DNA from: a virus
DNA length: 35,934 nt
Direction: 5' to 3' (one strand)
Virus record (IMG/VR): IMGVR_UViG_3300025699_000025
Coordinates: 1 to 35,934 of that record
Shown here: positions 1-35,934 of the stretch, one piece after another
Layout of the letters: the number at the start of each line of letters is the position of its first letter
How positions within the stretch are numbered: the first letter of the stretch is position 1
Notes under the pieces: generated by a model
Seen by the model: the letters and a program-made list of their open reading frames with translations, nothing else
What the model was told of the DNA's origin: nothing
The model's database searches: none
Made by a program: the position numbers and the translations under genes

Positions 1-331
1 AGATGCTACTGGCAAGATATATGACCATGAGTTTGGATATGACCACAATGGCGATGTTAGTTTTATTGAACATGGGCCTGTAGAATTAGGTACAGGTGAA
101 AATAGCTCTAATCTTACGTTTTTATATCCTGATGAAAGCGCTCAGGGTGACGTTAGCATAACCTTTAAAAGTAAAATGTACCCTAACGGCACAGAGCGTA
201 GTTTTGGCCCTTACACAGCAACTCGGCAACCTGTACCAATAAGAGTACATGGAAGGCAGATGCTAGTAAAAGCAATAGGTGCAGAGTCAACTAATTGGAG
301 GCTTGGTGTACCACGTATTGAAGTTAAACCA
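1..331. repeat. Left copy of imperfect terminal redundancy
   Basis: These 331 bases recur at 35604-35934. The first 126 positions are identical. In the remainder I count 13 substitutions and no gaps, all silent in the tail-protein frame. This marks the contig as a circularly permuted complete genome closed by two slightly different sequence variants. It is not a precise packaging repeat. Confidence 0.95.
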
Positions 332-346
332 GGGAGCAAACGATGA
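2..346 (+). CDS. 3' end of tail stabilisation-type protein (split by contig ends)
   Basis: This open frame enters from the left edge and stops at TGA 344-346. It encodes the last 114 residues of the protein that begins at 34471. It contains the conserved stretches VDATGKIYDHEFGYDHNGD and GRQMLVKAIGAESTNWRLG. Joined across the circle, the protein is 492 residues. The next gene starts in ATGA overlap with this stop. Function is discussed at the 34471 entry. Confidence 0.9.
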   Translation, partial: DATGKIYDHEFGYDHNGDVSFIEHGPVELGTGENSSNLTFLYPDESAQGDVSITFKSKMYPNGTERSFGPYTATRQPVPIRVHGRQMLVKAIGAESTNWRLGVPRIEVKPGSKR

Positions 347-552
347 GGCTACCTGATGCAATGCCAACATATGACGTTATAAATGAAACAGAAACACGTC
401 GTAATATTACATATGAAATGACGCAAACGCGCAAGATAAATGAAGATATAAATATAAACGCAAACAATAGATTAATACTAACAAGTCCTAACGGCACACG
501 TTACAGCGCAAGTATTGATAACACTGGAGTATTGTCTTGGACAGCATTGTAA
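343..552 (+). CDS. Small conserved virion-region protein, unknown function
   Basis: A 69-residue protein whose ATG overlaps the preceding stop (ATGA). It has a good ribosome binding site, GGGAG, about 8 bases upstream. The N-terminal half is polar with a helical heptad look (NETETRRNITYEMTQ). The C-terminal half reads like a small beta unit (NNRLILTSPNGTRYSASI). Small proteins of this shape commonly sit between the tail stabilisation gene and the ejection genes in marine podoviruses, so I infer a minor virion or assembly role. I do not recognise a named family. No signal peptide or membrane segment is visible. Confidence 0.7.
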   Translation: MRLPDAMPTYDVINETETRRNITYEMTQTRKINEDININANNRLILTSPNGTRYSASIDNTGVLSWTAL

Positions 553-908
553 ACATAGATAATCATAAAGAACAAATCGTGAACGCTTTAGTACGTTCAG
601 GATATGAGCACACATATGAAGAAGTTAAACAGGCTGTCATAAACAAAGAAGCGCAGTATTGGCCAGCAAATAATAGTGCTGCAATAACAGAAATAGCTAA
701 CAAATCTGATGGCACTGTTGGATTAAATGTTTGGCTATATGGTGGAGATTTAAAAGACTTTTATCTTCTAGTAGATGCCGCAAAAAAATATGTAAACGAT
801 TTAGGTGGTAGTTACATTGAAACATTTGGGCATCGTAAGGGCTGGAATAGATTATTAAAAAACCTTGGTTTTGTTGTAGATGGCAAAACTTTAATATGGA
901 GGCCGTAA
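537..908 (+). CDS. GNAT-like / T7 gp13-like internal virion protein
   Basis: A 123-residue protein. The start is TTG at 537, chosen because GGAG at about 525-528 sits 8 bases upstream; it overlaps the previous gene by 16 bases. The next in-frame candidate is GTG near 580, which lacks a clear binding site. The pattern LNVWLYGGDLKDFYLLVDAA followed by GHRKGWNRLLKNLGF resembles the acetyltransferase-like small proteins found beside ejection genes in podoviruses, including the T7 gp13 group. These are usually assembly factors and not proven enzymes. Its stop TAA overlaps the next start (TAATG), so translation is coupled. Role in virion assembly is inferred. Confidence 0.7.
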   Translation: MDSIVNIDNHKEQIVNALVRSGYEHTYEEVKQAVINKEAQYWPANNSAAITEIANKSDGTVGLNVWLYGGDLKDFYLLVDAAKKYVNDLGGSYIETFGHRKGWNRLLKNLGFVVDGKTLIWRP

Positions 909-1873
909 TGGGCAGTAAAACAAAAAAAGAAACAAAAACAAATCAAACACCCGACCCATTTACACAAAATATGATTAATACTGCCGCATCAAATGCAAGA
1001 GGCTTTGGTGAACAAGCATATACGCCATACACAGGCGAACGTGTTGCTGGCATGAGTGACATGGAAACAGAAGCATTGTCTAATTATATGTCAAACAATG
1101 TTAGCAATCGTGGTATTATGGAGCAAGGTTTAGAAATGGCACAACAAGGCGCACAATATACGCCAGACCAAATACAAACACAAAATTTTACTGATATGGA
1201 CATATCTGGCTATATGAATCCATACATACAACAAGTTATTGACAATACAGTCAGTGATATAGAACGAAAACAAATGGGAAGTGCTGAAAATATAGATGCA
1301 CAAGCTGCTAAATCTGCTGCGTTTGGTGGCTCTAGACAAGCAATACAACAAGCTGAAAATGAACGTAATTATGCTGACATTACTGCAAAAACTATAGGCC
1401 AGTTACGAAGTCAAGGTTATGAAGATGCAGCGGCTAGATTGCAAGCAGATGCTGCAAGGCAATTACAGGCTGATTCATATAATCAAGCTGCTGGTTTACG
1501 TGGTGCAGATTTACGACTGCGTGGTGCAGCACAAGTTGGTAATATGGCAGGACAATTATCTGATGCAGATTACAGAGCATATGGAGTAGAAAATCAATAC
1601 GGGCAAACACAACGCGGTTTAGACCAAGCGCAATTAGATGCACAATATCAAGAAGCTATGAGGCAATATGATGATTTTTATAGAAGAGCAGGTATAGAAG
1701 GTGGCATACTCGGTGCTACACCTAAATATACAGATACTACTACAAATGAAACAACATCTAAAAGCGGTGGTGCAGGTAGTATGATAGGTAAAGGATTGTT
1801 AGGGCTTGCTATGGGGCCAGCAAATCCGTTTGCAGGTACATTACTTGGCAGCGCATTAAATAAATTTAAGTAA
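908..1873 (+). CDS. Internal virion (ejection) protein, Gln/Ala-rich
   Basis: A 321-residue protein. I choose ATG 908 over the in-frame ATG 896 because GGAGG (898-902) lies 5 bases before 908 and the previous stop overlaps it as TAATG. The N-terminus is Lys/Thr-rich. The body (about 60-270) is a long Gln/Ala/Asp-rich helical stretch without strong hydrophobic segments. The last 35 residues are Gly-rich and hydrophobic, with LLGLAMGPANPFAGTLLG, as in phage proteins that insert into the cell envelope. Size, composition and position before a transglycosylase-containing protein fit a P22 gp7/gp20-type ejection protein. The family assignment is by analogy. Confidence 0.72.
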   Translation: MGSKTKKETKTNQTPDPFTQNMINTAASNARGFGEQAYTPYTGERVAGMSDMETEALSNYMSNNVSNRGIMEQGLEMAQQGAQYTPDQIQTQNFTDMDISGYMNPYIQQVIDNTVSDIERKQMGSAENIDAQAAKSAAFGGSRQAIQQAENERNYADITAKTIGQLRSQGYEDAAARLQADAARQLQADSYNQAAGLRGADLRLRGAAQVGNMAGQLSDADYRAYGVENQYGQTQRGLDQAQLDAQYQEAMRQYDDFYRRAGIEGGILGATPKYTDTTTNETTSKSGGAGSMIGKGLLGLAMGPANPFAGTLLGSALNKFK

Positions 1874-1887
1874 TAGTAGAGTAAATT

Positions 1888-4224
1888 ATGTCACCACTAA
1901 CGAATATGTTTGCAATCAGAGCTAATCCACTAGGTATATTACAGGGTGCACCAGCATACAGAAAAAAGCCAGATGACGAAGAATTATATGGGCCTGATTC
2001 AAAGGTAGCAAAATTAAATCCAGGTTGGACAAACAATAGTGGTGGTGTAACAAAAAAAGGTATAAATGAATATTACGCTAAACGCCCAATTAATATGGAA
2101 ACTGTAGAAACAGATTATCCTTTTTTAGCAGACCCAAATTTTCAAGTAGAGTTGAACAATATTTTAAGCCAAAATCCAAATATAAATAAAAAAGATATAT
2201 ATCAAATAATGTCAGGTGAAAGTAGTTTTAATCCAACTGCAAAAAACCCAGATTCAAGTGCAACAGGTTTGTTTCAATTTATAGAATCTACTGCAAATAA
2301 TTTAGGTACAACAACTGACGAAATTAGTAAAATGACACCAGCACAACAATTAAATTTATATGGTCGTTATGTAAACAATTATATGCGCAATAGCGAAAAA
2401 AGTCCTGATTTTGTAATTAACATAAATGAAGATGGCAGTTACGAAGATTTTGATGAAGAAGCATTTGAAAAAATGTTTCCGCCACTAGATAAAAATGCAC
2501 AAGACGACAGCAATAACATAGTGTCAAAACCAATAGTAGAAGATATTCCTGTCAGTCCTCCGAGGGCAATTGATATGATAAGAAATAGTTACAGAGAAGC
2601 CAACATAAGGAGACAAAAATTAAGTAAAGAATACAAAGAAGGCAAAGTCAGCGATAGACCCTTGTTTGTACCCCTTTTTCCTAAAGAGCCACTAACAAAA
2701 CAAGAAGCAAATGTATTAAAACGCGCACAAGATGTTAACCAGCAATTTAACAACGAGAAAAATGATATGATAAATGCAAAAAGAGGTTTTATACCGCAAC
2801 AAAGACAAGCGCAACCAGATGCTAATGTAGTATACGACAGTCAAGGTAATCCATACAGTGCAGCAATACCAGCAGGTAGTGTAACAGGACTCAATATAAG
2901 TCAAACTAAATTTGACCCAACAGGTGGACAACAACAATCACGACAAGATTTAGATAAATTAGCAAATTTTGACATTTCTACAATAGATGGTAAAGAATTT
3001 GTACACGAAAGAGGTCTTACTGAAAAACAAGTTATGGCCGAATATGATCGTAGAAAACAAAGTAATGGTGCTGGTGATGGTGCTGGTAATGGTGTTATGC
3101 CAACAGGTGTAGGCATATTACAGGATATGAGTAACGCTGTTGAAGTACCTTTTAGACAAGATGATTTTGCATTTGAGCAAGATAAAACAACAGGACTTGA
3201 CAGAGCACGTAATTTATTAGGAGAGCCAACAACTGTTTATCGTGACATTAATGGTAATCTTGTAGAACCTAATAGTGAAGAACGTAAACCTAATAATTTA
3301 CGTTATCTCGCAGGGTTATTGGGCAGTATTATGGCAGATAGATATGGCAATCCATCACAGCCAGAAGATAATTTCTCAAAATATATGAAATATACACAAG
3401 ATGCAATAGAGCAACAAAGATTAGATAAGCAAGCTTTAGAAAGTACAATTGGTAATTACACTGATAGTGAAGGTAATATAGTGCTTGGCGGAGTAACACC
3501 AGGTGGTGGTTTTCAACTTATACCAGAATACACTGCAATAGACGATAGCGGTAGCACTAATAATAAAATGACTGTAAATGAAAATGGTCTAATAGCTGTA
3601 GATGTAGGTGGCAACCGCACTGTAATGATGACACCAGAAAGTGCTGAAAAATACCAAGAACAATCGGGTAAAAATATGCAAGAAACTTTAGATAACCTAG
3701 AAAACATAAGGGCTACAACTACTGAACGCGCAAATAATTTTGATACATTATTAAAATATGATGATGATACATTAAATAAATTTTTTAACCGAATGGTAGG
3801 ATTTGAAGAAACTAGTGGCAAGTTTAGAGACTTACAAGGAGAATTTGGTAAAAACAAAGAGGCTTATAAAGATATAAGTAATACTTGGAAATTAATTGGT
3901 TCACAAAAAGCAAAAGAAGCATACGTTAATATATTAAAAGGCGCAGGATCAATATCAAATTATGAAACAGATATTATGAAACAAACTATCGACAAATTAA
4001 ATACAAATATGAGTGCAAAAACATTAAGAAAAGAATTAGAAAAATTAAAATTTTTAGAAGAGTTTTACGCACACAATAGAGCGGCAAATATAAGTGGCTA
4101 CTCTGATAGTAAAGGCACATACGATAAATTAAATACTAAAGAAGCATTAAAATTGTTTGAAAACAAAAATAACAAAATTTACAATTTAAATGATTATCTT
4201 AACTATAAGAATAGGCAAAAGTAA
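1888..4224 (+). CDS. Ejection protein with lytic transglycosylase (SLT-like) domain
   Basis: A 778-residue protein. Residues of about 65-170 look like a soluble lytic transglycosylase/lysozyme-fold domain. The motif SGESSFNPTA places the catalytic glutamate at E111, followed by SSATGLFQFIESTANNLG and AQQLNLYGRYVNNYM. The rest is polar and low in complexity (Asn/Gln/Asp-rich), with a helical C-terminal third (about 580-778) carrying charged heptads. Such proteins are carried in the virion and locally open the peptidoglycan during DNA entry. It is the middle gene of three consecutive ejection-type genes, and its stop overlaps the next start as TAATG. Catalytic identity is well supported; the remaining domains are unassigned. 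Confidence 0.85.
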   Translation: MSPLTNMFAIRANPLGILQGAPAYRKKPDDEELYGPDSKVAKLNPGWTNNSGGVTKKGINEYYAKRPINMETVETDYPFLADPNFQVELNNILSQNPNINKKDIYQIMSGESSFNPTAKNPDSSATGLFQFIESTANNLGTTTDEISKMTPAQQLNLYGRYVNNYMRNSEKSPDFVININEDGSYEDFDEEAFEKMFPPLDKNAQDDSNNIVSKPIVEDIPVSPPRAIDMIRNSYREANIRRQKLSKEYKEGKVSDRPLFVPLFPKEPLTKQEANVLKRAQDVNQQFNNEKNDMINAKRGFIPQQRQAQPDANVVYDSQGNPYSAAIPAGSVTGLNISQTKFDPTGGQQQSRQDLDKLANFDISTIDGKEFVHERGLTEKQVMAEYDRRKQSNGAGDGAGNGVMPTGVGILQDMSNAVEVPFRQDDFAFEQDKTTGLDRARNLLGEPTTVYRDINGNLVEPNSEERKPNNLRYLAGLLGSIMADRYGNPSQPEDNFSKYMKYTQDAIEQQRLDKQALESTIGNYTDSEGNIVLGGVTPGGGFQLIPEYTAIDDSGSTNNKMTVNENGLIAVDVGGNRTVMMTPESAEKYQEQSGKNMQETLDNLENIRATTTERANNFDTLLKYDDDTLNKFFNRMVGFEETSGKFRDLQGEFGKNKEAYKDISNTWKLIGSQKAKEAYVNILKGAGSISNYETDIMKQTIDKLNTNMSAKTLRKELEKLKFLEEFYAHNRAANISGYSDSKGTYDKLNTKEALKLFENKNNKIYNLNDYLNYKNRQK

Positions 4225-5909
4225 TGGGCTATAATATAGATACAAAACGTAATGCACCAATCCCAGATTTAAGTGAGACATTATTAAATCAATTAATTGC
4301 ATATCAAGCAATACGTGGTGCTACAGCAAATTTATCAGATCCTATAGCGACACGTTTTTTAGCCAGTAAAAATAATATATCAAACGAAGATGCAAAAAGA
4401 CTGTTAAGACAGCGCAATAAACAAGTATATAAACAAGCAAATAAAAGAGCACTTGCTTCAAATATTGGTGGCTCTGCACTTGGTTTTGGCAAAGTAATGA
4501 AAGCTGGTATGTTGCCATCACAATTATTTAAAAGAGGCAATTTAACAGCAAATGCTGGCGGTATGGCAGTGCCAAAACTAGCAAAAAGTAACGCATTAAC
4601 AAGAGCGGCTAATACAGGTAAGGGCGCTGCTTTAGATAGCGCTGTTTATAGTGGAGTAGCTACAGGTGTTGATACAGATTTTAATCCAGTAACGACATTG
4701 AAATCTGCTGCAATAGGTGGACTCTCAGGTGGGCTTGCACAAGGTGGAATCAACAAATTTGCAAATAACAGAATTGCTAGTAAAAACACTAAATTGCGTA
4801 AAGAAAACGAAGCAAACACAGTAGATTTAATTAAAAAAAGAGATAATTATTATAACGATGCTAAATCTAAAAGTGCTCCGATAGAAGATGATGTAATTGA
4901 AGGAGCATTAGTTGGAATAGATACAAATAGACTGGCGCAATTGCCTGATGGCAGTAAAGTAGGTGTGTATTATAACAAATTGCGCGAACAAATTAAGCCA
5001 GCTAATCAACCAACAAGCAATATAATAACTGAAGATAGCTTGCAAACTGAATTTAAAGCAATGGGATTAAAACCATACAGTACAATACCAAAAGATAAAT
5101 CTGTAATACCAAACACAGCAGTGTCAAAAAAAGAATTTACAACTAATGATTTATTTAATTTACAAACAAATTTAAATAGAAACTACGATAGTTTAATACC
5201 AAACGAAAGGGAAGTCCTTAGACAAATTAATAATAATTTAAATAAAAATATATTAAAATATAGCAACCCTGCGGCACGTTTTTCACAATCACGATTTATT
5301 TTAGGAAATAAAAAAAATTCACAAATTTCTGAAATAACCAAATTAGAAAATATAATAGGTAGGAAAAATTATTATGATAGTGCTGGTAATGTAATTAAAG
5401 GAAAAATGCAACAACCAGAAGAAGTGCAAAATGTTGCAAAAGAATTACAACAAATTTATAGAGCTAAACAAATAGCAAACAATAGACCAGACACAAACCC
5501 CCAACAAAATAATTTAATAAATGAAATAGAAAGTATAGCAAATAAAAAACCAGGCCTTACTGGCAGATTATCAAAATTAGCTATATCTGATAATACAACA
5601 AGTATGGGGCCAATTGGCGTAATGTCACTATTAAGTGGTGCAGGTGCTGGTTATACAGCTGGTGGTGCGACTGGTGCTGCATTAGTCCCACTGTTGTTAT
5701 TAGGTGGTGCTGAAGTTGCAAAAATTACTGTAACTAGACAAGCAAAACGTGATGCAACAAAATTAATTAATTTATTACAATTAGAAAGTAAAGCTAGAAT
5801 ATTAACAGCAAAAGAAAAAAGTATAATTAATAATGCTAGTAGAGTGTTAGGCGCTAAAGTAGGTCAGACACTTACATTAAAAACAACGCCAGATGCTTAC
5901 AAAAAATGA
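4224..5909 (+). CDS. Ejection protein with C-terminal glycine-zipper membrane segment
   Basis: A 561-residue protein starting in TAATG overlap with the transglycosylase gene. The N-terminal third contains Ala/Gly-rich segments (GGSALGFGKVMKAGML; SAAIGGLSGGLAQGGI). The middle is Lys/Asn-rich and helical. Residues of about 467-500 form a glycine-zipper hydrophobic stretch (LLSGAGAGYTAGGATGAAL followed by VPLLLLGG) that could span a membrane. This layout is typical of podovirus internal core or pilot proteins that build the DNA-translocation conduit. I infer a P22 gp16/gp20-like role; sequence identity to a named family cannot be claimed. Confidence 0.75.
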   Translation: MGYNIDTKRNAPIPDLSETLLNQLIAYQAIRGATANLSDPIATRFLASKNNISNEDAKRLLRQRNKQVYKQANKRALASNIGGSALGFGKVMKAGMLPSQLFKRGNLTANAGGMAVPKLAKSNALTRAANTGKGAALDSAVYSGVATGVDTDFNPVTTLKSAAIGGLSGGLAQGGINKFANNRIASKNTKLRKENEANTVDLIKKRDNYYNDAKSKSAPIEDDVIEGALVGIDTNRLAQLPDGSKVGVYYNKLREQIKPANQPTSNIITEDSLQTEFKAMGLKPYSTIPKDKSVIPNTAVSKKEFTTNDLFNLQTNLNRNYDSLIPNEREVLRQINNNLNKNILKYSNPAARFSQSRFILGNKKNSQISEITKLENIIGRKNYYDSAGNVIKGKMQQPEEVQNVAKELQQIYRAKQIANNRPDTNPQQNNLINEIESIANKKPGLTGRLSKLAISDNTTSMGPIGVMSLLSGAGAGYTAGGATGAALVPLLLLGGAEVAKITVTRQAKRDATKLINLLQLESKARILTAKEKSIINNASRVLGAKVGQTLTLKTTPDAYKK

Positions 5910-6187
5910 TTAGCCGCAAACCCATACTAAAAGCTAAGATGAAGTGCAACAAGCCTAGACGTACGCCTGGGCATAAAACAAAGTCGCACGTTGTAAAAGC
6001 GTGTTATGACGGCAAAGAGAAGATCATACGCTTTGGACAGCAAGGTGCTAGTACAGCAGGAAAGCCTAAGTCTGGTGAAAGCCAACGTATGAAGAAAAAG
6101 AGAGCTAGTTTTAAAGCGAGACATCGCAAGAACATAGCAAAAGGTAAATCAAGCGCAGCCTATTGGGCAAATCGCGTAAAATGGTAA
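5906..6187 (+). CDS. Small basic conserved phage protein (RFG...SFKARH...YWANRVKW)
   Basis: A 93-residue, strongly basic protein overlapping the previous stop in ATGA. The pattern IIRFGQQG, MKKKRASFKARH and a C-terminal SSAAYWANRVKW is one I recognise from small hypothetical proteins of marine phages, where it often lies near tail or head genes. Two cysteines (MKCNKPRRTP and VKACYDG) precede the basic core. Charge suggests nucleic-acid binding, possibly a DNA-associated virion protein, but no function is established. Codon use and direction match the late block. Confidence 0.75.
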   Translation: MISRKPILKAKMKCNKPRRTPGHKTKSHVVKACYDGKEKIIRFGQQGASTAGKPKSGESQRMKKKRASFKARHRKNIAKGKSSAAYWANRVKW

Positions 6188-6198
6188 TGGAGAGTTAA

Positions 6199-9100
6199 AT
6201 GCCAATAGCTGAAGATAGTGCTGGTGGTTCACCTGTACCCATTCCTACAAACCTGACAACTAACCTTACTGGGGAAGCAACAGGTAGTGGTACATTAGAT
6301 TACACTACAGGCGATATAGATATTGCAGTAACTGTTGTAGATAATGGTCACAATCACATACTTGAAAACATCACAGACGTACAAGTTAACAATGCAATTA
6401 GCGGTCAAGTATTAAAGTACAATGGTAATGTATGGGTAAATGGCACAGATGAAAATGCTGGCATTACTGCTATCGTACAGGATTTGACACCTCAGCTTGG
6501 CGGTAATCTTGATTTGAATAATCGGAATATCACAGGAACAGGCAACATTGCAATAACAGGTACTATTGATGGGCGTGATGTATCAGCAGACGGCACAAAG
6601 CTTGACGGCATTGAATCTGGAGCAACAGCTGACCAAACAGCTGCGCAAATCAAAACTGCGTATGAGAGTAATGCAAACACAAACAATTTTGCTGACGCTG
6701 ATGTAAGCAAACTAAGCGGAATAGAACCGGGCGCTACAGCAGACCAGACAGCAGCACAGATTAAAACGGCATACGAGAGCAACGCAGATACAAATGCATT
6801 TACAGATGCAGATCACACAAAATTAGACGGAATAGAAACAGCAGCTGATGTTACAGATACAACAAATGTTGTTGCGTCATTAACCGCTGGTACAAATGTA
6901 ACGATATCCGCAGGGGGCGTTATTAGCTCAACTGCAAGTGGTGGACTAGCACACGTTGTAGACGATACTACACCGCAACTTGGCGGTAATTTAGATTTAA
7001 ACAGCAACGATATCACAGGCACAGGTAATTTAAACTTTACCGGGAGCGTAACACTATCAGGCACAGTAGATGGCCGCGACGTAGCTGCTGATGGTACTAA
7101 ACTTGATGGTATAGAAGCATCTGCTGATGTAACAGATACTGCTAATGTAACTGCCGCAGGAGCCTTGATGGATTCTGAAGTTACTAACCTAGCACAAGTT
7201 AAAGCATTTGATTCTTCTGATTATGCTACTGCCGCGCAAGGTACTACTGCTGATGCTGCGCTACCCAAAGCTGGTGGCACTATGACAGGTGACATACTTT
7301 TTAACGATGGTGTTAAAGCTAAGTATGGTACTAGCTCAGACTTACAAATCTATCACGATGGTAGTAACTCATATATTTCAGATACAGGTACAGGCGACGT
7401 TATTGTCAAAGGTCAGTATATACGCCTACAAGATGAGGTCGGTACTAACTTACTAACAGCAGATGGTAATGACGCGGTGTCACTATATTTTGGTGGTGCA
7501 TCTAAACTCGCGACTACGACTTCTGGTATAGATGTAACAGGTACTCTTCAAGTTGAAGGTGCTACAGGCGAAACTATAAGACTACACAGAGATGACACTA
7601 CAGTATCAGGTGGCAATTTAATAGGACAAATTGCATTTTCACACAACGACGATACTAATAGTGGTGATGGTGTACTTATAAAAGGTATTGCCAATGGCGG
7701 TATAGGTAATACTACCTTACAAATCCATACAGGAACTCCAGGAAGTTTAACTGAAAAGATTAGAATTTCTGATAGTAAGGTTGAGAATAAAATTGACCTA
7801 GAAGTAACAGGAACAACAAAAACTAATGGAACTGGTTACAACCCTGCCAATACACAGTGGGCAACTAATGCGGCACTTATTACAACTGGTTCATATGGTG
7901 GTGGACTAACATTTATAGATGGCAGTAAAGCTTATTCTTTTCACACGCTTTCAGGAGGGGAAGTCCTTACAATTAAACAAGGTGCTACAAGTGGTGCATT
8001 AACAGAAAAATTAAGGATAGATGCCGATGGTTTAGATGTAACAGGTAATGTTAATGCTACAGGTAATATAGATGCTACAGGTACAATTTCTTCTGGTGCT
8101 ATGGTTATAGAAAATTCTGGTGGTTATGGTAATATAGAGATTGGTGGTGGAAGTGGTGCATATATAGACTTAAAATCACCATTCTCTGATGACTATGATT
8201 TCCGTATTATAACAGTAGGTACAAGCACTACTATGAACGGACAATCAGGTAATTTAATTCTACAACGAGCAGGTAGCTCAAAACTTACTGTTACGACTTC
8301 TGGTATAGATGTAACAGGTTCAACTATTACTACAGGCACTAGTGGTACTACTCAATGGCAAGCAGGTTCATCTGCAAACAAATTAACTATTGCTTCTTAT
8401 GATAACAATATATTTTATCATAAACTTAGTAGTGGTAACAGCACATCGTATCAAGTTGGTGTAGAGGATAACATTCCAATCTACACTATTACTAATAACA
8501 GCGTTAAGACAACACTGTTAGGTAACGGTAATTTTGGCGTAGGTCTAACAGCACCGACTGCTAAGATGCATTTATTTACAGATGGTATTGACCAATCAAT
8601 GTTTTCAGCACAGGCAGACTTAGGCGTACAAAATAGAATACTTACATTAAAGTCTCCTGTTTCTGATAGCACTACACAACCTTTCAGATGGCAGACAAGT
8701 AATTCTATACTATGGGAAATTGATGGTACTGAATCAAAATCAATGAACCTTAATTCTGTAGGTAATTTGGGCTTAGGCACGTACAGTCCTTCTTCTAAAC
8801 TCAGTGTAGTAGGTGACATACTTTTAGATTCTGATAACGCTGAAATCAATTTAAAGTCTGGTATTACAGGAACGTCAGGTGCAGTTAATTGGACATTCAA
8901 TACTACAACTACTAATTATGCATCTTTAAATTTAAACTATGATACTAGGGCTACAACAGGCTTCCATATTGATAGTGGTTATCCGATAACAATAGATAGC
9001 TCAGGCATAGGCACTATATTCGCTTATGGTGGGACAGAACAAATGCGCCTCTCTAATACAGGACGCTTGGGCATAGGCACTACAAGTCCTAACCATGAAC

Positions 9101-10074
9101 TACATATTGAAAGTACATCACCAACTATTCGTTTGGTTGATACTGATGGAAATAATACAGTAGATTTTAGTCAAAGTGGTTCAGCTACTTATATAGATTT
9201 TGACAACAATGTAAGATTTAGGAACTTAGCTAATGCTGAAAGACTTAGAATTGATACAGGTGGTATAGATGTAACAGGTAATGCAACAATAAGTAACGCA
9301 TTGTATGTAGGTGGTGCTAATGCAACAAATAGTGGTTATATAGAATCTACTGTTGTAGGTTCTTCGCGTGCTTTACAGACTGTAGGTAATGTTAACACCA
9401 CTCAAACCCATATAGGATTTGAAAACCTTTCTGGTGAGATAGGTAGAATAGATGTTAGTGCATTCTCAGTCGCCTATGTCACAAGTTCAGACTATAGGCT
9501 CAAGACTGATATACAGCCTATGCAAGGTAGTATTGACCGAGTTAAAGCCCTTAATCCTGTAAACTTTGAATGGACTGGTGATGGAAGTAGAGTTGATGGA
9601 TTTATAGCACATGAGGCGCAAGAGGTAGTACCAGAAGCAATTAGTGGCGAAAAAGATGCAATGCGTGACCAAGAGTATGTTGAAAGCGAGGCAACAGGTG
9701 ACATATATACCTCTGCTGTTCAGGCTACATATGAAACAATACAAGTTGAGCTAACACCTGCTGTTGATGCAACTTATGATGAAGATGGCAATGAATTAAC
9801 GCCTGCCGTTGATGCTACGTATGAGGAGCAACAACAAGAGCTAACTCCTGCTGTTGATGAAGTAATACATAGCTCAGATGTTGTAGAGCCAGATGAACTT
9901 GAAGAAGGTCAGCGTTGGCGCGAAACAACAGAGAAGGTTATGGCAACACGGCAAGTGCCAGATTATCAAGGCATTGACCAAAGTAAGATTGTGCCATTGC
10001 TAACATCTGCATTACAAGATGCCATTGCTAAGATTGAAGCACTAGAAACACGCTTAGAAGCGCTAGAAAGTTAA
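6199..10074 (+). CDS. Long tail fibre with C-terminal S74 intramolecular chaperone
   Basis: A 1291-residue protein, the largest gene of the genome, with GGAGAG before ATG 6199. Residues 1-400 carry repeated trimeric-fibre units: the GATADQTAAQIKTAYESNA module twice, the VDGRDVxADGTKLDGIE module at least twice, and LGGNLDLNxxxITGTGN. The centre repeats LTVTTSGIDVTG and LGIGTTSPxxxLHIES-type units. From about residue 1096 the peptidase S74 chaperone begins (SSDYRLKTDIQPMQGSIDRV), with the Ser...Lys pair used for self-cleavage after trimerisation. An ELTPAVDATY repeat is inserted inside it, and a short helical end (IAKIEALETRLEALE) closes the chain. It should bind the host surface; the chaperone part is normally released during maturation. 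Confidence 0.9.
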   Translation: MPIAEDSAGGSPVPIPTNLTTNLTGEATGSGTLDYTTGDIDIAVTVVDNGHNHILENITDVQVNNAISGQVLKYNGNVWVNGTDENAGITAIVQDLTPQLGGNLDLNNRNITGTGNIAITGTIDGRDVSADGTKLDGIESGATADQTAAQIKTAYESNANTNNFADADVSKLSGIEPGATADQTAAQIKTAYESNADTNAFTDADHTKLDGIETAADVTDTTNVVASLTAGTNVTISAGGVISSTASGGLAHVVDDTTPQLGGNLDLNSNDITGTGNLNFTGSVTLSGTVDGRDVAADGTKLDGIEASADVTDTANVTAAGALMDSEVTNLAQVKAFDSSDYATAAQGTTADAALPKAGGTMTGDILFNDGVKAKYGTSSDLQIYHDGSNSYISDTGTGDVIVKGQYIRLQDEVGTNLLTADGNDAVSLYFGGASKLATTTSGIDVTGTLQVEGATGETIRLHRDDTTVSGGNLIGQIAFSHNDDTNSGDGVLIKGIANGGIGNTTLQIHTGTPGSLTEKIRISDSKVENKIDLEVTGTTKTNGTGYNPANTQWATNAALITTGSYGGGLTFIDGSKAYSFHTLSGGEVLTIKQGATSGALTEKLRIDADGLDVTGNVNATGNIDATGTISSGAMVIENSGGYGNIEIGGGSGAYIDLKSPFSDDYDFRIITVGTSTTMNGQSGNLILQRAGSSKLTVTTSGIDVTGSTITTGTSGTTQWQAGSSANKLTIASYDNNIFYHKLSSGNSTSYQVGVEDNIPIYTITNNSVKTTLLGNGNFGVGLTAPTAKMHLFTDGIDQSMFSAQADLGVQNRILTLKSPVSDSTTQPFRWQTSNSILWEIDGTESKSMNLNSVGNLGLGTYSPSSKLSVVGDILLDSDNAEINLKSGITGTSGAVNWTFNTTTTNYASLNLNYDTRATTGFHIDSGYPITIDSSGIGTIFAYGGTEQMRLSNTGRLGIGTTSPNHELHIESTSPTIRLVDTDGNNTVDFSQSGSATYIDFDNNVRFRNLANAERLRIDTGGIDVTGNATISNALYVGGANATNSGYIESTVVGSSRALQTVGNVNTTQTHIGFENLSGEIGRIDVSAFSVAYVTSSDYRLKTDIQPMQGSIDRVKALNPVNFEWTGDGSRVDGFIAHEAQEVVPEAISGEKDAMRDQEYVESEATGDIYTSAVQATYETIQVELTPAVDATYDEDGNELTPAVDATYEEQQQELTPAVDEVIHSSDVVEPDELEEGQRWRETTEKVMATRQVPDYQGIDQSKIVPLLTSALQDAIAKIEALETRLEALES
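6600..6842 (+). repeat. Protein-level tandem repeat with recoded DNA inside the tail fibre
   Basis: Two copies of a module of about 39 residues contain the identical 19-residue stretch GATADQTAAQIKTAYESNA. The codons differ at 13 of the 19 positions, all silent. Similar recoding affects the VDGRDV/ADGTKLDGIE units near 6561 and 7063. Confidence 0.85.
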
Positions 10075-10078
10075 GATC

Positions 10079-10378
10079 ATGGAAAACCCGGCAAACGTAG
10101 ATGTTAAGACACTATTAACCTTTTGTGCATTATTAGTTACTTTTGTTGGCGGTGTTATTGCTAGGGATAGACAAGTGTCGGCTAAGATAAGCAATGACAA
10201 TTCTAAAACGCATGGGCGCATAGATGACTTAAAAGATGATATGAATGAAAACTTTGCAAGGAAAGATGATGTACGTGAATCGGTTAAAAGAGTTGAGCGC
10301 AGCATTGAGTCTTTGGGCGTTGAAATGCGTCAAAACCATAAAGACCTCACTGCACTCATTATTAAGAATGAAAACTAA
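10079..10378 (+). CDS. Small membrane-anchored coiled-coil protein of the lysis cassette
   Basis: A 99-residue protein. Residues of about 11-29 (LLTFCALLVTFVGGVIA) form one membrane segment. The remainder is a charged helix with heptad character (GRIDDLKDDMNENFARKDDVRESVKRVERSIESL). The topology, an N-terminal anchor with a periplasmic or cytoplasmic coiled coil, resembles inner-membrane spanins and some small holins. Its position directly before the endolysin supports a lysis role. It overlaps the endolysin start by 11 bases. The ribosome binding site is weak. I cannot decide between spanin-like and holin-accessory functions. Confidence 0.72.
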   Translation: MENPANVDVKTLLTFCALLVTFVGGVIARDRQVSAKISNDNSKTHGRIDDLKDDMNENFARKDDVRESVKRVERSIESLGVEMRQNHKDLTALIIKNEN

Positions 10379-10775
10379 ACATTACATAAAAATCGATTGG
10401 GATAGTGACCGATGGCCTAATTTTAGTGCCAAAGAGCTATCATGTAGACACTGCGGTCAATATTATCATGACCCGGAGTTTTTAGATAAACTGCAATGGG
10501 TACGCACAAAGATAGAAAAGCCGTTGCATATAAACTCTGCACACAGATGCTTCAGGCATAACTTAGCTGTTGGCGGTGTGCCATTGAGTCAGCATAGAAA
10601 ACTTGCTGTAGATATATCCTTGCGTAATCACAACAAAGAAGAATTAAACTTTATGTGTAAGTCTGCCGGGTTTACAGGCTTTGGTTATTATCAGACATTT
10701 CTGCACATAGATACAGGTCGTCGCAGACATTGGTTTGGCGGTGATAAGTCATTGGAGTTTTGGTCAAATGATTGA
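10368..10775 (+). CDS. Endolysin: M15-family D-Ala-D-Ala/L-Ala-D-Glu endopeptidase
   Basis: A 135-residue Zn peptidase of the M15 (peptidase_M15_3) type. Visible zinc and catalytic residues are H76 and D82 in SQHRKLAVDI and H113 in FLHIDTGRRRHWFG. The motif SAHRCFRHNLAVGG before them is also characteristic. It should cut peptide crosslinks of the cell wall. The frame extends upstream to 10245, but that part is only a shadow of the previous gene. ATG 10368 gives a protein of normal family length. There is no signal peptide, so release depends on a holin, which is plausibly the next gene (ATGA-type overlap at 10768-10775). Confidence 0.88.
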   Translation: MKTKHYIKIDWDSDRWPNFSAKELSCRHCGQYYHDPEFLDKLQWVRTKIEKPLHINSAHRCFRHNLAVGGVPLSQHRKLAVDISLRNHNKEELNFMCKSAGFTGFGYYQTFLHIDTGRRRHWFGGDKSLEFWSND

Positions 10776-11343
10776 TATTTTATCCCCTATTCTATCAACA
10801 GGCGTTGGTATCTTTGGCGCGTTCTTGCAGCGTAAGCATGAGCGCAATATGTTTAAACATGAAACAGAGCGTATGCGTCTGGAGTTTGAGCAAGAGTTAG
10901 CGCTGACTGAAATGTCAATGAAAGCAAAGCGTGAAGAAACTGAGCAAGAGATTGCACTAACAGAAATTTCTGGCAACATATCTGCGTTTACCAACTCTCA
11001 AGATGCTGAAAACAATTTAAGCAAGATTAGATGGGGCAAGTCAATGTTAGGCGACATTGCTAACTTTATGCGATCAATAACGCGCCCCGGCATTACTTGG
11101 TATTTAGTTTTAATGACAAGCATGCGCACAAGCGAATACTACGCTATTACAGATAAGTTAACGCAGGATGTAACTAACTTGAATGACCAAGTAGCTTTAA
11201 TTGGTACAGCGTTTGACCAGATGCTTGCAAATCCGTTTGACTTAGCATTAGTTAACATGACAGCAATGGTTGTAGGCTGGTGGTTTGGTAGCAGAGGTCA
11301 AAATACTAGCTATGAAGATGAGCATTACAAAAGAACTGCGTAA
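10768..11343 (+). CDS. 3-TM holin-like protein
   Basis: A 191-residue protein starting at ATG 10768, overlapping the endolysin stop; an ATG-less extension to 10735 is rejected. Residues 1-21 (MIDILSPILSTGVGIFGAFLQ) are hydrophobic. A long charged helix follows, with repeats of EQELALTE and EQEIALTE. Two further hydrophobic stretches occur near 110-125 (PGITWYLVLMTSM) and at the end (MTAMVVGWWFGSRG). The terminal WWFGSR pattern and the order TM, coiled coil, TM, TM match the 3-TM holin group known from gene-transfer agents and many environmental phages. It probably forms the membrane lesion that releases the endolysin. Confidence 0.75.
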   Translation: MIDILSPILSTGVGIFGAFLQRKHERNMFKHETERMRLEFEQELALTEMSMKAKREETEQEIALTEISGNISAFTNSQDAENNLSKIRWGKSMLGDIANFMRSITRPGITWYLVLMTSMRTSEYYAITDKLTQDVTNLNDQVALIGTAFDQMLANPFDLALVNMTAMVVGWWFGSRGQNTSYEDEHYKRTA

Positions 11344-12890
11344 TGAAAACACACACAAGTATTGAACGCGCTAAAAAGATAGCAGAAGTTTGGCCTAACA
11401 GCACATCCCTTGCTGATGCTATGAATCAGGCTGGCATTAAGACAAATACAGAGCGCTCAATGCGACAACATAAAAGTAATGCGCAACGTATATTAGGTAT
11501 TAAATTAGAGCCACATAATCCAAAATATAAAACGAATGACGTAGAGTGTCCGAGCAACTTAGATATAAAAGCTGCGAAGAAGTATAAGTCATTTTTAATA
11601 ACATCTGCAACAAATAACAGCACATTAAACCAAAAGTTTTTTGATACGCTAGAGTTGTTTAGTAAACATCATAAAAGCCAGCTGTTAATCATTCCCCTTA
11701 AATACAGACACAATACACTGATATCTAAAAAAGATTATCAATGGCCTGTCGCTATACATAACTATGCATTGCTTGATGATTTGATACTTAGCAAGTCATT
11801 CATGGTATCTGGATTACGCTTGGTAGCTACCGCTGTAGACCCTTTATCTGGTATGCAGGCTCATAGCGGACAGAGGTCAGTTGTTTATGGCGCTACATCA
11901 CTGCACTTGCGGTTAGCCGCAACACCGGGTGATGAACTACCAAAAATGCTACAAACCACAGGCAGCTGTACCAGTAAAACTTATACTAGGACAAAAGCTG
12001 GTGGTAAGGCTAAATTCAATCATGTATTTGCGGCAACATATGTTAAACTTGTTGGTGATAAGTTTTACCACACGCAGATAATTTGGGATGGTAAAGGTTT
12101 TTACTTTTTAGATCAGTATTGGACACCAGAAGGATTACAACCCGGTGAAAACGCAGCGGCTATTGTTAGAGGTGATGACCACGCGGCTATGCACGATAGA
12201 GTTATACTAAAAGCTAGAGCTAGTTTGTGCGATAGACTTAAACCAGATATACACGTATTTCATGACGTATTTGATGGCGTATCTATATCACATCACCATA
12301 AATTACTTGATAAGATAAAAGTCTTTAATATGCGTATGAATAGTTTAGCGTGGGAGTTAAAGCATACTGCCGCACACATAGTGCAAACAGGCGGTAAAGA
12401 AAATTGGATAGTAGACAGCAATCATGACAGGCATATTGAGCGTTATTTAAATGAAGGCAGACACCTTAAAGAGCCACACAATGCAGCGATAGGTTCTGAA
12501 TTACTTGCGGAGATATCCTACAAAAATAAATCAGCATTAGAGTGTGCGTTTCAAAAATACATACCAGGATGTTACAAGTTTGTTAATGCAAATAAGCGTG
12601 CAAATATAAAAGGTATAGATGTAAGTCAGCATGGTGATAGAGGCGCTAATGGCTCAAGAGGTAGTATTAAAGGCTTTGCCAATGCTATGTATAAAACTGT
12701 TATAGGCCACAGTCATTCTCCCGGTATTAGCGGAGGTGCATGGCAAACAGGTGTATCTACCTTAAAGCAACCCTACAAAGTTGGTCTATCTACATGGGCC
12801 TGTGCTGATGTAATTATTAATGGCAACGGCAAGCGTTCAATGTTTTTCTACATTAATGGTAAAAGTTTAGCTGACGTTATTAATCAATAA
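11343..12890 (+). CDS. Phage T5 A1-like metallophosphoesterase
   Basis: A 515-residue protein. Residues 1-55 look like a small helix-turn-helix (SLADAMNQAGIKTNTERSMR). The rest matches the T5 gpA1 family: FLITSATNNSTLNQKFF, LLIIPLKYR, DPLSGMQAHSGQRSVVYG, then calcineurin-like metal motifs GDDH (277-280), HDVFD (307-311), NHDRH (360-364) and GHSHS (455-459), with GIDVSQHGDRGANGSRGS between. In T5, A1 is needed for host DNA breakdown and for completing DNA entry. Here it closes the late operon after the lysis genes, coupled to the holin by TAATG. It converges with the leftward block and overlaps its last gene by 11 bases. Role in host takeover is inferred from the family. Confidence 0.82.
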   Translation: MKTHTSIERAKKIAEVWPNSTSLADAMNQAGIKTNTERSMRQHKSNAQRILGIKLEPHNPKYKTNDVECPSNLDIKAAKKYKSFLITSATNNSTLNQKFFDTLELFSKHHKSQLLIIPLKYRHNTLISKKDYQWPVAIHNYALLDDLILSKSFMVSGLRLVATAVDPLSGMQAHSGQRSVVYGATSLHLRLAATPGDELPKMLQTTGSCTSKTYTRTKAGGKAKFNHVFAATYVKLVGDKFYHTQIIWDGKGFYFLDQYWTPEGLQPGENAAAIVRGDDHAAMHDRVILKARASLCDRLKPDIHVFHDVFDGVSISHHHKLLDKIKVFNMRMNSLAWELKHTAAHIVQTGGKENWIVDSNHDRHIERYLNEGRHLKEPHNAAIGSELLAEISYKNKSALECAFQKYIPGCYKFVNANKRANIKGIDVSQHGDRGANGSRGSIKGFANAMYKTVIGHSHSPGISGGAWQTGVSTLKQPYKVGLSTWACADVIINGNGKRSMFFYINGKSLADVINQ

Positions 12891-13272
12891 CTCGAACTAC
12901 AAAACCATTACTAACGAGACTTGGTATCAGATTACTATCAAATTTAACACATTCGCCTTCTTCACATATACCTTTTTCAGTATGTAATTTTGCGTCTGCA
13001 CCTTTTTTAGTAACAATGCATTTATAATATTTAATATCATAAGGCACTGATTGGGTTAATTCTACGTTTTTTTCTTGCATTGCACGCAAAATTTTAGATT
13101 TTTTGTTTATTTTATGGTAATCAGACTCTTTTATTTTAACACCACAAATACCGCAATGTATGTTTGGTGCAAATATATGTTCATCTTGTGTTTTATCACT
13201 ACCCGTATCTAATACAATATTTAAAAAATAAGTAGGCGTGTTTTTTTTATTATTACAATGGCAAATTTTCAT
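12880..13272 (-). CDS. Zn-ribbon protein with a CIVTKKG domain shared with a capsid-region gene
   Basis: A 130-residue protein. The N-terminal part has cysteine/histidine pairs (ICHCNN near the start and IHCGICG around residue 50) suggesting a zinc ribbon. The C-terminal 50 residues (KCIVTKKGADAKLHTEKG...VKFDSNLIPSLVSNGFVVRVID) resemble the second half of the 72-residue protein at 32267-32485. It is the last gene of the leftward replication block. Its 3' end overlaps the convergent late gene by 11 bases, with no obvious terminator between them. Function unknown. Confidence 0.7.
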   Translation of the reverse strand: MKICHCNNKKNTPTYFLNIVLDTGSDKTQDEHIFAPNIHCGICGVKIKESDYHKINKKSKILRAMQEKNVELTQSVPYDIKYYKCIVTKKGADAKLHTEKGICEEGECVKFDSNLIPSLVSNGFVVRVID

Positions 13273-13282
13273 ACTGTGTATC

Positions 13283-13705
13283 TTAATTTTTTAATTTTTT
13301 TAATAATGTCTGTAATTTTTTTTTATTGTGTTTACCCGTAAAACTATTATGCACTTGCGTTTTGTTTGTTTCTACAATGTATTTGTGTACTTCTTTTTCT
13401 ATTATATCTTCACTCTCTAATATAGACATTGGCATTTTTTGCGTTTTATTATTTATTGTAATTGTTGGATTGTAACTCTCAATACCCCTGTAATGTATGT
13501 AGTTAGTAACTTTTTTTGTGTTAATAATATGATGCGAATAATGTGTTTCTGTTGTGCCATCTATGTTTTTTATTATTATTGGCTGCTTGTAAAAATATGT
13601 AATAACATATAAAACTTTCCAACTAAGTAAATAATTTGCACTATCTACTATAGAGTTGTTTTGCTTAGATAATTCATATGTTATCGTATCTACAATATTT
13701 GACAT
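13283..13705 (-). CDS. Hypothetical protein of the replication block
   Basis: A 140-residue protein that I do not recognise. It is Asn/Ile/Lys-rich, with a hydrophobic-aromatic patch (LSWKVLYVITYFYKQPIIIKN) too polar at its ends to be a clear membrane span. The C-terminus is basic (GKHNKKKLQTLLKKLKN). Its start overlaps the upstream gene stop by one base (TAATG type). It has more A/T-ending codons than its neighbours, which may mean recent acquisition. Conserved direction and tight packing support it as a real gene. Confidence 0.6.
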   Translation of the reverse strand: MSNIVDTITYELSKQNNSIVDSANYLLSWKVLYVITYFYKQPIIIKNIDGTTETHYSHHIINTKKVTNYIHYRGIESYNPTITINNKTQKMPMSILESEDIIEKEVHKYIVETNKTQVHNSFTGKHNKKKLQTLLKKLKN

Positions 13706-14037
13706 TACTTATCAATTCTAGTTATGGCTTCGTACCTATCATCAATTACAGAATTGTTTAACATAGCATCTCGCAGTATAATAAGGCCAGCTATAGCTTT
13801 AGTTATATGTGATAATCCCGAATCCTGGTCACAATCCTCACCACCATAAAATGCCATTAGATGTCTTAGTGCTGCGCTGTAATAATCGCTGTAATGCAGT
13901 TTTTCCCATCTCCAATTATAAGTACCATATTTGTCAGCACCTTCGGTCATGGCATCTGCAACCTCATTAAGCACTTGGACAGGCATATGGTGATACTGCC
14001 TTTTCTGTAATCCTGCTTCTCTCTTTTTATTTTTCAA
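13705..14037 (-). CDS. DUF5664 / dATP-dGTP diphosphohydrolase-like protein
   Basis: A 110-residue protein with the pattern of the DUF5664 (dGTP_diPhyd_N) family: MPVQVLNEVADAMTEGADKYGTYNWRW, YYSAALRHLMAFYGGEDCDQDSG and LSHITKAIAGLIILRDAM. Members are MazG-like all-helical nucleotide pyrophosphohydrolases. Some act in 2-aminoadenine phages as MazZ. The acidic residues expected to bind Mg are present (E18 region; E-D-D near 77-81). No PurZ or special polymerase is visible here, so general clean-up of the nucleotide pool is the more likely job. It overlaps ninB by 11 bases. Confidence 0.8.
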   Translation of the reverse strand: MKNKKREAGLQKRQYHHMPVQVLNEVADAMTEGADKYGTYNWRWEKLHYSDYYSAALRHLMAFYGGEDCDQDSGLSHITKAIAGLIILRDAMLNNSVIDDRYEAITRIDK

Positions 14038-14458
14038 GGTCTCTCACTCCTATTCCAAACCTTACAGCAAAAGCTTCTATAAGAGACTGTAGATCATTGT
14101 GTTCGTCTTTAGTCATGCTTCTGGTAGACATACCAACAGGTATCTGCTCACGCCCATGTTCGTCTGGCATAAATTTATTGCCGCGTAACATATGGCAAAA
14201 GTAATCCTTCCATTCTTCTGGGCTATACTTCTCACCTGACTTTAATCCTGACTTTAATACTGTGTGATATCCCTCAAATTCATTCCATCGCATAGCTACT
14301 GATATAGTTGATAGCAATGCCCATAGCCTAGAGTTTTGCGGTATGGTTCTGACATTCCTGGTATAACGCACATATGTACCAATAGGTGAGTGGTCGATAA
14401 GGCGTTTACACTCCACCTTATCTGCTTCACATTTTATCTGTACTGTATGCTGACCCAT
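14027..14458 (-). CDS. ninB: NinB-like recombination protein (lambda Orf family)
   Basis: A 143-residue protein with the NinB/Orf signature: IPQNSRLWALLSTISVAM, EEWKDYFCHMLRG, and GMSTRSMTKDEHNDLQSLIEAFAVRFGI near the C-terminus. Family members bind single-stranded DNA and SSB and help load the phage recombinase, replacing host RecFOR. It starts directly after the ssb stop with no gap, and sits in a cassette of SSB, YqaJ exonuclease and ERF annealase. This is a complete phage recombination set. Confidence 0.85.
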   Translation of the reverse strand: MGQHTVQIKCEADKVECKRLIDHSPIGTYVRYTRNVRTIPQNSRLWALLSTISVAMRWNEFEGYHTVLKSGLKSGEKYSPEEWKDYFCHMLRGNKFMPDEHGREQIPVGMSTRSMTKDEHNDLQSLIEAFAVRFGIGVRDLEK

Positions 14459-14890
14459 CTAAAATGGTATCTCGTCGTTAAGGTCTACAGGCTTCGCCAC
14501 AGGAGCATAACCACCTCTGTCTGCACCAACACTACCAAAACTGTTCTCACGGCTATCCAGGAGCGTTATAACACCTGTAAACCCCTTTAAAACTATCTCA
14601 GTCATAGATTTTTCGTTGCCAGACATATCTTGCCACTTTCTTGTCTGTATTTTGCCTTCAACATAAAGCTTACTACCTTTAGTTACATAGCGCTCTACAA
14701 TACCTATCAAACCTTCTGAGAACACAGCTACTTTATGCCATTCAGTTTTAGATTGCATCTCACCTGTGCTGCGGTCTTTCCATTTGTCAGTCGTTGCTAG
14801 GCTAAAGTTTGCTACTTTATTGCCATTAGCAAATGTCTTTATTTCTGGGTCGTTACCAACGTTGCCAATTAGTGTTGCTTTGTTAATCAT
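14459..14890 (-). CDS. ssb: Single-stranded DNA-binding protein
   Basis: A 143-residue OB-fold SSB. It opens with MINKATLIGNVGNDPEIK, continues with VANFSLATTDKWKDRSTGE, the WHKVAVFSEGL strand and KGSKLYVEGKIQTRKWQD, then a short Gly/Ser linker and the acidic tail DLNDEIPF that recruits partner proteins. Length is somewhat below the bacterial norm because the linker is short, as usual in phages. It overlaps the exonuclease gene upstream (ATGA) and should act in replication and recombination with the neighbouring genes. Confidence 0.95.
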   Translation of the reverse strand: MINKATLIGNVGNDPEIKTFANGNKVANFSLATTDKWKDRSTGEMQSKTEWHKVAVFSEGLIGIVERYVTKGSKLYVEGKIQTRKWQDMSGNEKSMTEIVLKGFTGVITLLDSRENSFGSVGADRGGYAPVAKPVDLNDEIPF

Positions 14891-15525
14891 GTTTTTTCCT
14901 TTTTTAGTTGATTAAGTTTTTCTACAAGCGCGTTTACTTCTTCGTTTGCACTTTGTATTTCTGATAATATTTCTGCTTGCATTTGCTTGTCAGCTTCTAC
15001 ACGGCAAACAGCAAGCTGTAAACCCTCTGGAAACCTTGGATCATACCCGGCAATGTCTACCCACTGCCTACCTGTAACAAGTAATTGATGCTGTAACTGT
15101 ATTTGGTATTCTTTAGCGTGTGCATCTTTTTCAAGGTAGCTTACCATTTTAGCCATACTTGCAGGGCATTTGATTTCTACTAAACCATCATCTCCCACTA
15201 AACCATCTGGACTACAAGTGATGTGATCATGCTGTGGATGTATGACCATGCCAACCTCCGTTACGATTACATCTGTTTCAAAGGAGTAAAAATTTCGCGC
15301 TTCTGGTTCAAGCTCGTTCCCTCTCTGCATGGCCGCATTACTATAAGTTTCCTCAATCTCGCCTGTCATGCGCTCTAAGGCAAGCTTAACAATCATATTC
15401 TTGCGCGATGTACTATATCCAGATTTTGTCTTAGCAAGTATGTCTTTAACGCGAGATGCAGTAAAATTACCACACCTCGCACTAAACCACTCTGGGCTAC
15501 CTTGCTGTACGTCTACGATTTTCAC
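14887..15525 (-). CDS. YqaJ-type (lambda Exo-like) recombination exonuclease
   Basis: A 212-residue PD-(D/E)XK nuclease. It opens with QQGSPEWFSARCGNFTASR, the classical YqaJ start. It has QRGNELEPEA (about 68-76), then the active-site strands CSPDGLVG (about 104-111) and GLVEIKCP (about 114-121) supplying Asp, Glu and Lys. A LQHQLLVTGRQWVDIAGYDPRF segment follows and a helical charged tail ends the protein. It should degrade one strand from double-strand ends to make the overhang used by the ERF annealase encoded just upstream (ATGA overlap). Confidence 0.92.
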   Translation of the reverse strand: MKIVDVQQGSPEWFSARCGNFTASRVKDILAKTKSGYSTSRKNMIVKLALERMTGEIEETYSNAAMQRGNELEPEARNFYSFETDVIVTEVGMVIHPQHDHITCSPDGLVGDDGLVEIKCPASMAKMVSYLEKDAHAKEYQIQLQHQLLVTGRQWVDIAGYDPRFPEGLQLAVCRVEADKQMQAEILSEIQSANEEVNALVEKLNQLKKEKT

Positions 15526-16118
15526 GCTTCTGCTTTCTCAACAGCAATCAATGTAGCTTTTTGTTCTGCCCAGGCTTGTCGCAACTTAGCTTTTGCATTG
15601 GCAGGTAACTTAGCAGATTTAATTTCCTTAGCAACTGTAGCAAGGGAATCATTATCCATTGATTCTGATATCTTTATAAACATAGGCTCTAGGTCAACTG
15701 ACTTAACGTCGTCTTGCTGTTTACCTAATGAACTGCCGTTACCATCATCATCTTCTGCTGGCATATTGACTGCCGCCATTAATCCATATCTACGCAAATA
15801 GGAAATAGAGCTGCCAATGTCTTGGGGTGCGAATGATTTAGGCTTTGCCTCGCAGACTGTTTCTAACCATTCTCCGCTAGTATGTAGCAATCGTGTAGAC
15901 ATAACGACTGTATTGCTTTCAGTAATACCGCCTTGGCATTGTATCACAGCTATTCCGTTTTCTAATAGCGGTAACCTAGCGGCATCTACAACACTTGATA
16001 GTGTTGCGTAGCTTGATTTGAAGTGTGGGTTTCTGCCGTCTTTAGCGGCTCCCTGGATAGAGCCTATAGCTTTTACAAGCGCAGGCGCAATTTTAGTTAT
16101 TGTTTCTGAAGTTTTCAT
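15522..16118 (-). CDS. erf: ERF-family single-strand annealing protein
   Basis: A 198-residue ERF recombinase. Visible family features are HFKSSYATLSSVVDAARLPL (about 32-51), the strand stretch MSTRLLHTSGEWLE, and the highly characteristic GSSISYLRRYGLMAAVNMPAEDDDGN (about 102-127). It anneals complementary single strands, working with the downstream exonuclease, SSB and NinB. In P22 the equivalent circularises the genome. The binding site is AAAGGA 9-10 bases before ATG 16118. Confidence 0.93.
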   Translation of the reverse strand: MKTSETITKIAPALVKAIGSIQGAAKDGRNPHFKSSYATLSSVVDAARLPLLENGIAVIQCQGGITESNTVVMSTRLLHTSGEWLETVCEAKPKSFAPQDIGSSISYLRRYGLMAAVNMPAEDDDGNGSSLGKQQDDVKSVDLEPMFIKISESMDNDSLATVAKEIKSAKLPANAKAKLRQAWAEQKATLIAVEKAEA

Positions 16119-16159
16119 AATGTTTTCCTTTATTAATATGTATATACTACGGATTTATT

Positions 16160-16843
16160 TTACGTTGTCAATTTATTTTTTTCTATATATTTTTCATAAA
16201 CGCTCTTACCCTCCTCTTTTGTTATTTTATCATTCAAGTACCCTGCATATAATTCTTTAATACCTAAGCAAGCAACAATACTCGCTGCATAAGCATAATT
16301 GTTTTTCTTTTGTTGTGCATCGTTATAATAGCCTCTAATAGCATCAGCCAACGTGTTAGGGTCGTGTTCATTACATAGCTGTACAAATCTAGCATATGCT
16401 CTTTTTTTACCGCCCTGCCTAGATTTAACTAGCTTACTATTAATCTCACTCCAAACCTGTTCAAAAAGCTCTTTATGTTTACTTGTTTGTTCAACTTGTA
16501 TGTTAGTATGCATCTCCTGCACTATCGGTGGTGCAACTCTTGCACGCAGGTCATGCACCTCCTGCACAGGGTAACAAGCAGTATATTCATTGCTATCGTG
16601 TCCACCATTATCACTTTTCTTCTTTGTAATTACAACATAGCCAGCCTTCTCCGCTTTCTTTAAATGTGTAAATACACTTCTCAAACTCATACCACTGCTT
16701 TGTGCTATTTTCTTTGCACCCGGAAAGCATTGCTCATTCTTAGCATTCATGTAAGTACGCAATGTCAGCAATACTAATCTAGTCATTGGCTCTAAATTGC
16801 TTTTTGTGATGGCATCTTCCCATCCCCAAATCCCTTTTTTCAT
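16160..16843 (-). CDS. Winged-helix replication protein (helicase-loader/initiator-like)
   Basis: A 227-residue protein. Residues 1-75 form a winged-helix domain of the phage replication-initiator type (GIWGWEDAITKSNLEPMTRLVLLTL, then CFPGAKKIAQSSGMSLRSVFTHLKKAEKAGYVVITKKK). The C-terminal part (about 125-227) is helical (FEQVWSEINSKLVKSRQGGKKRAYARF; AASIVACLGIKELYAG), like the domain in phage proteins that hand DnaB to the origin. Its stop region overlaps nothing downstream, while its start overlaps the dnaB stop by 4 bases, so helicase and loader are made together. The exact role is inferred from fold and location. Confidence 0.75.
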   Translation of the reverse strand: MKKGIWGWEDAITKSNLEPMTRLVLLTLRTYMNAKNEQCFPGAKKIAQSSGMSLRSVFTHLKKAEKAGYVVITKKKSDNGGHDSNEYTACYPVQEVHDLRARVAPPIVQEMHTNIQVEQTSKHKELFEQVWSEINSKLVKSRQGGKKRAYARFVQLCNEHDPNTLADAIRGYYNDAQQKKNNYAYAASIVACLGIKELYAGYLNDKITKEEGKSVYEKYIEKNKLTT

Positions 16844-18240
16844 TTTCGACTCCTATAATCTTGGTTTGGATTATCTATAAACATTCTTGATAGCTCACAA
16901 TATAAATTGACTTCACCTATGTTGCCATGTCTGTTTTTTGTTACAATCATTTCAAGTTTGTTTTGCCCTTCGGTTAATCTTGCTGTTAAGTCATTGTCAT
17001 TACCTCTGGCGTTTCTGGCTTCGCGTTCAGCATAGTAGAAATCTCTATAGATACCTATCACGCAACTTGCATCTTGCTCAATATGACCAGATTCTCTGAG
17101 ATCACTAAGCTGTGGCCTCTTATCATCTCTTTGCTCTACTGCCCTGGATAGTTGGCATAATGCCAGTACGGGTACTTCGTACTGCTTTGCTATGGATATC
17201 AGCGCATTACTAACTTCAGTAACCTTTTCATAGTTTGATTGCCCTGGCCGCGTTCCAGCAACGTGACCGATATGGTCAATAATAAGTAACTTCAAATCAC
17301 TACCGCTTGCACGTAACGAGCGTATGGCTCTGTTGGTCACTAGCTTGATGTTGTTGAGGTTTAATCCAACACCTTCTTCCCATTCAATAGGTAGTTTAGC
17401 AAATATGTCTGCAGCTCTCTGTATCTTATCTCTTAATTTGTTTTCGCGCCATGCGTGTCGCAACTGACTGTAAATTGGAAAATTCTGTGGCCCATATGCA
17501 GTAGCGCCAATACTACTGATAATTCTTTCAGTTTGGCCGCTGTTAGTCATCTCAAGTGATAAAAACACTACACCTTTTCTCTGCATAGCTACATTTTTTG
17601 CAATGTTTAAGGCTACTGCTGACTTGCCCATTGATGGCCTTCCTGCCATAACATAAACTCTGCCCGGGACAAATCCACCGAGCATCTGGTCAAGATGAAA
17701 GTAACCAGAGTAACAGCTTGCTTGCTCTTTATCTGCGTTCAAGTCTGCTATGAAAGTATCTGATAACTGTTTTGATGTTTCACTTTTGGTAAGCTGCTTA
17801 TTGCCATCAAGCATAACAGCATCGATATCAGCAACGTAATCTTGCAATACAGTATCTATTGCTTGCTCATTGTCATTCAATTTGCCTTGCAAAGCTCTGG
17901 TAAGATAATCTGCCTCTCTACGTTTAGCGTAATCTATAACTATCTCGGAGTATGACTTAACTACATTTTCGTCACCAGCAAAAGTATGAACACACGTTGC
18001 CAAATATTCTGCTAGGTCAACATCAACTTCTAACATTGTCAATTGGTTCTTTACGTATATTGCATCGACGCTGTGTCCAGATGTTAGCCTGTCGCTGATG
18101 ATAATATATATCTTACTGTTTATTGGGTTGTAGAAGTGTTGTTGCGCTAGGCTGTTGCTAACTACATCGTAGTAGTCGTTATCGCGTAATAGACCGCCTA
18201 TAATGGCCTGTTCAGCCTCTGGTGAGTGATAATCTTGCAT
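16840..18240 (-). CDS. dnaB: Replicative DNA helicase, DnaB-like
   Basis: A 466-residue DnaB homologue. The N-terminal helical domain begins SPEAEQAIIGGLLRDNDYYD. The RecA-like domain has Walker A in GRPSMGKS (200-207), the LSLEM motif after it, Walker B in LLIIDHIGHV, and the SRAVEQRDDKRPQLSDLRESGHIEQDA segment containing the arginine-finger region. It unwinds DNA at the fork; the phage has no own polymerase, so it must recruit the host replisome. The ribosome binding site is AAAAGGATT before ATG 18240, and a promoter candidate lies at 18265-18293. Confidence 0.95.
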   Translation of the reverse strand: MQDYHSPEAEQAIIGGLLRDNDYYDVVSNSLAQQHFYNPINSKIYIIISDRLTSGHSVDAIYVKNQLTMLEVDVDLAEYLATCVHTFAGDENVVKSYSEIVIDYAKRREADYLTRALQGKLNDNEQAIDTVLQDYVADIDAVMLDGNKQLTKSETSKQLSDTFIADLNADKEQASCYSGYFHLDQMLGGFVPGRVYVMAGRPSMGKSAVALNIAKNVAMQRKGVVFLSLEMTNSGQTERIISSIGATAYGPQNFPIYSQLRHAWRENKLRDKIQRAADIFAKLPIEWEEGVGLNLNNIKLVTNRAIRSLRASGSDLKLLIIDHIGHVAGTRPGQSNYEKVTEVSNALISIAKQYEVPVLALCQLSRAVEQRDDKRPQLSDLRESGHIEQDASCVIGIYRDFYYAEREARNARGNDNDLTARLTEGQNKLEMIVTKNRHGNIGEVNLYCELSRMFIDNPNQDYRSRK

Positions 18241-18264
18241 TTTTTAATCCTTTTTGCTTGCAAT

Positions 18265-18293
18265 ATGTTATATTGTATTTATTATTATGTAAA
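18265..18293 (-). promoter_or_regulatory. Candidate sigma70 promoter for the dnaB operon
   Basis: Reading leftward, TTTACA (18293-18288), a 17-base spacer and TAACAT (18270-18265) precede dnaB by about 25 bases. The interval to the upstream gene is 124 bases, the only sizeable gap in the leftward block, and also holds the inverted repeat ATTGG-GGAAA-CCAAT. Inferred from consensus match only. Confidence 0.5.
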
Positions 18294-18364
18294 GCCATTG
18301 GTTTCCCCAATAGTGATGGCATCTGGGCGGTAGTTTTCTAATCCTTTTCTATCGCCCTATTTTT

Positions 18365-18694
18365 TTAGTACACCTCCAGGATAGTAATCCCATGCACAGC
18401 TTTCATAAGCTTCTTAACTAGCCTGTAGCGTGCTTGCTTGGCAGTGATAGGTGATTTAACATCTTCCACTATTAATGTGCCTTCTTTGTTCTTGTATTGA
18501 CTGTCAGCAGTGTATCTACATATCTTTTGGTCATTTACTAATATCTGGTAGACTGGGTGTATCTCAAGGTCTGATATCTCACCATCTTTTAAGCGCTGCT
18601 TGTTGTGCAGGTATCTTGCGTGCTCACGCTTGCTGTCAAATGTCATACCATCATCTTTGACCTTGATGGCGTTGTATTTGTTACGTTTATACAT
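18365..18694 (-). CDS. DUF1064 phage nuclease-like protein
   Basis: A 109-residue protein. I use ATG 18694, which overlaps the HNH gene stop as TGATG; a TTG three bases earlier is less likely. It matches the DUF1064 pattern: NKYNAIKVKDDGMTFDSKREHARY, IHPVYQILVNDQKICRYTADSQYKNKEGTLIVEDVKSPITAKQARYRLVKKLM. The E-x-x-(x)20-40-D-x-(x)n-EDVKS arrangement is that of a PD-(D/E)XK nuclease fold. Family members are proposed phage endonucleases acting on recombination or replication structures. The exact substrate is unknown. Confidence 0.85.
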   Translation of the reverse strand: MYKRNKYNAIKVKDDGMTFDSKREHARYLHNKQRLKDGEISDLEIHPVYQILVNDQKICRYTADSQYKNKEGTLIVEDVKSPITAKQARYRLVKKLMKAVHGITILEVY

Positions 18695-19080
18695 CAATCA
18701 ATTTCCTTAATATTAGGTTTGTAGCTGTCGCCAAATCCACGCGATTGAATTTTTGTACGGCCAACAATTTTTTGTTTAGGCTTCTGACTTTTCTTAGTAG
18801 ACTTTGTTAAGCTTCTGACTTTCCTGCGGTTAGCCGCATCTCTCCTGTCTTTAGCGAGTCCGCAAGGCTTAACGCACCAAAGCGCTATGTTGCCTTCTTC
18901 ATGCTTGCCGCCAAATGCTCTTTGCATAATATGCTCAATGCGTATTTTACGTTGTTCAAATTCCAAATCTCTCCCACAGCCACAGCCACACTTGCCACAC
19001 TGCTCCATAGCTATCTTGGCGTACAAATAATTAGGTATTGTGCGGTACTTGACGTAATCCGGGTGCTCGCTAAACTTCAT
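18694..19080 (-). CDS. HNH endonuclease-like protein with altered third His
   Basis: A 128-residue protein. The frame extends to 19116, but ATG 19080 has a perfect AGGAGG seven bases upstream and is the preferred start. The HNH fold is visible: zinc-ribbon cysteines (CGKCGCGCGRDL), RIEHIMQRAFGGKHEEGNIALWC, then CGLAKDRRDAANRRK. In the family the last part is normally CH..KT..D; here the histidine position is glycine (PCGLAKD). The enzyme may be impaired, or may use another ligand. A basic tail (KSTKKSQKPKQKIVGRTK) would favour DNA binding. It overlaps both neighbours. Confidence 0.8.
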   Translation of the reverse strand: MKFSEHPDYVKYRTIPNYLYAKIAMEQCGKCGCGCGRDLEFEQRKIRIEHIMQRAFGGKHEEGNIALWCVKPCGLAKDRRDAANRRKVRSLTKSTKKSQKPKQKIVGRTKIQSRGFGDSYKPNIKEID

Positions 19081-19252
19081 CGAACAACCTCCTGAGCGCC
19101 TCTGTAGTTTCTTCATTCACAAGTTTCTGCCAGTAATGTTGTGATCTAGTATCTTTTCTCCGCTTTGCTCGGTGCAGCATCATGCGATTGAAGTAGGGAT
19201 GTTCAGTGTAAAAGGTTTCAGTGACTTCGCCTTCATGTTTTTGTATTTTCAT
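19070..19252 (-). CDS. Small hypothetical protein
   Basis: A 60-residue protein, charged and His/Arg-rich (YFNRMMLHRAKRRKDTRSQHYWQ), ending in an acidic helix (EETTEALRRLFDEV). It has a good ribosome binding site (AAGGAG, 7 bases) which itself covers the stop of the methyltransferase gene, so it is coupled to it. It overlaps the HNH start by 11 bases. No family recognised. Confidence 0.65.
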   Translation of the reverse strand: MKIQKHEGEVTETFYTEHPYFNRMMLHRAKRRKDTRSQHYWQKLVNEETTEALRRLFDEV

Positions 19253-19253
19253 T

Positions 19254-20267
19254 TTAATCTCCTTTATTTAATCTTGCAGACAACACTGTCCAAGCTTTAG
19301 CTGCTGTTGCAGGAACAACACCATTTCCAAGCATACGAATGCGGTCAACTCTGTTTTTCTTTACATCAGTTGTACGAGGCGTGTTACCCTCCCAATCCCC
19401 TGACCAATTATTTTGCCATTCATTGCTATCGCCATCCAGTGCAGTCCAACCAGGCGGTAAACCCATTAGTTTTTCGACCCAATCTGGATTCAGTGCTTTG
19501 CTGTCGGTTGTAGCTCGTACTGCGTCAGCTAAATTATTAGTCATTGGATTACGATTTTTTGCTTTACAAGTTTCAACGTTTTGCCCACCTTTATAATCTC
19601 TGGTGGCTGGTGTAGGCCAATTAACTTTGACTGCATCTGCTAACTTAGCGCCATACCAAGCGCTGTCTGGGTCTTTGCTGTGTTTTGATTTGTATTGACC
19701 ATTAACTATTTCAGTTGGATAGCCACCGCCTGTCGCGTCAAATACTGTAGCTGTCGGCCATGATAAAGACTCTTTTTCTTTGGTGCTGTGCGCCAACTTC
19801 ACGCGCGCTGAATATTCCCCACGTTGCATTGTAACCATCTTCTTCCAAGTCGCTAATGACTGTGGAGAGTCCAAGCGATATGTGACCTTCGACGTTTTCG
19901 AACATAACTCTATTAGGTCTAATTGCTTCCATGTGTTTTCTGATGACAGGCCACAAGTGTCTGGAATCGTCTTTTCCTTGTCTTTTACCTGCCTGTGAAA
20001 ACGGCTGACATGGATATCCTCCAGTGATGATGTCAACTTTGTTTCTAAAGATTTGTGCTGGGAAGGTTTTAAGATTCGTGTAAATAGGTGCAGCAGGAAT
20101 GAGTCCTCTTTCCATCTTCTGCACCAAGTTTGTAATGGCGAAGGCTTCGATCTCCACATAAGCGATTGTTCTATGTTCAAACCCTGCAAGATCAAGTCCT
20201 CTTTCGATTCCACCATATCCGCTGCAAAAGCTGACGACAGTTGGTAATTTTTCGGTAGCACCCACAT
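19254..20267 (-). CDS. Target-recognition and motif X half of cytosine methyltransferase, overprinting the catalytic half
   Basis: A 337-residue frame opening at ATG 20267, inside the stop of the preceding gene (TAATG). Residues 100-337 read as the target-recognition region and end of a C5 methyltransferase: TWKKMVTMQRGEYSARVKLA, two WPT modules (SWPTATVFDATGGG at 169-182; NWPTPATRDYKGGQ at 216-229), PDWVEKLMGLPPGW (261-274), and motif X in MLGNGVVPATAAKAW (312-326). It lacks the PCQ and ENV catalytic motifs; these lie in the overlapping frame (19738-20265). Residues 1-100 are unrecognised and may be only a by-product of overlap. It either pairs with that protein as a second subunit or supplies its C-terminus by frameshift. 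Confidence 0.75.
   Translation of the reverse strand: MWVLPKNYQLSSAFAADMVESKEDLILQGLNIEQSLMWRSKPSPLQTWCRRWKEDSFLLHLFTRILKPSQHKSLETKLTSSLEDIHVSRFHRQVKDKEKTIPDTCGLSSENTWKQLDLIELCSKTSKVTYRLDSPQSLATWKKMVTMQRGEYSARVKLAHSTKEKESLSWPTATVFDATGGGYPTEIVNGQYKSKHSKDPDSAWYGAKLADAVKVNWPTPATRDYKGGQNVETCKAKNRNPMTNNLADAVRATTDSKALNPDWVEKLMGLPPGWTALDGDSNEWQNNWSGDWEGNTPRTTDVKKNRVDRIRMLGNGVVPATAAKAWTVLSARLNKGD
19736..19743 (-). promoter_or_regulatory. Candidate +1 frameshift site (AUU UGA C)
   Basis: The catalytic frame ends ATT TGA C. Slipping one base forward at the stop reads GAC GCG ACA and enters the second methyltransferase frame exactly. The layout parallels CUU UGA C of bacterial prfB. No Shine-Dalgarno-like stimulator is seen just upstream, and Ile-tRNA re-pairing on UUU would be weak. 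Hence candidate only. Confidence 0.4.
19738..20265 (-). CDS. Catalytic half of C5-cytosine DNA methyltransferase (motifs I-VIII)
   Basis: A 175-residue protein starting at GTG 20265, two bases downstream of the ATG of the other frame, behind the same AGGGGAG. Motif I is FCSGYGGIERG (13-23). Motif IV is GGYPCQPFSQAG with the attacking cysteine C86. Motif VI is FENVEG (E123). Motif VIII is QHQRKRVFIMA (160-170). It transfers methyl from AdoMet to cytosine, probably guarding phage DNA from restriction. It stops at TGA right after motif VIII, so target recognition and motif X are missing; both occur in the +1 frame. The stop context ATT-TGA-C would allow a +1 shift giving a 336-residue product of normal length. 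Confidence 0.88.
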   Translation of the reverse strand: MGATEKLPTVVSFCSGYGGIERGLDLAGFEHRTIAYVEIEAFAITNLVQKMERGLIPAAPIYTNLKTFPAQIFRNKVDIITGGYPCQPFSQAGKRQGKDDSRHLWPVIRKHMEAIRPNRVMFENVEGHISLGLSTVISDLEEDGYNATWGIFSAREVGAQHQRKRVFIMADSYSI

Positions 20268-20476
20268 TAAAACTCCCCTCTACAAATCTTGTTTAGTTTG
20301 TGTAGTTGGTTAGGTGTTAATCTGCCTTTATGTAGCTTAATAATACATGACCACCGAGATTCCGGGATACCAAAGATGCGCCATTTTCTGACACTATCTT
20401 GTTTTATTTCTGTATTCTCTGAAATAGCTTTTGAGCCACCGCAATTTTTTATGATTGATTCAATTGTATGTTTCAT
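20267..20476 (-). CDS. Small Cro/YdaS-like helix-turn-helix regulator
   Basis: A 69-residue DNA-binding protein, first gene of the leftward replication block. The helix-turn-helix reads IIKNCGGSKAISENTEIKQDSVRKWRIFGIPESRWSCIIKL, the layout of small phage Cro-type repressors. A ribosome binding site AAAGGAG lies 7 bases before ATG 20476. The promoter before it has a 15-bp palindrome between its -35 and -10, the expected place for an autoregulatory operator. Its stop TAA forms TAATGTG with the two methyltransferase starts. That it binds the palindrome is inferred. Confidence 0.78.
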   Translation of the reverse strand: MKHTIESIIKNCGGSKAISENTEIKQDSVRKWRIFGIPESRWSCIIKLHKGRLTPNQLHKLNKICRGEF

Positions 20477-20499
20477 TATTTTTCTCCTTTAATGTCTAT

Positions 20500-20528
20500 A
20501 TCATAAGGAAATGTTTTCCTAATTGCAA
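20500..20528 (-). promoter_or_regulatory. Leftward early promoter (PL-like), -35 shared with the rightward promoter
   Basis: On the minus strand TTGCAA (20528-20523), a 17-base spacer and TATGAT (20505-20500) lie just upstream of the HTH gene. The spacer contains the palindrome AGGAAA-ACA-TTTCCT. TTGCAA is self-complementary and also serves the opposite promoter. Confidence 0.7.
20506..20520. promoter_or_regulatory. Palindromic operator candidate
   Basis: AGGAAA TGT TTTCCT is a perfect 6-bp inverted repeat with a 3-base centre. It fills the spacer of the leftward promoter and ends two bases from the shared -35. One bound dimer could block both promoters. The likely ligand is the adjacent Cro-like protein or the GcrA-like protein. 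Confidence 0.65.
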
Positions 20529-20550
20529 GGATTAAGTTTTTGCTTATAAT
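20523..20550 (+). promoter_or_regulatory. Rightward early promoter (PR-like)
   Basis: TTGCAA (20523-20528), a 16-base spacer and a perfect TATAAT (20545-20550). Transcription would start near 20557, before the AAAGGATT binding site of the leader ORF and the GcrA-like gene. Confidence 0.75.
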
Positions 20551-20575
20551 GAATGTAATAACAAAGGATTGAGAA

Positions 20576-20602
20576 ATGAATTACGTTGGTAAAAATGCCT
20601 AA
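20576..20602 (+). CDS. Possible 8-residue leader peptide ORF
   Basis: ATG 20576 carries the strong AAAGGATTGAGAA binding site but encodes only MNYVGKNA before TAA 20600-20602. The ATG of the regulator gene (20595) lies inside it, in another frame, with a poor binding site of its own. Translation coupling is one reading. The other is a one-base difference in the A5 run (20591-20595), since one A fewer would fuse MNYVGK directly to the regulator. Confidence 0.45.
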   Translation: MNYVGKNA

Positions 20603-21176
20603 AAGATTTTGGACACAAGATAAGATATTACAAATAATAACATTATGGAAAGATGAAACACTTTCTGTAGATCAGATTGCAGCAGAGCTAGGCACTACTA
20701 AGTCCTCTGTTGATAAGTTTGCTCATCGCAACCGGGATACATTGCCAAAGCGCGGTCATCAAAAAAAACCAAAACCTGTCAAATTTAAATTAGTTCCTAA
20801 AGTATCTAATCAATATAAAAAATATACAGATATTAAAATAATACATAAATGCCGTAGACTTTTTGAGGCAGGATACAGCACCCCGGATATTTGTGAGTTG
20901 GCTGAAGTAAGTCAATCGACATTTTACAAAATGCGTAAATATGCACCTAAATATTTTATAAAAGTAAAAACGCCACAGCCAGAAAATATTATACCTGTGA
21001 AGTTTGCGCCTCCCGGAAAAGGTTATTATTTAAAATCTAATGGTGGATATTTACATTTAAGCGGCAAGACCTTAACATTAAATAGCAAATATGCTTGGCG
21101 CGGTACAGAGTATCAATGCACTCTTTTAATGAAAACATCACCATTTAAAAAGCTTATCGCTGTTAGAGAATATTAA
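20595..21176 (+). CDS. GcrA-like double-HTH transcriptional regulator
   Basis: A 193-residue protein; the TTG at 20586 is an alternative start. Residues 5-45 (RFWTQDKILQIITLWKDETLSVDQIAAELGTTKSSVDKFAHR) match the N-terminal DNA-binding domain of GcrA, the alphaproteobacterial cell-cycle regulator that binds methylated promoters with sigma70. A second HTH lies at about 83-112 (RRLFEAGYSTPDICELAEVSQSTFYKMRKY). The C-terminal 60 residues look like a small beta domain and are unassigned. It is the first gene of the rightward early operon, and its stop overlaps the NusG-like gene (TAATG). It probably redirects host RNA polymerase; the family link is by motif only. Confidence 0.68.
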   Translation: MPKRFWTQDKILQIITLWKDETLSVDQIAAELGTTKSSVDKFAHRNRDTLPKRGHQKKPKPVKFKLVPKVSNQYKKYTDIKIIHKCRRLFEAGYSTPDICELAEVSQSTFYKMRKYAPKYFIKVKTPQPENIIPVKFAPPGKGYYLKSNGGYLHLSGKTLTLNSKYAWRGTEYQCTLLMKTSPFKKLIAVREY

Positions 21177-21706
21177 TGTGGTACTTATTAAAAGTTAAAA
21201 CTGGCACAGAATTTAAAATTCATGATTTATTAACTGATAATAATATTGAAGTTTACAGCCCTTATGAGAAAAAAGCTGTTAGGCGTAGTAAGCAACAGAA
21301 AAAATCTAGGGTTCGAGTTAATTATATTTTGCCTGTTTTACTAGGTTATCTACTTATTAATGTAGATGATTTTACAGAAATTTATGATCTAATAAGCAAA
21401 TATAGAAATATTTATGGTCTGCTATACGATGGCACGTCACCATATCGACTGCATGACAGCGTTATTAGTGAGCTAAAAGAAATATATCCTGTTGGTTATA
21501 AAACAGGTAAATTAAAAAATAGTATTGAGCAAATCAAACCGAGATATAAAAAAAATGATATATTAAAAATTGATAGTGGGCCTTTTACTGGGTTACAGAT
21601 ATCTGTATTGTCAGTCACTGACAGCAATCTAATAGGTAATCTGCAAATATTAGGGGCGGCAAGAGCAGTCACAGTAGCTTTAGACGAAATTAGGCTAAAC
21701 AAATGA
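21176..21706 (+). CDS. Phage NusG/RfaH-like transcription elongation (antitermination) factor
   Basis: A 176-residue protein. It begins MWYLLKVKTGTEFKIHDLL, followed by NIEVYSPYEKKAVRRSKQQ and LPVLLGYLLINVD, the NGN domain that binds the polymerase clamp. A KOW-type segment follows (KKNDILKIDSGPFTGLQISVLSV, about 122-144). Length and order fit NusG/RfaH. A phage copy would make host RNA polymerase ignore terminators on phage operons. It is cotranscribed with the GcrA-like regulator upstream and a small HTH protein downstream (overlaps TAATG and ATGA). Whether it acts on the leftward or late operon is unknown. Confidence 0.82.
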   Translation: MWYLLKVKTGTEFKIHDLLTDNNIEVYSPYEKKAVRRSKQQKKSRVRVNYILPVLLGYLLINVDDFTEIYDLISKYRNIYGLLYDGTSPYRLHDSVISELKEIYPVGYKTGKLKNSIEQIKPRYKKNDILKIDSGPFTGLQISVLSVTDSNLIGNLQILGAARAVTVALDEIRLNK

Positions 21707-21861
21707 AACAATATTATGATTATCTTGATAGGCTCAGTAGATCAGTAACGCTAGATTACACTAAAAGCCCTGATTACTTAGCTGATAGGTTTGATATAAG
21801 CCGTAGTGATGCCTATAGTTATTACATTAAATGGTTTAATAGCAGAAAAGCAGGCAAATAA
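21703..21861 (+). CDS. 52-residue HTH-like protein
   Basis: ATG 21703 overlaps the NusG-like stop (ATGA). The stop TAA 21859-21861 abuts the terminator. The protein reads MKQYYDYLDRLS, then SPDYLADRFDISRSDAYSYYIKW, which looks like a helix-turn-helix (ADRFDISRSDAYSYY), and ends in a short basic tail. It is probably a third small regulator of the operon. No family recognised. Confidence 0.65.
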   Translation: MKQYYDYLDRLSRSVTLDYTKSPDYLADRFDISRSDAYSYYIKWFNSRKAGK

Positions 21862-21887
21862 AAAAGCCCCGAAGGGCTTTCTTTTTC
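21860..21887 (+). terminator. Bidirectional Rho-independent terminator
   Basis: AAAGCCC-CGAA-GGGCTTT forms a 7-bp stem (21863-21869 with 21874-21880) followed by CTTTTT. On the other strand the loop is TTCG and the stem is followed by a T run, so it can also end the convergent leftward unit starting at 22697. Confidence 0.92.
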
Positions 21888-22104
21888 ATATTGAATATGG
21901 TGTATGATAAACACTCGACATAGTATTGTGCTCCTCCCAGTCAGAGCGTTCTTCGGGTGGTTCATAAAAGCTATTATATAGCTCATAAAATTGGTCTAAT
22001 GTCGCAATTTCAATCAATGCTTCTAAAATATTTTGTGCATCATCGTTTAATTCAAGTATATCCAGTAAAATATCGTTTTTTTCTTTTTTTTCTACTTCTG
22101 TCAT
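21886..22104 (-). CDS. Small acidic hypothetical protein
   Basis: A 72-residue acidic protein. The open frame continues to 22242, but ATG 22104 has the AAAGGATAATAA binding site typical of this region, and the upstream portion is covered by a better ORF in another frame. It reads MTEVEKKEKNDILLDILELN, then helical LEALIEIATLDQFYELYNSFY, and ends EERSDWEEHNTMSSVYHTPYSI. No family recognised. It is the last gene of a three-gene leftward unit ending at the shared terminator. Confidence 0.6.
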   Translation of the reverse strand: MTEVEKKEKNDILLDILELNDDAQNILEALIEIATLDQFYELYNSFYEPPEERSDWEEHNTMSSVYHTPYSI

Positions 22105-22108
22105 TTTA

Positions 22109-22279
22109 TTATCCTTTATTTTCATTAAATTCTGTTTCAATTTCTTCCGCGCAGATTCCGCATCTCCACCCTTCAATATCATCACCATAGTAGGGATAAC
22201 GATTGACATACCTGCCTGTCCCGGGAGAGCAATTGTTGTCACAATCTACACATACTTCTTTACCAAATATATTATTCAT
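22109..22279 (-). CDS. 56-residue zinc-finger-like protein
   Basis: ATG 22279 is preceded by AAAAGGATAATAA, the region's usual binding site; the stop is TAA 22111-22109. The sequence begins MNNIFGKEVCVDCDNNC, then a Tyr/Gly-rich middle, GWRCGICAEEIETEF and a short tail. CVDC and CGIC would form a zinc knuckle, similar to the GICG unit of the protein at 12880. Function unknown. Confidence 0.65.
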   Translation of the reverse strand: MNNIFGKEVCVDCDNNCSPGTGRYVNRYPYYGDDIEGWRCGICAEEIETEFNENKG

Positions 22280-22292
22280 TTTATTATCCTTT

Positions 22293-22697
22293 TTATTTGC
22301 TTAAAAAAGCCCATGTTGAACGATAGCAATATTTGTTGTCAAATATATCAGCCATCAACGCATTAGATTTGCGCCAGAGTTGATATAGTATTTCAAATTT
22401 TTCAGCGTGTTTTTTATGTACTTTAGAAATACCAATACTAAGCATTGCTAGCGTTTCATCCCATATTTTTTGAACTTCAATATAGGCTTCGACCTTAAAC
22501 ATTTGCTCACGCTTAATTGTCAATACAGTTGATTGATTTGACATCCCAGACGCTGATAAATCACCATCAACAGCAAATAAATCATATGTTTTGTTTGCAT
22601 ATGGTTTTTTATATACGCATGAATAATTTTCAAGCACCTCTGTAATCTCATCTATTGCAGTGTTTAATGTTGTTTTTATTTCTACATTATTTAACAT
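22293..22697 (-). CDS. Hypothetical protein, start of leftward accessory unit
   Basis: A 134-residue protein with GAAAGGATTATAA before ATG 22697. It is mostly helical (VEAYIEVQKIWDETLAMLSIGISKVHKKHAEKFEILYQLWRKSNALM), with a short beta stretch (KTYDLFAVDGDLSASGMSNQS). There are no membrane segments. I recognise no family. A promoter candidate lies 30-60 bases upstream, so it probably heads its unit. Confidence 0.65.
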   Translation of the reverse strand: MLNNVEIKTTLNTAIDEITEVLENYSCVYKKPYANKTYDLFAVDGDLSASGMSNQSTVLTIKREQMFKVEAYIEVQKIWDETLAMLSIGISKVHKKHAEKFEILYQLWRKSNALMADIFDNKYCYRSTWAFLSK

Positions 22698-22727
22698 TTT
22701 ATAATCCTTTCTTTAAAATGTGTTTTT

Positions 22728-22755
22728 AATATACATAATAATAATATTAATGCAA
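22728..22755 (-). promoter_or_regulatory. Candidate sigma70 promoter, leftward accessory unit
   Basis: TTGCAT (22755-22750), a 16-base spacer and TATATT (22733-22728) on the minus strand, about 30 bases before ATG 22697. Confidence 0.6.
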
Positions 22756-22839
22756 TAGTAACGTGAATTTAATTCCATATGTGCTGCATTCCAAGTGAAA
22801 ATTTTATTGCAAAATGTGCAGTTTTATTGGGTTTTATGC

Positions 22840-22877
22840 TTGTATTATGTTGTCAATTAGCTATAGTAAGTTATCAT
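22840..22877 (+). promoter_or_regulatory. Candidate promoter region, rightward accessory unit
   Basis: Two overlapping options exist: TTGTAT-16-TATAGT (22840-22867) and TTGTCA-16-TATCAT (22850-22877). The second has better hexamers but would start transcription within the ribosome binding site of the gene at 22896. Confidence 0.45.
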
Positions 22878-22895
22878 TTAGAAAGGATTAGAAAA

Positions 22896-23141
22896 ATGAA
22901 CTATGATATAAAAACTTTTGATAAAGATACTATTGTATATTTCGACAGAACAGAATTTAATTTGATAGGTTATGATTATTATATAAAAGATAATTTTTGC
23001 TATATACCCACAACACAAGTTGACAAATTAAAAAAGAAATCTTCAGTAATAAACTCTTTTTTAATTAATAACAATAATAATGAAATTTGTTTCAGTGAAT
23101 ATGATTTTGATGAAACTTACAACCCATTTAAAAAGGATTAG
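22896..23141 (+). CDS. Small hypothetical protein
   Basis: An 81-residue protein. The frame extends upstream to 22779 with a hydrophobic stretch, but ATG 22896 has the region's AAAGGATTAGAAAA binding site, so I start there. It is Asn/Asp/Tyr-rich (FDRTEFNLIGYDYYIKDNFCYIPTTQ; SEYDFDETYNPFKKD). Its stop TAG is part of the binding site of the next gene. No family recognised. If the longer form is used, it would carry a membrane anchor (VLLGFMLVLCCQLAIV). Confidence 0.6.
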   Translation: MNYDIKTFDKDTIVYFDRTEFNLIGYDYYIKDNFCYIPTTQVDKLKKKSSVINSFLINNNNNEICFSEYDFDETYNPFKKD

Positions 23142-23145
23142 AAAA

Positions 23146-23352
23146 ATGGAAAAACTACTAATAAACGAATTAAAAGAATATACTAAAAAGCATAATTTAC
23201 CATACATTGACGCATTAGAATTAATAAGTGTTTTAAATAGTCATATTGATTGGTTAGACGATTACATTGCTAAGTGGGATAAAACGCACGATTTAGAATT
23301 TAATGAAGAACAACTTTTAACACTATTAAAAGAGCACAGAGGGAGATCTTAA
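23146..23352 (+). CDS. Small helical hypothetical protein
   Basis: A 68-residue protein; ATG 23146 is chosen for the AAAAGGATTAGAAAA upstream, although the frame is open from 23080. It is entirely helical in look and acidic/amphipathic (LLINELKEYTKKHNLPYIDALELISVL; EEQLLTLLKEHRG). No family recognised. It lies in a rightward unit of short genes spaced by single binding sites. Confidence 0.6.
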   Translation: MEKLLINELKEYTKKHNLPYIDALELISVLNSHIDWLDDYIAKWDKTHDLEFNEEQLLTLLKEHRGRS

Positions 23353-23353
23353 A

Positions 23354-23506
23354 ATGCCAAATAAAAAAGGGCTATATGCCAATATTCATGCAAAGCGAAA
23401 ACGTATTGCAAAGGGGTCTAATGAGCAAATGAGAAAAGTAGGCACTAAAGGCGCGCCAACTGCTAAAGCTTTTAAAGCGGCTAAAAAAACGGCTAAAAAG
23501 AAATAA
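23354..23506 (+). CDS. 50-residue basic conserved phage protein (GLYANIHAKRKRI...KGAPTAKAF)
   Basis: ATG 23354 follows GGGAGATCTTAAA, which overlaps the end of the preceding gene. The protein reads MPNKKGLYANIHAKRKRIAK, EQMRKVGTKGAPTAKAFK and a Lys/Ala tail. I recognise this as a widespread small basic protein of marine phages. Its charge suggests DNA or RNA binding, but no function is established to my knowledge. Confidence 0.82.
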   Translation: MPNKKGLYANIHAKRKRIAKGSNEQMRKVGTKGAPTAKAFKAAKKTAKKK

Positions 23507-23511
23507 ATATC

Positions 23512-23539
23512 TTGTTAATAATGGCTATTCTGCTATATT
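23512..23539 (+). promoter_or_regulatory. Candidate sigma70 promoter
   Basis: TTGTTA (23512-23517), a 16-base spacer and TATATT (23534-23539), about 35 bases before the gene at 23576. Confidence 0.55.
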
Positions 23540-23575
23540 AATAATAGGCAATTAAGCCACATAAAGGATTAAGTT

Positions 23576-23806
23576 ATGACATACGAACATTTAAAAACAG
23601 AAATAATAGAACTTGGCGGAGGCTATCAAGCGCGCGTTGTATATTTAGGTGACAATATAGAAAATAAAAAGGTTGCCGTAATTGATAGGCACGACATATG
23701 CTTATATGATTCTATAGATGATTTTTGGTATGATTTCGATAAAACTTCGCCCTATTCACCAAAAGCCGAATTAAAGCGCCTTGATATTATGCCAGTCGAA
23801 AATTAA
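23576..23806 (+). CDS. Small hypothetical protein
   Basis: A 76-residue protein with ATAAAGGATTAAGTT before the ATG. It looks like a compact beta/alpha unit (GGGYQARVVYLGDNIENKKV; IDRHDICLYDSIDDFWYDFD) and is acidic. No family recognised. It has its own upstream promoter candidate and is followed by one more short gene and a terminator. Confidence 0.65.
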   Translation: MTYEHLKTEIIELGGGYQARVVYLGDNIENKKVAVIDRHDICLYDSIDDFWYDFDKTSPYSPKAELKRLDIMPVEN

Positions 23807-23838
23807 TATAATTAATAGATAAAATAAAGGATTAAAAA

Positions 23839-24003
23839 ATGATAGAAGATGCCAAAATTTGGGGTGTATGGGTAGGATTAGAGCAAGTAGGTTTCTGTTT
23901 AAATGAAAATGAAGCTGATGATTTAGCCACTGAACTAGAAGATGATAAAACGACTGTAGACGATGTTACAGTTGAAATTGATTTGCATTTATTTAGAAGA
24001 TAA
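23839..24003 (+). CDS. 54-residue acidic hypothetical protein
   Basis: ATG 23839 follows AAAGGATTAAAAA. The protein starts MIEDAKIWGVWVGLEQVGFC, continues with LNENEADDLATELEDDKTTV and ends VEIDLHLFRR. It is acidic, with alternating strand/helix character. No family recognised. It ends 30 bases before a terminator. Confidence 0.6.
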   Translation: MIEDAKIWGVWVGLEQVGFCLNENEADDLATELEDDKTTVDDVTVEIDLHLFRR

Positions 24004-24033
24004 AAACAACTAAACAACAATAATAAACTTATT

Positions 24034-24057
24034 AGGTCGCTCAGGTGGCCTTTTTTT
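24034..24057 (+). terminator. Rho-independent terminator of the rightward accessory unit
   Basis: AGGTCGC-TCAG-GTGGCCT makes a 7-bp stem with two G-T pairs, followed by seven T residues (24051-24057). Confidence 0.85.
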
Positions 24058-24376
24058 ATGTCTAAATAGTATATAGAAGATAGTACTTAGAATAGATAAG
24101 GGACTATTAATAATGTTTTTTAGATCTTTACTGATACATAAACCCAATAAAATCGCGCTTTCATTCTATTTTAGAGTGGTAAATGGTGGTTATCAGGGGC
24201 TAAGAAATCAAAAATCCTCTGTAAACCTCTACAACAGCCCCCCTGGAGCAGGTATTTTTTGATAACCAATCATACCAAGCTATACACAAAACGCTCTCAG
24301 CGGCCATCCTACGAGACTTTTTATATTGATATTTATGGAACAAAACATGAACATGGGGTAGCAGCCGATTTGGCAT
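24058..24376. other. Non-coding interval with long inverted repeat
   Basis: I find no convincing gene here. The notable structure is TGGTTATCA-GGGGCT (24187-24201), which can pair with AGCCCC (24236-24241) and TGATAACCA (24260-24268). This makes a long interrupted stem with a 34-base loop and an 18-base bulge. The interval lies between two terminators facing it from either side, so a small RNA, a protein-binding site or an origin would fit. None is proven. Confidence 0.55.
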
Positions 24377-24400
24377 AAAAAAACCCCGCTAAAAGCGAGG
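24377..24400 (-). terminator. Rho-independent terminator of the leftward unit from 25181
   Basis: On the minus strand CCTCGCT-TTT-AGCGGGG forms a 7-bp stem followed by seven T residues. It lies about 140 bases beyond the stop of the gene at 24539. Nothing gene-like is visible between 24401 and 24538. Confidence 0.88.
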
Positions 24401-24538
24401 CCATAAGATAATAAGTTTTATTATATATTTAAGTCAATACAATGAACCAAAGCGTGCAAATGGCTGTAAATGCGGCCATTGTGAAAAGATTGACAAGATC
24501 TAAAATGAACTCTTTTGATGTAAAATATTTAAACATTA

Positions 24539-25012
24539 TTAGCACCCTATCAATTCAATTTCGCAATCATGAATGCCCATTTCATCATTCTTGTATGATA
24601 AGGTAAAGTTATCACCCCACCAATAACCCTCAACTTGTCTGTCTTTTGTATTTATCCAGATGTTAGGGCCGCCAAATGCAACAAGAATCGCAAAACCTTC
24701 ACACATATGGTCAGGGTTAATTTGTAGTAATTCTTTATAATCTGTTTCGGATAATCTATAATATTCATTATCCCATTTATAAAAATCATCTAAATCAAAA
24801 TCATCTAAATCATTTTTATGTACTAAATATGTTGTTTCCAGCACGTCTTTTCTGTAATCAAAAGCTGATAAGATATCTCCCTCACTATAATCATAATCAT
24901 AATAACCGTTATCAATGTCATCTTTTGTGATTGTAATGCCTTGCTCAATGTCATTAACTATTGACCGAACGTGGCTCTCAATGTCGCTTATTTTTTCTTT
25001 TGTGTTTGTCAT
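24539..25012 (-). CDS. Acidic protein with GGPNIWINT...VEGYWWGD motif; DNA-mimic candidate
   Basis: A 157-residue protein. ATG 25012 is chosen for GAAAGGATTAAAGATT upstream; the frame is open from 25039. Residues 20-110 are extremely acidic and Tyr-rich (DIDNGYYDYDYSEGDILSAF; NDLDDFDLDDFYKW). The C-terminal part has the distinct pattern ILVAFGGPNIWINTKDRQV and EGYWWGDNFTLSY, which I have seen in small proteins of plasmids and phages without an established function. The acidic surface would suit a DNA mimic that blocks restriction enzymes, but this rests on composition only. Confidence 0.7.
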   Translation of the reverse strand: MTNTKEKISDIESHVRSIVNDIEQGITITKDDIDNGYYDYDYSEGDILSAFDYRKDVLETTYLVHKNDLDDFDLDDFYKWDNEYYRLSETDYKELLQINPDHMCEGFAILVAFGGPNIWINTKDRQVEGYWWGDNFTLSYKNDEMGIHDCEIELIGC

Positions 25013-25028
25013 AATCTTTAATCCTTTC

Positions 25029-25181
25029 TTAAAATTCATAATCTAATATAGTACAGACATTCTCGTGACATATAAAAGAGCTAGGCTCTTGCAATGCTTT
25101 TAATATGTTTTCATTTTCTAATGCTATATTTGGGCAAATGTAACGCTCGTTACATTCAATAATAAATTGTTGCTTTGTCAT
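25029..25181 (-). CDS. 50-residue cysteine-containing hypothetical protein
   Basis: ATG 25181 follows AAAAGGATTAAGATT; the stop is TAA 25031-25029, just before the next gene. The sequence begins MTKQQFIIECNERYICPN and ends SSFICHENVCTILDYEF. Four cysteines (two CX5-6C pairs) could bind a metal. No family recognised. It is the first gene of the leftward unit from the promoter at 25212-25239. Confidence 0.6.
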   Translation of the reverse strand: MTKQQFIIECNERYICPNIALENENILKALQEPSSFICHENVCTILDYEF

Positions 25182-25211
25182 AATCTTAATCCTTTTGTTT
25201 ATGATGGAATT

Positions 25212-25239
25212 ATTCTACCAGATTAAAAGTAAATATCAA
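25212..25239 (-). promoter_or_regulatory. Candidate sigma70 promoter, leftward
   Basis: TTGATA (25239-25234), a 16-base spacer and TAGAAT (25217-25212) on the minus strand, about 30 bases before ATG 25181. Confidence 0.65.
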
Positions 25240-25318
25240 GTTAATTTATACCCCCCCCTTATATATATTTGTGAATTATTTGACTGTTGCAAACGCGCAA
25301 CAACTCAGACAAAGCAGG

Positions 25319-25362
25319 ATGTTCACCTTTTGTTCCCGGAGGGTATGTTCACCTTTTGTTCC
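25319..25362. promoter_or_regulatory. Two tandem LexA-type boxes (GTTC-N7-GTTC)
   Basis: ATGTTCACCTTTTGTTCC occurs at 25319-25336 and again, identically, at 25345-25362, with a 26-base period. Each contains GTTC-ACCTTTT-GTTC, which matches the direct-repeat LexA operator of Alphaproteobacteria exactly. No phage LexA is visible, so the host LexA would be the ligand. Confidence 0.65.
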
Positions 25363-25450
25363 TAGCACCCCACCCCACCATCTTATATATATTTATATGT
25401 TTAACTTTATATATACATCACCACCTATTTTTATATCCCCATTTTTTTTC

Positions 25451-25479
25451 TTGAATTTTTTTTGCCCTGTGGTAATTAT
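25451..25479 (+). promoter_or_regulatory. Weak candidate late promoter
   Basis: TTGAAT (25451-25456), a 17-base spacer and AATTAT (25474-25479), about 100 bases before the first late gene. The match is modest. The late genes may instead depend on a regulator such as the GcrA-like protein. Confidence 0.3.
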
Positions 25480-25583
25480 ACAACAGATGATGCCGCGCGT
25501 TCAACCAATATTGAAGCCTCGCACCTCGCCTTTTGTTAAGGCCTATGGGGGAATTGCGTCATTTTTTTTTGGAAAAATTTTTT

Positions 25584-25694
25584 ATGAAACCTTGTAAATC
25601 ATGTACCAGTCCTAAGACCTGTCAGAAGATGGGTAAGTGTAAAAAGCGTTCTAGTAAGCGTAAATCAAGCGGTTATAAGATACCTGGGTATTAG
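25584..25694 (+). CDS. 36-residue Cys-rich basic protein, first late gene
   Basis: ATG 25584 to TAG 25692-25694. The sequence starts MKPCKSCTSPKTCQKMGKCK and continues with a Ser/Lys/Arg tail ending YKIPGY. The CxxC..C..C spacing suggests a zinc or disulfide knot. The ribosome binding site is weak (GGAAAAATTTTTT). Ten bases after its stop the next gene begins with TAGGAG upstream. Function unknown. Confidence 0.6.
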   Translation: MKPCKSCTSPKTCQKMGKCKKRSSKRKSSGYKIPGY

Positions 25695-25703
25695 GAGTAT
25701 ATT

Positions 25704-26384
25704 ATGTTTGGTAGACCTGGATTAGATAGATTTAATAAACCTGGCGGTGGTCGTCGTAATAATATGGGTACAGCACCTTTGCAACGTGCAACTAAACAAC
25801 CTGGTTTTGCTGGCGGTATGATGCGTCAACAACAACCAATGCAAACACCAAAACAACCTATGATGCAAAATTCTGTGCCAGACTACATAAAATCAAGACC
25901 TGATGTTGCACAAATGCCACAGCCTACAATGCCAAACATAAACACAATAAATGATAGAGATATGTTTATGCCTAAGCAGCCAGAGCAAGGATACATAAAA
26001 TCAACACCAGGTATAGGTGATATGCAGCCAATGGGCAGCGAAAACATAGGCATGAGCAATCCTATATCCGACAGCAGATTATTTAATCGTGCTAATATGC
26101 GGCAAAATATGGATATGCAAAGAGATCTAATACCTAACGATTATCAGCCAACAAGAGAAACTATGCCACCACGCGCAATGACAAATGACATTGTACCACA
26201 AAGACCACAATTTAACAGACCGCAATTTATGGGTAACATTGGTGGCGCGAACAGGCTTAATCCGCAAATGCAAAATCCATTTAATAATTATAATCGCATG
26301 ATGCAACAACAAACATTAAACAATCAAATAAGAGGTATGGGTTCAATATCTGATGCAGAATTGAGGCAAAGAAATGGGTTTTAA
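25704..26384 (+). CDS. Disordered Met/Gln/Pro/Asn-rich protein upstream of terminase
   Basis: A 226-residue protein with TAGGAG 7 bases before the ATG. The whole chain is low in complexity, rich in Met, Gln, Pro, Asn and Arg (MMRQQQPMQTPKQPMMQN). It has a repeated short unit: PDYIKSRPDVAQMPQP (about 59) and GYIKSTPGIGDMQPMG (about 95). There are no hydrophobic core segments, so it is probably intrinsically disordered. A virion or packaging-accessory role is suggested only by location; no family recognised. It overlaps the small terminase gene by 11 bases. Confidence 0.65.
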   Translation: MFGRPGLDRFNKPGGGRRNNMGTAPLQRATKQPGFAGGMMRQQQPMQTPKQPMMQNSVPDYIKSRPDVAQMPQPTMPNINTINDRDMFMPKQPEQGYIKSTPGIGDMQPMGSENIGMSNPISDSRLFNRANMRQNMDMQRDLIPNDYQPTRETMPPRAMTNDIVPQRPQFNRPQFMGNIGGANRLNPQMQNPFNNYNRMMQQQTLNNQIRGMGSISDAELRQRNGF

Positions 26385-26661
26385 GCCGGGACATAAGAAA
26401 ACAGGTGGCCGACAAAAAGGTACACCCAATAAGCAAACTGCATTGTTAAAAGATGCAATATTGCAAGCTGCGATCAAAACAGGTGGCGGTAAAGATGGTC
26501 TTGTTAAGTATTTACGTGAACGTGCAGAAGAAAATCCTGCCGCATTTATGACGTTGCTAGGCAAGGTATTGCCAATGCAAGTGGCTAATGATGATAGCGG
26601 TGAGCCATTTAAAATAATAAATAAAATAGAATTGACAGCACCAAAAAGTGACAGCAATTAA
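26374..26661 (+). CDS. Terminase small subunit-like protein (DUF5681-type N-terminus)
   Basis: A 95-residue protein beginning MGFKPGHKKTGGRQKGTPNK, the DUF5681-like motif that often starts phage small terminases. A helical segment follows (LLKDAILQAAIKTGGGKDGLVKYLRERAEENPAAFMTLLGKVLP) and a tail ends the protein. It should recognise phage DNA and stimulate the large subunit. Location directly before terL, with a 14-base overlap, supports this. It is shorter than most small terminases. Confidence 0.75.
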   Translation: MGFKPGHKKTGGRQKGTPNKQTALLKDAILQAAIKTGGGKDGLVKYLRERAEENPAAFMTLLGKVLPMQVANDDSGEPFKIINKIELTAPKSDSN

Positions 26662-27964
26662 CATAGAATTACCACCTAAGCTTATACCTGTGTTTGAAGG
26701 TAAGGCTGATTTTAGAGGCGCATATGGCGGCAGAGGTAGTGCTAAGACACGTAGTTTTGCCATGATGACAGCTGTAAGAGGCGCAATGCTTGCAAGTAAC
26801 GGAGAAAGTGGACAAATACTTTGCGCTCGTGAGCAGTTAAACAGTTTAAATGATAGTAGTTTTGCTGAGGTAAAAGCAGCTATATTAGGTAATCAATGGT
26901 TGTCACAATGTTATGAGGTAGGCGAAAAGTTTATAAGAACTAACCCTAAGATGCCAGGGCGTGTTGATTATAGTTTTAGCGGACTAAGGCATAACCTTGA
27001 AAGTATTAAGTCAAAAGCGCGTATTATGCTCTGCTGGATTGACGAAGCAGAACCTGTAAGCGAATTAGCTTGGAGTAAACTACTCCCTACAATTCGTGAA
27101 GAAGGCTCTGAAATATGGGTAACATGGAACCCAGAACGCAAAGGTAGTGCTACAGACCAACGCTTTAGGCAAGAACCGCCTGAAAGCAGTAAAATAGTAC
27201 AAATGAACTGGAAAGATAACCCTTGGTTTAATAAAACCCGATTAGCTAATCAGCGTGTAGAAGATCAGGAAAAACGACCAGACAGCTATGAATGGATATG
27301 GGAAGGCGACTATGCCAGTGTGCATGAAGGCGCATATTTCTCTAAACTACTAGCACAAGCTGAACGTGATAAACGCATAGTTGATAGTCTACCTATTGAC
27401 CCGGCATTGCCTGTATATGGCTTTCACGATATTGGCGGCTCTGGTGCTAAAGCTGATAGTTATACTATTTGGTTAGCGCAGTTTGTAGGTGATTGGATAC
27501 ACATACTTGACCATTACATAGCACAAGGTCAGGTACTTAGTTATCACATTAATGAGATGCGTAGACGATGGCCTCACGCTATTATGCAACTACCGCATGA
27601 TGGTGTTAATGAGAATAGCTGGACAGGCAAAAGAATAGAAGATCATTGGAGAGATGGTGGGTTTGAGGTGTTAAAACCATTAACAAACCAAGGTAAAGGC
27701 GCAGCAATGCAACGCGTTGAAGCTGTAAGACGCATACTGCCTAAATGTAAGTTTGTTAGAGAAAAAACACAGGCTGGCCGAGTATCACTTGGTTGGTATC
27801 ACGAAAAGCGCCCTGCTGATGGCCGTGAAATAGGACTTGGCCCTAATCACGATTGGTCATCACATGATGCTGATAGTTTTGGATTAATGGCAATAATGTC
27901 GGATAGATTTGTTAGACGTAAAGCAAAACCACTGATAATGCCTAACTACGGAAGTGCAATATAA
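26648..27964 (+). CDS. terL: Terminase large subunit
   Basis: A 438-residue packaging motor starting at GTG 26648. The ATPase domain has Walker A in YGGRGSAKT (27-34), Walker B in IMLCWIDEAEP with D132-E133, and the coupling segment WVTWNPERKG. The nuclease domain shows FHDIGGSGAKADSYTIW (about 258-274) and MQLPHDGVNENSWTGKR (about 315-331), with further acidic metal ligands near HDWSSHDADS. It pumps and cuts the genome, consistent with circularly permuted ends from headful packaging. Its stop overlaps the portal start (TAATG). Confidence 0.95.
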   Translation: MTAINIELPPKLIPVFEGKADFRGAYGGRGSAKTRSFAMMTAVRGAMLASNGESGQILCAREQLNSLNDSSFAEVKAAILGNQWLSQCYEVGEKFIRTNPKMPGRVDYSFSGLRHNLESIKSKARIMLCWIDEAEPVSELAWSKLLPTIREEGSEIWVTWNPERKGSATDQRFRQEPPESSKIVQMNWKDNPWFNKTRLANQRVEDQEKRPDSYEWIWEGDYASVHEGAYFSKLLAQAERDKRIVDSLPIDPALPVYGFHDIGGSGAKADSYTIWLAQFVGDWIHILDHYIAQGQVLSYHINEMRRRWPHAIMQLPHDGVNENSWTGKRIEDHWRDGGFEVLKPLTNQGKGAAMQRVEAVRRILPKCKFVREKTQAGRVSLGWYHEKRPADGREIGLGPNHDWSSHDADSFGLMAIMSDRFVRRKAKPLIMPNYGSAI

Positions 27965-30015
27965 TGCAAGAATATAACGCAGACATATTTGACGACGATG
28001 AAAACAACACTGCTGATGGCGTTGATGATGCTGGCAATGACGATGTACTATCTATGGTACGTGCTGAGTTTGAGCAATCTATTGGTATGTCACATGACAG
28101 TGACTTAACAAACAGTCGTGAAATAGCATTACGTTATTACAATGGCGATGTGTTTGATGTGTCTGTATTTGGACAGCGTAGTAAAACTGTAAGTACAGAT
28201 ATTGCTGACAATGTTGAATCTATACTGCCTGACCTTGTAGAAATACTGTCAGGCGAAGATGTTGCTGTATTTCAGCCTGTAGGAATAGAAGATGAGGAAG
28301 CTGCACAACAAGAAACAGATTATATAAATCATGTGTTTTTTGAGCAAAACAATGGCTTCCAGGTGCTATATGATGGCATTAAAGAGGCATTATTGCTAAA
28401 AACAGGTATATTTCGTTGGTACTGGGAAGAAGATAGCTACGACGACAAACAAACATATGAGCAGATTGATGGCTTTGGTTATATGTCAATGCTTGAAAAC
28501 GGCTATGAATTAACAGCTGGTGAAACAGAAGAACGTGAAGATGGCCAAATAACTATAACAGGCGCTGAATTTACAAAAACAACTACAAAAGGCCGTGTAA
28601 AAGTAGAAACTATACCTGCTGAACGATTTGCAGTAGCAAAAGATACTGTAAAATTACGCGATACAACATATTGCGTAGCACAAATACAAACACGTAAGCA
28701 AGATTTGTTAGAAAAAGGTTATGATCCTGACAAAGTAGCTAATTTAACTAATATTGACGCTGGTGACAATGAAACTGTTACTGATGCACGTAGTCTTGAC
28801 ACTGAAGATGACCAATTTAACAATTCTATAGGTGTTATGGAGCAAGTTACTGTTTTAGAACATTACATACGTGTTGAAGGCCAAATAAAGCGGCTTATAA
28901 CTAATGATGATGCGTCTGTAATATTGGAAATAGAAGATGCGGACTATATACAATACTCTAGTATATGTCCATACCCAATGCCACATAAATTCTATGGATT
29001 GTCATTAGCTGACAAATTAATTGAAGTACAGCGTGTAAAAACAGGCATACAACGACATATGCTAGATGAACTGTCATTTAGCCTTAATCAACGCATGGAA
29101 GTATCAGAAGATGGTGCAAACGAAAACACTATATCTGATTTGCTTAACAATACGCCCGGTGCTCCGATACGATCACGCAATGGCGGTGCTGTAAGACCAG
29201 TTAGACTGGCTGGCAGTGGTTTTGATTACATGACAGGTCTTGAAACGGCAAATGTCATGGCAGAGCGTCGCACAGGTATAATGCGCGGTGAAACAGGTAT
29301 AAAGGCTGACACATTGCACGAAACGGCCTCAGGGGCGCTTACAATGCTTTCTGAGGGTAAAAAACGTACAAGATTAATGGCACGTATTTTTGCTGAAGGC
29401 GGTATCAAAGATATGATGCTAGGAATACATTGTCTTATTAAAGATTATGCAACAGAAGCTGATTATGTACGTCTTAGAGGTAAATGGACACAAGTAGACC
29501 CTACAAAGTGGGGTAGACGACATGATATGACTATTGAGATTGGTGTTGGTGCTGGTGGCAAACAACAAGAAGCATTGTTGGCTAAAGAGGTTATAAATCT
29601 GCAAGCTGCTATTGTTAATCAGCAAGGCGGTGCGGCACAAGGTTCACTTGCAACGCCTGAGTCAATACACGCTGCATTAATACGATACGCTACAAAAGCT
29701 GGTATAAAAGCGCCTGAAATGTTTTTCCCTGCACCGCAACCTGGTATGGGTGAACAAGGACAAGAGCCGCAAGATAACAGCGAACAAATAAAAATGCAAA
29801 TGGAAGCGCAAACTAAACAGCAAGAGATGGAACTTAAAAAATACGAAATAGACAGCAAAATGCAATTAGAACGTGAAAAAATAGCTGCAAACGATGCCTT
29901 ACAGCGTGAGAAAATTGACCGCGAAACAGCACTTGCTGTGCAGATGCGTGAAATGGAAATGCAATATAAACAAGAAGTATCATCATTTAGACCAGGTGGT
30001 AGCCTTATAACATGA
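27964..30015 (+). CDS. Portal protein, P22-like
   Basis: A 683-residue portal of the P22-like family, close to the 725 residues of P22. The N-terminus is acidic and disordered (FDDDENNTADGVDDAGNDDV). The core begins REIALRYYNGDVFDVSVFGQ and KTVSTDIADNVESILPDLVEIL, with later LDELSFSLNQRMEVSEDGAN and ARIFAEGGIKDMMLGI. The C-terminal 90 residues are a Gln/Met/Glu-rich coiled coil (QMEAQTKQQEMELKKYEID), like the long barrel of P22. It forms the dodecameric DNA entry ring. It overlaps the next gene in ATGA. Confidence 0.92.
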   Translation: MQEYNADIFDDDENNTADGVDDAGNDDVLSMVRAEFEQSIGMSHDSDLTNSREIALRYYNGDVFDVSVFGQRSKTVSTDIADNVESILPDLVEILSGEDVAVFQPVGIEDEEAAQQETDYINHVFFEQNNGFQVLYDGIKEALLLKTGIFRWYWEEDSYDDKQTYEQIDGFGYMSMLENGYELTAGETEEREDGQITITGAEFTKTTTKGRVKVETIPAERFAVAKDTVKLRDTTYCVAQIQTRKQDLLEKGYDPDKVANLTNIDAGDNETVTDARSLDTEDDQFNNSIGVMEQVTVLEHYIRVEGQIKRLITNDDASVILEIEDADYIQYSSICPYPMPHKFYGLSLADKLIEVQRVKTGIQRHMLDELSFSLNQRMEVSEDGANENTISDLLNNTPGAPIRSRNGGAVRPVRLAGSGFDYMTGLETANVMAERRTGIMRGETGIKADTLHETASGALTMLSEGKKRTRLMARIFAEGGIKDMMLGIHCLIKDYATEADYVRLRGKWTQVDPTKWGRRHDMTIEIGVGAGGKQQEALLAKEVINLQAAIVNQQGGAAQGSLATPESIHAALIRYATKAGIKAPEMFFPAPQPGMGEQGQEPQDNSEQIKMQMEAQTKQQEMELKKYEIDSKMQLEREKIAANDALQREKIDRETALAVQMREMEMQYKQEVSSFRPGGSLIT

Positions 30016-30254
30016 CAACAATAAATGGCGCAGAAGCAAGCACGAACGCTACACAGGCTAAACGTGAATTAAAGCTGACAACTACAGCACTAAAAAACAT
30101 GGAAGAAATAGCATACGAAGCACTACTAAAAACAGGTGCAAAAGATGAAGATAAACGACGTGAACTTATAGCACTTATCAATGTGTGCCGTGAGATTCCA
30201 CGTAAACTAAACAACTACATTGACACTCATAAGATTAACCAAGAAGGAGTCTAA
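30012..30254 (+). CDS. Small helical protein between portal and scaffold
   Basis: An 80-residue charged helical protein (LTTTALKNMEEIAYEALLKTGAKDEDKRREL; INVCREIPRKLNNYIDTH). It is coupled to the portal stop by ATGA and is followed three bases later by the scaffold gene. Small helical proteins at this place occur in many podoviruses, but I recognise no named family. An assembly or accessory role is inferred from location. Confidence 0.65.
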   Translation: MTTINGAEASTNATQAKRELKLTTTALKNMEEIAYEALLKTGAKDEDKRRELIALINVCREIPRKLNNYIDTHKINQEGV

Positions 30255-30257
30255 AAA

Positions 30258-31229
30258 ATGAGTAATGAAGCCCCCTTAAGTATCGACCAAGCCGTAAGCG
30301 AGCTAACACAGTTAGAACCGCCAAAGCCTGAAGAAGCAGAAACTACAAATGCTGTAGAAGAAGTAGAAACAGAAGATACTGAACTAGATGGTGAACCAGA
30401 AGCCATCGACGACGACGAGGAGCCTGACGATAGCGAGGTCAACCTTGAAGATGAAGAAGTTGAGGAAGTTGAAGCGGAAGAAGATGTACCGTCAATCGAC
30501 GCACCCCAATTCTGGACTGATGGCGCAAAAGATGTTTTTTCATCACTGCCTGCTGAAGCACAATCTGTTATTGCAGATGAAGTTAAGCGGTCACAAGCTG
30601 AAACAACTAGAGCGCAACAAGCTGCGGCTGAAGTAACTAAACAGTCAGTGCAACGTATGGAACAACTACATAATGTTATTGAGTCAGTGCAAACTGAAAC
30701 AGCAACATTAGATAGATTGTTTGATGAGCGTTGGAATAACATTGATTGGGTAGCTATGTCGCAAAGAGACCCATCAGAATACTTGCAAAACAAAGCGTTG
30801 TTTGAAGCCGAGTCGCAAGCCTTAGAGGTTCATAAAGAATCTGCGGTCAATGCACAAAAAGAATACGAACAACAGATATTGCAAGAAAACTTTGCAAATG
30901 TACCTAAACTATTTCCAGATTTATTGGATGCTGTTAAAGGCCCAGAAATACAACAAACATTGACTAAGACATTGTTGGATTTAGGAGCTACACCAGAAGA
31001 ACTTAGGTTTGCAAAGCCAGGAATGTTAGCTTTGGCTTATGATGGTATTAAATACCGCAATAGTCAGAAAAAACTTTCAAAAACTAGCGCAAAACCTGTG
31101 CCTAAGACAATCAAGTCAAAAGGCAAATCAGCGGGTAATGCAAATTCATTAAGAAAAGCTCGTGCTGCAAAACGTTTCAATAAGTCTAATTCATTAGATG
31201 ATGCTGTAGCGTTATTGTTATCGAGTTAG
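30258..31229 (+). CDS. Capsid scaffold-like protein
   Basis: A 323-residue protein with AAGGAG before ATG 30258. Residues 1-75 are extremely acidic (EDEEVEEVEAEEDVPSID). FWTDGAKDVFSSLPAEAQSVIADE and a helical Gln/Glu-rich middle follow. The last 70 residues are very basic (KKLSKTSAKPVPKTIKSKGK; LRKARAAKRFNKSN). An acidic head, helical rod and basic coat-binding tail is the usual scaffold design, and the gene lies directly before the coat gene. The protein should be absent from mature virions. Confidence 0.85.
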   Translation: MSNEAPLSIDQAVSELTQLEPPKPEEAETTNAVEEVETEDTELDGEPEAIDDDEEPDDSEVNLEDEEVEEVEAEEDVPSIDAPQFWTDGAKDVFSSLPAEAQSVIADEVKRSQAETTRAQQAAAEVTKQSVQRMEQLHNVIESVQTETATLDRLFDERWNNIDWVAMSQRDPSEYLQNKALFEAESQALEVHKESAVNAQKEYEQQILQENFANVPKLFPDLLDAVKGPEIQQTLTKTLLDLGATPEELRFAKPGMLALAYDGIKYRNSQKKLSKTSAKPVPKTIKSKGKSAGNANSLRKARAAKRFNKSNSLDDAVALLLSS

Positions 31230-31250
31230 CTATCAACAGGAGATATTAAG

Positions 31251-32210
31251 ATGGCTGCACCAACAAACACAATCGTACCAGCAGGTGTTGCTGGCAACAG
31301 AGAAGACCTCTCAAACCTCATCGAGCGCGTTGCTCCTGAGAAAACACCATTCTGCTCAAACATTAAAGGCGGTGGCGTAAAAGTTACGGCTACAAGACAT
31401 GAGTGGCAAACAGAAACACTAGCAACTCCAGATGCTGCTTCAGCACAAGTTGATGGTGATGATACTACATCATTCGAAGCTAACACAAGAACTCGTGTTG
31501 CTAACCGCGTACAAACTAAAAAGCGTGCGGTAGTTGTAGCTGGCATACAAGAAGCTGTTGACTCAGCTGGCGTAGCGTCAGAAATGGCTAGACAAAAACT
31601 TATCAAAGGTATTGAGCTAAAGCGTGACTTCGAAGCTCGTTTCATTGGTAACTTTGCTTCATCTGAAGAATCAGGTTCAACTGGGCGTAAAGCTGCTGGT
31701 GCATTAGCATGGGCAACTTCAAACGTGTCACGCGGTTCAGGCGGTGCTAATGGTGGATATAGCGGAACAGATTGTGCTGCTGCTACAAATGGTACACAGC
31801 GTACTTTCACTAAAGACATCATGGATGCCGTAATTCAATCTGGATTTAATAATGGCGCTACATTCTCACAAATCTATATGAGTGCTGCTCATAAAGCAAT
31901 ATTTGCTGGATTTGCTGGACTTGCAGCTAACCGCTATGAAATCAACGGAATGGATGAAGGCGTAGTTGTTGGCGGTGCAGACGTTTATCTGTCTAACCAC
32001 GGCAAACTAACTATAATACCAGTACAGTATGGCCTAACACGCGATGCTCTATTTGTAGACCCATCCATGTGTACTTTAGGTACATTACGTTCACCACGTT
32101 ATGAAGAACTATCCAAAACTGGTGACAACGAAAAAGGTCAAATCCTTGGTGATATGACACTTATCGTGAAGAACGAAAAAGGTCTAGGCGTAGCCGCAGA
32201 CTTAACCTAG
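31251..32210 (+). CDS. Major capsid protein, DUF5309/SU10-type
   Basis: A 319-residue HK97-fold coat protein with ACAGGAGATATTAAG before the ATG. It begins NTIVPAGVAGNREDLSNLIE, RVAPEKTPFCSNIKGGGVKVTATRHEWQTETLA, then the long helix segment (VQTKKRAVVVAGIQEAVDSAG; ARQKLIKGIELKRDFEARF), and ends with the P-domain pattern GGADVYLSNHGKLTIIPVQY and ILGDMTLIVKNEKG. This matches the DUF5309 family that includes the phage SU10 coat. Codon choice is noticeably biased toward optimal codons here, as expected for the most abundant protein. A stem-loop follows the gene. Confidence 0.92.
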   Translation: MAAPTNTIVPAGVAGNREDLSNLIERVAPEKTPFCSNIKGGGVKVTATRHEWQTETLATPDAASAQVDGDDTTSFEANTRTRVANRVQTKKRAVVVAGIQEAVDSAGVASEMARQKLIKGIELKRDFEARFIGNFASSEESGSTGRKAAGALAWATSNVSRGSGGANGGYSGTDCAAATNGTQRTFTKDIMDAVIQSGFNNGATFSQIYMSAAHKAIFAGFAGLAANRYEINGMDEGVVVGGADVYLSNHGKLTIIPVQYGLTRDALFVDPSMCTLGTLRSPRYEELSKTGDNEKGQILGDMTLIVKNEKGLGVAADLT

Positions 32211-32226
32211 TATTAGGTAACGAATG

Positions 32227-32248
32227 GGGGTTGGCATTTGCCAGCCCC
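32227..32248 (+). other. Stem-loop after the coat gene, no T run
   Basis: GGGGTTGGC-ATTT-GCCAGCCCC forms a 9-bp stem with one G-T pair. It is followed by TACAATTAGG, not by T residues. It may stabilise the coat mRNA or attenuate downstream expression. Confidence 0.75.
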
Positions 32249-32266
32249 TACAATTAGGAGATAAAT

Positions 32267-32485
32267 ATGCCAAAAGCAAAAGCACCAAAGATTAAAGCAA
32301 AAATACAAAAATATGACGGCATTGAATGCATTGTCACTAAAAAAGGCGGTATAGCGCAAATAAGAACTGGTAAATCAAATGCTGATGGTAGTGAAATATG
32401 TTACAAAAAAGGCGACATATTTAAAACAAATGCAGCGCAAGCTAAGTTATTAGAAGAAAACGATTTGGTAGTAGCAAGGGATTAA
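32267..32485 (+). CDS. Small capsid-region protein with CIVTKKG domain
   Basis: A 72-residue protein with TTAGGAG upstream. A Lys/Ala N-terminus is followed by GIECIVTKKGGIAQIRTGKS, then YKKGDIFKTNAAQAKLLEENDLVVARD, a compact beta-barrel-like unit ending in the VV-R-D strand. The same unit forms the C-terminal half of the leftward protein at 12880-13272. Its place after the coat gene suggests a head decoration or completion role; not recognised as a named family. Confidence 0.7.
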   Translation: MPKAKAPKIKAKIQKYDGIECIVTKKGGIAQIRTGKSNADGSEICYKKGDIFKTNAAQAKLLEENDLVVARD

Positions 32486-32486
32486 G

Positions 32487-32816
32487 ATGAGTAGTTTTAA
32501 ACCATTTTCATACGATTCAGCAACAGGCATGAAACACAGCCTAGCAGTTGATAGCGCAACAGATGAAATGTATGTAAAAACAGAACAAGATGTCACTAAA
32601 ATATTAGATCACAATAAAAGACAGCAATATGATGCTAAAGGCACACTAGGTAAAGCTGATTTAGTTAAAGTTGGCACAATACCATTAGGGCTAATACAGC
32701 ATTGGAAAGCAACAGAAGGCATTGATGTATTTAATCAAGACCATTGGCCTCGTGTTGTAGAAAAATTAAACAGTAATGAGTTTCAGGCATTGCGAGTAGC
32801 GCAGTTTAAGGTGTAG
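32487..32816 (+). CDS. Conserved hypothetical head-region protein
   Basis: A 109-residue protein beginning MSSFKPFSYDSATGMKHSL. It has a middle strand region (ATDEMYVKTEQDVTKILDHNKRQQ) and the tail IPLGLIQHWKATEGIDVFNQ, then PRVVEKLNSNEFQALRV. I recognise this combination (a DVTKILDHNK-like segment and a W...GID-F---HWP end) from proteins between coat and adaptor genes of podoviruses. Its function is not established. It follows the previous gene by one base. Confidence 0.75.
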   Translation: MSSFKPFSYDSATGMKHSLAVDSATDEMYVKTEQDVTKILDHNKRQQYDAKGTLGKADLVKVGTIPLGLIQHWKATEGIDVFNQDHWPRVVEKLNSNEFQALRVAQFKV

Positions 32817-32818
32817 TT

Positions 32819-33430
32819 ATGGCATTTGCAAATCTAGGCGAATTAAAAACAGTTATAAATGACACGTTAAATCGTGATGATTTGACTGCACAAATACCTA
32901 ATTTTATTAAAATGAATGAAGAAAGCGTTAATCGCAAAGTCAATGTATCTGAGATGGAAGAATACACTGAGTTTACTATAAACGTAGGGCAAACAACATT
33001 GCCTACAAACTTCTTAGAGATGCGTAATATACAGATGAAAAGTTCTGAATATCCATTGCAATATGTACCGCATAACTCATTAGATGGAATAGGTGCTGAC
33101 TCTGGTATACCTAGATTTTACTCTATACAAGGCACTAAACTATTATTTTATCCGTTTCCCCCAGATGCTACTATTGGCATTATGAGATATTTGGCTGAAG
33201 TAACGCCTTTGGTAAATGATGTAGATACAAATTGGTTACTAAGTAAATCACCGCAAATATATTTGTACGGCACATTATTACACGCTGCACCCTTTTTAAA
33301 TGATGACAGCAGATTACCTGTATGGAGTGCATTGTTTGAAGATGCTGTTAAAGCATTGAATGACCAAGACAAGCGCAGAATGTCAGGAACTAAACCACAA
33401 ATGATAAACGCAACAGCAGGATACTATTGA
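32819..33430 (+). CDS. Head-tail adaptor (connector) protein
   Basis: A 203-residue protein. It opens with the helical segment FANLGELKTVINDTLNRDDL, continues with IPNFIKMNEESVNRKVNV, LPTNFLEMRNIQM, a beta region ending GTKLLFYPFPPDA, and the terminal helices LYGTLLHAAPFLNDDSRLPV and WSALFEDAVKALNDQDKRR. This is the phage adaptor pattern (P22 gp4/T7 gp11-like position), sitting under the portal. The following gene starts two bases after its stop. Confidence 0.85.
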   Translation: MAFANLGELKTVINDTLNRDDLTAQIPNFIKMNEESVNRKVNVSEMEEYTEFTINVGQTTLPTNFLEMRNIQMKSSEYPLQYVPHNSLDGIGADSGIPRFYSIQGTKLLFYPFPPDATIGIMRYLAEVTPLVNDVDTNWLLSKSPQIYLYGTLLHAAPFLNDDSRLPVWSALFEDAVKALNDQDKRRMSGTKPQMINATAGYY

Positions 33431-33431
33431 T

Positions 33432-34007
33432 ATGCCTACAACAACTAACTATGGATGGACATACAACCTACCAAATACTGCACAAGATACATGGGGCGGT
33501 GATTTAAATAACACGCAGATAGCGATTGATGCGCAAGTAAAAACTAATGAAAACCTTGCTAACTCAAAAGCACCAATAGCCGACCCTACATTTACAGGCA
33601 CAGTTACAGGGCCGACATTTGATGGTAATTTAACAGGTGATGTTACAGGCGATGTATTTGCAAGTGATGGTACAAGCAAAATACTCGAATCTGGTACAGA
33701 TGGCACTGATGCTGTATTGACAGGCAATGCAACGTCAGCGGATAAATGGTCTACTGCAAGAACTGTTACACTAACAGGCGTTGTTACAGGCAGCGTAGCA
33801 TTTGACGGCACAGGTGATTTTACATTAGCTACAAGCGTTGGCACAATAGCAGATGATACACTAACAATAGCGCAAACAAGCGGTCTGCAAGCAGCATTAG
33901 ATGGCAAAGTAGCACACGCAAGCGGTAATGGCAGAACAATAACTGTAGGCAATACAGCGCCTACAAGTCCACTAACAGATGACATTTGGTTTGATACAAC
34001 GGCATAA
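33432..34007 (+). CDS. Tail fibre/spike-like protein, short
   Basis: A 191-residue protein with the fibre N-terminal pattern TTTNYGWTYNLPNTAQDTWG, DLNNTQIAIDAQV, then repeats PTFTGTVTGPTFDGNLTGD and TGDVTGDVFASDG. It ends NGRTITVGNTAPTSPLTDDI, typical of short phage fibres and of the first segment of long ones. It lies between the adaptor and the gp10-like tail gene, so it is probably a tail appendage anchored at the tail tip. Its stop overlaps the next start (TAATG). Confidence 0.8.
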   Translation: MPTTTNYGWTYNLPNTAQDTWGGDLNNTQIAIDAQVKTNENLANSKAPIADPTFTGTVTGPTFDGNLTGDVTGDVFASDGTSKILESGTDGTDAVLTGNATSADKWSTARTVTLTGVVTGSVAFDGTGDFTLATSVGTIADDTLTIAQTSGLQAALDGKVAHASGNGRTITVGNTAPTSPLTDDIWFDTTA

Positions 34008-34471
34008 TGGCAATAAAAACTTATAACGGCACTGCATTTGCAGACGCAACAGCTAAGTATTACAATGGTAGTGCGTGGGTAGAACCTAATAGTGGTGTTA
34101 AGCGTTGGAATGGTAGTGCATGGGAAGTTGTTTCTACTGCATTTGAGGCAACACTAACGCAAACAGCACTATTTGGCTCTACATCATACAACTCATCACT
34201 GGGTAGCTATACAGGCGTTACAAGTAGCCCCGGCACTGGTTACACAGCGGTAACAGTCACAGGTGGTAAAGCGCCATTTACATATCAATGGTTTTATGTA
34301 TCTGGCACTGTAAGTAGTATAAATCTATTCCCACAACTACCTACGCAGTACACTACAAGATTTAGTTTTAATTATGCGTTATCAGCAGGCAATGCTGTTT
34401 ATAGATGCCAAGTAACAGATGCCGATAACAACGTAATAAATACAGACACAGTTACAGTGAGTTTTAGTTAA
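34007..34471 (+). CDS. Tail-associated protein with Ig-like C-terminal domain
   Basis: A 154-residue protein. The first 45 residues contain two KxYNGSAWV-type units (YNGTAFADATAKYYNGSAW; VKRWNGSAWEVV), a pattern common at phage fibre ends. Residues of about 60-154 look like an Ig/PKD-like beta domain (YTAVTVTGGKAPFTYQWFYV; AVYRCQVTDADNNVINTDTV). Such domains assist surface binding. It is coupled to both neighbours by one-base TAATG overlaps. Confidence 0.78.
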   Translation: MAIKTYNGTAFADATAKYYNGSAWVEPNSGVKRWNGSAWEVVSTAFEATLTQTALFGSTSYNSSLGSYTGVTSSPGTGYTAVTVTGGKAPFTYQWFYVSGTVSSINLFPQLPTQYTTRFSFNYALSAGNAVYRCQVTDADNNVINTDTVTVSFS

Positions 34472-35934
34472 TGTTAGTACCATTAAACATTCCGCCCGGT
34501 GTTTACACTAACGGCACAGAGTATCAGTCTAAAGGCCGTAACTTTGATGCTAATCTTGTGCGTTGGCAATTTGGTGCATTAGGGCCAATGGGTGGCTGGA
34601 GACAGAGAACAACTACAACTGTAAGCGGCAAGGCAAGACGTGTTATATCTTGGCGTGATAACAACAACCAAGTATGGGCTGCGATAGGAACAAATAGCCA
34701 TTTATATGCTATGACAGCTGGCGGTGCTGTAACAGATATTACGCCTAGCGGATTAACTGCCGGGCGTGCAGATGCAGATACAGGCGCTGGATTTGGCACA
34801 GGTTTGTATGGACAAGGGCCGTATGGAGTTAGTAACCCTGCTGTGGTAAGCACTACAAACCCTGCAAGCATATGGTCACTAGATACATTTGGTCAGATAT
34901 TGTTAGGTGTATTGCCTGATGACGGCAAACTGTACGAATGGAATGTAAACGTTAATGTTGATGCTACGCAAGTAACAAATGCGCCTGTAGACAACAGAGC
35001 AGTATTAGTAACGCCAGAGCGTATTGTGATGTGCCTTGGCGCAGCAGGAGTGCCAAGAGATGTTGCTTGGTCAGATCAAGAAGATAGAAACCAATGGACA
35101 GCAGCAGCTAACAATCAAGCTGGTAACTTTAGTTTACAAACAGCTGGTACAATATTAAATGCGGTCAATGTTAAAGGTGGTAGTCTTATATTTACAGATA
35201 AAGACGTATGGCGCGTTGTATATTTAGGGCCGCCATTAGTGTACGGATTTCCACAAGATAATGCTGGTGGTGGTTTAGTATCTGCTGGTGCGGTGACAAC
35301 GGCTGATGGCGCAGCATATTGGATGTCACATGAAAATTTTTATGTACATACAGGTTACAGTCAACCTATAGCTTGCGACGTACATGATGCAGTGTTTAAA
35401 GACATTAACAGAGCGCAAATTAGTAAAGTTACTGCTTGGCATAACGCATCATTCGGTGAAGTTTGGTGGTTTTACCCTAGTGCTGATAGCACTGAAAATG
35501 ACAAATATGTGGTTTATGACTACAGAGAAAGGCATTGGAATAAAGGCAGTTTATCGCGATTATGTGCGACAGACAAAGCGCCATTACCATATCCAATAGC
35601 TGTAGATGCTACTGGCAAGATATATGACCATGAGTTTGGATATGACCACAATGGCGATGTTAGTTTTATTGAACATGGGCCTGTAGAATTAGGTACAGGT
35701 GAAAATAGCTCTAATCTTACGTTTTTATACCCTGATGAAAGCGCACAAGGCGACGTTAGCATAACCTTTAAAAGTAAAATGTACCCTAACGGCACAGAAC
35801 GTAGTTTTGGCCCATACACAGCAACTCGGCAACCTGTACCAATAAGAGTACATGGCAGACAAATGCTTGTTAAAGCAATAGGCGCAGAGTCAACTAATTG
35901 GAGGCTTGGTGTACCGCGTATTGAAGTTAAACCA
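34471..35934 (+). CDS. Tail stabilisation/hub-type protein (P22 gp10-like), 5' part
   Basis: The frame starts at ATG 34471 (TAATG overlap) and remains open to the window end, 488 codons; the last residues are at the left edge (to 346), giving 492 in total. It begins LVPLNIPPGVYTNGTEYQSK, with DANLVRWQFGALGPMGGW. Beta-propeller-like repeats follow (VISWRDNNNQVWAAIGTNSH; GSLIFTDKDVWRVVYLGPP; ASFGEVWWFYPSADS; NDKYVVYDYRERHWNKG). This WRV-YDY-W pattern is that of podovirus tail hub/stabilisation proteins such as P22 gp10, which seal the packaged head. Assignment is from pattern and gene order. Confidence 0.8.
   Translation, partial: MLVPLNIPPGVYTNGTEYQSKGRNFDANLVRWQFGALGPMGGWRQRTTTTVSGKARRVISWRDNNNQVWAAIGTNSHLYAMTAGGAVTDITPSGLTAGRADADTGAGFGTGLYGQGPYGVSNPAVVSTTNPASIWSLDTFGQILLGVLPDDGKLYEWNVNVNVDATQVTNAPVDNRAVLVTPERIVMCLGAAGVPRDVAWSDQEDRNQWTAAANNQAGNFSLQTAGTILNAVNVKGGSLIFTDKDVWRVVYLGPPLVYGFPQDNAGGGLVSAGAVTTADGAAYWMSHENFYVHTGYSQPIACDVHDAVFKDINRAQISKVTAWHNASFGEVWWFYPSADSTENDKYVVYDYRERHWNKGSLSRLCATDKAPLPYPIAVDATGKIYDHEFGYDHNGDVSFIEHGPVELGTGENSSNLTFLYPDESAQGDVSITFKSKMYPNGTERSFGPYTATRQPVPIRVHGRQMLVKAIGAESTNWRLGVPRIEVKP
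35604..35934. repeat. Right copy of imperfect terminal redundancy
   Basis: Corresponds to 1-331 with 13 silent differences, all after the first 126 bases. Examples are GGA/GGC, AGG/AGA, CAG/CAA, CTA/CTT and GTA/GTT in one run of codons (GRQMLV). The contig was probably closed across two co-existing strain variants. Confidence 0.95.

Follow-up and report, generated by a model that had tools for sequence, protein, structure and literature searches.

To our knowledge, all operons under the control of functionally characterized NusG paralogs are bacterial or plasmid-borne, and the phage antiterminators that have been studied (N, Q, p7, and put RNA) are not NusG paralogs. LoaP, a NusG paralog with an NGN-KOW architecture, acts on the difficidin and macrolactin operons of Bacillus velezensis. 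In the difficidin case, LoaP binds a leader hairpin and overcomes NusA-stimulated termination; this anatomy of a hairpin, an intrinsic terminator, and a long operon has been experimentally established, and LoaP is described as the sole known case of a bacterial NusG-like protein that binds a specific RNA element (PMC12691694). Phage lambda Q exerts late control at a promoter-proximal site (PMC7171158). GcrA homologs, detected as members of pfam07750, have been described for phage phiCbK (PMC3556154).

Here, we describe a marine phage locus that encodes a NusG paralog and a double helix-turn-helix (HTH) protein side by side; the head gene set of the phage is podovirus-like. The window, that is, the whole stretch of DNA analyzed, is the 35,934-bp IMG/VR virus record IMGVR_UViG_3300025699_000025 (positions 1 to 35,934). 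Replication and recombination genes lie on its minus strand at approximately 14.0 to 20.5 kb, and head genes (terminase, portal, scaffold, and coat, from PHROG matches) on the plus strand from 25.7 kb to the record end. Because further tail and DNA-ejection genes at 0.5 to 12.9 kb are on the same strand as the head genes, the late transcript would span approximately 23 kb, provided that the record is permuted. Between the replication and late sets sits a plus-strand operon of three genes at 20595 to 21861 (Table 1), which the original prediction had assigned to a GcrA-like protein, a NusG/RfaH-type factor, and a small HTH protein.

Table 1. Features of the operon, its flanks, and the late leader in the window; lineages I to III are defined in the text.
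Feature	Position	Strand	Basis or remark
C5-cytosine methyltransferase, two overlapping frames	19254..20267	-	PF00145, E 3e-31
YdaS/Cro-like small DNA-binding protein, first gene of the replication-side transcript	20267..20476	-	phrog_8008, E 1e-7
Divergent promoter-like site	20528-20500	-	shares the -35 palindrome TTGCAA with the operon promoter
Operon promoter-like site, TTGCAA-16-TATAAT	20523..20550	+	10/12 consensus matches
8-codon mini-ORF with Shine-Dalgarno sequence, overlapping the gene 1 start	20577..20603	+	direct reading
Gene 1, double-HTH protein, 193 aa, C-terminal beta-rich domain	20595..21176	+	Pfam, family alignment, model
Gene 2, NusG/RfaH-type paralog, NGN plus KOW, 176 aa	21176..21706	+	Pfam, PHROG, Foldseek, alignment
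Gene 3, 52-aa protein, no recognizable family	21703..21861	+	present in lineage I only
Terminator-like hairpin closing the operon	21863..21880	+	7 pairs, T-rich tail
Candidate late promoter, TTGAAT ... TAATTAT	25451..25479	+	same layout in lineage III
Conserved promoter-proximal element, hairpin-capable, candidate recruitment site	25491..25523	+	common to all lineages
Intrinsic-terminator-like hairpin plus T9 in the late leader	25520..25570	+	-12.7 kcal/mol, unremarkable versus shuffles
36-aa Cys-rich basic peptide, first late ORF	25584..25694	+	translations; conserved in lineage III
Late operon, candidate target (226-aa protein, small terminase, large terminase, portal, scaffold, coat, further virion genes)	25704..35934	+	PHROG matches
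Small terminase	26374-26661	+	assigned from position and relatives

Gene 2 is a real NusG-family paralog, and the NusG/RfaH identity originally proposed for it holds. Its NGN domain (residues 2 to 100) matches PF02357 at an E value of 7e-14 (52.5 bits versus a cut-off of 22.2), the protein matches phrog_6386, "transcription antiterminator," over residues 2 to 173 at 8e-20, and Foldseek matched NusG and RfaH structures at 1e-8 to 1e-7. The KOW domain is indicated by the full-length phrog_6386 match and by TIGR00922 (residues 2 to 171); beta strands at residues 141 to 168 appear in a predicted model of low confidence (pLDDT 58), for which reason we make no claim of fold switching. A role in elongation is likely. 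Among the NCBIfam subfamily models, UpxY gave the best match (51.0 bits, E value of 2e-13, cut-off 100) and LoaP the second-best (40.1 bits, cut-off 125), followed by the housekeeping nusG equivalog (35.1 bits, cut-off 135.7) and the RfaH equivalog (32.3 bits, cut-off 144.5). Gene 2 is thus of the NusG family over its length, under every named subfamily cut-off, and nearest to UpxY and LoaP. The UpxY antiterminators of Bacteroidetes, despite being the best NCBIfam match, govern capsule operons, and we know of no partner HTH gene for them. The Q families PF03589, PF06530, and PF06323 were not among the Pfam matches of genes 1 to 3.

In scans of viral contigs, gene 2 was found in 26 contigs and gene 1 in 25, largely the same ones. 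By identity of the NusG protein they form three lineages: I with 95 to 100% (approximately 97%), II with 44%, and III with 31 to 34% (approximately 33%). Gene 1 lies directly 5' of gene 2 in every contig spanning both, in all three lineages, so that the neighborhood survey suggested with the original prediction found these two genes together throughout, and the proposed module of three regulators and a methyltransferase shrinks to a two-gene unit. Outside this phage group, single-sequence tblastn against INPHARED did not find the pair at a useful E value, nor did a pattern scan of GTDB genomes, both being scans that remote homologs escape; INPHARED gave one weak C-terminal match, in Sulfitobacter phage M39 (E value of 0.03). 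In lineage III (e.g., L029), a single strand carries the YdaS-like gene, the methyltransferase, replication genes, the HTH gene, the NusG gene, small terminase, large terminase, and portal, and the NusG stop codon lies approximately 50 bp before a late promoter-like sequence on the same strand. The lineage I and II pairs lie apart from the late promoter, with several kilobases of accessory genes in between. In another contig, the portal ORF changes midway from distant sequence to sequence near-identical to this phage group (L047, 4731-5171), and is either a recombinant or an assembly chimera.

The NGN fold of known family members binds the same polymerase site, and its presence in gene 2, as recognized by Foldseek, would be in keeping with a role in host takeover, in which the phage protein would oust host NusG from RNA polymerase on a global scale. 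We consider such a role very unlikely, since the strict pairing with the HTH gene and the lineage III position before the late operon suggest a local target.

Gene 1 contains HTH_23 and HTH_7 domains, both above the Pfam cut-offs, and its predicted structure (mean pLDDT 73) shows a pair of HTH units together with beta strands; the ATG at 20595 agrees with the lineage II start in the family alignment. Foldseek with this model returned no match at an E value of 0.001 or better, only generic HTH folds. With a profile of the gene 1 family, the best solved relative was the GcrA DNA-binding domain, matched over approximately 37 residues (4-40 in the solved structures) at an E value of 0.0076. Measured against the GcrA models themselves, gene 1 reached 16.1 bits in Pfam (cut-off 26.9, E value of 0.015, residues 6 to 92) and 13.2 bits in NCBIfam (cut-off 280), and, unlike the phiCbK homologs, it is not detected as a pfam07750 member. 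The matches end within the N-terminal part, the sigma70-interaction domain at the GcrA C terminus was not recognized in gene 1, and the rest of the protein consists of the second HTH and the beta-rich domain. We therefore rejected the assignment of gene 1 to GcrA, with both cut-offs missed and the sigma-binding domain missing. Because the likeness is confined to an HTH of approximately 40 residues, a GcrA function is unsupported, and "GcrA-like" fits the first HTH of gene 1, not the whole protein.

The resemblance of this HTH to the GcrA DNA-binding domain is also what speaks for the module originally envisaged, in which a GcrA-like initiation factor, the phage methyltransferase, and the NusG paralog jointly redirect host initiation and elongation. 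This reading is most improbable: gene 1 is under all GcrA cut-offs, and the methyltransferase, which does exist, belongs to the C5-cytosine family, is encoded divergently from the operon on the opposite strand, and was not found in L006, L007, L012, L016, and L020, all of which keep the gene 1-gene 2 pair. GcrA binding, for its part, requires N6-adenosine methylation (PMC3667746). We found no partner N6-adenine methyltransferase for gene 1, and such an enzyme could come from the host. The methyltransferase partnership was accordingly rejected for its chemistry, its strand, and its absence from several relatives. In lineage III the enzyme has a different orientation relative to the pair, and we regard it as a variable neighbor outside the module. 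The methyltransferase itself is encoded in two long overlapping frames, with N-terminal motifs in 19738-20265 and the C-terminal part in 19254-20267; two frames are likewise present in lineage III (L029, 1787-2930), and the sequence past the frame change differs among relatives. This layout suggests a split or frameshifted enzyme whose target-recognition regions have been shuffled.

The three-gene overlapping operon itself is borne out. Its ORFs overlap by one and four bases, with the TAA of gene 1 overlapping the ATG of gene 2 and the TGA of gene 2 overlapping the ATG of gene 3. The "strong terminator" said to follow is present as a hairpin with a T-rich tail, but it is an ordinary terminator-like site; predicted folding of the 51-nt stretch does not surpass that of shuffled sequences (z of -0.59). 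Gene 3 had been read as a small HTH protein, a proposal that found no backing: it gave no significant match in Pfam, PHROG, or NCBIfam and was found in the closest lineage only. The operon promoter-like site is kept in close relatives, a few of which carry TTTGCAA. As the operon promoter and the divergent replication-side promoter have a palindromic -35 hexamer in common, they may be mutually exclusive and constitute an either/or switch. An AGGAAA/TTTCCT inverted repeat adjoins the shared hexamer (window 20500-20550). The YdaS/Cro-like protein encoded across this region scored 23.9 bits with YdaS_toxin, under the cut-off of 30. The mini-ORF is identical in 9 close relatives and, given that a 63-aa HTH gene occupies the same place in lineage II (L016, 1855-2046), may be a remnant preserving translational coupling. 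Beside the operon, a block of two small genes (window 21886-22697) is inverted in lineage II (L016, 3672-4281) relative to lineage I, and several repeat families in 20561-25199 are recurrent Shine-Dalgarno/start contexts.

The late genes of lineage III are preceded by TTGACA ... TAAATAT, in the promoter layout also seen in the window. In lineages I/II and III alike, the leader reads TAWWTAT, exactly 12 nt, and then GCCGCGCG, a stem-loop, and GCCTCGC; GCCGCGCG has a single mismatch-free occurrence in the window. The alignment of the lineage I/II and III leaders scored 28, a value reached by 1 of 2,000 dinucleotide shuffles. Both leaders share a predicted fold of the element, in which a lower stem leads through a 3x3 internal loop (CGC/CUC), two G-C pairs, and a bulged G to an inner stem with its loop. 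Despite their different sequences, the inner stems are paired in either group, and the lower stem carries one double change from U-A to G-C, which is the sole compensatory pair, between effectively two groups. Among the strict-pattern sequences, all variable columns fall in the apical loop (2/2 in lineages I/II, P of 0.019; 3/3 in lineage III, P of 0.0007); two lineage III sequences beyond the strict pattern have one C-to-T change beside the element. Searching 2.9 million viral contigs with the combined -10 and element pattern returned 21 contig stretches, all from this phage group, and the pattern precedes late genes wherever the contig flanks show. A loose pattern for the element alone matched unrelated contigs and was dropped, so the specificity of the pattern lies in its phasing with the -10 sequence. 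Rfam gave no match above the gathering score. The element hairpin has a folding energy no better than that of shuffles, so the element may work at the level of either DNA or RNA.

Downstream of the element, the terminator-like hairpin precedes the first late ORF in lineages I/II. Its stem is paired in 11 variants bar one cell, with changes only to G-U, a pattern of conservation rather than covariation, since shuffles do as well; no terminator was recognized in the lineage III leader. Lineages I and II are 97% identical in the leader, whereas their NusG proteins are only 44% identical, and co-variation of protein and element is thus not seen between them. The peptide of the first late ORF keeps a CKSCTSP motif between lineages, its L029 counterpart being 8251-8358. 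Upstream of the late promoter (25319-25362), there is a perfect 18-bp direct repeat, ATGTTCACCTTTTGTTCC, with its copies 26 bp apart. The phage's own late operon (leader 25451-25571) is likely the target of genes 1 and 2, rather than the host takeover programme initially suggested.

The element lies approximately 0.9 kb before the small terminase gene, and of approximately 49 ends of related contigs that were mapped, 8 lie within 25045-25596, by our estimate approximately five times the average density, for contigs that were chosen by two nearby genes and hence have no uniform background. The conserved block might accordingly serve in packaging or mark a genome end, as a cos/pac-like site, and have nothing to do with the HTH-NusG pair. 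This we hold to be unlikely, because the ends are spread over 550 bp rather than halting at the element, homopolymer runs and repeats in the region can break assemblies, and the exact spacing between the element and the -10-like sequence is kept. The end cluster itself could reflect a physical genome end or packaging site, or assembly breaks.

The two HTH domains of gene 1, the promoter-like sequence directly 5' of the element, and the ordinary stability of the hairpin would equally fit a plainer division of labor, in which the HTH protein activates the late promoter in the conventional manner, the NusG paralog is a general processivity or anti-Rho factor lacking sequence-specific recruitment, and the element is just the initially transcribed sequence or causes a sigma-dependent pause. 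We regard this as rather unlikely, given that a conserved block past the start with loop-restricted variation exceeds the needs of a promoter, and that NusG paralogs of known function act on few operons, several of them adjoining their target (PMC7819879).

It is about an even call that genes 1 and 2 are instead the late-gene switch of this phage, placed like lambda Q. Host polymerase would make both proteins early. The HTH protein would then bind to the late promoter, or to DNA close by, and help the promoter to fire or pause, and the NusG paralog would load on RNA polymerase during transcription of the element, at approximately +6 to +40 of the predicted transcript, with the element recognized either as an RNA hairpin, as by LoaP, or as non-template DNA, as by RfaH. 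The paralog would carry polymerase beyond the leader terminator in lineages I/II and then through the long late operon, so that the overall scheme would follow the logic of lambda Q, executed by a NusG paralog. Support for the switch comes from the NusG identity of gene 2 and its adjacency to the HTH gene across three lineages, from the lineage III pair ending just before the late promoter, and from an element that is common to the lineages, exclusive to the phage group, and variable in its loop; moreover, the window proteins scanned yielded neither a sigma factor nor an RNA polymerase nor a Q-like protein. The proposal is weakened by the lone compensatory pair, the shuffle-level folding energies, and the missing lineage III terminator, as well as by the contig ends clustering near the element, the lack of co-variation between lineages I and II, and the low-confidence NusG model. 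The narrower version, in which the paralog is a late antiterminator recruited by a hairpin in the nascent leader, with its double-HTH partner acting at the same promoter, is a tentative possibility.

This arrangement resembles the LoaP system in its NGN-KOW paralog, in a candidate target leader with a predicted small hairpin and a terminator-like hairpin before a long operon (both hairpins in lineages I/II; the small hairpin only in lineage III; energies unexceptional), and in the presence among the structural matches of gene 2 of 8f5g, the LoaP-RNA complex. It differs in the hairpin sequence, with no UNCG loop in the window and YWWG loops in lineage III, in having an HTH-protein partner and being phage-encoded, in its score under the LoaP cut-off, and in that RNA recognition is here predicted. 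Common to RfaH and ops are the NGN fold match and recruitment near the operon start, here a candidate; by contrast, the RfaH equivalog score falls far under its cut-off, no ops consensus is common to all lineages, and the C-terminal domain of gene 2 looks KOW-like by sequence. As with lambda Q and tR', the candidate regulator gene stands just ahead of the late genes in lineage III, and in lineages I/II a candidate promoter-proximal signal is followed by a terminator-like hairpin, but the protein family is another one and the predicted start comes before the conserved element. To GcrA, the link is the first HTH of gene 1, which differs in its second HTH, in having no recognizable sigma-binding domain, and in that no adenine methyltransferase partner was found.

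As judged from the sequences compared here, the phage NusG paralog is real and conserved, has a constant HTH partner, and has a specific, conserved candidate target. In the literature searched, no paper ties a phage NusG paralog to a late operon, and late-operon control would be an unusual use of the NusG family. If the switch operates as proposed, a universal elongation factor would have been converted by phages into a switch for late genes, and the recruitment of NusG paralogs could be followed with the short conserved leader as a ready reporter. Should the hairpin prove to be the recruiting signal, gene 2 would be the second RNA-recognizing bacterial-type NusG protein after LoaP and would represent a route of late-gene control other than Q, which would matter because LoaP has been described as the only one of its kind (PMC12691694).

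Follow-up and report, generated by a model that had tools for sequence, protein, structure and literature searches.

Tandem LexA-type boxes as candidate host-repressor operators at the early/late junction of a podovirus-like phage genome

A few temperate phages are known to make use of the LexA repressor of their host. The closest tested precedent for the arrangement described here is the late promoter P3 of Bacillus phage GIL01, at which tandem high-affinity LexA operators, dinBox2 and dinBox3, are associated with delayed late expression (PMC6182141; PMC4551915). GIL01 resembles the phage analyzed here in having no dedicated repressor and in carrying two adjacent boxes for host LexA at its late-gene control region (PMC6182141; PMC4551915), a likeness that on our side is a prediction. 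The two differ in most other respects. GIL01 is a tectivirus of a Gram-positive host, its boxes are palindromic, and it needs the phage proteins gp7 and gp6, the latter a LexA homologue, whereas the present phage is tailed, has direct-repeat boxes of the alphaproteobacterial type and no LexA homologue that we could find, and is known from sequence alone.

A second comparison is with the alphaproteobacterial phages controlled by host CtrA, for which the term "lytic deferment" has been used in a study that also mentions earlier LexA cases (PMC9437464). There too, sites for a host regulator are clustered in a divergent intergenic region in several phage lineages (PMC9437464); those sites are for CtrA (TTAA-N7-TTAA) and are backed by gel shifts and expression data, whereas ours are predicted sites for LexA, read from the DNA. 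GTTCN7GTTC is the LexA motif of Caulobacter (PMC12700426), and the same GTTC-N7-GTTC box is found at the alphaproteobacterial SOS promoters recA, lexA, imuA, dnaE2, umuD and dinB. The recA and lexA upstream regions that we examined carry single boxes and no tandem arrays, in contrast to the tandem boxes of the phage. A literature search, with most subscription journals outside its coverage, found no prior report of the motif in phages of this kind.

The order of genes in the window, by which we mean the whole stretch of DNA analyzed (35,934 bases), is like that of a podovirus. The early genes, at 12880-20476, are oriented leftward and encode a single-strand binding protein, a YqaJ exonuclease, an Erf annealing protein, an O-like initiator, a DnaB helicase, an HNH nuclease and a methyltransferase. 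Transcribed rightward (20586-21706) are a D5-like regulator with two HTH regions and then a NusG-like antiterminator. An accessory island of small genes separates the NusG-like gene from the late operon, which continues after the large terminase with portal, scaffold, major head protein and tail genes. The features that bear on the control region are listed below.

570-584, minus strand: formal GTTC-N7-GTTC match within ORF 537-908
24338-24352, minus strand: LexA-type box 3, GTTCATGTTTTGTTC, between a rightward (24034-24051) and a leftward (24402-24382) terminator-like site
24539-25039, minus strand: accessory gene of 166 aa, assigned to no family, with a homologue on the opposite strand in L005
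25212-25239, minus strand: possible promoter driving the accessory genes leftward, TTGATA-16-TAGAAT with an extended -10, about 80 bp from box 1, a consensus match only
25285-25302, strand-neutral: palindrome TGTTGC-N6-GCAACA, located 18 bp upstream of box 1
25321-25335, plus strand: LexA-type box 1, GTTCACCTTTTGTTC, exactly GTTC-ACCTTTT-GTTC
25347-25361, plus strand: LexA-type box 2, same sequence as box 1, period 26
25363-25703, plus strand: conserved late leader, comprising a CACCCC-rich tract, TATATATA, and then the run to the late operon
25704-27964, plus strand: start of the late operon, encoding a 226-aa protein, a 95-aa likely small terminase and the large terminase (26648-27964)

An earlier note on this DNA had described two identical copies of GTTC-ACCTTTT-GTTC with a 26-base period, and this proved exact for boxes 1 and 2. 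The identity extends to an 18-mer, ATGTTCACCTTTTGTTCC, present at 25319-25336 and again at 25345-25362, so that the two starts are 26 bases apart; box 3 lies in a near-copy of it (24337-24354, minus strand) that shares 16 of the 18 positions. Counting the motif over the whole window, in line with a check that the note had proposed, gave four occurrences of GTTC-N7-GTTC, three intergenic and one inside an ORF, against a shuffle mean of 0.61 (sd 0.85); four were reached in 1 of 100 shuffles. When GTTC-GTTC spacings from 0 to 30 were compared in the window, spacing 7 alone was enriched, with 4 matches as against 0 to 2 at the others. The three intergenic boxes fall within roughly 1 kb of non-coding DNA, which would almost never be expected from chance. 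Since boxes 1 and 2 are an exact duplication, it is safest to count only two independent boxes in intergenic DNA. Chance or coding probably accounts for the match at 570-584, and its recurrence in the near-identical L003 and L017 is explicable by coding identity alone. A mechanically called ORF that overlaps the pair (25271-25597) was rejected as coding, because relatives lose the whole 26-base unit, a difference that would shift its frame.

Repeats of this kind might be replication iterons, or a functionless duplication arising by chance or slippage, and some relatives do have iteron-like arrays with an 11-bp period, while the 26-bp unit occurs in one or two copies among them. Both ideas seem to us extremely improbable, since the half-sites stay fixed while the spacers change, and the boxes far outnumber the control matches. 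Iterons of the lambda-O type, with 22-23 bp spacing, are moreover found inside the O-like gene at 16508-16567, and with typical iterons located there the boxes were rejected as origin iterons. Those repeats, three 15-base copies of the ATGCAYCTCCTGCAC type, likely mark a lambda-O-style replication origin.

The reading of GTTC-N7-GTTC as a LexA operator of Alphaproteobacteria, also made in the earlier note, gained support from bacterial genomes. The variant GTTCAYGNTTTGTTC was matched 33 times in 289 genomes of Alphaproteobacteria, and the reversed control 4 times. Of 30 loci inspected, eight adjoin SOS genes, named by reading translations and not by family search: umuD at three (L224, L225 and L239), dnaE2 at two (L227 and L228), imuA at two (L229 and L249) and dinB at one (L248). 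An independent, unbiased set of 30 recA upstream regions contained GTTC-N7-GTTC in 15 cases, against none for the control, and six of seven lexA loci carried it. Two of the recA boxes, GTTCACCTCTTGTTC, are one base off the window box, and, by a matrix built from recA and lexA boxes, the spacer of the window box ranks among the best 3% of 7-mers taken at random from the window. The spacer type enriched in phages, ACGTTTT, departs from the recA/lexA consensus TACTTTT, so that affinity for LexA could be moderate. Box enrichment was not found at prophage loci (25 matches versus 48 for the control). By their sequence, the identification of the boxes as alphaproteobacterial LexA boxes is supported.

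The earlier note's remark that the phage has no LexA or CI-like protease was also borne out: a search of the window record for Peptidase_S24 (PF00717) gave no match. Neither was an S24 peptidase detected in any of the 30 records searched (the window and 29 others, several being fragments), nor an integrase among the window proteins scanned. The tandem repeats are, in our judgement, probably operators for the LexA of an alphaproteobacterial host at the early/late junction. The operators would lie in a divergent control region, with the accessory genes leading away to the left and the late operon to the right. Dimers of host LexA would sit on the boxes, each on a pair of GTTC half-sites separated by one helical turn, and their occupancy would hold down transcription from the junction. 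The boxes would be cleared by RecA-triggered self-cleavage of LexA, or by replicated phage genomes outnumbering the repressor, and the junction would then be released. Given host-type LexA sites by the start of the virion genes and no sensor gene of its own, the phage probably reads the damage state of its host directly. We infer that LexA binds here, that it represses rather than activates, and that its target promoter is that of the accessory genes, of the late genes or of both.

The distance from boxes 1 and 2 to the best match for a leftward promoter is about 80-150 bp, and no core promoter clearly overlapping them was found in the window. No late promoter was placed in the window with confidence; a sigma-70 candidate at 25451-25479 has just 8 matching positions out of 12, and we do not put it forward as one. 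The -35/-10 spacing of EcfG, the general-stress sigma factor, was absent over the boxes on inspection by eye. A second regulator may bind at the dyad TGTTGC-N6-GCAACA upstream of box 1. Dyads akin to this one occur near the boxes of the relatives L014 and L016 and of the unrelated phage L063 (TGTGACATATATGCAACA).

A terminase scan gave close relatives of the window in two near groups, A (98-100% identity) and B (84-86%). Conservation of the motif among relatives, a check that the earlier note had called for, was complete in group A, where every one of the 14 contigs that extend 1.4 kb or more upstream has one box or more, and failed in group B, in which the late genes are present (terminase about 85% identical) with no cassette and no intergenic boxes. 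Group B has the D5-like and NusG-like genes directly upstream of the terminase genes. In the group A boxes the GTTC half-sites are constant and the spacer is variable. Their arrangement takes several forms: one 26-bp unit in L001, L003, L004, L011 and L046, two in L008 and L010, overlapping 11-bp arrays in L006, L014 and L016, and boxes on both strands in L005, L012, L013 and L015. A minus-strand box 2.0-2.4 kb upstream of the terminase is also present in L001, L008, L010, L011 and L046. The genes that flank the boxes differ and lie in either orientation; they include an ArdC-type anti-restriction gene in L014 and L016, a GP88-type gene in L008 and L011, and others. The late leader, by contrast, is constant and begins directly after the boxes, at the CACCCC tract, and its start forms a mosaic boundary with the cassette. 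Because the boxes vary with the flanking genes while the leader does not, they belong, in this group, to a swapped accessory cassette.

The strongest rival explanation starts from this exchange. The boxes may be LexA operators of the accessory cassette only, serving a mobile SOS-inducible gene such as one for anti-restriction, with no role for the late genes. In its favor, the cassette genes point either way beside an unchanging leader while the boxes move with them, and phages that lack the cassette also lack the boxes. Furthermore, in L005, L012, L013 and L015 a gene and a terminator-like site intervene between the nearest boxes and the late leader, so that these boxes cannot act directly on the late promoter. 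We nevertheless think a role confined to the cassette unlikely, on account of unrelated phages (described below) in which the boxes keep their position and orientation relative to the terminase.

In L014 and L016 the ArdC-type gene (L014:5331-6221, L016:2025-2915) lies in the cassette beside the array of LexA-type boxes. Within that array both contigs also have a CtrA-type site, TTAACTATTTGTTAACC (L014:6454-6470, L016:3148-3164).

The same relatives bear on the idea that the repeats bind a phage protein, for example the D5-like regulator (20586-21176); a protein with two DNA-binding domains would be well matched to a pair of direct half-sites. The protein does have two predicted HTH regions, and it adjoins the NusG-like antiterminator. 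In L005, L012 and L015, with a terminase nearly identical to that of the window, the paired D5-like and NusG-like copies are only about 55% and 44% identical, which indicates that the regulatory pair has been exchanged; yet in L012 and L015 the 15-base box is identical. Group B, moreover, keeps a D5-like protein (33% identity) without boxes, the motif also stands beside bacterial SOS genes, and the D5-like protein was detected in none of 27 other box-bearing records, some of them fragments. On this last ground a phage regulator common to all box-bearing phages was rejected, and binding by the D5-like protein appears most improbable.

Evidence for the reading that we prefer, host LexA operators at the junction, also comes from beyond the close relatives. 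When viral contigs were scanned for pairs of GTTC-N7-GTTC boxes at a distance of 26 bases, 72 stretches were obtained, some of them by chance. In 30 of the 37 contigs with a recognizable terminase, representing several terminase lineages, the tandem pair lies 0.75-2.3 kb upstream of the large terminase and on the same strand. A low-GC family of 15 contigs (L072, L074, L077, L084, L092, L093, L096, L098, L099, L106, L108, L110, L113, L121 and L129) has box 2 abutting a rightward TATAAT (CATAAT in one) before the small terminase gene, with a further box downstream in most members. Judged from sequence position, this geometry is that of a repressor site and offers the cleanest case for a direct repression of late genes by LexA; it also counts against an exclusive role in the cassette. 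The earlier note had placed the boxes ahead of the late genes. That description holds for tandem boxes in several unrelated lineages, but control of the late genes of the window itself is not established, with group A boxes travelling with the cassette and group B late genes doing without them. A nucleotide search among named phages gave trivial matches only; Sulfitobacter phage pCB2047-C, the nearest named phage checked, has only two boxes, each of them single and neither ahead of the terminase.

A more stringent scan, which asked for two AYS-type boxes separated by 3-32 bases, found at least 119 stretches. In 80 of these contigs there were 280 AYS-type boxes against 0 for the reversed control; as with every count across contigs, these are not independent, many contigs being near-identical. 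As the contigs were selected for the motif, the placement of the boxes is more telling than their number. Only 11% of 246 boxes fall inside ORFs of at least 100 aa, which cover 68% of the bases, and 39% are in divergent gaps, against a baseline of 15%. Spacings within pairs vary between 11 and 56 and peak at 11, 22, 26 and 29-30, and a fixed 26-bp period was accordingly dropped as a structural rule.

Dense arrays in many phages, with box number and arrangement varying freely, could also suggest a sponge, in which replicating genomes, each with several boxes, would draw off host LexA and induce the host genes for repair and mutagenesis to the benefit of the phage. A sponge would need no particular place, however, whereas the boxes favor divergent gaps and the position upstream of the terminase, and three boxes per genome are few. 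We rate this explanation as improbable.

A broader proposal can be put forward, tentatively and with more doubt than confidence. Many uncultured alphaproteobacterial phages, some without a repressor, integrase or LexA-like gene, may gate the early/late junction by arrays of host LexA sites, so that the SOS state, or dilution of LexA by replication, would time the production of virion or anti-defense genes. This would be a LexA counterpart of CtrA lytic deferment and would have evolved several times. If the boxes work as they look, host-LexA use would be common in environmental phages with GTTC-N7-GTTC and readable from sequence alone, and the timing with which such phages produce virions or anti-restriction proteins would follow a testable rule.

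The boxes would then also be a host clue for uncultured contigs. The earlier note had taken them as support for its host assignment; the box type is indeed consistent with an alphaproteobacterium, but the argument is circular unless the host is shown independently, and when 84,980 species were searched for the host through prophages, the best terminase identity was 57%. Depletion of GANTC, with 51 sites and only mildly low, was not used as a clue.

Two minor observations concern the sequence itself. The CACCCC-rich tract and TATATATA(AT) follow the boxes both in the window (25363-25395) and in an unrelated family (L060, L075, L090, L122 and L127). Read by eye, the first ~330 bases of the window (1-330) recur with scattered differences as the last ~330 (35605-35934), which suggests that the record is probably circular with strain variation at the join.
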